Below, piece by piece: positions 1-64,000 of a stretch of DNA of 64,000 nucleotides (positions are counted from its first letter, which is position 1; the number at the start of each line of letters is the position of its first letter). The notes below the pieces were generated by a model that saw only the letters and a list, made by a program, of their open reading frames with translations, did no database searches and was not told the origin of the DNA. Location: positions 1-64,000 of the forward strand of contig JAFWYB010000013.1 of assembly GCA_017517865.1 (NCBI GenBank), given 5' to 3'. The stretch comes from Clostridia bacterium. GTDB taxonomy: Bacteria > Bacillota > Clostridia > Oscillospirales > Acutalibacteraceae. Both the position numbers and the translations under genes were made by a program.

Positions 1-18
1 TGTTTTTATACTTCTCAT
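1..18 (-). CDS. 5' end of a second tyrosine recombinase gene (partial)
   Basis: Read leftward, positions 18-1 give the same ATG and five following codons (MRSIKT) as the recombinase at 7239, with the same GAGGAG ribosome binding site ahead of it. The rest lies outside the window. It is therefore inferred, not seen, that a whole second recombinase gene is there. Confidence 0.55.
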
Positions 19-92
19 TTGATCACTCCTCGGAATTTTGAAAATGTGTTCGCAAAATTATTTTAACAGAATTTCGAGGAGGTTTGATAGAA

Positions 93-123
93 AACTTACA
101 ATAACTGTTAATTATTGTGAGTT
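93..123. other. Putative tyrosine-recombinase crossover site (left)
   Basis: Two 12-bp arms (AACTTACAATAA and TTATTGTGAGTT) are inverted around a 7-bp spacer CTGTTAA, with one mismatch between the arms. A short arm-spacer-arm palindrome with a 6-8 bp overlap is the classic binding and strand-exchange site of tyrosine recombinases. Its place at the inner edge of the repeat, beside a recombinase gene, fits that role. The site call is inferred from architecture only. Confidence 0.7.
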
Positions 124-137
124 ACTAAATCAATATT

Positions 138-580
138 TTATAGTTGCAAAAACATAAAGTGTTCTGAAAAGGAAAAACTAAATTTCTTATACAAATAAAC
201 TCTATCCTCAGATGAATTTAAACGAATTAATGTGTATCCTTTATTTTTTGCTTCTTCAATAATTTTTTCTAATAAAACACTCGCTGTACATTGTCCTCTA
301 TACTCAATTTAATGTAAAAACATTAGTGATATATGCAAATTTCCCACTTGGATTTGATAGTGAAGGTGTTACACGAAAAAAGCAAATACCACGGTTAGAA
401 ATAATACCATCATCATTTTCGGGTACCCAAAACATAGTTTCATTTGAAGATAAAGTAGTGCTGAAAAATTCTATCAAATTTTCTTCAATATTATTTTCTC
501 GCTCGTGTTTTACATTTATCATTTTTTCGTAATTCAATAAGAGTATTAATATCATTTATTATTGCTTTCCTAAAATTCAT
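138..580 (-). pseudogene. GNAT-family N-acetyltransferase, two frameshifts
   Basis: Read from an ATG at 580 with a GAGGTG ribosome binding site, the gene gives MNFRKAIINDINTLIELRK. It then shifts frame in a six-A run (522-527) into MINVKHERENN and on to GKFAYITNVFTLN. It shifts again near 307 into EYRGQCTASVLLEKIIEEA and RVYLYKKFSF, ending at 138. The pieces together make a normal ~146-residue GNAT fold, with the R/Q-x-x-G/A acetyl-CoA loop partly degraded (RGQCTA). Both shifts are single extra bases, so either the gene is dead or the assembly has homopolymer errors. Its role in the cassette is unknown. Confidence 0.7.
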
Positions 581-616
581 AACAACACCTCAAAAAGTTA
601 ATAAAGGATGTAAAAA

Positions 617-3442
617 ATGAAAAATAATAAACATATTAGATATTTAAAAATAGTAATCAATATAGTTTCAAACAACATATATTTTTTTATTGGTTTTATG
701 ATTACTTTTAGCATTTTTCTATTATTAGAACCATTAGAACCGATACTCACAAAAATACTAAACTATATATCTTCAAACCACATTATAATAGATGAAAAAC
801 ATTCATCTATTATTCAAATTGTTTTAGAGGTCTTGCTAAGTGTGCTTTTAGGGGAGATATTAAACTTGATTCTTGAATTTTTCACAAAATCAAAAAAAGA
901 AGCACGTTTACTGCAAAAATCTGTTAGGAGAAATTGGATATATACTCATTTTTATAAGTTATATAAAAAATATAATCCTTTAAATTATTTATCACTATTA
1001 TTTATCAATGTTTTTGTTCATGGAAGACCAATCAATTATCATAATCAAAATGAGCACATCCAATCATTAACAAATAGAATGCTTGAATCTACGAATGATA
1101 AACATATTATATGGGTTGTAGGTGAAGCATACAGCGGAAAAACGACAACCGTTTTTCGCTTTTTAGAAAATATAGCTCAAGAACAACCTTTATTTGAAAA
1201 ATATGAAAAAAACATTTATTATTTCGATTTAGGTAATAATCAGTTTTCAACAAAAAAATTGATAAATGATATTGAGTTGAGAAAATATATTAACAGTTTA
1301 ATTATTTTAGATAATGTTCACAAATTAAATAACCATGATTTGGTATGTTTTATTGTTGGAATGGAATCATGTCATCATAATGTTGACAGAATAATATGTT
1401 TATCAAGAGAATTAGAGTCTTTTTGCTATTCTCAAGAAACATTTGAAAGATTATCAGATTTTATAAACAAAAATACAGAAAGACTTGACATAAAAAGCAG
1501 TGGTTTTAAAATAAGCGAAAGTAAATTTTTACTTGAGGAAATCAAATTACACCTAAATGTAAAAGAATTTGAAAAGTTTTGTTTGCAAACAATCGGCGAT
1601 ACAACATACAGTAATCCCATAATGATACTTCAATGCTATAACTTGTATTGGCTATCAAATTCTAAAATAAAAAAGAAATATGTTATCGATTTGTTCAAAG
1701 CAATTAACAATGCAACAAATCATAGTATTAAAACATGTTTACTCTCTTTCATAATTCATGCATCTTTATTTTCAGGCGGATTTGAAGATTCGTGGATAGA
1801 TGAATACATAAAAAAGTCATTTACATTTCCAACAAATATTTTTGCTAAATTTCATTTAAAGCTTCTAAAAGAAACTGGATTTATCAGTACAACAAATGGT
1901 ACACATATTAACTGGTTTGCTTTTCATGAACAAATTGCAAAAATATATTTTAAAGAGATTCTTACATATAATAAGTATTATGATGCAAATAGTGATATAA
2001 TAAAATATTTAATAATCAAAAACAAAGAGCTAAAAAACTATGCAAATGCTTGGAAGTACTCGATTATTCTTGATATTAATTATAAAGATACTGATAAACT
2101 ATTTGATAAGGCTTTGGAATATGTGAATTTTAAAACTTTTTTGGAAGATACCATTTTTATATGTGATTCAATGAAACTAAATTCTAATAATTTTCTGCAA
2201 AACTTTGGTATCTTATATGATAGAATTGGCGAATTATCTAAATCAGCTGAATACTTTGATATGCAATTAAAAATCAATTTCGATCCTGTTGTATATATAA
2301 ACTACATTCAAGTTGATCACTCGCAATATTCAGATGAAGCAATACAACTACTGCTAAAACACCATGACCCATACTGCAATTTAGCTGCAATGTATTGGAA
2401 ATTACATATTGATTTGCATGATGGAATATTTAGCTTTAAAGCATTTTCAGATATGCTAGATATTTTTATCAAAGAGAAATCAATTATTATTTCCAATCAA
2501 CCATATTATGGTAAACATTTATTACGAAGATGGTATTTTGATTGCTTTAGATGTTATTATTTGTCTGGACAGTTAAATCCATATCTTTTGAGTAATATCA
2601 TGAACTCAGAAATTAGTCAAGAATTGGAGCAGCTTGTTGAAACTGAAGCATATAATATAAAATTTAGAAAAGCTTTCTATTTGCATTATGATATTTTATT
2701 TCTTATTGGTGTCCTCGAAAAATACTCATTTGATGAGTATGAAAAGTGGGATTCTGTAATGCTTGGCGAAAATAAAGTTCTTCCTTTAAAGATGATTGCC
2801 CAAAAATATGAATGTAGCATAATGGAATACATCGCCAAACAAGCAGAAGAATACTATATTCAATCATCTGTGGCAATGAAAAATATTATGGATAAATCAT
2901 ATCGTTATTCAGATCTTAGAATATGGGAATTACAATTGGCAAAAGATAATGTAACAATTACTGATATTAAGAATAATGAGGTGTTATTGGGCAACTATAT
3001 AGAACATTCAACAAATATCAAAATTGATGAATATGTGGCTTATGGTTATACTTATCTTTTAAAAACATATTTAGTTGGTTTATTTAGTTACGATACTGAA
3101 TATGATGACAATACACTTAAGGGAAGCACAAAGGACAACCTATATATCTCTGATGAAAAAATAACCAATTGTTTCGAAAACATAAAAATGTATCATGACA
3201 AGTATAGAGATTCAAGAAACAATGAGTATTGTATGTTTCGTTTAGAACTTTATAAAACACTATATTCTATCATTTCAAACAAAAATAAAAATCCATTAGA
3301 TGCAATTAAAACACTAAAAACAAAAGCTGAAAATAAAAATTATCACCGAGAAACTATGCTTTTAGAAGTTTTAATTAAAAATAATTGCAGTCGTCTAACA
3401 ATAAAAAATATATTTAAGTATTATCCATTGGTTCTTCAATAA
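617..3442 (+). CDS. Membrane-anchored STAND-like P-loop NTPase
   Basis: The 941-residue protein starts after AAAGGATG. Two hydrophobic segments (about residues 20-40 and 63-88) should anchor it in the membrane. A P-loop follows at 169-177 (GEAYSGKTT), with a Walker B strand at about 227-235 (SLIILDNVH) and an ICLSRE strand at about 259. The rest is a long helical, Tyr-rich region resembling TPR-type superstructure repeats. This layout of anchor, NTPase and helical repeats is that of STAND-type switches, many of which act in phage defence or regulated cell death. That role is inference. The gene starts 36 bp from the divergent GNAT remnant, and its last 29 bp overlap the end of the convergent PLP-enzyme gene. 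It is very AT-rich. Confidence 0.75.
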   Translation: MKNNKHIRYLKIVINIVSNNIYFFIGFMITFSIFLLLEPLEPILTKILNYISSNHIIIDEKHSSIIQIVLEVLLSVLLGEILNLILEFFTKSKKEARLLQKSVRRNWIYTHFYKLYKKYNPLNYLSLLFINVFVHGRPINYHNQNEHIQSLTNRMLESTNDKHIIWVVGEAYSGKTTTVFRFLENIAQEQPLFEKYEKNIYYFDLGNNQFSTKKLINDIELRKYINSLIILDNVHKLNNHDLVCFIVGMESCHHNVDRIICLSRELESFCYSQETFERLSDFINKNTERLDIKSSGFKISESKFLLEEIKLHLNVKEFEKFCLQTIGDTTYSNPIMILQCYNLYWLSNSKIKKKYVIDLFKAINNATNHSIKTCLLSFIIHASLFSGGFEDSWIDEYIKKSFTFPTNIFAKFHLKLLKETGFISTTNGTHINWFAFHEQIAKIYFKEILTYNKYYDANSDIIKYLIIKNKELKNYANAWKYSIILDINYKDTDKLFDKALEYVNFKTFLEDTIFICDSMKLNSNNFLQNFGILYDRIGELSKSAEYFDMQLKINFDPVVYINYIQVDHSQYSDEAIQLLLKHHDPYCNLAAMYWKLHIDLHDGIFSFKAFSDMLDIFIKEKSIIISNQPYYGKHLLRRWYFDCFRCYYLSGQLNPYLLSNIMNSEISQELEQLVETEAYNIKFRKAFYLHYDILFLIGVLEKYSFDEYEKWDSVMLGENKVLPLKMIAQKYECSIMEYIAKQAEEYYIQSSVAMKNIMDKSYRYSDLRIWELQLAKDNVTITDIKNNEVLLGNYIEHSTNIKIDEYVAYGYTYLLKTYLVGLFSYDTEYDDNTLKGSTKDNLYISDEKITNCFENIKMYHDKYRDSRNNEYCMFRLELYKTLYSIISNKNKNPLDAIKTLKTKAENKNYHRETMLLEVLIKNNCSRLTIKNIFKYYPLVLQ

Positions 3443-4616
3443 TATTTTTATTAAGCGGAACCAAGGAATTTATAAAATCACAAACATGTTGTGATTTTAT
3501 TCTTGGTTCTTCTTTTATTATATCAACGATTAACTTCGCAAGAATGTGTGTTTTATCAGGTGTTAATCCTTGAAGAGTCGCTGCAGTTGTTCCCAAGCGC
3601 AATCCGTATCCTAAATTGTATGGAAGTAGTCTATAATTGACTAACAAATTATGTTCTTCTAGTCTTTGCTGAGCTTTTAAAGCACAGTTTTGATCTTTAA
3701 GTGGTATCCATATATGATGAGTGGGTGGTAAGTTATCTTTTTTTTGAATTACTTTTAATCCAACATCAATTAAATTTTTTTCTAATGCTACACTGTTTTC
3801 TAATGCTAATGAAGCATATTTGTGCAACAATTCCATATTCCTTATTGCAGCACCTGCCTTGAATATATTGTCAGCATGCAAATTTGAAACATAACTTGAC
3901 ATTCCTGATAATATTCTTTGCCAATATATATTATTTTTATCCTTTGCACAAATGAGAGCCTGCTGTGGTCCAGGAAAATTTTTATGTAGTGTTGATAGTA
4001 GAAAATCAAATCCCATGTCAAAGGGGGTTTTATAGGTTCCCATCATAATATTTGTTAAGTATTGCGATGCATCATAAATACAACAACTGTTGTTATTAGT
4101 TAATTCGCTAAAATCTTCATAGTTGATACCTTCACTACGGTCAACAAAAATAAATTTAGGTTTAAGATTTCTAATTAACAATTGCGTTTCTTTTTTATCT
4201 ACACAAAAGTTTTTGTAATCAACAACCATATCAATTACACGATATCCCAATCTCTTTAAAATCGTTGATGTTGCATAATGACCGCCAGCTTCTGTAGGAA
4301 GTAAGAGTACTGAATCTCCAATGTTTCCAACTCCCATAAAAGTAACAATATGTGCGTGCAAACCGGATAACAACCGCATAGATAATGCATCGGCATTAAG
4401 CAACTTAGCCCACTTTAAATATATTTCATTTATTAATATGCTATATTGTTCTCTGCCCGAAAACAATATATTTGTTTTTTTCTTTTGTTCTGCTGTACGT
4501 ACTTTATCAGAAATATAAAATCCTTCAAGTTCAGATGTGGTATAGTTAGATACTAAATGTGGAAGGTTTTCTACAGGATTTAAAATAAGTTTGTTATCTC
4601 TTTTATTGTCATTCAT
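3414..4616 (-). CDS. SHMT-like PLP-dependent (fold type I) enzyme
   Basis: This 400-residue protein resembles serine hydroxymethyltransferase. LNPVEN near the N-terminus matches the SHMT LxxSEN region. GGHY (111-114) matches GGHL, YDASQ (181-185) carries the Asp that binds the pyridine nitrogen, and STLHKN (208-213) carries the Schiff-base Lys212. GLRLGT (338-343) holds the carboxylate-binding Arg340. It is too divergent to be the housekeeping GlyA. Relatives with altered substrates include threonine transaldolases of nucleoside antibiotic pathways, so an aldol-type reaction on a nucleotide-derived aldehyde is one possibility (inference). It begins 4 bp after the CYTH gene, so the two are one operon. 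Confidence 0.75.
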   Translation of the reverse strand: MNDNKRDNKLILNPVENLPHLVSNYTTSELEGFYISDKVRTAEQKKKTNILFSGREQYSILINEIYLKWAKLLNADALSMRLLSGLHAHIVTFMGVGNIGDSVLLLPTEAGGHYATSTILKRLGYRVIDMVVDYKNFCVDKKETQLLIRNLKPKFIFVDRSEGINYEDFSELTNNNSCCIYDASQYLTNIMMGTYKTPFDMGFDFLLSTLHKNFPGPQQALICAKDKNNIYWQRILSGMSSYVSNLHADNIFKAGAAIRNMELLHKYASLALENSVALEKNLIDVGLKVIQKKDNLPPTHHIWIPLKDQNCALKAQQRLEEHNLLVNYRLLPYNLGYGLRLGTTAATLQGLTPDKTHILAKLIVDIIKEEPRIKSQHVCDFINSLVPLNKNIIEEPMDNT

Positions 4617-4620
4617 ATTA

Positions 4621-5244
4621 CTACATCCTTTTTAGATTCTTTATACATATGCTATATTTATTTTCATTGCTGATATAAAAGCTACCTGATAGACAGACAC
4701 TATCAATAAGCTTTGATAATTCTTTTGATAGCAGAACATAGTCAACTTCATACTCTATCTCTATTTCTATAAAGGAAAATATTTTTTTGGGGGGTTGATT
4801 GACTATGCAATAATCTAAACAGATTTCAAATTGAATATCATTTACCGAAACGATATATTTCGATCGTTCAATTTCAAGTTCAAATAATGAAAACACCTGA
4901 AAATTAAGCTTATGATTATCTAAAAATTCACTTATTTTAGAGCCTATTTCATCATTTTCATTAATAAAAGCACTAATTTCTTGGCGTTTAAGTTCTTTAT
5001 TTTTAGTAACATTAGGCTGAAATTTGAATACTATTCTATTTTCTGGTTTTCTAATTCTCAATGAGCAATTTGAGTTTAATAATGAAAAATCTTGTGTGTC
5101 GAAATAAGTATCCTTTATTAAATAAGTTTGAGTTGATAATAATTGAATTTTACTTTCATACAAGCTTTTTTTTATAAATTTTCTTAAAATACAAACATTA
5201 TCATTTTCTCGTGATAAAAGTTTCAATTCTTTTTCGATTTTCAT
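4621..5244 (-). CDS. CYTH-domain protein (triphosphate-binding)
   Basis: The 207-residue protein is one CYTH/triphosphate-tunnel domain. It shows the N-terminal ExExK signature (E4, E6, K8), YFDT at 47-50, LRIRK at 62-66, FKF with K74, RQE at 87-89, and the late acidic strands ICLDY and FIEIEIE. The basic and acidic tunnel residues are all kept, so activity is likely. Known members are class IV adenylate cyclases, thiamine triphosphatases and tripolyphosphatases, and sequence alone does not choose among them. It is the first gene of a two-gene operon with the SHMT-like enzyme and lies 36 bp from the divergent PHP gene. Confidence 0.85.
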   Translation of the reverse strand: MKIEKELKLLSRENDNVCILRKFIKKSLYESKIQLLSTQTYLIKDTYFDTQDFSLLNSNCSLRIRKPENRIVFKFQPNVTKNKELKRQEISAFINENDEIGSKISEFLDNHKLNFQVFSLFELEIERSKYIVSVNDIQFEICLDYCIVNQPPKKIFSFIEIEIEYEVDYVLLSKELSKLIDSVCLSGSFYISNENKYSICIKNLKRM

Positions 5245-5280
5245 ATAATTTTATCCTTTGTTAATAATTGGAGGTAAAAA

Positions 5281-6198
5281 ATGCAACAGTTGCGTACAAT
5301 AAATAAACAGGGAACATGGTTTAAAGGAAACCTTCACAACCACACAAATCTTTCCGATGGCGAACTTTCACCACAAGAATTAATACAGCAATATAAAAAC
5401 GAGGGATATAGTTTTATATCAATAACAGATCATTGGATATATGGAACTCATCAACAATTTCAAAATGAGAATTTTTTGATTTTTGGTGGCGTAGAGTTTG
5501 ATATTCCAATTACGAATGATGATAAGAGAACATATCATATTGTAGCGATAGGCAATCCGCAAACAACCGCATTTCCTCATGGACATACTTTTAGCGAAAT
5601 TAGTAGAAGTTCAAATATTAATGGTTTAATCAATTTTTTAAATGATAATGAACAGATTTGTGTGCTGGGACATCCTTGTTGGTCACAAATTCAAACAGAA
5701 GAATTAGATAGAATAGAAAAATGCTTGGGGGTCGAGATATTTAACAATGGAACATTTCAAGAGTTTGATAAGGGATTTTCGGAAACATATTATGATAGAA
5801 TGCTATGGACTGGAAAACGAGCGCTATGCTTTGGATGTGACGATACCCATCCACAAACAAATTTGTTTGGTGGTTTTATACAAGTTAAATCAGAATCTTT
5901 GTCATATGCTTCTATTCTTAATTCAATACTTAGTGGTAGTTTTTATGCATCTAATGGACCGAGCATTTTTGATTTTTACATAGAAGATAACAAAGTATAT
6001 GTTGAATGTTCAAATTGTTCACTAATATCTATTCATGGAAAGAAATTTAAAGGTAAAGCACTATATTCTGCAAAGAACGATTTAAATTTTGCTTCGTTTA
6101 AAATTGGTGAAAATATGGATTATGTGTATGCAATATGCCAAGATGCTCAAGGACACAAAGCATGGACTCAACCGATTTGGTTAAAATCAGTCGATTAA
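5281..6198 (+). CDS. PHP-domain metal-dependent phosphoesterase
   Basis: The 305-residue protein has the full set of PHP metal ligands: NLHNHTNLSDG (H19, H21, D26), SITDH (D50, H51), GGVEF (E72), H86, LGHPCW (H131) and FGCDDTH (D187/D188, H190). Known single-domain PHP proteins act as phosphatases, exonucleases or nucleotide phosphoesterases. The last ~100 residues form a less conserved beta-rich tail. The ATG follows a good GGAGG site. The end overlaps by 12 bp the convergent NDPK-like gene. A role in processing a phosphorylated product of the neighbouring enzymes is inferred. Confidence 0.85.
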   Translation: MQQLRTINKQGTWFKGNLHNHTNLSDGELSPQELIQQYKNEGYSFISITDHWIYGTHQQFQNENFLIFGGVEFDIPITNDDKRTYHIVAIGNPQTTAFPHGHTFSEISRSSNINGLINFLNDNEQICVLGHPCWSQIQTEELDRIEKCLGVEIFNNGTFQEFDKGFSETYYDRMLWTGKRALCFGCDDTHPQTNLFGGFIQVKSESLSYASILNSILSGSFYASNGPSIFDFYIEDNKVYVECSNCSLISIHGKKFKGKALYSAKNDLNFASFKIGENMDYVYAICQDAQGHKAWTQPIWLKSVD

Positions 6199-7086
6199 AG
6201 AGTCATATGGTGATGAATATTCCATAAAACTGGTTATAATTATGACAAACTCGCAAGCCCAATCAAGTTTATGAACTTTTCGTAGATTTTCTATTAATTC
6301 AATCGTAAGTTTGTTTTTACCATTTTTAATATCTTTAAGAGTTTCTATAATTTTTGGGGGAATTTGTGAGTCTTTTTCTAAATCAATAATAAGTTTTGAT
6401 AATAATACAGATGGGTCTGTTTCCCTTATTTCATAATTTTTATTAGAAAGTTCTGCTCTTAAATCGTTATAGTCAATAATTTTTTTATTCTTAATTGCTG
6501 TAAAAATCTCTATCAGACTATCCCAATCAAAAAAAACACCAAGTTCTCTTAACAAGTCAGCGACATCATCAGGTGTATGTATATAATTCATAAACTTATT
6601 TATAGATTTCAACTTATACCTTATTGTATGTGGTTGATACGCACCCAGAGGAGTCGAACCTTTTATTTCAGCGAGAAAATCGCATGCATTTTTATTCTGA
6701 GTACATTTCTTATGTAGCACAAGAAGTACACAATCAAACTGTGGATAGAATTGTAGGTTAGTTATTATTCTAATAAGTGATGCGGCTGACCATGCATATT
6801 TCCATAATTCGGATATCTGAACATGGCTAATTCTTTTAATGCAGTAGTAAACTAAATCAAAATCTTTAAGCAAAGCAATTAATTCATTTGTTTTATTAAG
6901 TATTAAAGTTTCGGGTTTTATCATTAAATAAGTATAATCTTTCAATGTTTTGGCTAAATTATTTTCCAATATAAAATTTGCAGCCTCGAACGAAAGTTCG
7001 AAATATAAATCTTTAGAAAAAAGCTCTCTTTTTTTTATTGTTGTATTCAATTCTTCCCATGGAATATTTTCATTATGTAAAAACAT
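6187..7086 (-). CDS. NDP-kinase-like domain protein
   Basis: In this 299-residue protein, residues about 51-186 match a divergent nucleoside diphosphate kinase. YTYLMIKPET (51-60) gives the triphosphate-contacting Lys57. STPLGAYQPHTIRYK (144-158) parallels the NPxxAxxGTIRGD region and keeps Arg156. NYIH (167-170) gives Asn167 and the phosphoryl-acceptor His170, followed by DDVADLLRELGVFF like the SVExAxxEIxxWF helix. The usual loop arginine before the ExxP turn is not evident. About 50 extra N-terminal and 110 extra C-terminal helical residues are not NDPK. The ATG follows GAAGGGGA. Function is unknown, but phosphotransfer to a nucleotide is plausible. Confidence 0.65.
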   Translation of the reverse strand: MFLHNENIPWEELNTTIKKRELFSKDLYFELSFEAANFILENNLAKTLKDYTYLMIKPETLILNKTNELIALLKDFDLVYYCIKRISHVQISELWKYAWSAASLIRIITNLQFYPQFDCVLLVLHKKCTQNKNACDFLAEIKGSTPLGAYQPHTIRYKLKSINKFMNYIHTPDDVADLLRELGVFFDWDSLIEIFTAIKNKKIIDYNDLRAELSNKNYEIRETDPSVLLSKLIIDLEKDSQIPPKIIETLKDIKNGKNKLTIELIENLRKVHKLDWACEFVIIITSFMEYSSPYDSLID

Positions 7087-7114
7087 TTCTATCCCCTTCT
7101 ATAATTTGTTTATA

Positions 7115-7142
7115 ATTATATTAAAAAGATAACAACTCACAA
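7115..7142 (-). promoter_or_regulatory. Candidate promoter of the NDPK-like gene
   Basis: Leftward TTGTGA (7142-7137) and TATAAT (7120-7115) are 16 nt apart, about 30 bp before the gene. The -35 box lies inside the inner arm of the putative crossover site, so a bound recombinase would cover it. The arm moves with the segment, so inversion would not separate promoter from gene. Confidence 0.45.
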
Positions 7143-7164
7143 TAATTAACAGTTATTGTAAGTT
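7134..7164. other. Putative tyrosine-recombinase crossover site (right)
   Basis: This is the inverted copy of the site at 93-123, with the 7-bp spacer at 7146-7152. The two sites are in inverted orientation with asymmetric, identical spacers. Recombination between them would therefore invert the intervening ~7 kb rather than delete it. Confidence 0.7.
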
Positions 7165-7256
7165 TTCTATCAAACCTCCTCGAAATTCTGTTAAAATAAT
7201 TTTGCGAACACATTTTCAAAATTCCGAGGAGTGATCAAATGAGAAGTATAAAAACA
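7134..7256. repeat. Right copy of 123-bp perfect inverted repeat
   Basis: This is the reverse complement of positions 1-123. It covers the upstream region, ribosome binding site and first six codons of the intact tyrosine recombinase gene at 7239. Its inner end is the putative crossover palindrome at 7134-7164. Together with the left copy it encloses 7,010 bp. Confidence 0.97.
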
Positions 7257-8150
7257 GCAAGTGATGAATTTATACAAGTCATCCAATCTACAAAAAATTT
7301 ATCCGATAAAACGATAACAGCATACCGTTCGGATTTAAAAGATTTTCAGGTGTTTCTGCAAGACAAAAAACTTGATGAAACGGTTATCCTGAAATATGTG
7401 CAAGTGCTATCCAAAGAGCGTGGGCTCAAAGATAACACAATTTGCCGAAAGTTAATTACATTGAAAATGTTTTTCAGTTTCCTTTATGAGCAAGGTTATA
7501 CTGATGTCAATTATTATCAGAATCACCATTTCCGTTATAAGAAAGAACGCAGACTTCCAAAAACACTGGCTATTAAAGAAACATCAAAACTGCTCACATA
7601 TTTAAGTAACAGTGCCGAAAATGAAACAACGGTTTTTGAATTATGGAAGAATTACCGTAATCTTGCTTTGATTGATGTATTAATCAGTACCGGTATAAGA
7701 ATTGCTGAGGCTTCAAACATCGCACTTGGTGATGTGATTTTTTCTGAACGGACAATTCTCATCCACGGCAAAGGACGAAAACAGAGACTTATCTACATAT
7801 CCTGTAACGACACATGGAACAATATTACTCAGTGGCTGAAAATCCGTAAAAGCAGACCAACAAATACAGATAAAATATTTGTAAACCGTTTTGGTGAACA
7901 ACTGAGTATTCATGGAATCGAATATATCTACAACTCTGCAAAAAGAGCTTGCGGAATTAACGAGAAATCAACACCACACTACTTGCGGCATACTTTTGCT
8001 ACAAATCTTCTTGCAAACGGTGCAGACTTACGTTCTGTTCAAGAAATTCTTGGACACAGTAGTGTTGCTACAACGGAGATATACACCGAGGTAACAACAA
8101 AACGAAAGAAACAAGTGCTTAATAAGTATAATTATAGAAATAAATTGTAA
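7239..8150 (+). CDS. Tyrosine recombinase (XerC/D-like integrase)
   Basis: The 303-residue protein has a SAM-like N-terminal DNA-binding domain (about 5-90) and a catalytic domain with every active-site residue: STGIRIAEA (R154), HGKGRK (K178), PHYLRHTF (H247, R250), LGHSS (H273) and TTEIYTE (nucleophile Y282). The ATG follows GAGGAG. The upstream region and first six codons are part of the 123-bp inverted repeat. It most likely acts on the palindromes at 93-123 and 7134-7164, which is inference. It ends well before a strong hairpin at 8396-8429. Confidence 0.93.
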   Translation: MRSIKTASDEFIQVIQSTKNLSDKTITAYRSDLKDFQVFLQDKKLDETVILKYVQVLSKERGLKDNTICRKLITLKMFFSFLYEQGYTDVNYYQNHHFRYKKERRLPKTLAIKETSKLLTYLSNSAENETTVFELWKNYRNLALIDVLISTGIRIAEASNIALGDVIFSERTILIHGKGRKQRLIYISCNDTWNNITQWLKIRKSRPTNTDKIFVNRFGEQLSIHGIEYIYNSAKRACGINEKSTPHYLRHTFATNLLANGADLRSVQEILGHSSVATTEIYTEVTTKRKKQVLNKYNYRNKL

Positions 8151-8515
8151 TTAATACTTTTTCTCTTATATATAAAGAGTTGAAAACCGCAAAAAGTAAC
8201 ACAAAAATTTTAATGTTTTTGAAAATTGTCGAAATGACAGTTTTGACGCAGATATTTTGTTGATTTTGCCAAGCAATTTATATTTATACATATTAAAAAT
8301 ATCGCAATATAGTTTTATGTTCAAGATTACTTGCAAAAACGTTGCATTTTTCGACAAAAATGCATATTTTTAAACTCAATTATTACACAATAACCAACCG
8401 CACCATAGCAGTTAAGCTACGATGCGGTTTGCAATTTTTATTCAGTTTATATTCTTGCATTTTTAATGTATTCCATATCGTTCAACAAATTCGCTATTGG
8501 TATCTTGCCTTTTAA
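8151..8515. other. Intergenic region with bidirectional terminator
   Basis: I see no convincing gene in this AT-rich 365-bp stretch. A near-perfect 14-bp hairpin at 8396-8429 (AACCGCACCATAGC against GCTACGATGCGGTT) with T-rich flanks can end transcription from both the recombinase and the leftward genes beyond. It probably marks the edge of the recombinase-borne element. Confidence 0.6.
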
Positions 8516-8959
8516 TTATTGTGTTTCTTGAACAACATACAATTTTCCGCTTGACTTACAAAAAATAATTGTATCATTGTTTTTCTCTAAAACACACCAC
8601 TGGAAATCCTCGGCAGTATCAATTTTCATAGACTCTTCTACTTCAATTTCGGTTAGTAATGAGTCTATTTTCTCTTTTACTTCTGATTTGTTCCCCAAAA
8701 CAAACTCAACATTTTCGATAGGCTCTCCGTTATCCTCATAAATGCTGTACCTAATGCCATCACCTGTAAACCCTATATCGCTTTTAGCAGAATAGATTTC
8801 TTTAAAACCATTTGTAAAATCTATTTCCCACAATTTTTCATAAACATAAGTATTTGAGTTTACTCTGAAAGTACCGACAAAAAACAACACAGCTATTCCA
8901 AGAAAACCAAGTGATATAACTATCAACTTTTTACAGTTTATTCTCATATTATTCACCAT
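8516..8959 (-). CDS. Small membrane-anchored protein, unknown
   Basis: A 147-residue protein with one N-terminal transmembrane segment (IVISLGFLGIAVLFFVG) and a soluble extracytoplasmic part rich in beta strands. I do not recognise the family. A second ATG four codons in (8947) has a better-placed GGTG ribosome binding site and may be the true start. It follows the secreted protein gene by 16 bp and is probably its operon partner. Confidence 0.6.
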   Translation of the reverse strand: MVNNMRINCKKLIVISLGFLGIAVLFFVGTFRVNSNTYVYEKLWEIDFTNGFKEIYSAKSDIGFTGDGIRYSIYEDNGEPIENVEFVLGNKSEVKEKIDSLLTEIEVEESMKIDTAEDFQWCVLEKNNDTIIFCKSSGKLYVVQETQ

Positions 8960-8975
8960 CGTTTGGCATTAAAGC

Positions 8976-9731
8976 TTAAATATAAACTCCCATTTCAATT
9001 TTAAATGGAACAATAACTCCCGCTTCTTGTGCCTTGTACATTGTATTCACGGCAATTCCCTGAATGCTTGAGTAATCAGCTACTGCATAATCATATCTGT
9101 CATATATCAAGAACATATGATGGTTTGTATCGCGATAATAAGTAAACCGGTGAATTGCATAGTAAAAATCATCATCTACCGTTTTTCCTGTTTTCTCGAA
9201 GCTTGAACTGCCACTTCTGCTACCACTCGCATACAACCTTTTATATTCTGTCGTTTGAGAAATAAGAGTTTTATATACCGGATTATAAAATGAATCCAGC
9301 ACTTCATTTTCTTTAGCGTGAGTTAACAATTCTGCTGACAAATAATAGTCTTTGGAATTAAAATAGGCAATTACCGCGGAAACTGCGGGAGAATAAAGCA
9401 AATGAAAACTACCATATGGAATCAATAATGTTCCGTTCTGATAGCTTTGATACTCTTCTATCATATCCTCCACGGAAGATATCTGATTTATAATCTGTTC
9501 TCTTTCCACTAAATTTGATGTCTCTGCCAATAGTCTAACCAAACGCAATTTCATTTCGTTGAGTTCAGCAATAACGTTTGTTCCATTAGCAACAAGTTCA
9601 CTTTCGATTGATGAAACAGACTGATTTACAGACATAATTTCATTGTTGAGTGCCGTCTCTTCAGCATATACGCTTAACGGTAGGCTTAACAACATAATAA
9701 CAACTAAAAGAACACTAACTATTTTTTTCAT
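8976..9731 (-). CDS. Secreted protein, unknown
   Basis: The 251-residue protein starts with a clear signal peptide (residues 1-23, cut after VYA) behind a strong AGGAGG site. Residues about 28-80 are predicted helical coiled coil. The remainder is a mixed domain with Tyr/His-rich stretches (YAIHRFTYYRDTNHH). No catalytic motif is recognised. It leads a two-gene unit with the membrane protein at 8516 and has a sigma-A-like promoter about 110 bp upstream. Confidence 0.7.
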   Translation of the reverse strand: MKKIVSVLLVVIMLLSLPLSVYAEETALNNEIMSVNQSVSSIESELVANGTNVIAELNEMKLRLVRLLAETSNLVEREQIINQISSVEDMIEEYQSYQNGTLLIPYGSFHLLYSPAVSAVIAYFNSKDYYLSAELLTHAKENEVLDSFYNPVYKTLISQTTEYKRLYASGSRSGSSSFEKTGKTVDDDFYYAIHRFTYYRDTNHHMFLIYDRYDYAVADYSSIQGIAVNTMYKAQEAGVIVPFKIEMGVYI

Positions 9732-9790
9732 ATTATGGACCTCCTTTTGATATTTTTAATTAATAATTTTAACTAATGAAAATTTAAATT

Positions 9791-9815
9791 CCATATTGGA
9801 ATCACCTTAGCCTTC
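9791..9815 (-). promoter_or_regulatory. Conserved leader motif, copy 1
   Basis: Leftward, this leader contains AAGG-C-TAAGGTGATTCCAAT, nearly identical to the motif at 11238-11261 in the leader of the secreted gene at 10172. A weaker relative lies near 12943-12966. Function is unknown. Confidence 0.4.
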
Positions 9816-9837
9816 CTGTTGAACGGTATTATTAACT

Positions 9838-9865
9838 ATTATAATTTTAGTGTTTGACTATACAA
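9838..9865 (-). promoter_or_regulatory. Candidate sigma-A promoter
   Basis: Leftward TTGTAT (9865-9860), a 16-bp spacer, then TATAAT (9843-9838), ahead of the secreted gene starting at 9731. Unlike the neighbouring units it lacks the ECF-type boxes. Confidence 0.45.
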
Positions 9866-9925
9866 ATTATTAAACAAACAGCAGTTGCATACAAGCTTAT
9901 TATATATAATTGTAATTAGATATGA

Positions 9926-10147
9926 TTATAATTTATCATCTTTCTCATCAATGGTTTTATGGCTTTGTAATTTATTGTGTAAGCAATTAAGTTTTTGTAT
10001 TATTATGGTAGAACTGGCAATGTTCACTGCAGTCAACCCCATAGCGATAGCTAAAATCATTTGGATTGAATTTGAATCTGAAAGCGGTATCATAAGTGTT
10101 ATCCAGCCAACAAAAAGAAAAATTATTAACAGTATTATTGCAATCAT
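9926..10147 (-). CDS. Small two-helix membrane protein
   Basis: A 73-residue ORF with two hydrophobic segments (about 1-20 and 27-50) and a charged tail (HKTIDEKDDKL). The ribosome binding site is weak (AAAAAG). It starts 24 bp after the end of the secreted protein gene at 10172, so it may be read on the same transcript. An overlapping rightward reading frame looks like a shadow. Unknown function. Confidence 0.45.
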   Translation of the reverse strand: MIAIILLIIFLFVGWITLMIPLSDSNSIQMILAIAMGLTAVNIASSTIIIQKLNCLHNKLQSHKTIDEKDDKL

Positions 10148-10171
10148 CTTTTTATATTATAGCCCATATAA

Positions 10172-11158
10172 TTATGCGGCTGTTCCTCCCGTGTTGTTTT
10201 TTCCATATACTGTTCCATGGTATATGTATTTTTGGGCTATCGTAAAGTTTTCATAAAAATAACCTGTGCAGTGTTGCTCATCCATACCTAACCTAAAATC
10301 TATCCCGAGGGAAACTCCTGAACCGCTCAAGGAATAATTTGGAACAATGTTAATTGTTGTGTGTCCATAAGCCGCATCCACATATAACATTGCTGCGTTG
10401 GAGCGATTTGTTAACTGAAAAGTACCGTATCCACTATACGCAAAGTGTGTTAGTACACCATCGCCATCAGTTAATGCTAAGGCGAATTTAGCTGAAATGC
10501 TATTTGTATGCTCAGTTGAAAGTACCCAAGGTTCCACCTGGCTAATGGTTGAGTATGAAGGATGAACAGAAATTAGATTAGCATGCACTTTATTGTTTGG
10601 CTGTACGCAGTATGTAAAACTATTTGATGTGTTCGAGTCAAACACGACAGCAACCATATCGACAATTCTAAAGAAAGGAATTCTACTCCATGACCAAGAA
10701 TATTTCATATTCACATAATACATTGGTGTATTATTTTCTGTACGAGAACCATTACTAACATAGCTTAAATTCGAGGTCATAGTAGCCGTAGAAATGGATC
10801 TAATGACATTTTCTGGAATATCATCCATAGCTGCAGCTTTACGCAATTCTACTATTTCATCATCTGTATATCTGTAATTTCTCAACGTTTGATCATCTAA
10901 TGAAGCACGATTGCGAATTTCTTTTTCATAATCAAAATTTCTTATATTAATGATATCTTCTTTTGTACAGCCAAGAGCTAAAAGTTCCTTATCTGTTTTA
11001 GAAACTACTTTTTTGTATTCATCCCATTCGTTGATTGTTATATTTTTTTCGGCAACAAGTTCTCCAACATTTATCGCATAGGAACTTATTGAAAAAATTG
11101 AAATCAAAAAAACAAAAGATAAAAACACAGATAAACTTTTTTGGAAAAACTTTTTCAT
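10172..11158 (-). CDS. Secreted protein, unknown, ECF-controlled
   Basis: The start chosen at 11158 has a good CGGAGG site and begins a clear signal peptide (MKKFFQKSLSVFLSFVFLIS). A longer reading from 11203 would bury that signal. The 328-residue product has a helical region (about 35-110, rich in KE/DD) and then a beta-rich domain (MKYSWSWSRIPFF, DFRLGMDEQHCTGYF). I do not recognise it. It lies about 135 nt downstream of an ECF-type promoter (11301-11330), so it is a predicted target of the sigma factor at 17145. Confidence 0.7.
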   Translation of the reverse strand: MKKFFQKSLSVFLSFVFLISIFSISSYAINVGELVAEKNITINEWDEYKKVVSKTDKELLALGCTKEDIINIRNFDYEKEIRNRASLDDQTLRNYRYTDDEIVELRKAAAMDDIPENVIRSISTATMTSNLSYVSNGSRTENNTPMYYVNMKYSWSWSRIPFFRIVDMVAVVFDSNTSNSFTYCVQPNNKVHANLISVHPSYSTISQVEPWVLSTEHTNSISAKFALALTDGDGVLTHFAYSGYGTFQLTNRSNAAMLYVDAAYGHTTINIVPNYSLSGSGVSLGIDFRLGMDEQHCTGYFYENFTIAQKYIYHGTVYGKNNTGGTAA

Positions 11159-11237
11159 TATAATATACCTCCGTAGTTTTTTAATATCATTATTTTTAGG
11201 CATTAAAAAATATTAGTAATCACGTATATATTATCAT

Positions 11238-11261
11238 CCACATTGGTATCACCTTATCCTT
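11238..11261 (-). promoter_or_regulatory. Conserved leader motif, copy 2
   Basis: Leftward AAGGATAAGGTGATACCAAT lies within the 5' leader of the secreted gene at 10172. It matches the element at 9791-9815 in about 22 of 26 positions. Confidence 0.4.
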
Positions 11262-11300
11262 TACTTGATACAATATTCATTTAATTTTACTTTTCAATAA

Positions 11301-11330
11301 TATAGTCTAAAAAACTCGGTAATCTTACAA
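11301..11330 (-). promoter_or_regulatory. ECF promoter P1
   Basis: Leftward TTGTAAGA (11330-11323), exactly 14 bp, then AGACTATA (11308-11301). It has the same octamers and spacing as P2, P3 and P4. It drives the secreted gene at 10172 through a leader of about 135 nt. Confidence 0.85.
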
Positions 11331-11400
11331 GATAATATTCTACAAATATTTCGTCAAAAATTTGTGTGTTTTACACATAGCGTTTTTGAGGGTATAAAAT

Positions 11401-11432
11401 GAGGTGATACTAAACAGTACCACCTCAAACTT
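11401..11432 (-). terminator. Terminator after SUKH gene
   Basis: A 10-bp stem with one mismatch (GAGGTGATAC against GTACCACCTC) and a T-rich run in the leftward direction, just beyond the immunity gene and just before P1. Confidence 0.5.
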
Positions 11433-11459
11433 GGATTTATAGTGTTATTAGAATTTTTG

Positions 11460-11981
11460 TTATTTACAAAAGCAGTCATTTAGATATGAAATTGTTTTTG
11501 GGGGATAATCCAACCATCTCCAATAGTTGTGAAAATTACAAATTATAAGTCTCTCCAAAAAAGTTATAAAATCACAGCCAATAAGATTCCCATTATTAAA
11601 ACCAGAGCTTTCAAAAAAAATGTAGTTGCCAGAGTCAATCAAGGAGGAATCTATAAAAAGTCTATCACCAAAGAAATATGCAAAATTATAAATGCCGGGG
11701 CGAAATTCTGAGCGGTTAACTTTTTCTTGCTCTATTAATGTACCAATGTCATAAATTTGTTGTTCGGAGGAACCACATTCAATACCGTTGGTAAACAATA
11801 GAAATTGGGACAGTTCCTGTGGAAGTTGATAACCTCTCGACTCAAACAATTTAATTTGTTCTTTATCTGCCCCTTCTCGCAATACCCAAGGCTTGTCTAT
11901 CAGATTTGCACCTTCAGCATATATAGTGTTGTTTAGTTTTGTAATAGTTACTAAAGACTCGAGGATTGTTTGTATTTCCAT
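11460..11981 (-). CDS. SMI1/KNR4 (SUKH) family immunity protein
   Basis: The 173-residue cytoplasmic protein has the SUKH pattern: LFESRGYQLPQELSQFLLF followed by NGIE, a central acidic/aromatic part (FAYFFGDRLFIDSS) and GNLIGCDFITFLERLI. SUKH proteins are classic immunity partners of bacterial nuclease toxins. It sits 63 bp after the secreted HNH nuclease gene with its own AAAGGAG site, so it is probably the cognate immunity protein on the same ECF-driven transcript (inference). Confidence 0.8.
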   Translation of the reverse strand: MEIQTILESLVTITKLNNTIYAEGANLIDKPWVLREGADKEQIKLFESRGYQLPQELSQFLLFTNGIECGSSEQQIYDIGTLIEQEKVNRSEFRPGIYNFAYFFGDRLFIDSSLIDSGNYIFFESSGFNNGNLIGCDFITFLERLIICNFHNYWRWLDYPPKTISYLNDCFCK

Positions 11982-12044
11982 CTTAGGTATCTCCTTTGAA
12001 GTTGCAAATTAATTTTGCTTTTAGACTAGGATTGTGTTATCTGC

Positions 12045-12833
12045 TTATTTGTAATAATTCCACCAATTTGTTACTCTAGTATGGTCTGACTTTGTTAAAG
12101 CAATTAAATTACCATAAGCATTCGTACCACCATATCTTCTTGGTAAAATATGATGTACTTCATATCCTGTTAAATCTTTTCCGATATGCGCTGCATATTG
12201 ATTTCTAATTGTTGCATTCCACGGTACCCATTGAGATGAAGGGATTTCAGTAGCCGTAACTGAGAAATTATAAGGCAGAGATTGATTTGTAACAGGACTG
12301 ACGATGTCTGTAGGATATTTTTCACCACGCTTGTTGAATGGAACTTTATATGTGCTGTAATTAATATTTTCGCTGTTGCCGGTGCCAGTGAGAACTGCAT
12401 AATATTTGGCTGTTTGATTATTGGTTGATACTGTAACGGACATGGATTCGCCTAAATTAAGATCATTATCGTATTTAGAAGCACGCAATACAGCTGAAGT
12501 TCTATAAGAATACAATTTTAATGTAATACTTACAGTACTAAAACCGAGAGCAAAATCGTTTTTTACTGTTGCAGTAACCGTATTAGCTGTTTTATTGCCG
12601 ATCAGAGACACATTAAGGTGATATATTGAGCGAGTTCGTGCGTCTGTTATAGGTACAATAAAATCTTCGGTGTCTTCTGTAATATTTACAGGATACAGTA
12701 TCGTAAATTCGTTATCTTCAATTATTGTATTATTTGTGTCTGTCACCATTGCTGCATTTGCCATCAAATTACATGACAATATCATAATCAGACACATAAT
12801 CAATGATATTGTGCGTAAAAACACTTTTTTCAT
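12045..12833 (-). CDS. Secreted HNH nuclease (putative toxin)
   Basis: The 262-residue protein has a signal peptide (1-28, AAAGGAG site), a beta-rich middle domain (about 40-190) and a C-terminal HNH module at about 218-262: GYEVHHILPRRYGG, then N-x7-L-x5-H. The His-His-Ile-Leu-Pro-Arg core, the central Asn and the final His are all there, so it should be active. With a SUKH gene directly downstream this looks like a nuclease effector with immunity. Secretion by a plain Sec signal, without an LXG or WXG domain, is unusual for the type. It is expressed from ECF promoter P2. Confidence 0.8.
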   Translation of the reverse strand: MKKVFLRTISLIMCLIMILSCNLMANAAMVTDTNNTIIEDNEFTILYPVNITEDTEDFIVPITDARTRSIYHLNVSLIGNKTANTVTATVKNDFALGFSTVSITLKLYSYRTSAVLRASKYDNDLNLGESMSVTVSTNNQTAKYYAVLTGTGNSENINYSTYKVPFNKRGEKYPTDIVSPVTNQSLPYNFSVTATEIPSSQWVPWNATIRNQYAAHIGKDLTGYEVHHILPRRYGGTNAYGNLIALTKSDHTRVTNWWNYYK

Positions 12834-12973
12834 AAGAAACCTTTCTCCTTTTTGCTTTAAAATTTAGTTACTCATTCTATCTTGCTACTTTTAGCAATTA
12901 TTTATTTTAAGTATAAACCATTTGTGTCACTCCAATCTTTCGGTAAATGTGAATCGCATTAACCTTTTGATAA

Positions 12974-13003
12974 TATAGTCTTAAAAATTTGAAAATCTTA
13001 CAA
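12974..13003 (-). promoter_or_regulatory. ECF promoter P2
   Basis: Leftward TTGTAAGA (13003-12996), 14 bp, AGACTATA (12981-12974). It lies about 135 nt ahead of the HNH nuclease start. Confidence 0.85.
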
Positions 13004-13033
13004 AAAATAATTTATGAAATGTTATAATAAAAT

Positions 13034-13067
13034 ACACCATATCTATAATGTGAATAAGATATGGTGT
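13034..13067 (-). terminator. Terminator after lipoprotein gene
   Basis: An 11-bp perfect stem (ACACCATATCT against AGATATGGTGT) is followed leftward by a T-rich run. It closes the unit ending with the gene at 13081. Confidence 0.65.
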
Positions 13068-13080
13068 TTCTAATATTTAC

Positions 13081-14376
13081 TTAAAATAATTTACTGAGTT
13101 TACCTTCAATTGTTTCTCTATCAATGATGTAATGTTTTATATCCATAGGATTATATATACCAGAATCACAATATGTAACAAGTATGCTTTCATTTGATAA
13201 TGATTGAATACCTACGAAATAAGGATTTTTTAAGTCCAATAAAAATTCTGTTGCGTAAACTTTATCATTCTGCATATCAATTATATATAGGGGGCAATTT
13301 TTCTGTTCAATTTCTCCGCTATATACATTTACATTGCTCTCAATAAAAAAAATGTATTTGCTTGCAACTGCATATTGGACTTGACGGTCTGTACCTTTCA
13401 TAACAAGTTCAATTCCAACATCTGTTTTTTTACAAATATATGTTGTAAGGCTTTCATACGTTCTAAAAACAATATAGTCGTCTGTTAAATACAATTCAAG
13501 CATTTGTTCTGAGCCAATAATATCTTCAAAACCAATTAAGGCTTCTTCTTTTATTAATTTTCCGCTTTTGTCATAATGATATAAAAAGAATTGATATTTA
13601 CCAGAAATCAGACGGCGACCCAACCCAAATATTTCTCCATCTTTTACCGCAAAGCGTTCTATTAGTATTCCTTTACTGTCTGTCCAACTTACATCATTTT
13701 CATATCTTTCATTAATTATTTCTTTTTTTTCGCCATTTATATCATAAATCCAAGCCGTTGATATTACGGCATATTCCGTTTTATCAGAAGGTCCTTGTGT
13801 AATGCTATATGATAAAAATTCTGTATCATTTATTTGACACATATAAATTAGTGGGTTACTGCATTCTAATTCATCGACAATTTCAACAGTTCCATTCTCG
13901 ACGTCAATTCTTGTTAATTTCACATCGTGAGCAGTATCTTCAGAAAATTCTGAAGTGTAGCTTTTCCATTCGTAAAGATATTTATCCTTAAGCACTACCA
14001 TAGAACCGGAACCAACTGACCAGTTTGTAATGTTTTGGGGAGTATTTAACCTTATTTCTTTTCCTGATTTAGATTCAATCAACATAATTTCGTCGTTTAT
14101 TCCGCCAACTGAATATGTAGATTTATACCCATAGTAAGTATTGCCTATAGCATTTACGATTGTAAAATTGTTTAGGTTCAAATTTTTAAATTCTTTTGCC
14201 AAATTTGTTGATTTAACATTGACTTTTGGCAATATAACATCTTCATTCAGATTAATGCTTTGTGAAGTGTTTTCTGATTCGTTTTTTTCATCTGCTGATG
14301 GTTTTGAATTAACACTTGAACAACCAAATAAAAAACACAAAGATAATAATAGAGCGATGCACACTAGTTTTTTCAT
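13081..14376 (-). CDS. Lipoprotein, probable beta-propeller
   Basis: The 431-residue protein starts with a lipoprotein signal: lipobox LFGC, lipidated Cys about residue 19. A Ser/Asn/Glu-rich linker follows. The body is made of repeating short beta strands with YAVISTAWIYD- and YAVASKYIFFIES-like blades, which suggests a beta-propeller sensor or binding domain. No enzyme motif is seen. The start has a good AAAGGAG site. It lies about 90 bp after the C39-like gene with a hairpin between them and no ECF promoter of its own, so partial readthrough from P3 is likely. Confidence 0.65.
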   Translation of the reverse strand: MKKLVCIALLLSLCFLFGCSSVNSKPSADEKNESENTSQSINLNEDVILPKVNVKSTNLAKEFKNLNLNNFTIVNAIGNTYYGYKSTYSVGGINDEIMLIESKSGKEIRLNTPQNITNWSVGSGSMVVLKDKYLYEWKSYTSEFSEDTAHDVKLTRIDVENGTVEIVDELECSNPLIYMCQINDTEFLSYSITQGPSDKTEYAVISTAWIYDINGEKKEIINERYENDVSWTDSKGILIERFAVKDGEIFGLGRRLISGKYQFFLYHYDKSGKLIKEEALIGFEDIIGSEQMLELYLTDDYIVFRTYESLTTYICKKTDVGIELVMKGTDRQVQYAVASKYIFFIESNVNVYSGEIEQKNCPLYIIDMQNDKVYATEFLLDLKNPYFVGIQSLSNESILVTYCDSGIYNPMDIKHYIIDRETIEGKLSKLF

Positions 14377-14403
14377 ATCAAACTAACTCCTTTCATTTAA
14401 TAT

Positions 14404-14430
14404 CCGTGCTTGACTGGAAATCAAGCACGG
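14404..14430. terminator. Intergenic hairpin
   Basis: A perfect 10-bp stem (CCGTGCTTGA against TCAAGCACGG) with a 7-nt loop, between the C39-like gene and the lipoprotein gene. Leftward it lacks a proper T run, so it may attenuate or stabilise rather than fully terminate. Confidence 0.45.
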
Positions 14431-14466
14431 AGTAATCATACAGTTAGAAAGAAATTAAAAATACAA

Positions 14467-15420
14467 TTAGGTGAGGTAATACTGTGAACCTGAACCAAAT
14501 TTATTTGTGATAACAGTATTCAATTGCGACCATGTTCTCTTATGCTCACCATCGTTAGCTGTTGCACCGGAAACATACTGTGAAAAATAATATGGATCGC
14601 CGATAAAATATCTGTTATTTTCCCAAGTAAGTAATCCGCTACATATACAGAAATGACCGCCTGTAGTATATGGCCAATTAGTTGTTCCCGAAGTGTTTTT
14701 TATAATCAAAATCATAGGCTGATAATTCAATACATTGTTTTTTAGGTCAGTATTGAATGTTGTCTGACTGCCGGCATATTTTTTATACACATAGGGGACA
14801 TAATCTGATGGCTTGCTCGGAAGATGAAGGTTCAAGTAGTTTCTTATTAAAGGAAGGTCAGGGTATGTAACACCCCACTGACTTTTCCAAAAACTCATTA
14901 TATTTGACTGTGATGGGGGTGCAGCACCAATGTATTTACCTACAGTATATACTGTTCCTGCACTACATGATGTACTTGTTACCTGTTTGTATATGGTGGG
15001 CCATAAAGCATATGTAGGCATTGATACTCCAGCTACGGTACTGTTTGTACTAATAACAGAAGCAGTAGAAACATTAGATGTTAATATAGCTCTATCATTT
15101 TTAATGGAGTTTGTTGTAACAATGTCCCCGTTGAGAATAGCAACATCATTTTCAGATAATGAAACATTTGTAAATTCTGTTTCATCTATTCCCATCTGAT
15201 ATGCCTTTTTCATTATTGCCTGACGTTCTTGCAGAGAATTGCTATTAAGCAATAGTTCTTCAAACTGTTCAATCAATGACTGTTCCGATGTGCTGACATC
15301 AGCATCGCCTCTAGGCAATACATTGTTGTCTATTGCACTTGCTGATGTGATGGTGCCCATTAAACATGCAATACACAAAATTGTAGAAATAATGCATTTT
15401 ACTAAAGAATATCTTTTCAT
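14467..15420 (-). CDS. Secreted C39-like (papain-fold) cysteine peptidase
   Basis: The start at 15420 is set by a strong AGGAGG and a clear signal peptide (about 1-29, TSASA). A longer frame reaching 15489 would start in a leader hairpin. The 317-residue product has a ~110-residue Ser/Thr-rich pro-region, then a peptidase C39_2-like domain: KQVTSTSCSAG (catalytic Cys), TGGHFCICSG (His) and YFIGDPYYF (Asp). It may cleave other secreted proteins or peptides. It is under ECF promoter P3. Confidence 0.75.
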   Translation of the reverse strand: MKRYSLVKCIISTILCIACLMGTITSASAIDNNVLPRGDADVSTSEQSLIEQFEELLLNSNSLQERQAIMKKAYQMGIDETEFTNVSLSENDVAILNGDIVTTNSIKNDRAILTSNVSTASVISTNSTVAGVSMPTYALWPTIYKQVTSTSCSAGTVYTVGKYIGAAPPSQSNIMSFWKSQWGVTYPDLPLIRNYLNLHLPSKPSDYVPYVYKKYAGSQTTFNTDLKNNVLNYQPMILIIKNTSGTTNWPYTTGGHFCICSGLLTWENNRYFIGDPYYFSQYVSGATANDGEHKRTWSQLNTVITNKFGSGSQYYLT

Positions 15421-15459
15421 GATTTTTCCTCCTTTTTTATAGTAAAAAGATAACACCTT

Positions 15460-15490
15460 ATTGCGTATAAACAAAACGTTTATACGCAAT
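15460..15490 (-). promoter_or_regulatory. 13-bp hairpin in the leader of the C39-like gene
   Basis: A perfect 13-bp stem (ATTGCGTATAAAC against GTTTATACGCAAT) with a 5-nt loop lies between P3 and the ribosome binding site. Upstream in the same leader is a 20-codon ORF starting MKRMTF with a GGAGAG site, whose stop falls in the stem. This could be a translational or attenuation control, but it is based on one sequence only. Confidence 0.5.
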
Positions 15491-15585
15491 AACTGTTGAA
15501 TTTTAAAACATACCTCACTTTAAGGAAAGTCATTCTTTTCATAATTACCACTCTCCACTTAAAATTGTTTTTCGACTTTCACTAA

Positions 15586-15615
15586 TATAGTCTTGATACA
15601 AATGAAATCTTACAA
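15586..15615 (-). promoter_or_regulatory. ECF promoter P3
   Basis: Leftward TTGTAAGA (15615-15608), 14 bp, AGACTATA (15593-15586). It serves the C39-like peptidase gene through a leader of about 160 nt. Confidence 0.85.
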
Positions 15616-15672
15616 AGTCGAATTTACTAAATATTTCATCTTTTCTTTGTTAACATTGCTATATATCATATC

Positions 15673-15718
15673 AAAAAAGTCCCGTACAATTCGAAAAAGA
15701 AGAGTACGAGACTTTTTT
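15673..15718. terminator. Bidirectional terminator
   Basis: A 15-bp stem with one mismatch (AAAAAAGTCCCGTAC against GTACGAGACTTTTTT) carries A and T runs on both sides. It ends the sigma/anti-sigma unit. Confidence 0.75.
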
Positions 15719-15769
15719 CATTAATATTATTTATTCAATAATATAATTAAATTTGTTTATTGTAATTAA

Positions 15770-16282
15770 TCAAAATGCTAACGATGAAGTTACATTATAA
15801 CTCGTTTCTGTGTCCTTAAAAACTAAAAGTTTGGTTTTCTCGGCATAATGCTCACAAACTACACGATATGTATAACCTTTTGGAGCGGAGATAGTTTTTG
15901 AGAATATTTTTGATGTTGCTTCAGAATATTGATCGTAATAGCAGTAAGTAGTATAATCAGTCCATGTTCCGTTAATCAATCTTTGTAATTTAACATAAGT
16001 GAAACCACATTTTTTTACATCAGTTACACATATTGTTTTTGCAGTAATTATCAATTTATCTGTAGTTTTTGACAACTTTAAAAATTTACTTGTTATTAAT
16101 CCTGTTGATAATACACTTACATCTGAATTGTTATTAGTATTATATAAACCATATACTTCATCAATAATGTTGTTTTCAATAACAAGTGTTGAATCTAAAG
16201 TTTTCTCTTGTGCAAAGGTATTGATAGATAGTATGCTTATAAGTGATAATACGGCTAAAAACAATGATATAATTTTTTTCAA
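15770..16282 (-). CDS. Small secreted protein
   Basis: About 170 residues with a signal peptide (KKIISLFLAVLSLISIL, cut near FAQ) and a beta-sandwich-like C-terminal part (VKLQRLINGTWTDYTTY, YRVVCEHYAEK). No ATG fits. A TTG at 16282, 8 nt after GAGG, is the best start, and a GTG at 16291 is the alternative. It follows the anti-sigma gene within a few bases, so it belongs to the P4 unit. Function unknown. Confidence 0.65.
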   Translation of the reverse strand: MKKIISLFLAVLSLISILSINTFAQEKTLDSTLVIENNIIDEVYGLYNTNNNSDVSVLSTGLITSKFLKLSKTTDKLIITAKTICVTDVKKCGFTYVKLQRLINGTWTDYTTYCYYDQYSEATSKIFSKTISAPKGYTYRVVCEHYAEKTKLLVFKDTETSYNVTSSLAF

Positions 16283-16294
16283 AATAAACACCTC

Positions 16295-17080
16295 TTATTT
16301 AATAGTTTTAGCAAATTCCACTGTATCTTCTAAATCTAATGAAATATTTATGAAATAAACAGATAACCCGTCTTTGTAAGTTACAGCAGCAGAATCACCT
16401 TGCATAAAGCAATATATTGTTATGTTACCATTTTTTATTTCTTTTATTTCACTTGTAACATTAAGAAATTCCACGTCAGGCACTATTTCTTCCATAGAAA
16501 ACTGAGTAATATCGATATTACAGAGTTCATCTTGATATTCTAATGTAATGTTCGCAGAATTCATATATTCATCTGCTTCATAAGTTATTTTAATTATTTC
16601 AAATTCTGCTTCAGGTAAGAGAACTTCATCAAACCCATTATCAGCAAGTTCCTTTGCAAGTTCTGTACCGAGAAGCTGATATTCATCAACTTTATCATCG
16701 GTCTTGTCAAAATTAATACGAATATAATCATTATAAAGTTCAACAATACCGTCAAACAAATTAATGTCAAATACAACTGCAGATACCGATATTGTACCAA
16801 CAAGTAATACTGCAATTGCGGCGGAAATAGCAATAATCTTTTTGAATTTAAGCCTTATGTGTTTACCATTGGAATCACCATTACCTTTCTTTTCTTCTGT
16901 ATCAGGTGTTTCAGCTTCGAGATTGCTTAATTTGTCTAAACAATACTCAATAAGCTCTGTATCCATTTCTTCTTCGGACTTTTCCATCTCTTCATCAATT
17001 ATTTTGTTAAGGTTTTCTTCTAATGAACCGTCAAGTGATTTGTCGTTGATGAAGGATAAAAACTCTTTGTCTGTAAGCAT
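16295..17080 (-). CDS. Putative anti-sigma factor, single-pass membrane protein
   Basis: The 261-residue protein has an acidic cytoplasmic N-terminal part (about 1-85, many Glu/Asp, like sigma-binding regions), one transmembrane helix (about 91-112, IAISAAIAVLLVGTISVSA) and an extracytoplasmic domain. It follows the ECF sigma gene by 64 bp, the usual arrangement for a cognate anti-sigma factor. No zinc-binding ZAS motif is seen, so it would be of a non-ZAS type. P4 lies directly upstream, giving feedback control. Confidence 0.7.
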   Translation of the reverse strand: MLTDKEFLSFINDKSLDGSLEENLNKIIDEEMEKSEEEMDTELIEYCLDKLSNLEAETPDTEEKKGNGDSNGKHIRLKFKKIIAISAAIAVLLVGTISVSAVVFDINLFDGIVELYNDYIRINFDKTDDKVDEYQLLGTELAKELADNGFDEVLLPEAEFEIIKITYEADEYMNSANITLEYQDELCNIDITQFSMEEIVPDVEFLNVTSEIKEIKNGNITIYCFMQGDSAAVTYKDGLSVYFINISLDLEDTVEFAKTIK

Positions 17081-17101
17081 TATTTATTCTACCTCCAACT
17101 A

Positions 17102-17131
17102 TATAGTCTAACATATTTAGATTTCTTACAA
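17102..17131 (-). promoter_or_regulatory. ECF promoter P4 (autoregulatory)
   Basis: Leftward TTGTAAGA (17131-17124), 14 bp, AGACTATA (17109-17102). It lies between the sigma and anti-sigma genes. The predicted leader is only about 15 nt, just enough for the GGAGGT ribosome binding site. Confidence 0.85.
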
Positions 17132-17144
17132 AAAAATATAATTT

Positions 17145-17675
17145 TTATCCGTTTAACACTTTTTCAATTAACATTTTTGTTTTTTGTTTTAATCTAAAAA
17201 GTTTCTGATAAATGTTATTCTCTGTCGTATTATGTTCTTTAGCAATTGTGGAAATGGTTTTTTTAAATGTATATCTGTCATATAATAATTGCTGTTCTTT
17301 ATCATCAAGCATATTAATAACTTTTTCTTTAAGAATCGGAATTTGCTCATCTTCAATTGAAAAATATTCATCGTGAATGACACCTGAATATGTATTGTCA
17401 AGATTTTGAGACTCAAAAGGAACAATTTTTTCTGCTTCTCTTTTTGCTTGAGCATAAATATCTTTTATCTTATTATTTGCGACCTTTGTCAACCAAGCTT
17501 TTGGATATTCTATTACCTTTCCTTTATGCAAAGCATCAGATAAATCAAGAAAAACATCCTGAATGCAATCATCAACATAATCAGGTAAACTTTTTAGTTT
17601 ATATGTACATAGTTTGCGAATATACGGCTCATGCTCTTGCCATAACTCGTTTACTATTTTTTTATTATAATCCAT
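17145..17675 (-). CDS. ECF-type RNA polymerase sigma factor
   Basis: The 176-residue protein has sigma region 2 (VDDCIQDVFLDLSDAL, then PKAWLTKVANNKIKD) and region 4 with a helix-turn-helix (KTISTIAKEHNTTENNIYQ, then KLFRLKQK). Regions 1 and 3 are lacking, as in the ECF group. It is followed by its probable anti-sigma gene. Four promoters with one common sequence in the neighbouring 6 kb are the natural candidates for its regulon (inference). Its own start has a GAGG site and no ECF box upstream, so basal expression probably comes from a sigma-A promoter. Confidence 0.9.
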   Translation of the reverse strand: MDYNKKIVNELWQEHEPYIRKLCTYKLKSLPDYVDDCIQDVFLDLSDALHKGKVIEYPKAWLTKVANNKIKDIYAQAKREAEKIVPFESQNLDNTYSGVIHDEYFSIEDEQIPILKEKVINMLDDKEQQLLYDRYTFKKTISTIAKEHNTTENNIYQKLFRLKQKTKMLIEKVLNG

Positions 17676-17908
17676 TTTCTCTATATCCTCTTTTCAAATT
17701 ATTCCCATATAATAGTAATCGTTTTAATTGTCATAATGTGACAAGAAAATTTAAGATTTGACTGCATTTATATAATTATAACATATTATTTGTGTTATTT
17801 GTTATGCAATTTTGACTTAATTTTCTACTTTTTTGCAGTATTGCTCATTAAACTAAAAAATATAGATATTTTAAGGCTTTTATTTTTTTGCATAAAACTA
17901 TAATAGAA

Positions 17909-17944
17909 AGTCACGAAACATTTTATAAAAAACATTTCGTGACT
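17909..17944. terminator. Hairpin between sigma gene and transposon remnant
   Basis: A 10-bp perfect stem (AGTCACGAAA against TTTCGTGACT) with a 16-nt loop and T-rich flanks. It lies downstream of the 51-residue ORF in the leftward direction. Confidence 0.5.
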
Positions 17945-17971
17945 ATATACCTTAGAATTATGTTTAATCTT

Positions 17972-18127
17972 TTATTTTGATTCGTTAATCTTCAATTCTA
18001 CATATAAAACTTCACAATTAGGAGAGTGTTGCCTCTTCGTAAGAATAACATTGAAATTATCAGTTAATAACTTCCAAAAGTCAGCTGAGTATTCATTAGG
18101 CACTTCAATATTATAGTTTACACTCAT
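17972..18127 (-). CDS. 51-residue ORF overlapping TnpV by ATGA
   Basis: Its ATG overlaps the TGA of the TnpV gene (ATGA, 18127-18124), a standard sign of translational coupling. The product begins MSVNYNIEVPNEYSADFW and ends ELKINESK. It has no transmembrane segment and no motif I recognise. It may be a small accessory protein of the TnpV module. Confidence 0.5.
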   Translation of the reverse strand: MSVNYNIEVPNEYSADFWKLLTDNFNVILTKRQHSPNCEVLYVELKINESK

Positions 18128-18489
18128 ACATATATCAGCTCCTTACCTATTATCTCATTTGCTCTTGACTCAATGTTTTGCATACGGCATACCCACTCCA
18201 ACTGATTAGCTTCTTTCAGTTGCTCTGTTACACCTTCAGTCTTTTTCATCTGCACAATGAGAGTATCAAACATATCTCGTGCCTGATTCTCAATCTCGGC
18301 ACAGTGCTGATAAAGTTTGCCCTGGGTCAGCAATAAGTTAAAAAGTACACGGCAATGCTTTTCAAGATAATTCTTATGCAACATTCCCCACTTGCCGAGA
18401 GTGATATTTGCTTCTTCGGTCGGTAAGCTGAGGTTAGGGATGAGATAGTCACCAACACTGCGGTATTGAATTGAGTTTTTGTTCGACAT
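18124..18489 (-). CDS. tnpV: TnpV-family transposon-encoded protein
   Basis: The 121-residue protein from the ATG at 18489 (GGAGGA site) matches the TnpV family: YLIPNLSLP, LGKWGMLHKNYLE, LLTQGKLYQHCAEIE, EGVTEQLKEANQLEWV and KELIYV. The longer frame upstream of 18489 is not coding. TnpV comes with Tn4451/Tn4453-like elements, but its function is not known. Here it stands without a recombinase, so it is a leftover or a satellite gene. A second, broken copy is at 38390. Confidence 0.85.
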   Translation of the reverse strand: MSNKNSIQYRSVGDYLIPNLSLPTEEANITLGKWGMLHKNYLEKHCRVLFNLLLTQGKLYQHCAEIENQARDMFDTLIVQMKKTEGVTEQLKEANQLEWVCRMQNIESRANEIIGKELIYV

Positions 18490-18691
18490 AAAAAGTCCTC
18501 CTTTAAATTTTGTGCTTTCATTGTACAGAATTAAAGAGACTTTGTCGAATGTGCAAATATAAGAAAAAGAGAGAAGCCGAAACTTCTCTCTGATTTGCTT
18601 TCCTTGCAACGCCCATAAATTAGTATTTTAAAATTACTGCCTTATGTGGCGTCAGCAGAAGAAGCGTCCTTGTTTTATTTATATTTTGCTT

Positions 18692-19741
18692 TTACATATT
18701 ATAGTTGTTGCCGTTCTGTTCGGGTGAATATGCATTTACATCGGTATAGCCTGCAGGATTAGGATTAACGTAAGGTGCACCGTTCTGCTGGTTGGGTGCA
18801 TATCCGTAAGGGCTCTGACCGTAGGGAGCACCGTTCTGCTGGTTGGGTGCATATCCGTAAGGGCTCTGACCGTAGGGAGCACCGTTCTGCTGATTGGGCG
18901 CATATCCGTAAGGGCTCTGACCGTAGGGTGCACCGTTCTGCTGATTGGGTGCATATCCGTAGGGGCTCTGACCGTAAGGGGCACCAAACTGCTGAGGATC
19001 AACATAATAGCCTGCCTCTAACTGCTTATAAAGCATATTTTTATAAACATAGGGTGCATAGTCACCGTATTTTTCTCTTTTAACTGTTTCATAAAATGCA
19101 GCACACGCTGTGTTTATATACGGCATAGTCCAGAGTGTAAGAACACCTAATGTCAATAGGTTGAGCAGATACCAACCTATAAAGCTCCAACTAAACAGGA
19201 AATAGTCAAGCTTTCTGCCTTCCATAAGCTTTTTTGATTCATTTATAGCGTCAGAAGGCTTTATATCAGGATTCTCAGCCATAATGAAATTTGCCATAGA
19301 ATAAGAAATTGCCTTTACGATACCGGGAATAATAAAAAGCATGGACCATAAAACAGTATAGAGGGTTGTAAGCAGATAGAGAATAAAAACATTACCAAAG
19401 TTTCTGAAGCCGTCAAAGATAGTAGATGTCTCTATTTTATAACCGTTTACCGCCTTATATCCCATTGAGTAAAAGCCAAAGGCTAAAACAGGAAGCGCAA
19501 ACATAACAACTAAGCTCATAATGCTGCTGATAAACGCAAAAACCGGGAAGGTATAGATTGAACTGATAAAATCCGGTGCGGCGTAATCAAACATTATCAT
19601 CGCTTCATAAATATTTGAAATTAATGAAGGCAGCTGACAAACTGAGTATATGCAAAAATAAATCAGCGAACCGGTAGCAGCTATGCCCCACCTTCCGGCA
19701 AGAGCATCTTTTGCGATTTTTTTCAAATAAGCGTTATCCAT
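18692..19741 (-). CDS. DUF975 membrane protein with PYGQ repeat tail
   Basis: The 349-residue protein is a DUF975 member with about five to six hydrophobic segments (residues 15-220) and the typical MDNAYLKKIAKDAL-GRW start. The C-terminal ~90 residues are four copies of a 17-residue unit (NGAPYGQSPYGYAPNQQ), a flexible Pro/Tyr/Gln-rich tail probably in the cytoplasm. DUF975 function is unknown. It is divergent from the XRE gene at 19922. Confidence 0.85.
   Translation of the reverse strand: MDNAYLKKIAKDALAGRWGIAATGSLIYFCIYSVCQLPSLISNIYEAMIMFDYAAPDFISSIYTFPVFAFISSIMSLVVMFALPVLAFGFYSMGYKAVNGYKIETSTIFDGFRNFGNVFILYLLTTLYTVLWSMLFIIPGIVKAISYSMANFIMAENPDIKPSDAINESKKLMEGRKLDYFLFSWSFIGWYLLNLLTLGVLTLWTMPYINTACAAFYETVKREKYGDYAPYVYKNMLYKQLEAGYYVDPQQFGAPYGQSPYGYAPNQQNGAPYGQSPYGYAPNQQNGAPYGQSPYGYAPNQQNGAPYGQSPYGYAPNQQNGAPYVNPNPAGYTDVNAYSPEQNGNNYNM
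18777..18991 (-). repeat. 51-bp tandem repeat, four copies plus a partial
   Basis: Units start at 18777, 18828, 18879 and 18930, with a partial at 18981. They encode the 17-residue PYGQ units. Copies differ by a few synonymous bases only, so copy number is probably variable between strains. Confidence 0.9.
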
Positions 19742-19836
19742 ATTTTACACCCTTTCTTTTTGCTTTAATTTCATTATAAATAGTTTTATTTCAAATTCAA
19801 GCACCTATTTTCACATCTTAAGCATTTTTTCTTTTA

Positions 19837-19870
19837 ATATTCATTATATGAATATTATATTCATATAGTA
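19837..19870. promoter_or_regulatory. Palindromic operator candidate between DUF975 and XRE genes
   Basis: Overlapping AT-rich palindromes (ATTCATTATATGAAT and a second TTCATAT half) lie in the divergent intergenic region, a typical place for autoregulation by the XRE protein at 19922. Confidence 0.4.
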
Positions 19871-19921
19871 TTATGAAAGTCAAGCATAAATTATGATAAA
19901 TTTGAATATAGAGATGACACT

Positions 19922-20182
19922 ATGAAAAATATCAAGCTTATCAGAGTTATGAATGACTATACACAGCTTAAGGTACAGATGGAAACAGGTATATCTCAGA
20001 GTATTCTTTCCAAGTACGAAAGAGGAGAGCTTTTGCCTACGGTTGAAAATCTTGCAATTCTTGCTGATTTCTATAAAACGAGTCTTGATTTTCTTATGGA
20101 CAGAACTGACGAGAAGCTCCCCTACCTTAAAAGAAAGATAAATAAAACCAGAAGCGCTCCTGCCAAGCAGGAGCGCTTTTAA
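19922..20182 (+). CDS. Small XRE-family transcriptional regulator
   Basis: 86 residues, mostly one lambda-repressor-like helix-turn-helix (TQLKVQMETGISQSILSKYE, then RGELLPTVENLAILADFYKT), followed by LDFLMDRTDE as in many Clostridial XRE proteins. It probably represses itself and the divergent DUF975 gene. Its last nine codons and stop are built into a terminator hairpin. Confidence 0.85.
   Translation: MKNIKLIRVMNDYTQLKVQMETGISQSILSKYERGELLPTVENLAILADFYKTSLDFLMDRTDEKLPYLKRKINKTRSAPAKQERF
20152..20180 (+). terminator. Terminator overlapping the XRE stop codon
   Basis: An 11-bp perfect stem (AAGCGCTCCTG against CAGGAGCGCTT) and a 5-nt loop, followed by TT. The TAA stop of the XRE gene starts at the T run. 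Confidence 0.8.
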
Positions 20183-20238
20183 TATTATATGTATATTTTG
20201 CGGGTATAACTTACCCGATTATTCTGTGGGTGGTCGCA

Positions 20239-20272
20239 ATTCTGCATTCTGCACTTTGCATTCTGCATTTTA
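20239..20272. repeat. TGCATTC heptamer repeat
   Basis: A run of CTGCATT-type heptamers at the 3' end of the Big_2 gene. The same motif, in both orientations, bounds the element at 33501-33736, so it is a dispersed repeat of this genome. Confidence 0.6.
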
Positions 20273-20274
20273 AT

Positions 20275-23200
20275 TTACTCAACCGTTACCGTGCAGGTTG
20301 CGGTTTTGCCGTTCCAGGTGGTAACAGTGATTATCGCCTTACCCGGTGCAATAGCCGTGATATTGCCCTCACTGTCAACGGTAACAACAGCCTCTGAGCT
20401 TGTTGACCAGAAAACAGTCTGATTGGGTGCATCAACGGGGGTAATTGCTATTGTGAGCTTTTCTGTGTTACCCACAGCCATCGTCTTTGCCCCTGCGCTT
20501 ATGTAAATTGTTTCCGGTGATTGGCTTACGGTAACCTTACATTCGGCATAAAGGCCCTTTTCCTTTGAGGTAACTCTTATTATAACCTCACCCTTCTTGT
20601 GGTAGGTTATGTTACCCTCACTGTCAACGGTAGCAATGCTTTCATCTGATGATGACCATTCAACCGCCTTATTGTAAGCGTCTGCAGGATATATAGCATA
20701 GCTGAGCTTGTGCTGCTGACCTGTGTATGCGCCCTTGTATTCGGCAAGGTCAAAGCGTATATCCTCAACGGGCTGGATAACGAGAATGTCAACGGTTGCC
20801 CTTTTGCCCGTAAGTGTTGATACGGCGGTTACTGTTGCGGTGCCTGCGGCGACACCCCTTACAATACCCGTTTCTCTTTCAACGGTAAGCACGGTACTGT
20901 CTGATGAAACGAAGGTAAAGTCTTCGTCGTGATCGGCGGGCTCAGACTCTATAACAAGCTCTGATGAAGCACCCTTGCTCAGATTGAGCGAGGGAAGGCT
21001 CACAGTAAAGCTTTCAACGGGTCTGGGTACAAATACCTTGCATATAGCTGCGATGCCGCTGTCTTCATTTGTGCAGGTAATATATGCGGTACCCGGGTTT
21101 ACAGCTGTAACAACACCGTTTGCATCGACCGAAGCGACCGTATCGTCATTTGATTTCCATTCTACCTCAGGGTAGGTTGCATTGTCGGGAGTGATAACAG
21201 GTATCAGAGTAAAGCTGTCGCCGCTCATAAGCTGAATATCGGTTTCGTTAAGGTCAATACCCGTTACCTGCTCAATAACCGTAACGGTACATTCCGCGTA
21301 TGCTTCATCGTTATCGGCAGCGGTAACCCTTACCTTTACGGTACCGGACTTTCTTCCTGCGGTGATAACGCCGTCTGAAACCGTTATAATATCATTGTCC
21401 TCACTTGTCCAGATGAGCTTGTCTGTTGTTGCATTTTCGGGGCTTATATGAGCAGAAAGAGTGAAGCTTTCACCCTTATGAAGGCTTATTTCTGAATGTG
21501 AAAGACTTATTGCGTCGATGCCGATACCGATATTTATATAGCAGTAATCAACAAGGCCGTTGTCTTCACTCTTTACGCTGATAATTGCCGTACCCTTTCT
21601 CAGCGGTGTAACAACACCGTTTTCAACTGTTGCAACAGCACTGTCGCTTGTATTCCAGATAAGGTTTTTGTTGCTTGCATCAGCAGGGCTTACCTGAGCT
21701 GTCAGTGTAAAGGGTCTGCCTGTAAAGCCGTCAAAGGAATTTGTGCTGATTTTTACATCTGAAACGTGCTTGAGTACTGTAATTACACATTCTGCTGCCT
21801 TGCCGTTATCCTTGGTTTTTACGGTGATTGTAGCCTCACCCTTTTCGTGAGCGGTAACAACACCGTTTTCATCAACTGTGGCAATTTCTTCGTCGGAGGA
21901 GCTCCAGATAATGCCCTTATCTGTTGTATCCTCGGGAAGAACCGTTGCAGTAAGCTCAAGTGTTTCACCGCAATAAAGCTCTGCACTCTGCTTGTTGAGC
22001 AGAACCTCTGCACTGCTTACCTTAACGGTAACCTTACACTGAGCACTGATACCCTCAAAGGCGGTGTTTGCGGTAATTGTTGCTTCACCCGCCTTGAGAG
22101 CTGTGATTTTACCGTTTTCATCAACAGAAACCGTTTCACTGTCTGAGCTTACCCATGTGAGTGACTTATCTGTTGCATCCTCGGGAAGCACTGTTGCAAC
22201 GAGCTGATAACTGTTGCCCTTTTCAATTATAAAGGTCTCTTCGCTGAGCTTTACGCCTTCGACGTATCTTTCAACTGTCACATTGCAAGCTGCCTTTATT
22301 TCGCCGTTTTCCTTTGAAACTGCGGTAACGGTTGCTTCACCTGTCTTAAGAGCGGTAACCTTACCGTCAGCTACGCTGATAATCTCTTCGTCAGAGGTGA
22401 GCCACTCTATATTCTTATTGTATGCATTTTCGGGAAGTACACTTGCAGTGAGTGTGAACTCTTCGCCCACGTTAAGAGTCTTTTCACTAAGGCTGATTTC
22501 AAGACCTGTAACCTGCTGACGTACTTCAATTCCAACAAAGTCTATTGCATTGCAGTTAATGCTCTTAACCGTTACATAGGCCTTACCTGCACTCTTTGCG
22601 GTAACTTTGCCATTTTTATCAACGGTAAGTATTCTTTCGTCGCTGACCTTGTATACCGCACTCTTATCGGTTGTATCCTCGGGAAGAACTGTTACGGTGA
22701 TATCGCCGCTTTCGCCTACCCAAAGATATTCCTTATCAAAGGTAACTCTTATGCTTTCTGCAAGGCGGATAACCGTAACCTTACATTCAGCCTTGATTTC
22801 GCCGTTTTCTTCTGATACTGCGGTAAGGGTTGCCTCACCCGTCTTAAGAGCAGTAAATTCATTACCGTTTACGCTGATAACCTCTTCGTCGGAAGAGAAC
22901 CATTCAACTTCCTTGTTATATGAATCCTCGGGAAGAGCCGTTGCGGTAAGTGTAAATACATCGTCAACCCTTACCGTCTTTTCGCTTTCGTCAAGCTTAA
23001 GCTCCGTAACCTTCTGACGCACCTCAACCTCAATGTCAGCTGATACTCTTTCACCGACAGCTGTTACGGTAATCGTTACGTTACCTGCCTTGTGAGCGGT
23101 AACCGTACCGCTTTCATCTACGGTTGCAATTTCTTCGTCAGAGGATGTGAAGCTTACGCTCTTGTCTGTTGTATCCTCGGGAAGAACGGTGGCGGTAACC

Positions 23201-26200
23201 TTACCGCTTTCACCTACCCAAAGGAATTCCTTGTCAAACTCAGCCTCAACGCTGTCTGCCATACGAATAACCGTTACCTTACATTCAGCCTTGATTTCGC
23301 CGTTTTCTTCTGATACTGCGGTAAGGGTTGCCTCACCCGTCTTAAGTGCGGCAAATTCGTTGCCGTTTACGCTGATAACCTCTTCGTCAGATGTGAACCA
23401 TTCAACTTCCTTGTTATATGAATCCTCGGGAAGAACAGTTGCAGTGAGCGTAAATACATCGTCAACGTTGACTGTCTTTTCGCTTTCATCAAGCTGAATA
23501 TCTGTTGCCTGCTGACGGATTTCGATTTCAACCAGATCTGCAACACCGCTTATGTTCTTAACGGTAATTGTTACGTTACCTGCCTTGTGAGCGGTAACCG
23601 TACCGCTTTCATCTACGGTTGCAATTTCTTCGTCAGAGGATGTGAAGCTTACGCTCTTGTCCGTTGTATCCTCGGGAAGAACGGTGGCGGTAACCTTACC
23701 GCTTTCACCTACCCAGAGGTATTCTCTGTCAAAATCAGCCTCAACGCTGTCTGCCATACGGATAACCGTAACCTTACATTCAGCCTTGATTTCGCCGTTT
23801 TCTTCTGATACTGCGGTAAGTGTTGCTTCACCCGTCTTAAGAGCAGTAAATTCGTTGCCGTTTACGCTGATAACCTCTTCGTCAGATGTGAACCATTCAA
23901 CTTCCTTGTTATATGAATCCTCGGGAAGAACAGTTGCAGTGAGCGTAAATACATCGTCAACGTTTACCGTCTTTTCAGTTTCGGTAATTTCAATACCCAT
24001 CACCTGCTGACGGATTTCGATTTCAATTTCTGCCTCGGCGTTACCGTCTGCAGAGGCTACCGTAACTGTTACGAAGCCTGCTTTGTTTGCGGTTACTTTA
24101 CCGTTTTCGTCAACAGTTGCTATATCTTCATCAGAAGAAGTGAAGCTTACGGCACTGTCAGTAGGCTCTGCGGGATTAAGAACAACCCCGATATCACCCT
24201 TTTGACCTACGTTGAGGAACTGCTCACTGAAGCTGAGCTCTATTTCTTCAACAAGGCGGATTACATTAACCTTAATCTGCTTTGTTATCTGAGGATTATC
24301 AACCGAAATAACGTTGATATATGTCTCACCCTTTGAAACGGCAGTGATTATACCCTCACTGTCAACCTTTGCAATTTCTTCGTTCTCACTTTCAAAGCGA
24401 AGCGCAGTATTGTAAGCGTCTGAGGGAAGTACGGCTGCCTGAGCCTTCACCTGCTCACCCTCGTTAAGGGTGTATTCCTCAGTGACGGCTATATCCTCAA
24501 CGGGAAGAACAACCTCAACACGGCAGAAGTCTATAAATCTGCCGTCGGCAGTTGTTACGGTTACGTAGGTCTGACCCTTATCAAGAGCAATAAGCCTGCC
24601 CTCTGAATCAATGCGGGCAACCGCCTCGTTGCTCACCTTCCAGCTTACCTTCTGATTTGAAGCGTTGGCAGGATAAACCGCTGCATTGAAGCTATAATCC
24701 GTACCCTTGTATACCGTAAGCTCGGATTCCTTAATTTCCACACCGGTTACGGGCTCTATTACCGTTATTATACAGGTTGTCTGAGCCTTGCCCATCTGAG
24801 CTCTGACGGTAACCGTTGCGGTACCGGGAGCAACGGCAATGAAATTACCCTCACTGTCAATCTTAACGATGCTCTCGTCGTCGCTTTCAAATGTAACTGT
24901 CTTATCATAGCTGTTTTCGGGAAGCACGGTAACCTCAAGCTTACCGCTTTTGCCTCTGATTATTTCTGTCTGTTTATCTGTAACAAGAGTTTCGGGAGGC
25001 TGTAAGCAGGTAAGAACACAGCTGTCCATAAAGCCGTTATCTACGGTTGTTACGGTTACTGTAACCTCACCCTCCTTAAGCACGGTGATAACACCCGAAG
25101 CCGAAACAGAAGCTATTGAAGAATCTGAGGTTGACCAAATAACATTCTGATTGTTTGCATCCTCGGGCTCTATTATTGCCTTTATTGTAAACTCGTCGCC
25201 TACAAGAACGGTATCCTCATTCTTTTCAAGCTTTACACCTGTAACGGGTTCAAGCACGGTTACCTTACAGATACCCGTCTTACCGTTATCCTCAGCAGTT
25301 ACGGTAATTGTTGCCGTGCCGCCTCTGAGGGCAACCAGATGTCCGTCCTCCGTAACGAATACGGTTGCGGGGTCTGAGCTGACAATTTTATAATTTCTGT
25401 TTGTGGCATCTGCAGGAAGAACGCTTACGGTAAGGTCTGCCTCAGAGCCCTTTCTTATATCAAGTGTCGATCTGTCAAAGCTGATTGATGTTACGTGCTG
25501 CTTAACCGTTACGGTGCAGGTTGCGGTGAAGCCACCCTCTGCAGTTGTTGCGGTAATTACAGCTGAACCTGCTTTAAGTGCCGATATCTCCCCGCCGTTT
25601 GTAACTCTTGCAACAGAAACGTTGGAGGAGGTCCACTTAACGCCCTGATTATATGCTCCGAGAGGAAGCACGGTAGCGGTAAGAGTTTCCTTCTCGCCGG
25701 TGTAAAGTGTTATAGCGTCTGTGTTGAGCTCTATACCCTCAACTGACTGAAGAACGGTTACCTTACAGGTCGCCTTCAGACCGTTTTCGCTCGTTGCGGT
25801 TACTGTTGCCGTACCTGCATTCTTACCCTTGATAAAACCTTTTGAGCTAAGGGTAAGCACTGTGCTGTCACTTACTGTCCACTTAACGGTTTTTACCGTT
25901 GCATCATCGGGAAGAACGGTGGCCTTAAGCTGATAATATTCGTCAACGTAAACCGTAACGCTCTTTGTGTTGAGGCTGATTTTTTCAACAGCCTTTCTTA
26001 TTTCCAGCTTACAGTATGCCTTGAAGGCACCGTCATCGGTTCTTACACCGATTGTAACGTTACCGGGGCTGACAGGCTTTACAAGACCGTTCTGGTCAAC
26101 GGTAGCAATATTCTTATTGCCGGAATACCAATATACGCCCTTATCTGTGGCATCGGTAGGTGTTACGGTAGCCTTGAGCTGAAGTGTTTTGTCAAGATAA

Positions 26201-29200
26201 AGCACCTTGCTGCTGTAGTTGAGAGAAATTCCCGTTACCTTCTTGAGAACGGTAACCTTCATTGTTGCCTTAAAGCCGCCGTCTACCGTCTTGCAGGTGA
26301 TGGTTGCAGTACCCTGAGACTTACCGGTGATAACACCCGATGAGGAAACCGTAGCAACGGTCTTGTCGCTTGAAGACCACTTAAGAGTCTTGTCGCTTGC
26401 ATCTGAGGGAAGAACGGTTGCGGAAGCCTGATATTTTTCGTCAACCTCAAGTGAAACAGAGGTCTTGCTGAGCTTGACACCGCTTACGGGACGTATGCTC
26501 AGAACGTCACAGCTTGCCTTGAAGCCACCGTCGGAGCTTGTTGCGGTAATAACCGCATAGCCGGGTGCCTTGGCTGTAATCTTACCGTTTTCATCAACAT
26601 CGGCAACGTCATAGTTGCTTGAGGTCCACTTGGCTGTCTGCATTGTGGCATCAGCAGGGTAGAATATGGGGGTAACGGTTGTTGAAGCGCCCACGTTCAT
26701 TGTTACGCTTGCCTTGTTAAGGGTCATACCCGTTACAGAGCGGATAACCTTTACGGTACATTTTGCGGTGATTTCACTGTTATCGTCTGAAATAGCGGTG
26801 ATTGTTACGGTGCCGGGCTTGTGTCCGTAAACGATACCGTCAGCATCAACGCTTGCAATTGTGGGATTGCTTGAAATCCAGGAAAGCTTTGAATCTGTTG
26901 CATTTGAGGGAATAACGGTTGCGGTAATTGCTCTCATACCGTTTTCTCTTACAGCCATAGCCTTCGGGTCAAGGGTGATACCGGTTACGGGCTGTGTAAC
27001 AGTGATGCGGCAGGTGGTGGAAACTGCACCGTCACCTGAGCGGCAGGTGATGGTTGCAACGCCGGGGCCTACACCCTTGATAAGACCGTTTTTGCTGACA
27101 ACAACAACCTCCTTGTTGCTTGTTGACCACTTAACGGTTGTATCCGAAACCGTTGCGGGAGTAAGAGTTGCCGTGAACTGCTTATATGCACCCGCATCAA
27201 TAGTAATACTTGCATAGTTGAGGGTTACGCTTGTAGCAAGCTGAACAACCTGAACAACACATTCGCCTATGAATGCACCGTCGTTTGTTGTTGCATAGAT
27301 AATTGCAGTACCTCTTGTGCGGCCGGTAACCTGACCTACCTCGTTGACTGTTGCAACGGAGGTGTTGCTCGAATGCCATGTAACCGTACGGTTAGATGCA
27401 TCGGCGGGATAAACGGTAGCGGTAAGAAGTCTTGTTTCGCCTCTGGGAATCTTTATCTCATCGGCGCCCATAGTAATACCCGTTACGGGAATGTATACCG
27501 TAAAATCGCATATTGCGGTGAAATCGCCGTCAACCGTGGTTGCGGTAATTGTACAGTTACCTGCACTGACAGCTGTTACAACACCCGTTGACGAAACTCT
27601 TGCCACGGTTTCGTCACTGCTGTCCCAAATAACCTCACGGTTGGTAGCATTGGTGGGAAGCACGTTTGCAATAAGACTCTTCTGATTGCCTCTTGCTATA
27701 GTTACGCTTGCGGTGTTGAGCCTGATGCCCGTTACGGGCTGTGTGACGGTTACCTTACATTTCTGTGTGAAATTACCGTCATCGGTGGTTGCTGTGATTA
27801 TCGCAGTACCTGCTGCCTTGGCCTTTATAAGACCGGTCTGTGCCACGGCAACAACGCTGCTGTTGTCGGTGCGCCATGTTATACCCTTGTCACTTGCATT
27901 TGAGGGGTAAACCGTTGCAAGGAAGGTATAATACTCACCTACGTCAAGTGAGAGTGAAGATGTATCAAGTGTAAGACCCGTTACGGGCACCTTTGAATAA
28001 ACGGTTACGGAGCAGGTGGCAATAAAGCCGCCGTCCTCTGTTTTAACCGTAACAATTGCCGTACCCTCGCCTACTGCGGTAAGCTCACCTGACTGTGATA
28101 CTCTTACGACGAGGTCGTTATTGGTGGCCCATGAAACATTCTGATTTGTTGCGGTTGAGGGAATAACGCTCGCCTTGTTGTAATAGGTCTGACCCAGATA
28201 AAGGCTGATCTCATCCGAGGCAAAGCTTACACCGGTCGCACTTTCAAGCACCGTAACGGTACATGTGGCTGTTTTACTGCTGTTTGCGGTTGTGCAGGTA
28301 ATTACGCAGGTGCCGCCCGCAACACCTCTTACAACACCGTTTTCATCAACGGTTGCAACGGAGTTGTCAGATGAAGTCCAGCTTACGTTTTTATTCGTAG
28401 CGTCTGCAGGCTTGATTGTGGGTACAAGTGTTACTGTCTGGTCCTTCCAGATTTTTGCTTCGGTATAGTTAAGCGTTACGCCGGTTGTTGCAATAAGTAC
28501 AGTTACAACACATTCTGCAACGAAGGCTCCGTCCTCTGCGGTGCAGGTGATCGTTGCTTTACCTACACTCTTACCGGTTACAAGACCGTTTTCGTCAACG
28601 GTTGCAACGCTATTGTTTGAGGTTTTCCATGTAACGTTCTTATTTGAAGCGTAAGAGGGAATAAATTCGGGAGTAAGTGTGAAGCTCTTGCCGACGTAAA
28701 CCGCCTTTGTTGCGGGAAGCTCAAGTCCCTCAACGGGCTGAGTTACGGTTACTATACATGCGTCAAATTTTTCTGTACCGTCAAGAGCCGTTGCCTTAAT
28801 TACCGTTCTTCCGGGATAGCGTGCAGTTACAAGACCGTTTTCGTCAACCGTTGCAACCTTGGGGTCGCTTGAAGTCCAGAGCACATCACCGTAAGAGGTA
28901 TTGTCGATTGCAACTACCGTTGCCGAAAGCTTATATGTTGCAGGCACCTTGAGGTCAAGAGTTTCTTTATTTACGGTTACGGCAGATGCCATTCTTGTAA
29001 CACGCACTGTTCCTTTTACTGTAATTGCGGTACCGTCCTGGGTTGTGGCTGTGATTGTGCAGGTGCCGAGGCCTCTGGGATAAAGCACACCGTTATAATC
29101 AACCTCGCAGACGTTTTTATCGCTGGTTGACCAGCTGAGAAGCTGATTGCCTGCATTTTCGGGCATAATAACCGTTGTGAATCTTTCGCCCGAGGTTTCG

Positions 29201-30363
29201 GGTGTAAGAACCTTGATGCTGCTTGTGAATGCAAGTGAAGAAATAAGAGGTTTTACCGTAACGGTGAATTCACCGCTGATATTTGTTCCGTCGGTTGTTG
29301 AATAGGTAACCTTTGTAGTGCCTGACTTGAGTGCGGTAAGCTTTGCCGAGGCAATACCTGCGCCCGTTACCTTTATGTCGCTTATCGAAACCACCGAGGG
29401 GTCCTCCGCGGTCCAGGTGATGGTTTTGTTGCTTGCATCCGAGGGGCTGACTCTGAGGCTGTATTCGTATTTTTCGTTTACCGTGAGGTTAACGTTCTTT
29501 GAAAGAGAAGAATCCGCGGGGGTAAGAGAGGTAACGGGTACCGTTTGCTTAACCGTAATGCTGCAGGAATCCGTATAGACCGTTGCTCCGCTTGACACTG
29601 TTACCGTTACCGTGCAGGTACCCGCTTTCACACCGGTGATAACACCGTTCTGATTTACTGTTGCAACCGAGGTATTGTTGCTCTTCCAGCTGTAGGTAAG
29701 CTCATCTGTAGGACCTGCGCCCGAATCAACGCCGTAGGGCGTTGCGATAACGGTGAATCTGTCACCCTCAAAAATCTCAGCTTCATCGTGCGAGAGCATA
29801 ACACCGCCGAGAGGATTAAGGATTGTAACAAGACAGCCTGCGCTGAAGCCGTTTGACACAGCAACAACCCTTACAGGCTCTGCCGAATACTTTTTAACGG
29901 TTACAACCCCGGTGCTGCTTACCGAAACGGCGTCCGGATTTTCACTTGTCCATTCAACGGGGTCCTTTCCCTTTCCGTCGGGAGCAAGAGTTGCTCTTAA
30001 CTCAAAGCTGCTGCCTACTGCTGCCGAATGTGTAGACTTGTTCAAAGAAACACCGAGGGTGTGGTATTCAAGAGAGTCTATGGCTGACTGAAGCTTCTGT
30101 GCCGCATCGTCTATTGACTCCTGGTCAAAGCCGCCCGGATTTCTGAGAATCAGCATCGCAACATCGTAATATGCCTTGAGAGATTCTGTGCTCAGATAGT
30201 TGTCCCACTCCTCCTGAGGCGGAACATTATCAAGAGCCGCCTCGAGATTTTCGATATTGTAGGCCCGTGCCTGAATACCGAAATAGTCATACTCAGGCAC
30301 AAGAGGCACTGCTCCCATCACCATAAGTACGCACATAAATAAAGCAAGCATTTTCTTCTTCAT
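20275..30363 (-). CDS. Giant secreted protein of ~39 Big_2 Ig-like domains
   Basis: About 3,362 residues. The second ATG (30363) is better spaced from GAGGT than the first (30369). The signal peptide is followed by a helical FIVAR-like segment (about 37-100). I then count 39 Big_2 domains of ~80 residues, each with SSDxxVATVDxxGxVTA- and GxATITATT-type strands and a closing CxVTV. No LPXTG, SLH or transmembrane anchor follows, so it is either released or bound by its Ig domains. Big_2 arrays occur in adhesins and cell-surface proteins, so a role in adhesion or as a stalk is inferred. Domain pairs 25-30 are almost identical in sequence. Confidence 0.92.
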   Translation of the reverse strand: MKKKMLALFMCVLMVMGAVPLVPEYDYFGIQARAYNIENLEAALDNVPPQEEWDNYLSTESLKAYYDVAMLILRNPGGFDQESIDDAAQKLQSAIDSLEYHTLGVSLNKSTHSAAVGSSFELRATLAPDGKGKDPVEWTSENPDAVSVSSTGVVTVKKYSAEPVRVVAVSNGFSAGCLVTILNPLGGVMLSHDEAEIFEGDRFTVIATPYGVDSGAGPTDELTYSWKSNNTSVATVNQNGVITGVKAGTCTVTVTVSSGATVYTDSCSITVKQTVPVTSLTPADSSLSKNVNLTVNEKYEYSLRVSPSDASNKTITWTAEDPSVVSISDIKVTGAGIASAKLTALKSGTTKVTYSTTDGTNISGEFTVTVKPLISSLAFTSSIKVLTPETSGERFTTVIMPENAGNQLLSWSTSDKNVCEVDYNGVLYPRGLGTCTITATTQDGTAITVKGTVRVTRMASAVTVNKETLDLKVPATYKLSATVVAIDNTSYGDVLWTSSDPKVATVDENGLVTARYPGRTVIKATALDGTEKFDACIVTVTQPVEGLELPATKAVYVGKSFTLTPEFIPSYASNKNVTWKTSNNSVATVDENGLVTGKSVGKATITCTAEDGAFVAECVVTVLIATTGVTLNYTEAKIWKDQTVTLVPTIKPADATNKNVSWTSSDNSVATVDENGVVRGVAGGTCVITCTTANSSKTATCTVTVLESATGVSFASDEISLYLGQTYYNKASVIPSTATNQNVSWATNNDLVVRVSQSGELTAVGEGTAIVTVKTEDGGFIATCSVTVYSKVPVTGLTLDTSSLSLDVGEYYTFLATVYPSNASDKGITWRTDNSSVVAVAQTGLIKAKAAGTAIITATTDDGNFTQKCKVTVTQPVTGIRLNTASVTIARGNQKSLIANVLPTNATNREVIWDSSDETVARVSSTGVVTAVSAGNCTITATTVDGDFTAICDFTVYIPVTGITMGADEIKIPRGETRLLTATVYPADASNRTVTWHSSNTSVATVNEVGQVTGRTRGTAIIYATTNDGAFIGECVVQVVQLATSVTLNYASITIDAGAYKQFTATLTPATVSDTTVKWSTSNKEVVVVSKNGLIKGVGPGVATITCRSGDGAVSTTCRITVTQPVTGITLDPKAMAVRENGMRAITATVIPSNATDSKLSWISSNPTIASVDADGIVYGHKPGTVTITAISDDNSEITAKCTVKVIRSVTGMTLNKASVTMNVGASTTVTPIFYPADATMQTAKWTSSNYDVADVDENGKITAKAPGYAVITATSSDGGFKASCDVLSIRPVSGVKLSKTSVSLEVDEKYQASATVLPSDASDKTLKWSSSDKTVATVSSSGVITGKSQGTATITCKTVDGGFKATMKVTVLKKVTGISLNYSSKVLYLDKTLQLKATVTPTDATDKGVYWYSGNKNIATVDQNGLVKPVSPGNVTIGVRTDDGAFKAYCKLEIRKAVEKISLNTKSVTVYVDEYYQLKATVLPDDATVKTVKWTVSDSTVLTLSSKGFIKGKNAGTATVTATSENGLKATCKVTVLQSVEGIELNTDAITLYTGEKETLTATVLPLGAYNQGVKWTSSNVSVARVTNGGEISALKAGSAVITATTAEGGFTATCTVTVKQHVTSISFDRSTLDIRKGSEADLTVSVLPADATNRNYKIVSSDPATVFVTEDGHLVALRGGTATITVTAEDNGKTGICKVTVLEPVTGVKLEKNEDTVLVGDEFTIKAIIEPEDANNQNVIWSTSDSSIASVSASGVITVLKEGEVTVTVTTVDNGFMDSCVLTCLQPPETLVTDKQTEIIRGKSGKLEVTVLPENSYDKTVTFESDDESIVKIDSEGNFIAVAPGTATVTVRAQMGKAQTTCIITVIEPVTGVEIKESELTVYKGTDYSFNAAVYPANASNQKVSWKVSNEAVARIDSEGRLIALDKGQTYVTVTTADGRFIDFCRVEVVLPVEDIAVTEEYTLNEGEQVKAQAAVLPSDAYNTALRFESENEEIAKVDSEGIITAVSKGETYINVISVDNPQITKQIKVNVIRLVEEIELSFSEQFLNVGQKGDIGVVLNPAEPTDSAVSFTSSDEDIATVDENGKVTANKAGFVTVTVASADGNAEAEIEIEIRQQVMGIEITETEKTVNVDDVFTLTATVLPEDSYNKEVEWFTSDEEVISVNGNEFTALKTGEATLTAVSEENGEIKAECKVTVIRMADSVEADFDREYLWVGESGKVTATVLPEDTTDKSVSFTSSDEEIATVDESGTVTAHKAGNVTITVKNISGVADLVEIEIRQQATDIQLDESEKTVNVDDVFTLTATVLPEDSYNKEVEWFTSDEEVISVNGNEFAALKTGEATLTAVSEENGEIKAECKVTVIRMADSVEAEFDKEFLWVGESGKVTATVLPEDTTDKSVSFTSSDEEIATVDESGTVTAHKAGNVTITVTAVGERVSADIEVEVRQKVTELKLDESEKTVRVDDVFTLTATALPEDSYNKEVEWFSSDEEVISVNGNEFTALKTGEATLTAVSEENGEIKAECKVTVIRLAESIRVTFDKEYLWVGESGDITVTVLPEDTTDKSAVYKVSDERILTVDKNGKVTAKSAGKAYVTVKSINCNAIDFVGIEVRQQVTGLEISLSEKTLNVGEEFTLTASVLPENAYNKNIEWLTSDEEIISVADGKVTALKTGEATVTAVSKENGEIKAACNVTVERYVEGVKLSEETFIIEKGNSYQLVATVLPEDATDKSLTWVSSDSETVSVDENGKITALKAGEATITANTAFEGISAQCKVTVKVSSAEVLLNKQSAELYCGETLELTATVLPEDTTDKGIIWSSSDEEIATVDENGVVTAHEKGEATITVKTKDNGKAAECVITVLKHVSDVKISTNSFDGFTGRPFTLTAQVSPADASNKNLIWNTSDSAVATVENGVVTPLRKGTAIISVKSEDNGLVDYCYINIGIGIDAISLSHSEISLHKGESFTLSAHISPENATTDKLIWTSEDNDIITVSDGVITAGRKSGTVKVRVTAADNDEAYAECTVTVIEQVTGIDLNETDIQLMSGDSFTLIPVITPDNATYPEVEWKSNDDTVASVDANGVVTAVNPGTAYITCTNEDSGIAAICKVFVPRPVESFTVSLPSLNLSKGASSELVIESEPADHDEDFTFVSSDSTVLTVERETGIVRGVAAGTATVTAVSTLTGKRATVDILVIQPVEDIRFDLAEYKGAYTGQQHKLSYAIYPADAYNKAVEWSSSDESIATVDSEGNITYHKKGEVIIRVTSKEKGLYAECKVTVSQSPETIYISAGAKTMAVGNTEKLTIAITPVDAPNQTVFWSTSSEAVVTVDSEGNITAIAPGKAIITVTTWNGKTATCTVTVE
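22515..24000 (-). repeat. Near-identical 495-bp tandem repeats within the Big_2 gene
   Basis: Three consecutive two-domain units (165 codons each) repeat at a 495-bp period. Stretches starting at 23092 and 23587 are almost the same base for base. Long near-identical direct repeats in frame allow domain loss or gain by recombination. Confidence 0.85.
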
Positions 30364-30454
30364 CTTCATTACCTCGATTCAAAGTTGATATTTATCGGAA
30401 TAGATGTTATATATAATACTTATAATGGCATTTGACGCCAATTTAGTGCTTATC

Positions 30455-30483
30455 ATTATAATTCAAAAACAAAGCAGTGTCAA
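30455..30483 (-). promoter_or_regulatory. Sigma-A promoter of the Big_2 gene
   Basis: Leftward consensus TTGACA (30483-30478), 17 bp, TATAAT (30460-30455), about 90 nt before the start codon. A perfect consensus promoter suggests strong expression. Confidence 0.8.
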
Positions 30484-30585
30484 CCGATGTTACAGAATGT
30501 GTTGAAAAAGTTTACAAATTATGATAAAATCAAACCGATTGATGAACAGCAGATTAACGGTCTGAACAGAAAGGGCGGAATAAAT

Positions 30586-31356
30586 GTGAAAAAATTTATC
30601 TCTTGGAACGTAAACGGAATAAGAGCCTGCGTAACAAAGGGCTTTCTTGATTCCTTCACAGAGCTTGATGCCGATATATTCTGCCTGCAGGAAACAAAGC
30701 TGCAGGAGGGTCAGATAGATATGCCCCTGGAGGGCTATCATCAGTATTGGAATTATGCCGAAAAGAAGGGCTATTCGGGCACCGCAATTTTCACAAAGGA
30801 AGAGCCGATAAGCGTCTTTTACGGTATGGACATTCCCGAGCACGACGCCGAAGGAAGGCTTATAACACTTGAGTTTTCAGACTTTTACTTCGTCACCTGC
30901 TACACCCCCAACGCTCAGGACGGACTCAAGAGACTTGACTACCGAATGAGGTGGGAGGACGCCTTCAGGGAATACCTTTGCAGCCTTGATAAAACTAAGC
31001 CCGTAATCATTTGCGGCGACCTCAACGTCGCACATAACGAGATAGACCTTAAGAATCCCAAGAGCAACCGCGGCAACGCAGGTTTCTCCGATGAGGAAAG
31101 AGAAAAATTTTCACAATTGCTTGATTCAGGCTTTACCGACTCCTTCAGATATCTGTACCCCGACCTTGAGGGTGCCTACTCCTGGTGGAGCTACCGTTTT
31201 CAGGCAAGAATGAAGAATGCGGGCTGGAGAATAGACTACTTTTTAGTTTCGGACAGAATAAAGGAGCAGATAAAGGAAGCGAAGATTCACAGTGAGATTT
31301 TCGGTTCTGATCACTGCCCCGTAGAGCTTGTGCTCAGCTGCCCCGAGGACAAATAA
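30586..31356 (+). CDS. exoA: Exodeoxyribonuclease III
   Basis: The GTG at 30586 gives a 256-residue protein of the usual length. An upstream ATG at 30487 would add 33 unrelated residues. Motifs of the Mg-dependent AP endonuclease/exonuclease III family are complete: SWNVNGIRA, CLQETK (catalytic Glu), CGDLNVAHNEIDL and GSDHCPV (Asp-His). It incises abasic sites and removes 3' blocks in base-excision repair. It is followed by a strong terminator. Confidence 0.95.
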   Translation: MKKFISWNVNGIRACVTKGFLDSFTELDADIFCLQETKLQEGQIDMPLEGYHQYWNYAEKKGYSGTAIFTKEEPISVFYGMDIPEHDAEGRLITLEFSDFYFVTCYTPNAQDGLKRLDYRMRWEDAFREYLCSLDKTKPVIICGDLNVAHNEIDLKNPKSNRGNAGFSDEEREKFSQLLDSGFTDSFRYLYPDLEGAYSWWSYRFQARMKNAGWRIDYFLVSDRIKEQIKEAKIHSEIFGSDHCPVELVLSCPEDK

Positions 31357-31448
31357 AATGCAGAATCGCAGGTAATGTCAGCGATAACGGATAAGCTTTG
31401 CCCGATCATGTGATCAAGCAACAAAAGCTACTGTGCAAAATCAGAAAA

Positions 31449-31489
31449 GAGGTAATACGTGAAAAATCGTATTACCTCTCATTTTTTTG
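31449..31489 (+). terminator. Rho-independent terminator of exoA
   Basis: An 11-bp perfect stem (GAGGTAATACG against CGTATTACCTC) followed by a T-rich run. Confidence 0.85.
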
Positions 31490-31522
31490 CACGTTCATTT
31501 TCAACAGTGAACAGAATCGTTT

Positions 31523-31957
31523 TTAGGCGTAGCCCCAGGTCAGAAGCTCCCAATCACCGTTTTCGGTGCGGGCAAGATACCATGACCATCCATAGATTCT
31601 GTTGGCGTTCCATCCGCCACCACCTGATACGGGGCTTCTCATAACCGAAGAAAATTCAATACTTTCCGTGTAATCTGCCTTCTCATTAAGACTGCGACAA
31701 TATTCAAGGCAGTCCGTACTGTCAACCTTAAGAGAATAGAGCACCGCTCTGTCAAAGGGCAGTTCACCCTCAAAGGTTTTCACCTTTTTTATAACCTCTT
31801 CTGCCGCCATGTCTATATCTTCTTTGCTGTAATCCGTGCAGTTGTTGTAGTCTATTTCAACCTTAACAGGTCTTGAATAAATATATACCGACACACCGGC
31901 GGCAACCAACACAGCAACAAGCACAACCGACATAACAACTATTGCTTTTTTCTTCAT
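31523..31957 (-). CDS. Membrane-anchored protein, unknown
   Basis: 144 residues with one N-terminal transmembrane helix (VVMSVVLVAVLVAAGVSVYIY) and an extracytoplasmic domain ending in WYLARTENGDWELLTWGYA. That ending resembles DUF4829-like small secreted domains, but the family is not certain. It is a monocistronic unit with AAGGGG as ribosome binding site. Confidence 0.7.
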   Translation of the reverse strand: MKKKAIVVMSVVLVAVLVAAGVSVYIYSRPVKVEIDYNNCTDYSKEDIDMAAEEVIKKVKTFEGELPFDRAVLYSLKVDSTDCLEYCRSLNEKADYTESIEFSSVMRSPVSGGGGWNANRIYGWSWYLARTENGDWELLTWGYA

Positions 31958-32133
31958 AACTTCACCCCTTTTCCGGTTTTATTGTAACATAGCCGTGAAA
32001 GAAAATAAATATTTTTTCTCCTTTGTAAGAAAAATGTAAGAAAGCCGCTGAGTCCGGTTTCATAAAAGCAAATGCAGTTATCTGACGTCGGCAGCTGACC
32101 GATTACATCTGAATACTGACTACCAAATTTTTC

Positions 32134-32162
32134 TTTACTTTTTTCTGTTCTTATAGTATAAT
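32134..32162 (+). promoter_or_regulatory. Candidate promoter of obgE
   Basis: TTTACT (32134-32139), 17 bp, TATAAT (32157-32162), with the start codon 45 bp further on. Confidence 0.5.
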
Positions 32163-32207
32163 AAATTGATTATGCCATAATATTACAAAACACAGGAGGC
32201 GATACTG

Positions 32208-33479
32208 ATGTTTATAGATAAAGCCACAATTAAAATAAAAGCAGGTGACGGCGGTAACGGAGCCGTAGCCTTCCACCGTGAAAAATACATCACCTCGGGC
32301 GGCCCCGACGGCGGTGACGGCGGTAAGGGCGGCGATATCGTTTTTGTTGTTGACGATAACCTTTCTACCCTCGCAGATTTCAAGTACAAAAGAAAATACA
32401 AGGCTCCGAACGGCTCCGACGGTCAGGGTGGCAGACGTAACGGCAAAAAAGCGGAGGACCTTATTATCAAGGTGCCCAGAGGTACAATAATCCGCGAAAA
32501 GGAAAGCGGCACTCTTATGGCAGATATGTCCACTGACGAACGCTTCATCGCCGCAAAAGGCGGTAAAGGCGGTTGGGGCAACAGCCATTTTGCCACCTCA
32601 ACAAGACAGACTCCCCGCTTCGCCAAAAGCGGTGCCCCCGGTGAGGAATGGGAAGTAGTGCTTGAATTAAAGCTTCTTGCCGATGTAGGTCTTTTAGGCT
32701 TCCCGAATGTGGGCAAATCAAGCTTCATTTCAGTCGTCAGCCACGCTAAGCCCATAATCGCTGACTATCATTTCACCACCATCACCCCCGTGCTCGGCGT
32801 AGTTTCTCTCGGTGAAGGCTCATCCTTCGTTATTGCAGATATACCCGGACTTATCGAAGGAGCAAGTGAGGGCATAGGACTCGGACACGCATTTTTAAGA
32901 CACGTCGACCGCTGCCGTATGCTGGTACACATTGTTGATGTTGCCGGCAGTGAGGGCAGAGACCCCATCGAGGACTTTGAGAAAATCAACCTTGAGCTTG
33001 AACGCTTCAATCCCGAGCTATCAGAAAGACCGCAGATTGTTGTTGCCAATAAAATTGACCTTGCAGAGCCCGAACAGCTCCTTCGCTTCAAAAAATACAT
33101 TGAAGAAAAGGGCTATGAATACTATGAGATGTGCGCCCCCATCAGCGAGGGTACGAAAGAGGTAATAAATGCGGTTGCCGCAAAGCTTCAGACACTCCCC
33201 CCCGTAAAGCAGTATGAAAGAGAGGAAATTCCCCTCGACACACTTCTCGCAAAGCAAAATACAGGCTTTACAATCACCGTCGAGGACGATGTATATATTG
33301 TTGAGGCAGAATGGCTTATCAGAATCCTCTGTCGCACCGACCTTGACGACTACGAATCGCTACAGTATTTCCAGAGAGTTCTCATTTCAAGCGGAATCAT
33401 TGATGCTCTTCGCGAAAAAGGCATTCAGGAAGGCGACATAGTTTCAATTTACGATTTTGAATTTGAATTTATGAACTGA
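32208..33479 (+). CDS. obgE: Obg-family GTPase
   Basis: The 423-residue protein has the Gly-rich Obg fold (1-158: AGDGGNGAVAFHREKY, GGPDGGDGGKGGD), the G domain (GFPNVGKSS at about 164, DIPGLIEGAS, NKIDL) and a C-terminal OCT domain (TGFTITVEDDVYIVEAEW). It is an essential GTPase in 50S assembly and growth control. A strong AGGAGG precedes the ATG. Confidence 0.98.
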   Translation: MFIDKATIKIKAGDGGNGAVAFHREKYITSGGPDGGDGGKGGDIVFVVDDNLSTLADFKYKRKYKAPNGSDGQGGRRNGKKAEDLIIKVPRGTIIREKESGTLMADMSTDERFIAAKGGKGGWGNSHFATSTRQTPRFAKSGAPGEEWEVVLELKLLADVGLLGFPNVGKSSFISVVSHAKPIIADYHFTTITPVLGVVSLGEGSSFVIADIPGLIEGASEGIGLGHAFLRHVDRCRMLVHIVDVAGSEGRDPIEDFEKINLELERFNPELSERPQIVVANKIDLAEPEQLLRFKKYIEEKGYEYYEMCAPISEGTKEVINAVAAKLQTLPPVKQYEREEIPLDTLLAKQNTGFTITVEDDVYIVEAEWLIRILCRTDLDDYESLQYFQRVLISSGIIDALREKGIQEGDIVSIYDFEFEFMN

Positions 33480-33500
33480 TACTCAGGCCTTGCCTGAGCA

Positions 33501-33736
33501 ATGCAGAATGCAAAATGCAGAATTGCGGTCGCACCCTACCGTATATCTGTCAGTCAGATTGTATCTGCGTAAGATGACTTTTATAAAACAGTAAAAGTGT
33601 TGATAATAAAAAATATTGAGGTTTAATCTTCAGATCAGGCGGGCAGAGCTTCTGATACCGTATCCCGGTAAAAGCGGATTATTCCGGAGCGAAGCTCCCC
33701 ACCATTCTGCATTCTGCACTCTGCATTTTGCATTTA
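33501..33736. repeat. MITE-like element bounded by inverted TGCATTC heptamers
   Basis: The intergenic region starts with an AATGCAGAATGCAAAATGCA run and ends with its inverse (CTGCATTCTGCACTCTGCAT). The ~200 bp between have no ORF. The heptamer run and the adjoining TTGCGGTCGCACC also resemble the sequence beside the Big_2 gene at about 20230. It could be a non-autonomous repeat. Confidence 0.5.
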
Positions 33737-33749
33737 AAAAGAGGTTTTC

Positions 33750-34142
33750 ATGAACAGATTATTTGATAAAAACTGCGATGTAAACAATTTAAGTCCTCTC
33801 ACCCTCGCCTTTGTCGGCGACACGATCTTTGACCTTTTTGTCAGGGAAAAGCTGGTGTGCGAGGCTAACAGACCCGTTAACAGACTTCACAGGGCTGCAA
33901 CGGGCTACGTAAGTGCTGCAGCCCAGGCTAAGGCGGCTCAGAAAATTCTCCCCTTGCTTACGGAAAAAGAAGTTTCCGTATTAAAAAGAGGAAGAAACGC
34001 ACATACTAACCACAAGGCAAAAAACGCCTCCGAGGGTGACTACCATTATGCCACCGGTCTTGAAGCACTGTTCGGATATCTTTATCTGAGTGGAGAAGTA
34101 GACAGACTCAGAGAGCTTTTTGACCTTATAATAACGGACTGA
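33750..34142 (+). CDS. mrnC: Mini-ribonuclease III
   Basis: 130 residues, a lone RNase III catalytic domain without the dsRNA-binding domain: LAFVGDTIFDLFVREKLV, RNAHTNHKAKNA and YHYATGLEALFGYLYL. It matures 23S rRNA. It is followed within 15 bp by a YitT-family gene. Confidence 0.95.
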   Translation: MNRLFDKNCDVNNLSPLTLAFVGDTIFDLFVREKLVCEANRPVNRLHRAATGYVSAAAQAKAAQKILPLLTEKEVSVLKRGRNAHTNHKAKNASEGDYHYATGLEALFGYLYLSGEVDRLRELFDLIITD

Positions 34143-34157
34143 TAAGTCCCCGAGGGT

Positions 34158-35012
34158 GTGTTTTTTCTGAAGCTCAGACGAATTACTACAGATACTCTTA
34201 TCTGCATCTGCGGACTTTGCTTTTTCAGTATATCCGTAAATATGTTTGCCTCACATAACGGTATCGTTCAGGGCGGCTTTACGGGTATAGGTACGATGAT
34301 TAACCGATTTTTCCCCGTCGTACCCATCGGCACCGTGATTTTCAGCTTTAACATTCCCTTATTTATTCTTGCAAGGCTTTATCTTGAAAAGAGTATACTG
34401 CCCCGTACTGTTCTTATCACCGTCGGGCTTTCTCTTTTCATCGATGCAGGCTCACGCTTTATCCCTGCCTATACGGGAGATAAGCTTCTGTGCGCAATTT
34501 TCTGCGGTGTCTTTGCAGGTCTCGGGCTTTCACTAATTTTCTATACGGGCGCCTCAAGCGGCGGTACGGATATAATAGTAAAGCTCATAAGAAAGAAAAA
34601 GCCTAACCTCTCAACGGGCACTCTCATACTCATCTTCGATGCAGTTATAATAGGTATTTCCGGCTTTGTTTACGGCAATATCGAGGCTGTTCTTTACTCT
34701 TTGGTGGCAGTGTTTCTCACCTCAAGGGTAATCGACTTCGTGCTTTACGGTGCGGAACACGGAAAGGTAATTATAGTAGTTTCCGACAAAGCTAAGGAAA
34801 TGGCTCAGATTATTATGAACGAGCATTCAAGAGGCGTCACCCTGATAAAGGCTCAGGGAGGATATACACACAAAGAAAAAAATATACTGTGGTGCGCTGT
34901 ACGTGCATCTCAGGTCAGAAATATCAACAGGTCGGTCAAAGCCGTTGACCCTGCCGCTTTTACGGTAATATGCGATGCGGGTCAGATAATAGGTGAAGGC
35001 TTTGCCACCTGA
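34158..35012 (+). CDS. YitT-family membrane protein
   Basis: 284 residues with five to six transmembrane segments (DUF161 halves, GIVQGGFTGIGT and SGGTDIIVKLI) and a C-terminal DUF2179 domain (RGVTLIKAQGGYT). The start is a GTG very close to GAGGG, and a slightly later start is possible. The family function is not established. It is co-transcribed with mrnC and yhaM by spacing. Confidence 0.85.
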   Translation: MFFLKLRRITTDTLICICGLCFFSISVNMFASHNGIVQGGFTGIGTMINRFFPVVPIGTVIFSFNIPLFILARLYLEKSILPRTVLITVGLSLFIDAGSRFIPAYTGDKLLCAIFCGVFAGLGLSLIFYTGASSGGTDIIVKLIRKKKPNLSTGTLILIFDAVIIGISGFVYGNIEAVLYSLVAVFLTSRVIDFVLYGAEHGKVIIVVSDKAKEMAQIIMNEHSRGVTLIKAQGGYTHKEKNILWCAVRASQVRNINRSVKAVDPAAFTVICDAGQIIGEGFAT

Positions 35013-35026
35013 CAGGAGGAATAATT

Positions 35027-35986
35027 ATGACAGTAAACGGCTCAAACGACGGCTTCTGGCTTATCAAAACCGTCGATAAAAAAATCAACGTAAAGGGTGC
35101 ACCCTATCTTGATATGCTCCTTTGCGACAAAAACGGAGAAATCAATGCCAAGCTCTGGGATTACAGCGAGCTTGCCCACGGCGTTTTCGAACCCGGTGAG
35201 CTTGTAAAAATAAGAGGTACCGTTTCAGCCTATAACGGACAGAATCAGCTTAAGGTTGACCGCATAAGAAAGGTAACCTCCGCTGACGGAGTAAACATTT
35301 CCGATTTCGTACCCTCGGCAGAGTACAGCGGAGAAATGATGCTCGGCAGCATTATGAACGTCATTTCATCGGTTAAAGACGAGGAGCTTAAAAAGCTTAC
35401 ATACGCTCTTGTCAAGGACCGTGAGCAGGAAATTTTACACTGGCCCGCCGCATTCAAGCTTCATCACGCAATAAGAGGCGGACTGCTTTACCACACCCTT
35501 TCAATAATAAAGCTTGCTGAGGGCATCTGCAGCATTTATCCCGCCGTTGACAGAGATCTTCTTATGTGCGGAATTATCGTTCACGACCTTTGCAAAATTG
35601 ATGAATTTAATCTCAGCCCCGCAGGCCTTGTAACAAGCTACAGCGTTTCAGGTGAGCTTCTCGGCCACCTTGTTATGGGTGCGATGAAAATTGACGAAAA
35701 AGCAAAGCTTCTCGGCATTGATAAAGAAAAGGCTATGCTTCTCGAGCATATGGTAATTTCTCACCACGGCGAGCCGGATTTCGGTGCCGCAGTGCGTCCT
35801 ATGTTCCTTGAAGCTGAAATTCTCAGCCAGCTTGATAAGCTTGACGCTACAATTTACGAAATCACCTCGGCAGTGAGCGAAACACCTGCCGGCGAATTCA
35901 CCCCAAGACAGTGGGCACTCGACAACAGAAAGCTCTATAATCACAACCGCAAAGAGGTAAAAGTGAAGGCAGAGCTTGAAAATTAA
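35027..35986 (+). CDS. yhaM: 3'-5' exoribonuclease YhaM
   Basis: 319 residues: an N-terminal OB-fold nucleic-acid-binding domain (about 10-85, NAKLWDYSE and VKIRGTVSAYNGQNQ) followed by an HD phosphohydrolase domain with HHAIRGGLLYHT, VHDLCKIDE and VISHHGEPDFGAA metal ligands. It acts in RNA turnover and DNA maintenance in Firmicutes. Ribosome binding site AGGAGG, 14 bp after the yitT-like gene. Confidence 0.95.
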   Translation: MTVNGSNDGFWLIKTVDKKINVKGAPYLDMLLCDKNGEINAKLWDYSELAHGVFEPGELVKIRGTVSAYNGQNQLKVDRIRKVTSADGVNISDFVPSAEYSGEMMLGSIMNVISSVKDEELKKLTYALVKDREQEILHWPAAFKLHHAIRGGLLYHTLSIIKLAEGICSIYPAVDRDLLMCGIIVHDLCKIDEFNLSPAGLVTSYSVSGELLGHLVMGAMKIDEKAKLLGIDKEKAMLLEHMVISHHGEPDFGAAVRPMFLEAEILSQLDKLDATIYEITSAVSETPAGEFTPRQWALDNRKLYNHNRKEVKVKAELEN

Positions 35987-36070
35987 GCCTTTATTTTGGT
36001 TAGCAGAAGCAAAAAAACACGGTTTTAACGAGGAAAATTAAGTAAAAAGGTAGAAATTATCGAAATACTG

Positions 36071-36099
36071 TTGCAATTTTCCCTGAAAAGTGTGATAAT
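36071..36099 (+). promoter_or_regulatory. Candidate promoter of the rsmD-coaD unit
   Basis: TTGCAA (36071-36076), 17 bp, GATAAT (36094-36099), 35 bp before the rsmD start. Confidence 0.55.
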
Positions 36100-36134
36100 A
36101 TACACTAAGTTATTATGTCAAGGAGTGTGTGTTG

Positions 36135-36686
36135 ATGAGAGTTATCACCGGTTCGGCAAGAGGCAGACGTCTCGTAACCCTCGAGGGCGACGATGTAAGA
36201 CCCACCACCGACATTGTAAAAGAAGCTCTTTTCAGCATCATTCAGTTCGAAATTGAAGGAAGAAACGTTCTTGATCTTTTCGGCGGCTGCGGTCAGCTTG
36301 CAATAGAGGCTCTCTCAAGAGGCGCCCGCAGTGCAACAATAGTTGACCTTTCAAAAAAATCCGTTGAAGTTATAAAAAAGAATGTCAACACCACAGGCTT
36401 TACAAATAACGCCTTCGTTGTCAACAGTGATGCGGTTTCCTTCCTTTCAAGAACAAGAGACAGATTTGATATTGCCCTTCTCGACCCTCCCTATTCAAAG
36501 GGACTTATCGAAAAGGCTCTGGAAAGGCTTCCCGACGTTATGAACGAAAGCGGAGTTATCATATGTGAGGCTCCCTTTACAGACGAGCTTCCCGAAAGGG
36601 CAGGCAGCTTCATTCTTAAGAAAAAATACAGATACGGCAAAACAGGACTTTTCCTTTACAGATGCGAAAGCGAAGGGAATGATTGA
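36135..36686 (+). CDS. rsmD: 16S rRNA (guanine966-N2)-methyltransferase
   Basis: The ATG at 36135 is spaced correctly from AAGGAG, giving 183 residues. It has the RsmD signature RVITGSARGRRL, the SAM-binding LDLFGGCGQLAIEALSRGA and the catalytic DPPY. It is the usual partner of coaD, whose start lies 1 bp after this stop. Confidence 0.96.
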   Translation: MRVITGSARGRRLVTLEGDDVRPTTDIVKEALFSIIQFEIEGRNVLDLFGGCGQLAIEALSRGARSATIVDLSKKSVEVIKKNVNTTGFTNNAFVVNSDAVSFLSRTRDRFDIALLDPPYSKGLIEKALERLPDVMNESGVIICEAPFTDELPERAGSFILKKKYRYGKTGLFLYRCESEGND

Positions 36687-36687
36687 T

Positions 36688-37182
36688 ATGAGCGAAAGAA
36701 TCGCTATTTATCCCGGCTCCTTTGACCCTGTTACCAGCGGTCATCTTGATATCATCCGAAGAAGCTCAAAGCTTTTTGATAAAGTTATAGTTGTGGTAAT
36801 GACAAACCACAAAAAGCAGGGTCTTTACACCTTCAGCGTTGACGAGCGCGTTGACCTTATAAAAAGATGTACGAAGGACCTTACAAACGTCAGCGTCGAT
36901 TCCTATATGGGGCTTCTTGCAGACTATGCGAAAAAGCAGAAGGCGGTTGCCATTATCAAGGGACTCAGAGCCGTTTCGGATTTTGAGAACGAATTCCAGC
37001 AGGCACTCATAAACAAAAAGCTCAACGACGAGGTTGAAACGGTGTTTATGGCAGCTGATTCGGAGCATATGTTTTTAAGCTCGAGTATGATAAAGCAGGT
37101 TTGTCAGCTCGGCGGAGATATATCCCAGTTTATTCCGGGTGAAATTTCAAAAGATATTATAGAAAAGTTAAAGAAAGGGTAA
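36688..37182 (+). CDS. coaD: Phosphopantetheine adenylyltransferase
   Basis: 164 residues from ATG 36688: IAIYPGSFDPVTSGHLDII (nucleotidyltransferase GxFDPxTxGH), IIKGLRAVSDFENEFQQA, and the SSSMIKQV region. It catalyses the penultimate step of coenzyme A synthesis. An alternative ATG at 36679 would overlap rsmD. Confidence 0.97.
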   Translation: MSERIAIYPGSFDPVTSGHLDIIRRSSKLFDKVIVVVMTNHKKQGLYTFSVDERVDLIKRCTKDLTNVSVDSYMGLLADYAKKQKAVAIIKGLRAVSDFENEFQQALINKKLNDEVETVFMAADSEHMFLSSSMIKQVCQLGGDISQFIPGEISKDIIEKLKKG

Positions 37183-37188
37183 GTTAAT

Positions 37189-37989
37189 ATGGCAAACTTT
37201 TATGATCTTGAAACCGACCTTGAAGTCGAAGACGTAAGCTCAGGTGACGGCTACGATTACGAAGAGGAATATGAGGAGTATGAGGAAGTAACCGAATTCG
37301 GTGTTTACGACGAGGCTGCCGCAGATGCAAAATGGGGCGAAATGGAATTTGAACAGCTTGTTGTTGAGCTCGGTGACATTCTCGCAAGAAGCAAGAAGTT
37401 CTTCTTCTCAAAGAAAAAGAGAATCGTTGACGGCGAAGAAATAACACACCTTATTCAGTTCATCCAGAACAAGCTTCCCTCAGAAATCATCAACGCAAGA
37501 GATGTTCTTGAAAGAGAAAGCTCAATCATTGCTGCCGCAAAGCAGGAAAAGGACAGCATCCTTGCCGAGGCTCACAGACAGGAGCTTGAAACAGTAAACA
37601 AGGCAAAGAGCTACTACACAGACACAGTGAAGAAGGCTCAGGACGATGCTGCAACAATTATTGCAAAGGCTAAGCAGCAGGCTCAGGAAATGGTTGAAGA
37701 AAGCAACATCTACAAGATGGCAAGAGAAGAGGCTGAGAGAATCAAAGAAAGCACCGAGAGAGAAACTCAGGCTATGATTGCAAAGACCACAGATGAATGC
37801 GACGAGCTCAAGGAGCACGCAAAGCAGTATGCAATCTCTGTTACAGAGGGCGCACGCAACTTCGTTGCAAGCTCACTTGCAGGCTACCAGGGCATCGCTA
37901 TGACAAACCTTGACCAGATCAACAAGGTTAACACTCAGTTCCAGAGCGAATATGCAGCTCAGGTAAGAGCACTCGGTATAGACGAATAA
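37189..37989 (+). CDS. Coiled-coil protein, DivIVA / ATPase-subunit-like
   Basis: 266 residues with a very acidic N-terminal 45 residues (EEEYEEYEEVTEF) and then long Ala/Glu/Lys-rich coiled coil from about 110 to 235. Proteins of this type sit next to coaD in many Clostridia and are annotated as DivIVA-like or ATP-synthase-b-like. The function is not known. It is 6 bp after coaD, so it is in the same operon, which ends at a terminator. Confidence 0.8.
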   Translation: MANFYDLETDLEVEDVSSGDGYDYEEEYEEYEEVTEFGVYDEAAADAKWGEMEFEQLVVELGDILARSKKFFFSKKKRIVDGEEITHLIQFIQNKLPSEIINARDVLERESSIIAAAKQEKDSILAEAHRQELETVNKAKSYYTDTVKKAQDDAATIIAKAKQQAQEMVEESNIYKMAREEAERIKESTERETQAMIAKTTDECDELKEHAKQYAISVTEGARNFVASSLAGYQGIAMTNLDQINKVNTQFQSEYAAQVRALGIDE

Positions 37990-38004
37990 TAAAAACGGCA
38001 TCCC

Positions 38005-38046
38005 AAGGGAGACACTCCGTAAGGAAGTTGTCTCCCTTCGGCTTTT
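38005..38046 (+). terminator. Terminator of the rsmD-coaD operon
   Basis: A 10-bp stem (AAGGGAGACA against TGTCTCCCTT) with a downstream GCTTTT. Confidence 0.75.
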
Positions 38047-38103
38047 GTAATCAGCCTAAAAGATTGAATTGTAGGTAATATCAATCTATATGGAGGATTA
38101 CAT

Positions 38104-38388
38104 ATGTCAAATATAATTGAAGAATTATTCTACGGAAATCTTGAGCCACAAGAGCTCACCACAGAAATAACACCCAGACTCAAAAAGAAGTTAAATGAGC
38201 TTGTAAAGAAAGAGGAAAAACTGGCAGCAAAACTGTCTGACGAAGAAAAAGAGGAGTTTGCAAATTATGTGAGCACATATAATGAGTTTTCAAGTATGAG
38301 CATTTGTGACGGCTTTGTTTCAGGTTTTGGATTTGGTGCAAGATTTACATACGATACTTTTGTTGTGAATTCAAAAGGAGGTGTGTAA
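38104..38388 (+). CDS. DUF6809-like transposon-associated protein
   Basis: 94 residues: SNIIEELFYGNLEP start, Lys/Glu-rich helical middle and FVSGFGFGARFTYD end, as in the small DUF6809 proteins found beside TnpV genes. GGAGG site. It ends 1 bp before the TnpV start. Confidence 0.75.
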   Translation: MSNIIEELFYGNLEPQELTTEITPRLKKKLNELVKKEEKLAAKLSDEEKEEFANYVSTYNEFSSMSICDGFVSGFGFGARFTYDTFVVNSKGGV

Positions 38389-38389
38389 A

Positions 38390-38810
38390 ATGAAAGAGAA
38401 AACAAAAATCACCTATCGCCAAGTCAATGGCTTTCTCATTCCAAACATCATCCTGCCACCCGAACAAGCAAATATTATCATCGGCAAATGGGGTGAGCGA
38501 GTGCCGGTGGCACTCAAACAGGCGAACCGACCGAGCCGGCAGGCGAGACATGATGCACAAAAACTACCTTGAACACAACAAACGAGGTTTATTTATGCTG
38601 ATGGTAACCAAATGCACACTTTGGCCTTATCTTGCAGATATTGACCGTCAGGCAAATGAAGTGTATGACCTTCTGATTGAACAGATGAAAGAAGCTGAAG
38701 GCGTTACAGAAGAGCTTAAAGAGCAGGACCAGCTTGAATGGGTACAGAGAATGGGCAACATTCAGCAACGGGCAAGAGAAAATGTCTGTAGCGAGCTGAT
38801 ATACAGTTAA
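38390..38810 (+). pseudogene. tnpV: TnpV gene split by a 55-bp insertion
   Basis: The first part (ITYRQVNGFLIPNI through IIIGKWG) and the second part (MMHKNYLEHNKRGLF through CSELIYS) join into a normal TnpV if 38495-38549 is removed. That gives the GKWGMMHKNYLE expected from the intact copy at 18124, which has GKWGMLHKNYLE. The insert is not a multiple of three, so the first frame ends at 38572. The second half keeps an ATG at 38550 and could be made as a fragment. Confidence 0.85.
38495..38549. repeat. 55-bp GC-rich palindromic insert in tnpV
   Basis: It begins GAGCGAGTGCCGGTGGCACTC, containing a 7-bp perfect hairpin GAGTGCC-GGT-GGCACTC, and ends GCCGGCAGGCGAGAC. It is much richer in GC than the gene around it. 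The boundaries were set by comparison with the intact tnpV in this window. Confidence 0.75.
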
Positions 38811-39395
38811 ATTGATTTTGATAAAGAAATGCACGACTTACGGCAATGTAGGTCGTGCTTTGTTTTAGTGTTGAAAATGCCTTCTGTTCGTTAAATTTCT
38901 TGGATAATACATTGGAACATTTCAACAAATTCTATCGAATACAGAGCAAATTTCAAAAAAACCATACAATATGTTGTGGTTGATAGTGGTTGATTTCGAC
39001 TTATATGGTATGAATTTTCAATCTTATCTGTGATGATTTTTCACAAGTGTGAGAAAGCGTTCTTCAAATAAACTTATCGCTGAGGAAACAATCTCCGGGA
39101 TTTTAATTTTTATCTCAACTCCATATACACCGTAAACACACCGTCTTCAGCTATAAATTCACCATTTCCTCCGATATTTTTGCAGAAGGCAGCGATTGAT
39201 TTTGTGCCGAGTCCGTGACCGTCACCGTTTTTATTTTCTATGAGCACCCTTGTCATTAAATCCGACTTCACCTCTCAAAGCTGTTTCTACCCATAATGAT
39301 AAAATGTGATTTTCATAATTTTAATTTCAATCGGGAAGTAAAATCCTCAGTGGTTGATGCTTATTAAAAATATTGTTCGTTTTTTTCGTATTTTA
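38811..39395. other. Non-coding remnant region
   Basis: No intact gene. A leftward histidine-kinase fragment lies at 39111-39256. The rest is AT-rich and shows nothing I can name. Confidence 0.5.
39111..39256 (-). pseudogene. C-terminal fragment of a GHKL histidine kinase
   Basis: About 47 codons read MTRVLIENKN, then GDGHGLGTKSIAAFCKNIGG and DGVFTVYMELR, ending at 39111. This is the G2 ATP-binding box and last strands of the GHKL ATPase domain seen in peptide-sensing kinases. Everything upstream is missing. Confidence 0.75.
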
Positions 39396-39424
39396 TTGAC
39401 AAAGCACCCTCTGATAATTATAAT
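39396..39424 (+). promoter_or_regulatory. Consensus promoter of the tetR-BspA unit
   Basis: TTGACA (39396-39401), 17 bp, TATAAT (39419-39424). A palindrome ACCCGGGT (39438-39445) lies at the expected start of transcription and could be an operator for the TetR protein encoded next. Confidence 0.75.
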
Positions 39425-39482
39425 ATAATCAAACTGTACCCGGGTTTACTTTGTGCTAAACCCTTTTGAAAGGAGCGATGAT

Positions 39483-40169
39483 TTGTCGAACTTTAGAAGC
39501 GAAGCAGAAACCAAGGAATTACACAGAAAAATTCTCACAGCTGCAACGGCTTTGTTCATTCAGAAAGGCTATGAGCGTACAAAAATAACCGATATAGCAA
39601 AGCTGTCCGGTGTTCCTAAGTCAAAGATACTTTATGTAATGAACAGCAAAGAGGAAATTTTAGGATTGCTTGTCACAAGGTTTCTCGACGGCGTTACAGA
39701 GGCATCGGATGCTGTTTCAAAAAAGCTTACCGGTGACCGTATGCTTATCTTCATAGCCAATGACGTTTTGCAGCTTTATATGGCAGAGATGAACGAGGAT
39801 ATGCGAAACCTGTATCTTGCCGGCTATTCGATGCCGAAAACAAGCGAAGAAGTCCTTAAACGCAGAACAAATATGATGTATGAAGCTTTCAGTGAAATAT
39901 TCCCGACTTTTGAAATTAAGGATTTTTACGAAACTGAAATCGCTTCAATGGGTATAATGAGAGCATATATGACCGTACCCTGCGATATGTATTTTACTAT
40001 TGAAGCGAAGGCAAGAAGACTTGTTACAATGCTTCTGCGTATTTATAAGGCAGAAGATGAAAAAATCACCGAGGCGATTGAGCTTATTGAAAAAATAGAC
40101 TTTGAAGCTACAGCAAAAAAAGCTGTGGAAAGTGTATTCAATGAACTTGATATAAAATCAAACAAGTAA
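39483..40169 (+). CDS. TetR/AcrR-family transcriptional regulator
   Basis: The TTG at 39483 is spaced 7 nt from AAAGGAG. An earlier GTG at 39453 lies at the transcription start region and is less likely. About 228 residues with an N-terminal helix-turn-helix (KITDIAKLSGVPKSKILYVM, then NSKEEIL) and a helical ligand-binding domain. It is 21 bp upstream of the first BspA gene and probably controls the whole unit and itself. The ligand is unknown. Confidence 0.88.
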   Translation: MSNFRSEAETKELHRKILTAATALFIQKGYERTKITDIAKLSGVPKSKILYVMNSKEEILGLLVTRFLDGVTEASDAVSKKLTGDRMLIFIANDVLQLYMAEMNEDMRNLYLAGYSMPKTSEEVLKRRTNMMYEAFSEIFPTFEIKDFYETEIASMGIMRAYMTVPCDMYFTIEAKARRLVTMLLRIYKAEDEKITEAIELIEKIDFEATAKKAVESVFNELDIKSNK

Positions 40170-40190
40170 TTTCTGAAAGGAGTAAATTAT

Positions 40191-43100
40191 ATGAAAAAAC
40201 TTTTATCAATCATCCTTGCAATCTTAATGGTTGCGACAACCGTACCCTATGTCTTTGCGGCGGACGTCATAGCAAGCGGCGAATGTGGTGCTGACGGCAA
40301 TAATCTTACCTGGGTGCTTGACTCCACAGGAACACTTACCATCAGTGGTGAAGGTAAAATGAAAGATTATAGTTCAGGTAGAGATATTCCCTGGTATGAG
40401 TATGCACAATATTCAAGCAGTAACAAATTTAATACGGTAGTTATCGAAAACGGGGTTACAAGCATAGGAAATTATGCATTTTATTCGTGCAAATATTTCA
40501 GAAGTGTAACAATTCCGGATAGTGTAACAAGCATAGGACATTATGTATTTATAGATTGCTTTGCTCTTACAGATGTAACAATACCTGACAGTGTAACAAG
40601 TATAGGTGATTGCGCATTTCAAAGCTGCAAGGCTCTTACAAGCATAACAATACCCGACAGTGTAACAAGCTTAGGTCGTGTTGCATTTTCCAATTGCACA
40701 GGCCTTACAAGTGTAACTCTCGGCAACGGCGTCAAAGAGATAGATGAGCATGCTTTCCAAGGTTGTACGGAAATAAAAGAGCTTACTATGCCTGCTTCTG
40801 CAAAGATATTTAACAGCTCTGAAACTTTTGCTGATTGTACAAAGATAGAAAAAGTAACCCTTACAAAAGGCACCGGCACAATGCATCGCTATAACATAGA
40901 CGCATCTTCAAGCTGGACCAGTACTAAAACTTATTTTAAGTACACACCATGGTATATAAGTGGGTGCAGTACTGTAATAATTGAAGAAGGTGTAAGCGAC
41001 ATAAGCCAGTACGCTTTTTGTAACAGTAAAAATCTGACCGAAATATTTATACTTGATCCGAACTGCTCAATTTACGATGAGGAGGAAACTATATACAGCG
41101 GAGCCAAGATTTATGGCTATGCCGGTTCCGGCGCTCAGGCATATGCTGAAAAATACTCAAGAGCGTTTATTGCTTTTACTGCTTGTCCTCATGAGTATCT
41201 GGAGTCTTATTGTTTAAACGTTCCTGAGGTTAAAGCAACTTGTACTGAAGTGGGATACACATCAGGTACATATTGCACCTTGTGTGAAAAATGGCTTTCA
41301 GGGCACAGAGAAACTCCTGCTCTCAACCATAGCTGGGCAAACCTTGACGGCATCTGTGCAAACGGCTGCGGTCTTGAATGTCTCCACGAAAACCAGACAG
41401 GCGGAACCTGTGAAGTCTGCGGTGCTTCACTCCATGTCTGCGATTTCAGCGGTGAATGGAAATACGATGCATATAAGCATTGGAAGGAATGCGAATGTGG
41501 TCTTAAAAGTGAAGAAGGCACACACTCAGACAGTATGGTTATCTGTACAGAGAAAGCAGTTTGTGAAACTTGCGGTGCAGAATACGAGGAAAAGGACAAA
41601 ATTATCCACGATGAAACCGTGGAATATGTAAACGGCTTCTGCCCCAACTGTGATGACTACGAGCCTGCCGTTGATTCTGACTCTGACGGTTACTACGAAA
41701 TCGGTAACGCAGGTCAGCTGTACTGGTTTGCAGATAAGGTCAAAAACGACAGGACCAACTATAGCTATGCAAATGCTATTCTGACCCAAAACATCGTGGT
41801 CAATGAAAATGTATTGACTGCGGACGGTAAGCTTAACGGTTCCGGCTCGGATTTCAGAGCTTGGATACCTCCTTACGCATACAAGGGCACATTCGATGGC
41901 GCAGGCAAAACCGTCAGCGGTCTGTATTTTAAAGACACGGAAGAAAGAGATGTAGGCTTTATAGGCTATCTTTACGGTGGCACAGTGAAGAATCTGACAG
42001 TAAAGGATTCGTATTTTAATGCCTATAGCGCTGTGGGCGGTATTGTTGGTAGTGTTATTAAGGGCACAGTCACCGACTGCTTCAGCAGCGCTACCGTAAT
42101 TGCCGGGTCTTTGGGTTATGCCGGCGGTATCGCGGGTGAAAACGGTGCCGGTCTTGTGGAACGCTGTGCTAATTCCGGTTTCGTTACATCGGGAAATGAG
42201 GCCGGTGGTATTGTAGGCTACAATCATAACTATTATGATGATCCCGATCCTGCAATTATACACCATTGCTATAATATTGGCAGTGTCTCCGGATACACTG
42301 TAGGTGGCATTGTAGGCTATGCAGTTCAAAAAATGGGTTCTTCTGTCGAGATAGATAGCTGCTGGGCTGCCTGCGAGCTGAACGGCACAAATAGTGTAGG
42401 TGGTCTGATAGGCCATGCCAGTGGTTCAACAATAAGATGTTGTATTTACGATAAAACAGTTTTCACGGGCAATCCGGTCGGCAAGAAAACAAGTTGTAAT
42501 ATCTTCGACTCCGGATTCAAAAGTACCGAGGAATTCGCCAGTGGCGATGCTGCTTATCTGTTAAACGGCAAATCCTCAGGGGGCTTTTGGAGACAGACTA
42601 TCGGTACCGACGCTTACCCCGGCTTCAGCGGTGATAAGGTCTACTACGGTTATATCTCCTGTGCGGACAATGCCAAGAAGGGATACACCAACGATGCGAC
42701 TGCAACAGAAGTAAAGCCGGCGCACAACTGGTCAAATAATGACGGCATCTGTGCTAATGGCTGCGGTTACGAATGTCCTCACGAAAGCTACACCGACGGT
42801 GTATGTGATAACTGCAGCTACGAATGTCCTCACGAATGGGGCGAGGGAGTACTCACAAGACCTGTACACGATGCAGTCCTCGGCTCAAAGGACGGCTATT
42901 ACACCTACACCTGTACTGTTTGCGGCAAGGAAAAGAAAGAGACTGTGAAGAGTGCCGATTACTCAGCTTATGAGGCTGTTTCAGAAGAAATCAATGCTTT
43001 GCTTCAGTCTGACGAGCTCACCGATGCCGCAAAGCAGGAAATCTATTCAGCGGCTAATGAATGCGGACTTCTCTCCGATGAACTTACGGAAAGCGAGCAG

Positions 43101-43982
43101 AATATAGTTGACGATTTAGTTGCAGAGCTTGAAAAAATCGTTGCCGACGCTGAAGAAAAAATTGCAAGCGGCGAATATGTGAAGGTTGACGGCTTTGCAG
43201 TATACAATGAAAGAGGTCGCCAATGGTTATTAAAGTTTAACGATGACGGCGTTTACGAAAAAGCAACTGAGATTATCCTTAATTTAACTGATGAAGCAAA
43301 TGCAAAGATGGAAGAAATGTATGCTTTTGCTCTTTCGCTTGAAGGTAGTGTTGCTGAAAATGCTGAAAACATTGCAAAGCTTGAAGCTGATATTGACGAA
43401 TTCTTCGGTCAGATTGAAAACTGCCTTGACGGTGTACACAACGGCTTTGTTTACGAAGTAACCGAAGAGGCAAAGTGCGAAGTGAATGCAATCGAATCAG
43501 CCACCTGCACACTCTGCGGTGAAACAGACGAAAGAGAAGTCGAAGGCTCGGCTCTCAAGCACTCCTTCACAAAGTACGAAGAAACAGAAGCTCCTAAGTG
43601 CGGTGTTGCAGGTAAGGAAGTAGCTTACTGCGACAACGGTTGTCAGACAACTGATGAAAGAGAAATCCCTGCACTTGAGCACATCTTCCTTGACTACGTT
43701 TCAAACGGCGATGCAACCTGCACTGCAGACGGCACAAAGACTGCTGAATGTATAAACAGCTGCGGCGCAACAGATACAGTAGCAGACGAGGGTACAAAGC
43801 TCTCTCACACTGACGAAGACGGTGACAAGCTTTGTGACAGTTGCGGCGAACAGTACTACTGTAAATATTGCGGCAGAGAGGTTCACGAAGAAAATGGCAT
43901 TGCGCAGTATATCTGTGTGATCATAATGTTCGTAAAGCTTGTTGTTTCCTTCGTAAAAATGTTACAGGGTGCAGCGGCATAA
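40191..43982 (+). CDS. BspA-like LRR_5 / GLUG surface protein
   Basis: 1,263 residues. Signal peptide (1-24), the BspA-type strand TWVLDSTGTLTISGEGKM, then five to six LRR_5 units (SVTIPDSVTSIG) at about 80-200. Cys-rich ribbons follow at about 325-490. GLUG-like beta-helix repeats (VGGIVGSV, AGGIAGEN, AGGIVGYN, VGGLIGHA) occupy about 550-750, with a helical stalk at about 935-1060. After more CxxCG ribbons it ends in a hydrophobic helix (ICVIIMFVKLVVSFVKML). It is a probable host- or glycan-binding surface protein. AAAGGAG site. Confidence 0.9.
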   Translation: MKKLLSIILAILMVATTVPYVFAADVIASGECGADGNNLTWVLDSTGTLTISGEGKMKDYSSGRDIPWYEYAQYSSSNKFNTVVIENGVTSIGNYAFYSCKYFRSVTIPDSVTSIGHYVFIDCFALTDVTIPDSVTSIGDCAFQSCKALTSITIPDSVTSLGRVAFSNCTGLTSVTLGNGVKEIDEHAFQGCTEIKELTMPASAKIFNSSETFADCTKIEKVTLTKGTGTMHRYNIDASSSWTSTKTYFKYTPWYISGCSTVIIEEGVSDISQYAFCNSKNLTEIFILDPNCSIYDEEETIYSGAKIYGYAGSGAQAYAEKYSRAFIAFTACPHEYLESYCLNVPEVKATCTEVGYTSGTYCTLCEKWLSGHRETPALNHSWANLDGICANGCGLECLHENQTGGTCEVCGASLHVCDFSGEWKYDAYKHWKECECGLKSEEGTHSDSMVICTEKAVCETCGAEYEEKDKIIHDETVEYVNGFCPNCDDYEPAVDSDSDGYYEIGNAGQLYWFADKVKNDRTNYSYANAILTQNIVVNENVLTADGKLNGSGSDFRAWIPPYAYKGTFDGAGKTVSGLYFKDTEERDVGFIGYLYGGTVKNLTVKDSYFNAYSAVGGIVGSVIKGTVTDCFSSATVIAGSLGYAGGIAGENGAGLVERCANSGFVTSGNEAGGIVGYNHNYYDDPDPAIIHHCYNIGSVSGYTVGGIVGYAVQKMGSSVEIDSCWAACELNGTNSVGGLIGHASGSTIRCCIYDKTVFTGNPVGKKTSCNIFDSGFKSTEEFASGDAAYLLNGKSSGGFWRQTIGTDAYPGFSGDKVYYGYISCADNAKKGYTNDATATEVKPAHNWSNNDGICANGCGYECPHESYTDGVCDNCSYECPHEWGEGVLTRPVHDAVLGSKDGYYTYTCTVCGKEKKETVKSADYSAYEAVSEEINALLQSDELTDAAKQEIYSAANECGLLSDELTESEQNIVDDLVAELEKIVADAEEKIASGEYVKVDGFAVYNERGRQWLLKFNDDGVYEKATEIILNLTDEANAKMEEMYAFALSLEGSVAENAENIAKLEADIDEFFGQIENCLDGVHNGFVYEVTEEAKCEVNAIESATCTLCGETDEREVEGSALKHSFTKYEETEAPKCGVAGKEVAYCDNGCQTTDEREIPALEHIFLDYVSNGDATCTADGTKTAECINSCGATDTVADEGTKLSHTDEDGDKLCDSCGEQYYCKYCGREVHEENGIAQYICVIIMFVKLVVSFVKMLQGAAA

Positions 43983-43994
43983 AAATGTAATACT

Positions 43995-44025
43995 CCTGTT
44001 ACCGTGGGCTATCCGCGGTAACAGG
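43995..44025 (+). terminator. Hairpin between BspA genes 1 and 2
   Basis: A 10-bp perfect stem (CCTGTTACCG against CGGTAACAGG) without a T run. A related hairpin lies at about 46064-46097 between genes 2 and 3. These may set the relative amounts of the proteins. Confidence 0.5.
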
Positions 44026-44062
44026 TTGGTATAAAGTTTATAAATCTGAAAGGAGAAACATA

Positions 44063-46051
44063 ATGAGCAAAACAATGAAAAAAACCTTATTCATTCTGCT
44101 GTCTGTTATGATGATAGCAACATTGATGCTTTCTGCATCGGCCGCAACAACCGTTAACGGCGGAAGCATTGGTGAAGGCTTCAGCTGGAGCCTTGACAGT
44201 GACGGTAAGCTTACTATTACCGGTGAAGGTGAAATTCCGATTTACTATGAAGAGGACATACCGTGGAATAATATTGAGATCCGAACTCAGATTAAGTCTG
44301 TAGAAATCGGCGAAGGTATCACAAACGTTCCTTACTGTGCATTTTTCAACTGTATTAATCTTGAAAGTGTATCTCTTCCAGATTCCTTAAAGGTAATCGG
44401 TGCAAATGCTTTTAACAACTGTGATAAGCTTGAAGCAATTGAAATACCTTACGATGTTAAAGAAATTTGTGATATGGCTTTTGCATTCAGCGGATTGAAG
44501 TCTTTAACTGTTCCCGACTCTGTTACACTTATAGGTGCAGGTGCATTCGAATATACAAATGTTGAATCAGTTACTCTTTCCAAGAATATTAATATAATCG
44601 CCGCCAAATTGTTCTCCTACTGCGAAGAGCTTAAGAGTATAGCTATTCCCGAAGGCGTAAAAGCAATTAATTCTAATGCTTTCAATAACTGTAAAGCACT
44701 GAAAGAAATAACTATTCCCGATTCAGTTGAACTCATTTCATCCCAGGCCTTTTTTTTCTGTGAATCACTCACTCAGATTAAGCTTCCCGCATCACTGAAG
44801 ACAATCGGCTCAAATGCTTTTTATGCTTCAGGCTTAACCTCATTAACTCTCCCCAACGGTCTTACGACTCTCGATGACGAGGCTCTGGCAGATCTCGATA
44901 TTTCCGGCACACTTGTTATTCCCGACAGTGTGACAAGCATAGGTAAGGATATACTTTCAAGATCTGATTTCACAGAATTGGTATTAGGCTCCGGTATGGA
45001 AACCGTAAACCTTGAAAGCATCAACCATTATATCAGCCTTATTATTCCTGAAGAGGTTAAGGCAATTGCCGGCACTGAAGAGTATATTTACTTTACCGGT
45101 GTTCACTATATGGGTGAAAGAGAAAATCTCACGGTTGAAGATGAAAAACTGAGCGGATCAATTCACTGCATTGAATATATTGATGCAAAAGCTCCTACCT
45201 GTGTCAAAGACGGTCACGAGGCAGGCTACTACTGTGAAGTATGTGATGCTTATTTCCTTAACACAGGCGCTGCAACGGGTGAGTTGGCAACAGGTATTCA
45301 TATATTTGAAGAATATATATCAGATAACAATGCAACCTGCACAGAAGATGCAACAAAGACAGCTTACTGTGAATATAACTGCGGTGAAAAGGATGTTGTA
45401 ACCGATGAGGGTACAGCGTTCGGTCATAGCAGTGTGATTATTCCTGCGGTTCCGTCAACATGTACTGAACCTGGTAAAACTGAAGGATCATACTGCGGTA
45501 CATGTGGAGATATCCTGGTTCGGCCTGATGTTCAACATGTAATCCCTCATAAGTTTGAAAAATATGAGATTTACAAACCGGCTACATGCATTGAAAGGGC
45601 ACAGGAAATATCCTACTGTGAGTACGGATGTAATAATTATGATGTAAGAATCGTTGAAGACTCTTTTGCCGATCATATTCATACAGATGTATGGGAAAAC
45701 TATGCTAAAGAAGGACATTTCCACAGATGTACTGTATGTAACGAGGTTCTTGATTTAACTCCCCATACATACGGTGATGAATGGACGTATTTTGCCGGAT
45801 TAGACCTTGACGGAGAGTTAAGATATGAAAAGACAAGATACTGTACGGTTTGCAATCGTTCCGAAACTGTTGAAATCTCCAAAGAGGAATATAACGCAGC
45901 AACCGGTAACGCAGCGACCGGTAATACGGACAACTGTGACCACCTTTGCCATAAGGACGGCTTTATGGGCTTTATCTGGAAGATAGTAAAGGTATTCCTC
46001 AAGCTCTTCAAATCCAATCCCGTATGCGAATGCGGTGCTGCACACTATTAA
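44063..46051 (+). CDS. BspA-like LRR_5 surface protein with Cys-rich C-terminus
   Basis: 662 residues. Signal peptide, BspA strand (FSWSLDSDGKLTITGEGEI), about nine LRR_5 units (residues 75-320), then three Cys-rich ribbon repeats (CEVCD, CGTCG, CTVCN) and the C-terminal motif CDHLCHKDGFMGFIWKI, a hydrophobic stretch and CECGAAHY. The same ending is found in the next gene. AAAGGAG site, 80 bp after the previous gene. Confidence 0.9.
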   Translation: MSKTMKKTLFILLSVMMIATLMLSASAATTVNGGSIGEGFSWSLDSDGKLTITGEGEIPIYYEEDIPWNNIEIRTQIKSVEIGEGITNVPYCAFFNCINLESVSLPDSLKVIGANAFNNCDKLEAIEIPYDVKEICDMAFAFSGLKSLTVPDSVTLIGAGAFEYTNVESVTLSKNINIIAAKLFSYCEELKSIAIPEGVKAINSNAFNNCKALKEITIPDSVELISSQAFFFCESLTQIKLPASLKTIGSNAFYASGLTSLTLPNGLTTLDDEALADLDISGTLVIPDSVTSIGKDILSRSDFTELVLGSGMETVNLESINHYISLIIPEEVKAIAGTEEYIYFTGVHYMGERENLTVEDEKLSGSIHCIEYIDAKAPTCVKDGHEAGYYCEVCDAYFLNTGAATGELATGIHIFEEYISDNNATCTEDATKTAYCEYNCGEKDVVTDEGTAFGHSSVIIPAVPSTCTEPGKTEGSYCGTCGDILVRPDVQHVIPHKFEKYEIYKPATCIERAQEISYCEYGCNNYDVRIVEDSFADHIHTDVWENYAKEGHFHRCTVCNEVLDLTPHTYGDEWTYFAGLDLDGELRYEKTRYCTVCNRSETVEISKEEYNAATGNAATGNTDNCDHLCHKDGFMGFIWKIVKVFLKLFKSNPVCECGAAHY

Positions 46052-46132
46052 GCTGATAAACTGATACCGTCGGGGAAATATTTCTTCGGCGGTATATGAG
46101 ATTATAAATATAATCCCGAAAGGAGAAAAGCA

Positions 46133-49100
46133 ATGAAAAAACTTTTATCTGTCATTCTTGCAGTTTTGATGATTGCAGCATCAATTCCGATGGCCCTTGT
46201 TCCTGCTTCAGCAGCGGAAGAGGGTTACAACGGAGTACCCCTTTATCCTGAGCTTATTACCGAGGAAAACTATGAAACCTTCGGCCTTAAGGACAAGACC
46301 TACGTAGGCTTCTATGCGATCAGAAATGCATCAGAGCTTTACGGCTTCAACGAGATGTACAAAGAAAACTTCGGTAAATACAACGATGCGAATGTTGTGC
46401 TTCTCAATGATATCGTTGTCAATACCGATATGAGCAATCCGGAATATACCTGGAGTGCTGATATCTTCAATTATTACGGTAACTTCGACGGTAACGGCTG
46501 CACAATCAGCGGTCTTTACTGTGTTGATGACACCAAAAATGCTGCAGGTCTTTTCGGCTCTCTCGGCGGCGTTGCCTACGATGGCGACAGCTATGTAAAA
46601 AACCTTACCATTGCAAATTCAAGGTTTTCTTCAGATTATTCTGTAGGTGCTCTTGCAGGTGGTCTGTACGGTCAGGGTTATACAATCTCAAACTGCCTTA
46701 TTGCTTCTGATGTAGTAATTGAAACAGCAGCACCCTTTGCGGGCGGTATGTTCGGTATTATCGATTCTGACTTCAGATATTATTTCACACGTATGAACCT
46801 TATTGAAAACTGCGTTATGGCAGGTAAGGTAAAAAGCAGCCGTTCAAACTATGGTATAGGCGCATTCGGCGGCTATGCAAGACATGACGGCAGACAGTTT
46901 GTAGAAGCTAAAAACTGCTATTATGTTGAAGGCAACATTATCAGCGGCAGCAGCACAGTACGCAACTACGGCTTCGGCGGTAAATCTGTTGACTACATCA
47001 CAAATAAGGGTTGCACAAAGATAGCAAACCTCAATGCGGCTCATACCTGCATCAATGTTACCCGTGTTGCAACCGATCCCACCTGCTCATACGAAGGTGT
47101 TAGCAGCTATACTCACTGTATTTTCTGCGGCAAAAAGGAAGGCACAGACACCTCTACAGCAGCTCACGGCAAGCACGTTATGGGCGATTATGTTTATAAC
47201 AACGACGGCACCTGCTATGAAAACGGTACAAAGACAAAGAAATGTATCTATCACTGCGGCAAGGCTGAAACAGTTGAAGCCCCCGACACAATTACCCACG
47301 GCAAGATGAAGACTGTATACAAAACTGAGGCTACCTGTAAGAATGCAGGCCACAGCACCTATGAGGAATGTACAGTCTGCGGCTATAAGGTCGGTTATAT
47401 AGCTTTTGATCAGCTTGAATGTAACTTTGAGAAATACGAAACTGTGCCCGCTACCTGTACAAGAAGCGGTATGATTACCTACAGATGCACTCTCTGCAAG
47501 GAACTCAAGTATGAGGAAATTCCTGCTCTCGGTCATGACCTTGTAATGCAGGACGGTAAGGCTCCCACCTGTAAGGAAGAGGGCTACTCCTCACATGCTT
47601 ATTGCACAAGATGTGATTACAAGACAGAGGAATACACAGTATTCGATAACGTATGGCATGACTATTCAGTTCCGGTTGAAACCAAGGAGCCTACCTGCAC
47701 AGGTTCAGGTTACACCAGATATAAGTGTAAATGGTGTGACAGCACTGAAATCAGAGACAGAAAACCTTATTTGTCTCACGATTACAAGTGGACCTTAAAC
47801 GAAGAATACAGCCACTGCGGTCAAAAGCCCTATTATGACGGTGTATGCGAAGACTGCGGATACGCGACTTACAAGTTCGAAGGCGACGTTATAGAACACG
47901 ATTTTGTTTATGACCGCACCGAGGAGCCTACCTGCTACAAAGTAGGTCTCGACTATTATCGCTGTACCAAGTGCTCAAGAGAGATCTACGAGGTTATTCC
48001 TATGCTTGAACACAAGTTTGATATTTTATCTTCAGCCGATGTTGCCGGATGCACTGAGGGCGGAAGTGAGCTTTACCGCTGCTCAAACGGCTGCGGCGAC
48101 TATAAAAGAGTTTACATTGAGCCTCTGGGCCACGATATTGTAGTAACACAGGCAGTTGAAGCAACCTGCATCACAGACGGCTGGACAGCAGGCGAAAAGT
48201 GCTCAAGATGCGATTATGTCGTAACTTCACAGAAAATTCCTGCAACAGGACATACATACGACGAAGAAAACGGCAAGGTAATTTCTGAGCCTACATGTCT
48301 TCCCGGTCTGACAGAGTACAGCTGCTCAGAATGTGGCGATACACTTCTTAAGGAAATTGCTGCAACAGGTGAGCACGAGCTCGAAACAAAAACAGTTACT
48401 GAGGCAACCTGTAAGGAAAGAGAAAAAACTGAAACAACCTGTAAAAACTGTGAATATTATGTTGTGACAACAGGTGACTATGCTGATGAGCATAAGGAAA
48501 TCAAGGTAAGACCCGGTGTTGAAGCAACATGTACGTCGTACGGTTATACCGATGAGACCTATTGTGCTTACTGCGGAGTTGTTACAAAGCAGAGGGAAAG
48601 TATTCCTATTGGCGACCATAAGGAAGAGATTATTCCCGAAGTGCCTGCAACATGCACTATGGGCGGATATACAAGCGGTGTGAAGTGTAGCCACTGTGGC
48701 ACTATCATAGACCGTCCCGCTCCTGTTGATCCGATGGGTCACGAGATGATTGAAATCGAACCCATTAAGCTTCCTACCTGTAACGAAACAGGCCACGCAG
48801 CTGTATACAAATGTAAGAACTGTGATTATGTAAGCCCAAAAATTGAGTTTACCGATTTGAGTGATCATACATATGATACCGAGCTCATCCGCCCGAGCGA
48901 CTGCTCTAATCATCCCCTTTACCGCGGCGTATGCAAAGTATGCTCTCACACAATTGAATATGAGGATACAAGATTCGGTAATGATGGCACAAGCCATAAC
49001 TTCGGCGATAAAATAGGAGCTCTGCCCTACGAATATGTATCAGAAACACAGTGCGGAGTTCGCTGTAATTCCTGTAATAAAATGGAATATACCGTAAATC

Positions 49101-49366
49101 ACAGCTTATTATTTGACGCCGACACCGTGTATTCCCATAAAGGAACTTACGGCAATTATACATATTATGCAACGGGTAAGTGCGGTTTATGCTATCAGAC
49201 AGTTACATTACAAATTGATAAGGGAGAAATTCGCGGCAATTATCAGGAATGCGACCATATCTGCCACAAGACAGGATTTATGGGCTTCTTTGCAAAGATA
49301 GCAATGTTCTTCTGGAAGCTGTTCAAGACCAATCCCGTATGTGAATGCGGTATGGCTCATTATTAA
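46133..49366 (+). CDS. Large Cys-rich repeat surface protein
   Basis: 1,077 residues. Signal peptide (1-28), a GLUG-like beta-helix region (about 85-290: NFDGNGCTISGLY, AAGLFGSLGG, VGALAGGLYG), then some 15 Cys-rich units of about 40-45 residues (PTC-x3-G-x3-YxCxxC, closing in IPxxGH). It ends in CDHICHKTGFMGFFAKI and CECGMAHY. Paired CxxC motifs and a conserved His suggest metal-binding or disulfide-stabilised modules. It is the third gene of the tetR unit. Confidence 0.88.
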   Translation: MKKLLSVILAVLMIAASIPMALVPASAAEEGYNGVPLYPELITEENYETFGLKDKTYVGFYAIRNASELYGFNEMYKENFGKYNDANVVLLNDIVVNTDMSNPEYTWSADIFNYYGNFDGNGCTISGLYCVDDTKNAAGLFGSLGGVAYDGDSYVKNLTIANSRFSSDYSVGALAGGLYGQGYTISNCLIASDVVIETAAPFAGGMFGIIDSDFRYYFTRMNLIENCVMAGKVKSSRSNYGIGAFGGYARHDGRQFVEAKNCYYVEGNIISGSSTVRNYGFGGKSVDYITNKGCTKIANLNAAHTCINVTRVATDPTCSYEGVSSYTHCIFCGKKEGTDTSTAAHGKHVMGDYVYNNDGTCYENGTKTKKCIYHCGKAETVEAPDTITHGKMKTVYKTEATCKNAGHSTYEECTVCGYKVGYIAFDQLECNFEKYETVPATCTRSGMITYRCTLCKELKYEEIPALGHDLVMQDGKAPTCKEEGYSSHAYCTRCDYKTEEYTVFDNVWHDYSVPVETKEPTCTGSGYTRYKCKWCDSTEIRDRKPYLSHDYKWTLNEEYSHCGQKPYYDGVCEDCGYATYKFEGDVIEHDFVYDRTEEPTCYKVGLDYYRCTKCSREIYEVIPMLEHKFDILSSADVAGCTEGGSELYRCSNGCGDYKRVYIEPLGHDIVVTQAVEATCITDGWTAGEKCSRCDYVVTSQKIPATGHTYDEENGKVISEPTCLPGLTEYSCSECGDTLLKEIAATGEHELETKTVTEATCKEREKTETTCKNCEYYVVTTGDYADEHKEIKVRPGVEATCTSYGYTDETYCAYCGVVTKQRESIPIGDHKEEIIPEVPATCTMGGYTSGVKCSHCGTIIDRPAPVDPMGHEMIEIEPIKLPTCNETGHAAVYKCKNCDYVSPKIEFTDLSDHTYDTELIRPSDCSNHPLYRGVCKVCSHTIEYEDTRFGNDGTSHNFGDKIGALPYEYVSETQCGVRCNSCNKMEYTVNHSLLFDADTVYSHKGTYGNYTYYATGKCGLCYQTVTLQIDKGEIRGNYQECDHICHKTGFMGFFAKIAMFFWKLFKTNPVCECGMAHY

Positions 49367-49384
49367 TATTAAAGTTTATATAAT

Positions 49385-49412
49385 TACCGCCGGGGAGTAA
49401 AACCCTCGGCGG
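49385..49412 (+). terminator. Hairpin terminator of the BspA unit
   Basis: Stem ACCGCCG-GGG against CCC-TCGGCGGT with an AT-rich tail. Confidence 0.6.
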
Positions 49413-50372
49413 TTATGTCATAAAAAAATCATTTAGCTATTTTGTTAAAAACTTTTTATAGCACAGCCTGTTTTCATTATCAAGAGCCGCTCTGCTTCTT
49501 CTCTTGACAATAAAAATATCCTGTGCTCTTTTGTAATTACGAGGGTGATACCCTCACCGTATAACCGTTAAGGCTATCAAAAAAATATTCAAGGAAGAAT
49601 GTAACAATTCAATAACACTCAGAAGAAAAAACTTTTTCTTTTTGGCGGCAGGTGCGAAGCAAAAATTTTTTTCTACTTTTTTCAAAACTCAGGAACATTT
49701 TTGCGTTCTGATGTCGTTATATATATGGAGAGAAAAATATTTTTTCAAAAGCCTAAACTAAATATTATTGACCGTGAAAAAATTTTTTAAACTCTTCGAC
49801 AAATTCCGCATTGACAAATTTTTCTTGTTGAACTACAATAGCTCCGTCAACACAGACGTTAAAAGTTAGGCTCGCTGTGACAAAAGGTAGCTGTCCCTTT
49901 CAGCGAGATGTGGAGACAGAGTTAACCCTATTTTCTTTTTTTCTTTTTCTTTTGCTTTGATTTAATTCAAAGCCGTTACATATTTTGGGTTTAAAATAGA
50001 ATACCGGCGCGGAAAGAAATTTTCTTCCACGCTTGTTTCTGTTGCCCGAAGTATGTAGCGGCTTTTTTGTTTTGCAATTTTTCTTGCGGCGGGTTGTAAA
50101 TATTTTGAAAACAATTTGATTTTTGGGTGTCCACTTGGCTTCTCCCAGTCCTAATAGGTGAGGAATTGTTTCTGCATCAAAACAAAAAGCTCAAAACATT
50201 TGGAAAGGAGTCAGAAAAAGTTAAGAACAATAATTCAAACTTAATTACAATTATCAGAACACAATGAATGCGGTTTTAGGTGGCTTCAGTATCAACAAGC
50301 ACTGAATTTATACGGACACATTTACTTGTTGCTACCTCAATGCGATGGCATTAGTATCAACAAGCAACCTTG
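49413..50372. other. ~1 kb non-coding debris of a mobile element
   Basis: No reading frame of note on either strand. It holds A/T-rich tracts and an 18-nt direct repeat (AGTATCAACAAGCA-type at about 50288 and 50352). It leads into the serine recombinase fragment, so it is probably decayed integrative-element DNA. Confidence 0.5.
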
Positions 50373-50717
50373 TCATTATCATTGGAAAATGAGCAGAAAA
50401 CTTTAAAGGAATCCATTTCCACAACGGAAGAGTATATCAGCACCGCATCCGTCAAGAAAGAAAACTTACAACAATTCATTGATAAAGCAAAGCGTGTTAC
50501 AAGACTTAAAGAATTGACTCCTGAAATAGTGCATGAGTTTATTGAAAAGATTGTTGTATCAAAGCCAAACTACATTGACGGTGTTAGACATCAAAACATT
50601 GATATATACTATAAAGGTGTTGGTATTATCAAATTCTTCTCGCCTGAAGAAATGGAAACTCTTTATCAGAAGCACATTAACAGCAAACGACCAAAAGAAA
50701 AAAACGGCATAGCATAA
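50373..50717 (+). pseudogene. 3' fragment of a large serine recombinase (DUF4368)
   Basis: About 114 codons of the C-terminal end: a coiled-coil part (LENEQKTLKESISTTEEYIS), then LTPEIVHEFIEKIVVSKP and QNIDIYYKGVGII. These are the DUF4368 end of TndX/TnpX-like serine recombinases. The catalytic and zinc domains are absent, and the apparent start has no ribosome binding site. It is a relic of an integrated element. Confidence 0.8.
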
Positions 50718-50823
50718 GCTACACCGTGAAAAATCAATATTAAATTTTACTACAAAGGCCACCTCGGGGTACCAACTTCCTTATGAAGGGCACCCCAAAG
50801 GCGACTTTTTTTCAATGCGAATT

Positions 50824-50855
50824 AAAAAAGCTGACGCGGTTGCGTCAGCTTTTTT
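50824..50855. terminator. Bidirectional terminator
   Basis: AAAAAAGCTGACGC against GCGTCAGCTTTTT with a 4-nt loop, ending at the prfB stop codon. It works in both directions. Confidence 0.88.
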
Positions 50856-50856
50856 C

Positions 50857-51978
50857 TTATTCTACTGAAAGTGAGTCAAGTGACTGCTTCTTAAGGTATG
50901 CGTTTATGAAGCCGTCGATTTCACCGTCCATAACGGCATTGATGTTACCCATTTCAAAGCCTGTTCTGTGATCCTTTGCAAGTGTGTAGGGCATAAATAC
51001 GTATGAACGTATCTGGCTGCCCCAGCCGATTTCCTTCTGCTCTCCCTTGATATCCTCAATCTTGTCAAGATGCTCTCTTTCCTTGATTTCGATGAGCTTT
51101 GACTTGAGCATTCTCATACAAACTTCTCTGTTCTGATGCTGGCTTCTTTCAACCTGGCAGGAAACTACGATGCCTGTGGGCTCGTGGATAAGACGAACTG
51201 CCGAAGAGGTCTTGTTAACCTTCTGTCCGCCCGCACCTGAAGCACGGTAAACCTCCATCTTGATGTCTTCTTCTCTGATTTCAACCTCAACGGTGTCGTC
51301 GATTTCGGGCATAACCTCAAGTGAGGCAAAGGAGGTGTGTCTTCTTCCCGAGGAGTCAAAGGGTGAAACACGTACAAGACGGTGAACGCCCATTTCGCTC
51401 TTGAGATAGCCGTATGCGTTTTCACCCTCAATAACAACGGTTGCAGACTTGAGACCTGCTTCGTCGCCGTCGAGGAAGTCAACGGTTGTGAACTTGAAGC
51501 CGTGCTTTGTTGACCACTGACCGTACATACGGAAAAGCATCTGGCACCAGTCCTGAGCCTCGGTACCGCCTGCACCTGCATGGAAGGTAAGAATTGCATT
51601 GTTGTTGTCGTATTCGCCTGAAAGAAGAGTTGCAAGAGTCTGCTTTTCAAGCTCTGCCTCAACTGCCTTTACGCTTTCTTCACAGTCGGGAAGAAGGTCA
51701 AGATCGCCCTCTTCGTCTGAAAGCTCAATCATTACAAGAGCATCCTCATAGGCTGTTTTAAGATCCTCGTAAGCCTTGGTTTTGTTTTTGAGTGCGGCAA
51801 TTCTCTGAAGCACCTTCTGTGAATTGGCAAGGTCACCCCAGAAATCCTCAGCAGTAGTTTTCTCTTCAAGCGCAACTATTTCCTTTGCCATCTCATCAAG
51901 GCCGAGAGCGGCCGAAAGCTCTGTAAGAGGCTTTTCGCTTTCAAGAAGTCTGAGTCTTAATTCTTCAAACTGAATCAT
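50857..51978 (-). CDS. prfB: Peptide chain release factor 2
   Basis: The 373-residue protein has the RF2 stop-recognition SPF (205-207) and the peptidyl-hydrolysis GGQ (250-252, in SGAGGQKVNKT). It terminates translation at UGA and UAA. It reads in a single frame from ATG 51978 (AAAGGA site), so the programmed frameshift that controls RF2 in many bacteria is not needed here. Confidence 0.97.
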   Translation of the reverse strand: MIQFEELRLRLLESEKPLTELSAALGLDEMAKEIVALEEKTTAEDFWGDLANSQKVLQRIAALKNKTKAYEDLKTAYEDALVMIELSDEEGDLDLLPDCEESVKAVEAELEKQTLATLLSGEYDNNNAILTFHAGAGGTEAQDWCQMLFRMYGQWSTKHGFKFTTVDFLDGDEAGLKSATVVIEGENAYGYLKSEMGVHRLVRVSPFDSSGRRHTSFASLEVMPEIDDTVEVEIREEDIKMEVYRASGAGGQKVNKTSSAVRLIHEPTGIVVSCQVERSQHQNREVCMRMLKSKLIEIKEREHLDKIEDIKGEQKEIGWGSQIRSYVFMPYTLAKDHRTGFEMGNINAVMDGEIDGFINAYLKKQSLDSLSVE

Positions 51979-52246
51979 ATAAATAAATCCTTTCGATAAA
52001 CTTCACTGTCAAGATAAAAGGTATTTTTAAATCATAAAAACCACCTGAACAAAATAATCCTTTTACATTATACACATTTATTTTTAAAGAGCAACACATT
52101 TAAAGAAAATTTATAGTCAAATTAAAGAAAAAATATATCATATACTATATTCAGATAACCGAACGGGCAATAAAATTTATCAAAATTATTGCTTTTAAAC
52201 TCAAAAAGGTCTAAAATAAAAAGGATATCATCTTTAGGAGTATGCT

Positions 52247-53329
52247 ATGAACTATTACAATTGCTTATGTAACGGCTGCGGTCAGCCCCTCAGGGAGGAC
52301 GAGGACATTGTTGTCTGCCCCGAATGCGGCACACCTCAGCACAGAGAATGCTATAAAAAAGAAAACCGCTGTGTAAACGCTCATCTTCACAGTGACAGCT
52401 TCGTCTGGTCGCCCGCAGAAGGCCACGTACCGTCTTCAGCAGCTGTGCCCGCTTTGCAGATACCTGCTAAAGAAAAGCTCCCCTGCCCCTCCTGCGGTCA
52501 CCTTAACGAGCCCGATGCAAAGGTATGCGAAAGCTGCTCGATGAAGCTCATCGTCTTGGGCATGAACCTTGCCCAAACGGCTCAGGAAACGGGACACATT
52601 GCACCCGCCTCTTCAAAAAAACTGCCCGATTACCCCGCGCCCTTTGTTCTCGGCCGGGGAGAAGGCTTCGAATATGATAACGCGGCTTGTGAAGAGCCCG
52701 CAGCTGCCGCAGATGAAGACACTCCGGCAGAGGCTCCGCAGGAGCAGGCAATCAGAAGAGAGCAGGCAAGACAGCACCTCGTTCTGCGCTTTATAGGCAC
52801 CAACACCGAAAAATATCTCGAAAACTTTTCACGGCTTGAAAGCGGTCGTCGGGCGCGCTTTAATTTTGCCGCATTCTTCTTCGCTCCCTACTGGTTCTTT
52901 TACCGTAAGCTTTATAAGCCCGGAATAATCTTTCTTACGGTTTCCTTCCTGCACTCAATTTATTTTTCTCCCGCTCTTTCGGAATATCTTACGGTAGTTG
53001 AAAAATACCGTTCTATGGCTCAGCAGCTTTTCACCGACGAAGCCCTTTATACAGCCATTCTTAACGAGCTTGCGCCCCTTATGCCTACGGTTTCACTGGC
53101 ACTTATCACATCTCTGGCGCTTAAACTTATCGCAGGCTTTATTGCCTATCCCCTTTACAAGAAATACACCGACGCTTCGGTTGCCCGGATAATGTCATCT
53201 CCCTCTGCCGAAGCGGGTCTTGCCGCAACGGCAAAGCTCGGAGGCACGTCCTTTATAGGTGTTTTTGCAGCCTTTTTCGGCACAGAGCTTTTAAGCTATA
53301 TTGTGAGTATGATAATGTACGGTATGTAA
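52247..53329 (+). CDS. Prokaryotic-RING / zinc-ribbon / DUF2628 membrane protein
   Basis: 360 residues. The N-terminal Prok-RING finger (CNGCGQPLREDEDIVVCPEC, then H-x2-CY) is followed by a zinc ribbon at about 84-105 (CPSCG and CESCS), an Ala/Pro/Glu-rich linker, and a DUF2628-type membrane domain (FNFAAFFFAPYWFFYRKLY) with three to four hydrophobic segments. Prokaryotic RING-like domains are thought to bind proteins, and no ubiquitin-like partner is nearby. The role is unknown. Confidence 0.8.
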   Translation: MNYYNCLCNGCGQPLREDEDIVVCPECGTPQHRECYKKENRCVNAHLHSDSFVWSPAEGHVPSSAAVPALQIPAKEKLPCPSCGHLNEPDAKVCESCSMKLIVLGMNLAQTAQETGHIAPASSKKLPDYPAPFVLGRGEGFEYDNAACEEPAAAADEDTPAEAPQEQAIRREQARQHLVLRFIGTNTEKYLENFSRLESGRRARFNFAAFFFAPYWFFYRKLYKPGIIFLTVSFLHSIYFSPALSEYLTVVEKYRSMAQQLFTDEALYTAILNELAPLMPTVSLALITSLALKLIAGFIAYPLYKKYTDASVARIMSSPSAEAGLAATAKLGGTSFIGVFAAFFGTELLSYIVSMIMYGM

Positions 53330-53381
53330 ACAGCAACTGCCTCAAAGCACAATTTATTTACAAATTATCTGACGCTTTCTA

Positions 53382-53410
53382 TTGACAAAATCTTCAAAAT
53401 TAGGTATGTT
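53382..53410 (+). promoter_or_regulatory. Candidate promoter
   Basis: TTGACA (53382-53387), 17 bp, TATGTT (53405-53410), 50 bp before the gene at 53460. Confidence 0.55.
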
Positions 53411-53459
53411 ATTATAAAGAAGTAAAATCGAAAATATATTTCAAAGAGGAGAATCTCAG

Positions 53460-54428
53460 ATGAATCAGAAATATAAGAGCATAATCGCAGTAATTGTTGC
53501 AATATGGATATTTGCAATGGGCTTTGTAATCGGTAACGACAACGGTGACAAAAAGGCCCGTGAAGAGCTTGCAAACCAGCAGTCGGCATCAACCAACACC
53601 ACTCCCCAGATTGCAGAAAAGCCCAATAAACCCAGCTTCGACAGCAACGGCGGCACAACCGACAACGGCAACAACGGCGGTGCAACAAATAACGGAGGCA
53701 CAACCGATAACGGCAACAACGCAGGCACAACCGATAACGGTAACAGCCAGCCCGCACCCACAGACCCCACTCAGTACACAGACGATCAGATCATTGAAAT
53801 GATGAACTACTATGTAAACCTTGTAAAGGCTGAAACAAATATGACAGCAAGCAAGTCAGAAAAGGTTACTGTTGTTGTTACAGACTGCTCGGTTCCCTCA
53901 CTTATCGACACTGTAAACGGCATCGTTGACAGAATTGTAGGTAACGGCGGCGACTCATACAGCTACACAATTTCAAACGGCGTAGTTGCTTCAACAGCAG
54001 ATCCCGAGGCCACGGTCGGCAGTGACACTCCCTTCTCACTTATTCCCCCCACAAACAAGCAGTTTTCCGTTACAAAGGAAGGCGTTGCCGATGCGAGCGT
54101 AACAGTTGAGGCTAACGGCAATATCACCTATACTGTAAAGCTTGTTCCCGAAAGCACAACACTCACCTCTCCCACACCCGTTTACAACTCAACGGCTATC
54201 GGTTATCTCGACCTTGCAGGTCTTGACATTTCTCCCGCTGAAATTTCACAGGCAGATATGCAGTATCCCGGCTCAACAATTTCAGTAACCGTTGACGCAA
54301 ACGACAAGGTTGTAAAGCTTTATAACGGTCTTCCTATGTCGGGCGACGGCAAAGCGAGTATCTTCTTTGCAAGCGGCTCCGCGACCTTTGAAGGCGCACT
54401 TGATGAAACCTGGGAATTCACCTATTAA
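53460..54428 (+). CDS. Membrane-anchored secreted protein with NG-rich linker
   Basis: 322 residues. One N-terminal transmembrane helix (IIAVIVAIWIFAMGFVIG), a low-complexity linker (TTDNGNN-type repeats, about 55-98), then two beta-rich stretches that end in ADMQYPGSTISVTVDAN and a WEFTY terminus. I do not recognise a family. A bidirectional terminator follows. Confidence 0.75.
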   Translation: MNQKYKSIIAVIVAIWIFAMGFVIGNDNGDKKAREELANQQSASTNTTPQIAEKPNKPSFDSNGGTTDNGNNGGATNNGGTTDNGNNAGTTDNGNSQPAPTDPTQYTDDQIIEMMNYYVNLVKAETNMTASKSEKVTVVVTDCSVPSLIDTVNGIVDRIVGNGGDSYSYTISNGVVASTADPEATVGSDTPFSLIPPTNKQFSVTKEGVADASVTVEANGNITYTVKLVPESTTLTSPTPVYNSTAIGYLDLAGLDISPAEISQADMQYPGSTISVTVDANDKVVKLYNGLPMSGDGKASIFFASGSATFEGALDETWEFTY

Positions 54429-54435
54429 AAAGTTA

Positions 54436-54466
54436 ATGCGGTACGCTGAGCGTACCGCATTTTTTA
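54436..54466. terminator. Bidirectional terminator
   Basis: A 10-bp stem ATGCGGTACG against CGTACCGCAT, 5-nt loop, T run. It separates convergent genes. Confidence 0.88.
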
Positions 54467-54784
54467 TTTCGTTGTTGATTCCTCTTTTTCCTTTGTTGTT
54501 TCCTTGTCGCCGTCACCCTCAAGCATTTCACTTAAATCGGTAAGTGCCTCCTCAAGCATACCTTCACCGGTCTGATCTGTAACGTTGCCGTTTTCCGTAA
54601 GATCATCGGCAAAATCCTCAAGATCGTTTTTGCCGTCGGTCAGTGCTTCTGTCATATCGTTTTCAATCGTTGTAATCTCATCCTTTACGTCATCCTTAAT
54701 GCTTTCATCCTCTTTTTTACCGCAGGCGGCAAAAGCCGTAAGCATTAAAACCGCCGAAAGTGTTATTGCAATAATTCTTTTCAT
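54464..54784 (-). CDS. Small acidic lipoprotein
   Basis: 106 residues. Lipoprotein signal with lipobox AFAAC, then a highly acidic, Thr-rich, probably unstructured body (KDDVKDEITT, EDFADDLTEN) without recognisable domain. AAGGAG site. Unknown role. Confidence 0.75.
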   Translation of the reverse strand: MKRIIAITLSAVLMLTAFAACGKKEDESIKDDVKDEITTIENDMTEALTDGKNDLEDFADDLTENGNVTDQTGEGMLEEALTDLSEMLEGDGDKETTKEKEESTTK

Positions 54785-54894
54785 AAAAAAGACTCCTTTT
54801 CATAAATTCAATTTATGCTTATGCATATTTTTGACCGTTTATGAGTCTTTATTCATTTTGTAATAATATTCCTTTAAAAAAGCCGCTTTCACTG

Positions 54895-54923
54895 TTGACT
54901 TAACCGATAGGGAGTGTTAAAAT
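54895..54923 (+). promoter_or_regulatory. Candidate promoter of the GPH transporter
   Basis: TTGACT (54895-54900), 17 bp, TAAAAT (54918-54923), 40 bp before the start. Confidence 0.6.
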
Positions 54924-54963
54924 TAAACAAGCAAAAAAATTATTACAATAAAAGGAGAAAATT

Positions 54964-56484
54964 ATGAGTTCAAAAATCGAAAAGCCAAACAAAAATCCGT
55001 TATGGCAGACAACAAGCAGTGAGCGAAAAAGCTATTACTTATACTTTTTCGGTCAGAATATGATTTATAATCTTCTTGCAAGCTTTCTGACCACTTACCT
55101 CATTTTCAAAGAAATTGACCCGGTCATGTCAGGTATCGTTGTTACCGTTGTTAAGGTATGGGACGCAGTAAACGATGCTATCTTCGGTGTTATCTTTGAC
55201 AAAGTAAAATTCAAAAGCGGTAAAAAGTATATTCCCTGGCTGAAAATTGCCTGTGCACTTACCCCTGCCGCCACGGTTGCCGTCTTCGCCATTCCTTCGG
55301 CGGCTCCCGAGGTTGTCAAGCTCATATGGTTCGCTCTTGCCTATATCATCTGGGATACCGCTTACACAATCTGCGACGTACCCGCCTTCGGCATCATCAC
55401 CGCTATGACAAGCCAGATTGAAGAAAGAAATACTATTCTTTCCCTCAAGGGCATTACCGGCGGTATCGGCTCGGCTCTCTCTTATGTGCTCGTAACACTT
55501 TTCATCAGCTCAGCTATCAACATCGGTTACGGACCCGTATCAGTCATCATTGCAGTGATTGCCGCCGCAACCATGTTCCCCGTATGCAAAAAGTGTAAGG
55601 AAAGAAACAAGCCAGAGGAAGAGGAGCAGTTCACGGTACGCAGTATGATAAAATACGTTATCAACAACAAGTACCTTCTTATTTACTATGTCGGATATAT
55701 TTTCTACTCCGGTGCTCAGACCTATACCGCACTTCACTTCCTCACTGCCTACTATGTGTTCGGTAATGACCTTATCTCTCTTGTCACCGGCACTATCGCT
55801 TCGGTTCCTCAGCTTATTATGGCTCTCTTCGTACCGAAAATCATCAGAAAAATTGATAAAACTTCACTTTTCAAGCTTTCGGTTATCGCAGCAATTGTTC
55901 TTTCAATTCCTATCTGCTTTGCACAGAATAACCTCATTCTCTTCATCGTTACCTATATGCTTCGTGCCGTTCCTCTCGGTGTTATCGGCGTTCTCGCCTT
56001 CACCTTCACACCCGACTGTGCCGAATTCGGTCAGTACACAACAGGTACGGAAGCCAAGGGTATCACCTTCGCAATCCAGACCTTCGCCGTTAAGCTTTCA
56101 GCTGCAATCTCAAGCGGTCTCGGTCTTATACTGCTCGGCCTGTTTAATTTCAAGACAAAGTTTATGGGCAGCGAAATTGAAAACATTGCAGAGCTTATAG
56201 AACAGAAGCTTGTTGCCCTTCAGCCCGACGGAGCAATAAGAATAGACGGCTTCGGAACCCTTAAAGCCATCAACGCCGCTTCAATGCAGAGTGCAGAAGC
56301 TATTGACGGCCTCTGGTTCACCTATAATGTAGTGCCCATCATCGGTCTTGTAATTGCCCTTGCAATCTGGAGCACATATAAGCTCAAGGATAAGCAGATT
56401 CAGATTATGGCTGACTGCAACATCGGTAAAATCACAAAGGACGAAGCCTCAAAGCTTCTTGAAGCTGAAAACTATAAGGGCTGA
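54964..56484 (+). CDS. GPH-family (MFS_2) sugar:cation symporter
   Basis: 506 residues with about 12 transmembrane segments. It has the glycoside-pentoside-hexuronide family features: KVWDAVNDAIFGVIFDKVKF after the second helix and PDCAEFGQYTTG in the second half. It probably imports a glycoside or uronide, but with no sugar enzymes nearby the substrate cannot be named. A strong terminator follows. Confidence 0.88.
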   Translation: MSSKIEKPNKNPLWQTTSSERKSYYLYFFGQNMIYNLLASFLTTYLIFKEIDPVMSGIVVTVVKVWDAVNDAIFGVIFDKVKFKSGKKYIPWLKIACALTPAATVAVFAIPSAAPEVVKLIWFALAYIIWDTAYTICDVPAFGIITAMTSQIEERNTILSLKGITGGIGSALSYVLVTLFISSAINIGYGPVSVIIAVIAAATMFPVCKKCKERNKPEEEEQFTVRSMIKYVINNKYLLIYYVGYIFYSGAQTYTALHFLTAYYVFGNDLISLVTGTIASVPQLIMALFVPKIIRKIDKTSLFKLSVIAAIVLSIPICFAQNNLILFIVTYMLRAVPLGVIGVLAFTFTPDCAEFGQYTTGTEAKGITFAIQTFAVKLSAAISSGLGLILLGLFNFKTKFMGSEIENIAELIEQKLVALQPDGAIRIDGFGTLKAINAASMQSAEAIDGLWFTYNVVPIIGLVIALAIWSTYKLKDKQIQIMADCNIGKITKDEASKLLEAENYKG

Positions 56485-56500
56485 TTAACAGCATTCGGGA

Positions 56501-56538
56501 ATGCACCCTGAGAGGTTTCACTCAGGGTGCATTTTTTG
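56501..56538 (+). terminator. Terminator of the GPH transporter
   Basis: A 12-bp perfect stem (ATGCACCCTGAG against CTCAGGGTGCAT) and a T run. Confidence 0.9.
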
Positions 56539-56584
56539 ATAAAAAACATTTTTTCAAAAAAATGAAAAAAATTAAAAAAAGGTA

Positions 56585-56613
56585 TTGACATTTGTAGTTC
56601 ACTTATGTATAAT
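56585..56613 (+). promoter_or_regulatory. Consensus promoter of the 5S rRNA gene
   Basis: TTGACA (56585-56590), 17 bp, TATAAT (56608-56613), about 43 bp before the 5S sequence. Confidence 0.85.
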
Positions 56614-56655
56614 AGCCAATGTTGATTGAACAGAGCGTTACAAAGCGTTCAGTTA

Positions 56656-56772
<117 letters not shown>

Positions 56773-56780
56773 CAACATTA

Positions 56781-56807
56781 ACCGTAGCAAGAGCTACGGT
56801 TTTTTTA
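56781..56807 (+). terminator. Terminator of 5S rRNA
   Basis: Stem ACCGTAGC against GCTACGGT, 4-nt loop, then seven Ts. Confidence 0.92.
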
Positions 56808-56916
56808 TTTTTCTTTTTTTAATTTTACTATTGATATTTCATAAGTGAATATAATATAATATTTAGTGACAATAATAACGGTCAGCAGCAGGCAGGCTGC
56901 TGTCAGGGGTGATATT

Positions 56917-57111
56917 ATGGAAAAGAGAAGCGGCAACGTTATTTTTATGCCGGATATAGAATACCGCGCTTGGGTCAACGACAACCGCACCCTGCTTGAG
57001 GAAATACTCAAAACGGGAAAGGTTTCAACTTTGTGGCTCGCAAAAGACAACAACAAATCACATCTTGTAAGATATTTCAAGGAATGCGGCTACGTAATAA
57101 CCATAGACTAA
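56917..57111 (+). CDS. Small protein, unknown (64 residues)
   Basis: From ATG 56917 with a GGGGTG site: MEKRSGNVIFMPDIEYRAW ... GYVITID. Soluble, mixed alpha/beta, no known motif. It is followed 14 bp later by a small membrane protein gene and is probably co-transcribed with it. Confidence 0.6.
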   Translation: MEKRSGNVIFMPDIEYRAWVNDNRTLLEEILKTGKVSTLWLAKDNNKSHLVRYFKECGYVITID

Positions 57112-57125
57112 AAGGAGAAAAGCAA

Positions 57126-57302
57126 ATGAAAGAGAAAACAAAGAAGCTTATAAAAACAGTTAAAGTTCTTGTAAAGGTCGGCAAATTTGCCGCAACAGCC
57201 GCAACGGTAGCCATGGCGGTTTATACACTTATACCCAAGTATGAGAAGATAGAGGGCGTTGATACTGATGCTCTTATCGCTCAGACAGCGCAGGAGAAAT
57301 AA
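57126..57302 (+). CDS. Small membrane protein (58 residues)
   Basis: From ATG 57126 with AAAAGGAG. A Lys-rich start (KEKTKKLIKTVKVLVK), then one hydrophobic helix (FAATAATVAMAVYTLI) and an acidic end. No known family. A terminator follows directly, so the two small genes form a unit. Confidence 0.65.
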   Translation: MKEKTKKLIKTVKVLVKVGKFAATAATVAMAVYTLIPKYEKIEGVDTDALIAQTAQEK

Positions 57303-57326
57303 GAGTAGTAAGTAGCAAGTAGTAAG

Positions 57327-57350
57327 GACAGAGGGTGACCTCTGTCTTTT
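57327..57350 (+). terminator. Terminator of the small-protein unit
   Basis: 8-bp stem GACAGAGG against CCTCTGTC, then TTTT. Confidence 0.75.
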
Positions 57351-57451
57351 CTGTTTTCTCTTGTAGGCAACAAGTACGCCACACGGGGCGTACCCTACGG
57401 CAATTGTCACTTTTCAACAAAAATAGCTCCCCTTGAATTTCCAATTTCAAC

Positions 57452-57480
57452 TTGCCAAATATTATAAACAGTGATAGAAT
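57452..57480 (+). promoter_or_regulatory. Candidate promoter of typA
   Basis: TTGCCA (57452-57457), 17 bp, TAGAAT (57475-57480). Confidence 0.55.
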
Positions 57481-57518
57481 AATAGGGTTAAAAATATTTG
57501 TAAAAATAAGGTGAAATA

Positions 57519-59339
57519 ATGGATATCAGAAACGAAGTCAGAAATGTTGCAATCATTGCCCACGTTGACCACGGCAAAACCACTATGGTTGACGAAATGC
57601 TTAAGCAGGCAGGCACCTTCCGTGCCAATGAGCAGGTTGCAGACCGTGTTATGGACTCAAACGACCTCGAAAGAGAAAGAGGCATCACAATCCTTTCAAA
57701 AAACACCGCAATCCATTACGGCGATATCAAAATAAATATTGTTGACACACCGGGCCACGCTGACTTCGGCGGTGAGGTTGAGCGTATACTTATGATGGTT
57801 GACGGCGTGCTCCTGCTCGTTGACGCCTTTGAGGGCTGTATGCCTCAGACACGCTTCGTTCTTAAAAAGGCTCTCGGTCTTAAAAAGAAGGTACTTGTTG
57901 TAGTAAACAAAATCGACCGCCCCGGTGCAAGACCCGCCGAGGTTATTGACGAGGTGCTTGACCTTTTCATCGAGCTCGGTGCAGACGATGACCAGCTGGA
58001 ATTCCCCGTTGTATACGCCTCTGCAAGAGAGGGCTATTCCTCACTTGACGACAGTGTACGCGAGGGTGATATGAGACCTCTGCTTGACGCTATCGTTGAG
58101 CATATCGAGCCCCCCAAGGGTGAAATCAACGGCCCCACACAGATTCTCTTTTCCTCACTTGATTACGACGATTACGTAGGAAGAATAGGTATCGGCAGAG
58201 TTGAACGCGGCTCGGTAAAGCAGGGACAGCAGGTGGTTCTCTGCAACAATAACGGCGACACAAAAAACGTTCGTGTTTCAAAGCTCTATCAGTTTGAGGG
58301 ACTTAAAAGAGTCGAGGTACAAAGTGCCACCTTGGGTGACCTTATCTGCGTTTCGGGCATTTCCGAGCTTAACATCGGCGACACCGCCTGCGACCCCGAG
58401 CACGTTGAGGCTCTCCCCTTCGTAAAAATTGACGAGCCCACCATTTCAATGAACTTTATTGTCAACAACAGTCCTTTTGCAGGTAAAGAGGGCAAGTTCG
58501 TCACCTCAAGAAATATCCGCGACCGCCTTTTCAAGGAGGTTGAAACCAACGTAAGCATGCGCGTTGAGGAAACAGATACCACCGACGCCTTCAAGGTTAG
58601 CGGCAGAGGTGAACTGCACCTTTCAATACTCATTGAAACAATGCGCCGTCAAGGCTACGAATTCCAGGTTTCACGCCCTAAGGTTATTCTCAAGGAGGAA
58701 AACGGCGTTACTCTTGAGCCTATAGAGCTTCTCATTGTTGAAGTGCCCGACCAGTATGCAGGCGCGGTTATTGAAAAGGTCTGCTCTAGAAAGGGCGAAT
58801 TAGAAAATATGGGCACCCGTGACGGCGGAAGCACCCACCTTGAATTCAGAATTCCCGCAAGAGGTCTTATCGGTTATCGCAGTGAATTTATGACAGATAC
58901 CAACGGCAACGGTATTATGAACCAGCTTTTCGCAGGCTACGAGCCTTACAAGGGCGACATACAGACAAGAGAAAGAGGCTCAATCGTTGTTCACGAAACA
59001 GGCGAAAGCTCAGCCTACGGCCTTTTCAACACTCAGGACAGAGGCAGACTCTTCATCGGTGCAGGTGTGCCCGTTTATGAGGGTATGATTGTAGGCGAAT
59101 GTGCAAAAAGTGAGGACGTTGTGTGTAACGTCTGCAAAACAAAGCACCTTACAAACACCCGCGCCTCCGGCTCAGACGACGCCCTGCGACTTGTGCCTCC
59201 CACAAATCTTTCCCTTGAGCAGTGTATGGAGTTTATCAAGGACGATGAGCTTCTTGAGGTTACTCCCGTTTCGCTCAGACTCAGAAAGGCTATTCTCTCA
59301 AAAGAGTTGAGATTGAAAAAGCAATTCAAGAAAAGCTGA
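57519..59339 (+). CDS. typA: Translational GTPase TypA/BipA
   Basis: 606 residues with [17 protein letters not shown] (G1), [21 protein letters not shown] (G3), [10 protein letters not shown] (G4) and the TypA-specific C-terminal part ([37 protein letters not shown]). A ribosome-associated GTPase for assembly and stress. It is followed within 60 bp by the cloverleaf element. Confidence 0.98.
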
Positions 59340-59695
59340 GAGCAGCAAATATACGGAAAAAGCTCCCCTGTAAGCATCGGTTTACGGGAAAAGGGCGGCT
59401 CCCTGAAGCTGTGCGCACCTTCGTGCGCACAGCTTGCTTATGCGGGTGCGGGCACCCGCATAAGCCCCGGGGGCTTGCAAAAGCAAGTTCCCGGGCAGGG
59501 AGCCGCCTTCCCTACTCTTCCTCTGCCTCAATAAGCAGCACGCACCCCTGCCCCATTAGGGTTTTATGTGCTTACTGAAAAATACAACACTGAAATCAAA
59601 AAGAATAAAGCATCACCGCCGAGGAGCTTTCCTCGGCGGTCTGTCGTTCAAATATATTTTTTATCTGACAACGGCAGAAGCACCTTTTCTGCCGA
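59340..59695. other. Intergenic region with structured elements
   Basis: It contains no gene. The cloverleaf element is at 59394-59507. A further 10-bp hairpin lies at 59615-59640 (ACCGCCGAGG against CCTCGGCGGT), close in sequence to the one at 49385, near the end of the leftward transporter gene. Confidence 0.6.
59394..59507 (+). ncRNA. Perfect four-helix cloverleaf element (RNA or DNA)
   Basis: The outer stem 59394-59405 pairs with 59496-59507 (12 bp, GGCGGCTCCCTG). Inside, with no unpaired bases, are three 30-nt hairpins of 13 bp with 4-nt loops: 59406-59435 (AAGCTGTGCGCAC), 59436-59465 (GCTTATGCGGGTG) and 59466-59495 (CCCGGGGGCTTGC). The third has two G-U pairs on the + strand, the others are fully Watson-Crick. 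Either a structured RNA in the typA 3' region, or a palindromic DNA repeat able to form a cruciform. I do not recognise it as a known family. The structure is seen and its function is unknown. Confidence 0.8.
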
Positions 59696-61144
59696 CTATT
59701 CCTTTTCCTCTGCAAGCTTTCTTTCGAGAAGCTCCGCTGCAATCATTTCCTGCTGCTTTTCTGAAAGGTTATAGAAAAGAACAGGTACAATTGCAAGAAG
59801 AGTGGAAATAAGCGTTGAAATTATCATTACGTTGAATATAGGAGTACGTATTGCCTCGTCAAAAAGCACGTCGTAGTTATCACCAAGGCCGTAATACTTA
59901 AAGAAATAGGGAAGTATGAGGCTCGTAGCAAGACCTACACCTGTTACAAGCATACCGCCGAACTGAGTGATAAAGCCTTCAAGACGCTGACCCGTTTTCC
60001 ACTGCTGATAATCAAAAATATCCGCAGTCATTGATGCACAGATAACGCCGTCACCGCCTATCGCAAGGGTTGCAAGATAGAGTGAGCCGAGGAATAAAAC
60101 CGGACTGTCGGCAGTAAAGAACATCATCAAGGTAAACACGGCTCTTACAAGGTTAAACATAATGAGGCATTTTTTCTTGCCGAGCTTCTTTGCAAGCACG
60201 GGAGCAAGAAGCATACCGGGCACTGAAGCAGTGCCTATAACTGCATTCATAATACCGAGGGTTGCATCACTCTGTATAACGTATGCACAGTACCATGTGA
60301 GAATACTGCCGATGCCGTATTTCATTGAACCGAGGATGTTGTAAAGATAGAACAGCCAGAAATGTCTGTTGCCGTAAAGAGATTTTATGCCTTCTGAAAA
60401 TTTTACCTTTGCCACATAGCTTTTCGGAACAACGGTTTTTTCTCTTGTGCCCTTAAAGGTCCATACACTCAGTGCAATACCGATTGCAGAGAAAATGGGG
60501 AAAATCACTCTGTAGGCGATAACGCCCTTCATACCGCACTCAAAGAAGCCCGCAAATATGGGAAGAACGATATTTACTACTGAGGGACCCAGACTGTAAA
60601 CGAACTGACTGATTGAAAGAAGGCCCGTTCTTTCCTCACCGTCAGGAGTAAGCACCTGAGCGAGCGACGTAAAAGCAAGAGCATATACCGACTGGAAAAG
60701 AAGTGCAAGAGTATGTAAGGAGCAGACCAGCACACACTTGAATGTATAGCTTATGCCGTCCGGTATAAATGCCATAAGGCAGATAAATACCGCTGCAGGC
60801 ACACCCGTAAGAAGCAGATAAGGGCGGAACTTTCCGTATTTTGTGTCGGTGTTATCAATAATCATACTTACAAAGGGTGTTTTTACAAGGTTGATTATGT
60901 TTACAAACACAGCCATCCAACCCAGATGAACAGGCTCAATTCCGTAGGCAGAGCCTACAAGCAGGCAGGTGGCGGAAAGCCCGATATAACCCATAAGGGA
61001 ATTTATGGTGTTAACGCCGATACCTCCGAAAGAATATGCGGCAAATTCGCTGTAGGAAATATGCTTACCCTCAGGCGGTGTTTTCCAATGGGCAGGAATG
61101 CTTTTTATAAAGCTCTTAGCCTTTACTAAAAGTCCTTTTTCCAT
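59696..61144 (-). CDS. GPH-family (MFS_2) transporter
   Basis: About 482 residues from ATG 61144 (AAGGAG site). The frame could extend to 61183 but would overlap pth. About 12 transmembrane segments, with the family features NLVKTPFVSMIIDNTDTKYG and ADIFDYQQWKTGQRLEG. Second sugar:cation symporter-type gene in the window. Substrate unknown. Confidence 0.88.
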   Translation of the reverse strand: MEKGLLVKAKSFIKSIPAHWKTPPEGKHISYSEFAAYSFGGIGVNTINSLMGYIGLSATCLLVGSAYGIEPVHLGWMAVFVNIINLVKTPFVSMIIDNTDTKYGKFRPYLLLTGVPAAVFICLMAFIPDGISYTFKCVLVCSLHTLALLFQSVYALAFTSLAQVLTPDGEERTGLLSISQFVYSLGPSVVNIVLPIFAGFFECGMKGVIAYRVIFPIFSAIGIALSVWTFKGTREKTVVPKSYVAKVKFSEGIKSLYGNRHFWLFYLYNILGSMKYGIGSILTWYCAYVIQSDATLGIMNAVIGTASVPGMLLAPVLAKKLGKKKCLIMFNLVRAVFTLMMFFTADSPVLFLGSLYLATLAIGGDGVICASMTADIFDYQQWKTGQRLEGFITQFGGMLVTGVGLATSLILPYFFKYYGLGDNYDVLFDEAIRTPIFNVMIISTLISTLLAIVPVLFYNLSEKQQEMIAAELLERKLAEEKE

Positions 61145-61166
61145 AAATTTTCTCCTTATTATAAAA

Positions 61167-61769
61167 TTATGAGTTATAATCACTCATAGCCTTATCAATG
61201 TTTCCCTTTACCATAAGCTCAAGAGCACCGATTGCATTTTCGGCAGCCTTTTTTATTTCATCTGCCTCTTTTTTCGTAAAGCGGGACAGCACCCAATCCG
61301 CAAGGTCATATTCAGGATTCGGCTTTGCGCCTACGCCCATTTTAATTCTCGGTATATTGTCGTTATTAAGGTGGTAGATTATATTTTTCATACCGTTATG
61401 ACCGCCGTGAGAGCCCTTGCGTCTTATTCTGAGCTTACCCGGCTCAAGACTGATATCATCAAAAATCACAATTATATTTTCGGGAGGGATTTTATAAAAC
61501 TGTGCCGCGTCACGTACTGCCTCGCCGCTGAGATTCATAAAAGTCTGAGGCTTCAAAACAAGACATCTTCTGCCCTCTATTCTGCCGTCACCCATAAGGG
61601 CCTTGAATTTCAGCTTATTGACCTTTATGCCGTATTTTTCCGAAAGCATATCCACGGTGATAAAGCCCACGTTGTGTCGGGTTTCCTCATACTGTCTGCC
61701 GGGATTGCCGAGACCGACTATCATATACTCAAAGCTGCCCATAGGCTCTTTGTTTTTCTTAAAAATCAT
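61167..61769 (-). CDS. pth: Peptidyl-tRNA hydrolase
   Basis: 200 residues with IVGLGNPGRQYEETRHNVGF (catalytic His in RHNVG), IIVFDDISL (Asp) and GSHGGHNGMKNI. It frees peptides from peptidyl-tRNA. The start at 61769 has AGGAG. It carries about 14 extra N-terminal residues compared with typical members. The transporter gene follows 22 bp downstream. Confidence 0.96.
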   Translation of the reverse strand: MIFKKNKEPMGSFEYMIVGLGNPGRQYEETRHNVGFITVDMLSEKYGIKVNKLKFKALMGDGRIEGRRCLVLKPQTFMNLSGEAVRDAAQFYKIPPENIIVIFDDISLEPGKLRIRRKGSHGGHNGMKNIIYHLNNDNIPRIKMGVGAKPNPEYDLADWVLSRFTKKEADEIKKAAENAIGALELMVKGNIDKAMSDYNS

Positions 61770-61984
61770 CTTAATACTCCTGTGTTTTATTTCAAATGGT
61801 ATTATATCAGTTAAAGCTTAAATAATCAAACCCTTTTAAGCTTTTTTCTATACTATAATATAAATTTTTTATAACAACTATCTTAAGCTTTGTTATTATT
61901 CTAAATCGGAATTATCATCATATTCTGACGTGTTATAATTAATCGATTATAATATAAATTAACCACTTAACGGAGGATGCCCTT

Positions 61985-62824
61985 ATGGACAGAAAATCAG
62001 ACCGTAAAAAGAGCCCGGAATATACATCAAAAAGGAACGAAAGCAAACGTGATGAAAAAGAAAATCTCTCTGCTGAGGAAAGACCTGACCTTATCATAGG
62101 CAGAAATGCAGTTTCGGAAGCATTACGCAGTGAAAGACTCATTGACACCCTGCTTGTTGCAAGAGGTGAAAGGAACGGCTCAATAGGCAGAATCATCGCC
62201 GAATGTAAGGATAAGGACATAGTAGTCAAGGAGGTTGACAAAAAGAAGCTTGACTTTATGTGCGGCCAGGGTAACCATCAGGGTGTTGCCGCCTATGCCG
62301 CCGCTCACAAATACGCCGAGGTTGATGATATCTTTGCTCTTGCCGAAGAAAGAGGCGAGGACCCGTTCATCATCATCTGCGACGAAATTGAAGACCCTCA
62401 CAATCTTGGTGCAATCATCCGTACCGCCGAAACGGCCGGTGTTCACGGTATTATCATTCCCAAAAGAAGAAACGCCTCCCTCTCTTATGCAGTAGGAAAA
62501 ACAAGTGCAGGTGCAATTGAATATGTGCCCGTTGCGAGGGTAGGCAACCTTGCTTCAACAATTGACGACCTTAAAAAAAGAGGATTATGGATATACACCG
62601 CCGATATGGACGGACAAAACTGGTGTGAAACGGATTTTTCCGGTCCCGTGGCTCTGATCGTAGGCTCTGAGGGTAACGGTGTAAGTCGCCTAATAAAGGA
62701 AAAGAGCGACTTCGTTGTATCTCTTCCCATGCGCGGCAAAATAACCTCTCTCAACGCCTCTGTTGCCTCCGGCATTCTTATGTACGAGGTTGCAAGACAG
62801 CGACTTGGAATAAAGGCCAAATAA
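61985..62824 (+). CDS. rlmB: 23S rRNA (guanosine-2'-O-)-methyltransferase RlmB
   Basis: 279 residues. After a charged ~33-residue extension come the substrate-binding part (IIGRNAVSEALRS) and the SpoU domain with its knot motifs (DEIEDPHNLGAIIRTAETAG, VGSEGNGVSRL, SLPMRGKITSLNASVASGI). It methylates G2251 (E. coli number) in the known members. CGGAGG site. Confidence 0.95.
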   Translation: MDRKSDRKKSPEYTSKRNESKRDEKENLSAEERPDLIIGRNAVSEALRSERLIDTLLVARGERNGSIGRIIAECKDKDIVVKEVDKKKLDFMCGQGNHQGVAAYAAAHKYAEVDDIFALAEERGEDPFIIICDEIEDPHNLGAIIRTAETAGVHGIIIPKRRNASLSYAVGKTSAGAIEYVPVARVGNLASTIDDLKKRGLWIYTADMDGQNWCETDFSGPVALIVGSEGNGVSRLIKEKSDFVVSLPMRGKITSLNASVASGILMYEVARQRLGIKAK

Positions 62825-62899
62825 ATCTCGCCCGACGTAAAAAGCACGGTGATTATATACAAATCTCCCCCGACAAAAACAGCAGGAAAGGAAAAAGCT

Positions 62900-64000
62900 A
62901 TGTCTGATAATAACAAGGGAATTTCCCCTTTTAAAGACCCTGCCTTTCTTAAGGGCTCGGATAAATTACACAGAACAAAGGTTTCCTCGAAGGATATAAA
63001 CGAATTTAAAAAAGCCTTCAGCGACGACGAAGAAACAAAGCACATTCCCTCTCTCAAAAAGCGAGTAAAGAAGGAAGCAGAAACTTCTCCCGCCACACAG
63101 GAGGAGCTTTATGCCACTCCCGATGTGGATATAGACGCTTTTTTTGAAAGCATCACGGGCAAGAAGCCGGCCTCCGCAAAGGCTAAGTCTGCCGCACACA
63201 ACACTGCGGTGAAGAAGGATGCAGGCAGTACGCAGAAAACCCGTAGCTTCAGCCTTAACGACAGCTTTAAAAAACGGGTTTCCGAAACCGTAAGGCTGCC
63301 CGGCGAGGAAAAAAACATAAAAAAGAATGTGCGTGTGCTTGTAAAAAGTACACAGTCTGACAGACACATTCTGGATATACTACCCGACGAAGAGGAAAAG
63401 ACAAACATCATCGACGTGCTCGGCACACAGAAGGGTGAAAACATTTTCGAAGCCGTCGATAAGGCCGTTACGAAGGATACTGCAAGCGCCGCCTTTGCCG
63501 CCGCGGTTGAAAAAAGAAACGAAACGGTTAAGCATAACAGAGATAAAAAAGCTATCAACACCGGCAAAGCACTGAGAGCTTCACTCATCAGGCAGAATAA
63601 AACCCGCTCCCTTCAGCTTATCTTCTGCCTTGCTGCCTTTATCCCCTGCGCCGTGCTTACTGTTCTGCCCTCATTTTACAGCGAGGGGAACGGCCTCAGC
63701 TTTCTTTTCGCAAACGGAGCAAGGGTATATTCCGTTATAAACATCCTGCTTATTGTCGCTATGGCAGGTGTGTTTTATAAAAGCATAATCAGCGGTGCTC
63801 TGAGCATAAAAAATCTCAACCCCAACAGTGACAGCCCGCTTTTTGTTATAACGCTGTTTATACTGCTTCATAACCTTGCTTCTCTCATAACGGGCACCGC
63901 CATCGCTGACGGCACAAGAATTTATACCTGCTTTGCCGCCTTTGCCTTTACGGCAAGCTGCCTTGCAGAATACTTCAATGCCCGTACCGCTCTCGGCTCA
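62900..64000 (+). CDS. Membrane protein, unknown (cut by window end)
   Basis: The reading frame is open from ATG 62900 (AGGAAAGG site) to the end, 367 codons. The first ~230 residues are hydrophilic and Lys/Glu-rich (RSFSLNDSFKKRVSETV, DILPDEEEKTNIIDVLG). Then hydrophobic segments begin (LQLIFCLAAFIPCAVLTVLP, VINILLIVAMAGVFY, FVITLFILLHNLASLITG). The family is not recognised. It lies 75 bp after rlmB, possibly in the same unit. Confidence 0.75.
   Translation, partial: MSDNNKGISPFKDPAFLKGSDKLHRTKVSSKDINEFKKAFSDDEETKHIPSLKKRVKKEAETSPATQEELYATPDVDIDAFFESITGKKPASAKAKSAAHNTAVKKDAGSTQKTRSFSLNDSFKKRVSETVRLPGEEKNIKKNVRVLVKSTQSDRHILDILPDEEEKTNIIDVLGTQKGENIFEAVDKAVTKDTASAAFAAAVEKRNETVKHNRDKKAINTGKALRASLIRQNKTRSLQLIFCLAAFIPCAVLTVLPSFYSEGNGLSFLFANGARVYSVINILLIVAMAGVFYKSIISGALSIKNLNPNSDSPLFVITLFILLHNLASLITGTAIADGTRIYTCFAAFAFTASCLAEYFNARTALGS

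Follow-up and report, generated by a model that had tools for sequence, protein, structure and literature searches.

A putative invertible cassette pairing a membrane-anchored NTPase with an SHMT-like enzyme in a Clostridia bacterium

The window analysed here (the whole stretch of 64,000 nucleotides from a Clostridia bacterium) carries near its start five genes enclosed by two inverted dif-like sites (ATAA-N7-TTAT), with a recombinase gene adjoining (Table 1), and the enclosed segment can probably be turned around by this neighbouring recombinase. The reading we favour, and consider probable, is that of a two-state cassette, phase-variable and carried by mobile islands, in which an immune-type protein alternates with chemical-modification enzymes in a bet-hedging role. 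The inversion switch itself is well supported; its biological purpose may be bet-hedging by clonal bacteria, which is unproven. The inversion sites and the recombinase suggest that the genes on opposite strands constitute alternative programmes and not one jointly expressed pathway.

Table 1 Features in and around the invertible segment (positions in the window).
Feature	Position	Strand	Remarks
Left inverted arm	1-123		At contig start; recombinase-side flank and site joined to the NTPase end
Left recombination site, 31 nt	93-123		Core ATAA-CTGTTAA-TTAT at 101-115
Broken acetyltransferase-like (GNAT-like) frame	138-555	-	Two frames, 304-555 and 138-302; assigned by eye
Membrane-anchored P-loop (STAND-like) NTPase	617-3442	+	941 aa; intact; C-terminal part helical/TPR-like, ends YYPLVLQ
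SHMT / L-threonine-transaldolase-like PLP enzyme	3414-4616	-	400 aa; intact
CYTH-domain protein	4621-5244	-	207 aa; intact; 4 nt upstream of the SHMT-like gene
PHP-domain phosphoesterase (CehA/McbA-like)	5281-6198	+	305 aa; intact
NDPK-like protein with C-terminal extension	6187-7086	-	299 aa; intact; outermost leftward gene
Right recombination site	7134-7164		Core ATAA-TTAACAG-TTAT at 7142-7156; inverted relative to left site
Right inverted arm	7134-7256		Runs into the recombinase gene
Tyrosine recombinase (XerC/XerD-like), presumed invertase	7239-8150	+	Beside the five genes

The left arm is identical over 123 nt to the reverse complement of the right one, and the two sites have reverse-complement spacers. 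On the contig of the window (C47), the recombinase-side flank adjoins the NTPase end as well as the NDPK end of the segment, and a third junction is found in the same genome, where the site, with another flank attached, forms the start of contig C39. Contigs starting at most 6 nt from a site are G000:C39, G000:C53, G852:C12 and G742:C89. The assemblies, as opposed to reads, indicate that both orientations are present in the sequenced sample; the left arm could also be an assembly artefact that arose across the 31-nt site. The cassettes of two related loci, L012 and L031, lie in opposite orientations relative to their recombinases. Neither the arms nor the recombinase had been mentioned in the earlier note on this DNA, which was made from the sequence alone.

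In the mechanism that we propose, the five genes are cargo, and the XerC/D-like tyrosine recombinase encoded just outside them, presumably the actor, would recombine the two inverted sites so that about 7 kb flips. The outermost genes at both segment ends face inward, and the promoter region flanking the recombinase-side end would therefore meet one set or the other: in one orientation the leftward genes (NDPK, CYTH and SHMT-like), in the other the rightward ones (NTPase and PHP). Expression would be alternative because transcription presumably comes mainly from outside the segment, and one clone would give rise to two sub-populations. Cells in one state would carry a membrane STAND-like sensor/effector, and those in the other would carry out a chemical modification or make a metabolite via a threonine-aldolase-type reaction, which might serve as bet-hedging where cells contend with phages or further mobile elements.

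We infer alternative expression of the two gene sets, most strongly for L012 and weakly for the window. Promoter placement favours it in L012, L031, G678 and L030 but is not clear in the window. Both start codons of L012 lie 11 nt from the core, which leaves no room for a promoter inside, and a sigma-70-like promoter is found on the recombinase side (p 0.02) with none on the distal side (p 0.56; all p values are from mononucleotide shuffles, with 20 regions tested). Recombinase-side matches are also present in L031 (p 0.003, with a further match on its distal side, p 0.007), G678 (p 0.010) and L030 (p 0.057). No clear recombinase-side promoter was found in the window (p 0.23) or in L033, L035, L046, L077, L011, G852 and G076 (p 0.07-0.81). 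The NTPase of the window starts 501 nt from the site, and at both ends of the segment the inner site halves together with segment sequence form promoter-like matches, so that both sets could be transcribed whichever way the segment lies. Scanning the window for promoters in general was uninformative, with 75 matches where 57.7 were expected.

Similar arrangements occur in other genomes. Of 33 loci carrying a related recombinase, ten have a site pair (the window and 9 of the 32 others), whereas shuffling each locus 200 times gives an expectation of 0.0 and nine control chunks contained none; the other 23 have no such pair, several of them ending at contig borders. Together with two loci found through the enzyme, they make up a set of 12 cassettes. 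A tyrosine recombinase adjoins each of the 11 cassettes other than that of the window, 9 of which had been found by their recombinase. The genes of L102 are all on one strand, and in 9 of the 11 convergent cassettes the outer genes at both ends start 3-87 nt from the sites. An immune-type protein, assigned mostly by profile matches below cut-off, is present in 10 of the 12, and in 9 of these 10 it stands opposite enzymes of varied chemistry; none was recognised in L077 and L104. In sister cassettes, the partners that resemble TIR proteins or nucleases have an immune-type appearance. Similar sites enclose different cargo across loci. The earlier note knew of no described system with this gene set, which agrees with our finding no description of this defence-like assembly, nor of such cassettes, in the literature searched (with few subscription papers and no bioRxiv).

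The most constant element is the pair formed by the SHMT-like enzyme and the NTPase. The two are convergent in all five loci that have an SHMT relative of at least 37% identity, namely the window, two Clostridia, one relative and a Sulfitobacter plasmid (L003). Paired sites enclose four of the five; the Sulfitobacter locus lacks a site pair, and a search of 8.1 kb there found no inverted repeat above 22 nt. In L012 and L031 the enzyme side consists of a single polypeptide, a GNAT-SHMT fusion (45% identical between the two), with NTPases that are 26% and recombinases that are 55% identical. In the window, the 3' end of the SHMT-like gene shares 29 nt with the NTPase gene, and the first piece of the GNAT-like frame matched no Pfam family.

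The NTPase of the window has TM-like segments at its N-terminus, a Walker A motif (GEAYSGKT) and a Walker-B-like hhhhDN. The Walker A pattern is kept in four of the five paired NTPases (APSGFGKT is the variant in L003), and both hhhhDN and a C-terminal (Y/H)P-x-x-x-Q are found in all five. Its earlier description as a membrane-anchored, STAND-like P-loop protein holds for the P-loop and the N-terminal segments, whereas the STAND profiles were matched below cut-off (nSTAND_NTPase5 at 11.8 bits, cut-off 34), like all P-loop and AAA models of Pfam (AAA_14, E 6e-4). STAND NTPases in bacterial immunity include Avs and its relatives. The window protein shares with these the P-loop, hhhhDN and a TPR-like C-terminal part, but differs in its membrane segments, its conserved tail and its lack of a Pfam STAND match above cut-off; its PADLOC matches, too, are weak (mad8, E 0.0051; Specificity_I, 0.02). 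The NTPases of other cassettes gave nothing in PADLOC or mad8 at E 0.0016-0.0017, the other four window proteins gave no match at all, and none of the five is convincingly matched by a known anti-phage model. Searched on plasmids, the window NTPase had no match and the Sulfitobacter one matched only itself. An NTPase profile run over 12 recombinase genomes matched strongly in G146, alone among the three genomes of its genus, and gave one weak P-loop match in G709. Four ATP-grasp loci (L033, L076, L107 and L108) have NTPases that look like another family, since only the P-loop region aligns (47% probability in profile comparison).

The same cassettes lend themselves to a more specific reading, which we regard as unlikely: they would split a clone into immune-type STAND/TIR cells and cells with group-transfer enzymes, the immune protein recognising the other state's chemistry or being silenced by it. 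Sensor and mark would then never share a cell, for self/non-self discrimination or division of labour. Rather improbable, too, is a guard kept apart from its marker, in which the NTPase would sense what the enzymes make, expressing both together would do harm, and inversion would separate producers from sensors in allorecognition or population control. The immune-type proteins opposite enzymes of varied chemistry (9 of 12 cassettes), the unbroken pairing in five of five loci and the equally conserved NTPase C-terminus are in its favour; the Sulfitobacter pair, however, has neither site pair nor long inverted repeats, and therefore nothing visible separates the two there.

The cassette resides in a mobile island. 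The GC content is 25-33% at 1-18 kb of the window compared with 38-49% beyond 20 kb, and C39 carries relaxase-, ParB- and serine-recombinase-like genes (by eye). This setting, and the different cargo between similar sites, would also fit inverted repeats that are merely the ends of a gene cassette inserted and excised by the recombinase, its orientation having no regulatory role. We give this little credence: inverted sites with complementary spacers are expected to lead to inversion, not excision, one assembly holds both recombinase-side junctions, and the outer genes of most convergent cassettes start close to the sites.

The nearest solved structure to the SHMT-like enzyme by sequence is 7K34 (E 9e-22), the L-threonine transaldolase ObiH of the obafluorin pathway. 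In addition to overall sequence similarity, the catalytic residues are kept: H113, D182 and K212, invariant in all five sequences, align with H131, D204 and K234 of ObiH (the numbering offset of 12 residues is our own count), whose roles are taken from the published text. The enzyme differs from ObiH in being paired with an NTPase, and in Q185 (also invariant in five of five), three residues after the PLP-binding Asp, where ObiH and SHMT have His. It matches Pfam SHMT (39.2 bits, cut-off 27) but misses the NCBIfam cut-offs for SHMT (115.9 bits against 335) and fluorothreonine transaldolase (98.4 against 650). At 1e-20, a search of 398 genomes of the phylum returned two genes, that of the window and one in G392 that resembles a usual SHMT and lies amid housekeeping genes; judged by eye, L013 (Woesebacteria, 26%) has an unremarkable SHMT-like gene next to one resembling threonine aldolases. 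SHMT matches occur in 51 plasmid records, where among the 20 listed all except Sulfitobacter are at most 28% identical (two were viewed); phages gave three weak matches, and three pattern scans of viral contigs confirmed no relative.

The kinship with ObiH raises the thought of a natural-product biosynthetic island with the NTPase as regulator or resistance factor and inversion only tuning production. An NDPK-like relative in a biosynthetic-looking cluster of an Enterobacter plasmid and the NAS-like and decarboxylase domains of the L011 cassette would suit it, but we find it doubtful given the single enzyme polypeptide in L012 and L031 and the immune-type look of the TIR-like and nuclease-like partners.

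The remaining genes of the segment appear to be passengers. All five open reading frames are present and intact as first described, and the four enzyme families assigned at that time are supported by Pfam matches above cut-off: besides SHMT, CYTH at 43.5 bits (cut-off 23.2), PHP at 28.8 (26.4) and NDK at 27.6 (27). The PHP protein reaches 70.3 bits with the CehA/McbA-like model, below its cut-off of 80, and the NDPK-like protein 19.8 with the NCBIfam NDK model (cut-off 155). Of the catalytic residues said to be intact, those of the SHMT-like enzyme were confirmed by alignment with ObiH; for the others, motifs of their families were seen by eye (ExExK in CYTH, HxH...DH in PHP, and N-x-x-H in the NDPK-like protein, its His within NYIH). 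By tblastn (E 0.01), the CYTH, PHP and NDPK proteins had no match in the other four SHMT-like/NTPase loci or in eight further cassette loci. The NDPK-like protein occurs in 1 of 150 genomes of the family, that of the window itself; relatives are found in four plasmid records (three neighbourhoods viewed, all in other contexts) and in no phage record. In the loci compared, the co-occurrence in distant bacteria is limited to the SHMT-like enzyme and the NTPase. The proposal that the five genes form one fixed system is not supported, and its nucleotide-messenger scheme was built on the passengers. A joint nucleotide-messenger or toxin system, possibly anti-phage, would fit the phosphate and nucleotide chemistry of the families and their apparently intact residues, but is very improbable: the segment is apparently invertible and has genes on each of its strands, and the other four SHMT-like/NTPase loci gave no CYTH, PHP or NDPK relative by tblastn.

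The inversion switches known to us act mostly on surface proteins, flagella, tail fibres and restriction specificity. The present one apparently selects either an immune-type ATPase (or TIR-like protein) or metabolic enzymes, on one plan with varied enzyme chemistries, and the same flip-switch with other enzymes in related bacteria may represent a new bet-hedging route for clonal bacteria. If this is true, it explains a recurring class of island genes, undescribed in the literature searched, and suggests that phase variation can extend to entire systems of bacterial immunity; it would also raise the question of whether a clone hedges between two strategies, and of what the enzymes produce. The flagellin switch of Salmonella (Hin) and the tail-fibre segments of phages Mu and P1 link alternative genes to one promoter by DNA inversion (PMC8987985), as we propose for the window; they use serine recombinases and exchange variants of one protein, in contrast to a XerC/D-like tyrosine recombinase with dif-like sites and the alternation of an immune-type ATPase with metabolic enzymes. 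Recombinase-driven inversion is tied to phage inhibition in E. coli PinQ/StfE2, where a serine recombinase yields a chimeric protein that blocks adsorption (PMC12529663), with no NTPase-and-enzyme pair. The RecV loci of Clostridioides difficile and the PsrA/hsdS loci of pneumococcus resemble the window cassette in their recombinase, inverted repeats and mixed populations; these invert promoter-like switch sequences or specificity genes, as opposed to the whole convergent gene sets of the window.

The five reading frames of the earlier note, which had claimed a STAND-like NTPase with SHMT-like, CYTH, PHP and NDPK-like proteins, lie where contig C47 begins, in a 2.69 Mb genome; all are unbroken and show the domains named there, the NTPase assignment being the weakest. 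They are found within a low-GC stretch (25-33% across 1-18 kb, vs 38-49% past 20 kb), beyond which lies one very long ORF. Inverted arms, identical over 123 nt, enclose the segment. At the inner edge of each is a near-palindromic 31-nt site, inverted at the opposite end, with the core ATAA-CTGTTAA-TTAT, which resembles the inner half-sites of dif. The gene for a XerC/D-like tyrosine recombinase starts within the right arm. The two ends agree for 8 nt on the inner side of the core, and on its outer side for all 100 nt up to the contig start.

A search with the SHMT-like protein retrieved a Sulfitobacter conjugative plasmid (L003, 41%) and two Clostridia contigs (L011, 53%; L012, 38%), distant matches being left out of the core set, and a fifth locus from the same family as the window (L031, 39%) came from the recombinase search. 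Every one of the five loci, the window included, has the SHMT-like gene next to, and convergent with, a gene for a TM-anchored P-loop NTPase; in L003 a methyltransferase gene separates the two. The other four NTPases are just 18-29% identical to that of the window, and all five, otherwise divergent, end in (Y/H)-P-x-x-x-Q, which suggests, at the level of sequence, a functional C-terminal tail. The companions of the SHMT-like gene vary: CYTH, PHP and NDPK in the window, the methyltransferase in L003, a NAS-like/decarboxylase protein in L011, and a fused GNAT domain in L012 (by eye) and L031 (by profile), which may be compared with a broken GNAT-like frame that separates the left site of the window from its NTPase gene. 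CYTH, PHP and NDPK gave no match in the other four loci by tblastn, which detects only close relatives, and look like passengers of the window cassette. NDPK-like relatives occur on Streptomyces plasmids (L005, L006) and on an Enterobacter plasmid (L004), there in a cluster of biosynthetic appearance that also has genes for an aminotransferase, a U32 peptidase, a nucleotidyltransferase and transporters.

Among 33 loci with related recombinases (gathered as 9, 4, 5 and 15, two of the last sharing one genome), 10 have a pair of sites at a distance of 1-9 kb whose spacers are complementary, against 0.0 expected by chance (200 shuffles per locus) and 0/9 control chunks. Together with L011 and L012 they make 12 cassettes; 10 of these were chosen by recombinase similarity in one order, and the fractions hold for that sample only. 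L076 (ATP-grasp-like vs NTPase) has one recognisable site and was left out. By our own labelling, an immune-type protein is present in 10/12 cassettes and is opposed by enzymes in 9/12. L102, whose genes between the sites are co-directional, is read as an on/off rather than an either/or cassette. Outward identity between the ends is 1-13 nt in 10 of the 11 cassettes other than the window, and 25 nt in L077, where each end carries two adjacent kinds of site, as if open to action by two recombinases.

Features of the window and contents of the related cassettes
Locus	Position (strand)	Feature or opposed genes	Remark
Window	1-123; 7134-7256	Inverted arms	
Window	138-555 (-)	Broken GNAT-like (acetyltransferase-like) frame	By eye
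Window	7239-8150	XerC/D-like tyrosine recombinase	
Window	20275-30369 (-)	Very long ORF	3364 aa
Window, L011, L012, L031		SHMT-like vs TM-NTPase	
L012	6677-8591	Gene pair adjoining cassette	PDC-M12A/B match
L033, L107, L108		ATP-grasp ligase vs P-loop NTPase	L033, L107: AAA_16 below cut-off; L108: no Pfam match, P-loop by eye
L046		Carbamoyltransferase vs STAND-like NTPase	AAA_22 above cut-off; nuclease-like N-terminus by eye
L035		Pyruvyltransferase + glycosyltransferase vs TIR-like protein	TIR below cut-off
L102	4158-9328	SEFIR-like, SMEK, lipoprotein-like genes	SEFIR below cut-off; single strand, between paired sites
L104		Spermidine-synthase-like vs protein without assigned family	
L077		Methyltransferase vs GNAT-like	Methyltransferase by eye; GNAT below cut-off
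L077	4552-4610; 6350-6408	Double sites	GGATAATAAGAAATTAT and ATAACTATTTATTAT
L062 (G000:C53)	1-30	Site with spacer TTTGATA	Same genome as window
L004	9953-11005	NDPK-like relative	

Counted to the first start of each ORF, the distance inward from site to outer start is 3-87 nt at both ends in nine of the 11 convergent cassettes; it is larger in the window (501 nt) and in L046 (150 nt). In L012 a distance of 11 nt separates each ATG from the core, and the two ends agree in the first 14 nt inward of it, ATG included, so transcription must come from outside. A promoter-like sequence (sigma-70-like match vs mononucleotide shuffles, 20 regions tested) was found in L012 on the recombinase side (p 0.02) and not on the far side (p 0.56). 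Sequences akin to it were found on that side in L031 (p 0.003), G678 (p 0.010) and L030 (p 0.057), L031 having one on the far side too; the recombinase side of the window (p 0.23) and the other regions tested showed no clear one. The CYTH and PHP genes of the window start back to back, 36 nt apart, so transcripts entering from either end may interleave, one covering NTPase and then PHP (rightward) and the other NDPK and then CYTH-SHMT (leftward).

Contig C39 of this genome begins with the same site, then differs from the C47 arms and leads to relaxase-, ParB- and serine-recombinase-like genes (named by eye). This is most simply explained if C39 and the recombinase side form the real outer flanks, in which case C47 records two junctions of the recombinase side, one with the NDPK end and one, where the contig begins, with the NTPase end. 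A misassembly across the 31-nt site could also give this pattern; on the simplest reading the two junctions represent, judged from the assembly, both orientations in the sequenced sample. Contigs in two further assemblies also begin at a site (G852:C12, G742:C89), as does C53 of the window's own genome, where a site with another spacer precedes relaxase- and ParB-like genes (named by eye) and possibly marks a second invertible cassette. L012 and L031 (45% identity for the enzyme, 26% for the NTPase, 55% for the recombinase) are homologous and oppositely oriented relative to the recombinase, which is what inverting the segment would give.

The principle of inversions joining alternative genes to a single promoter is already known (PMC8987985), and one phage-blocking inversion is described in PMC12529663; for cassettes that pair immune-type proteins with enzymes, no description was found in the literature searched. 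By anatomy, the NTPase of the window is like STAND proteins. On the Sulfitobacter plasmid, the gene for its relative has Swt1-type HEPN, MqsRA and phospholipase-D-like genes nearby, and a gene pair beside the L012 cassette matches a PADLOC candidate, its first protein being also like AbiLi and AriA. From this anatomy and these neighbours we infer an immune role. Retro-aldol/aldol chemistry on a small amino acid is the likely, predicted reaction of the SHMT-like enzyme, since ObiH is its closest solved structure by sequence and the catalytic His, Asp and Lys are kept. As NTPase and enzyme seem to alternate, the arrangement suggests bet-hedging between strategies, or a sensor kept apart from the mark that it senses.
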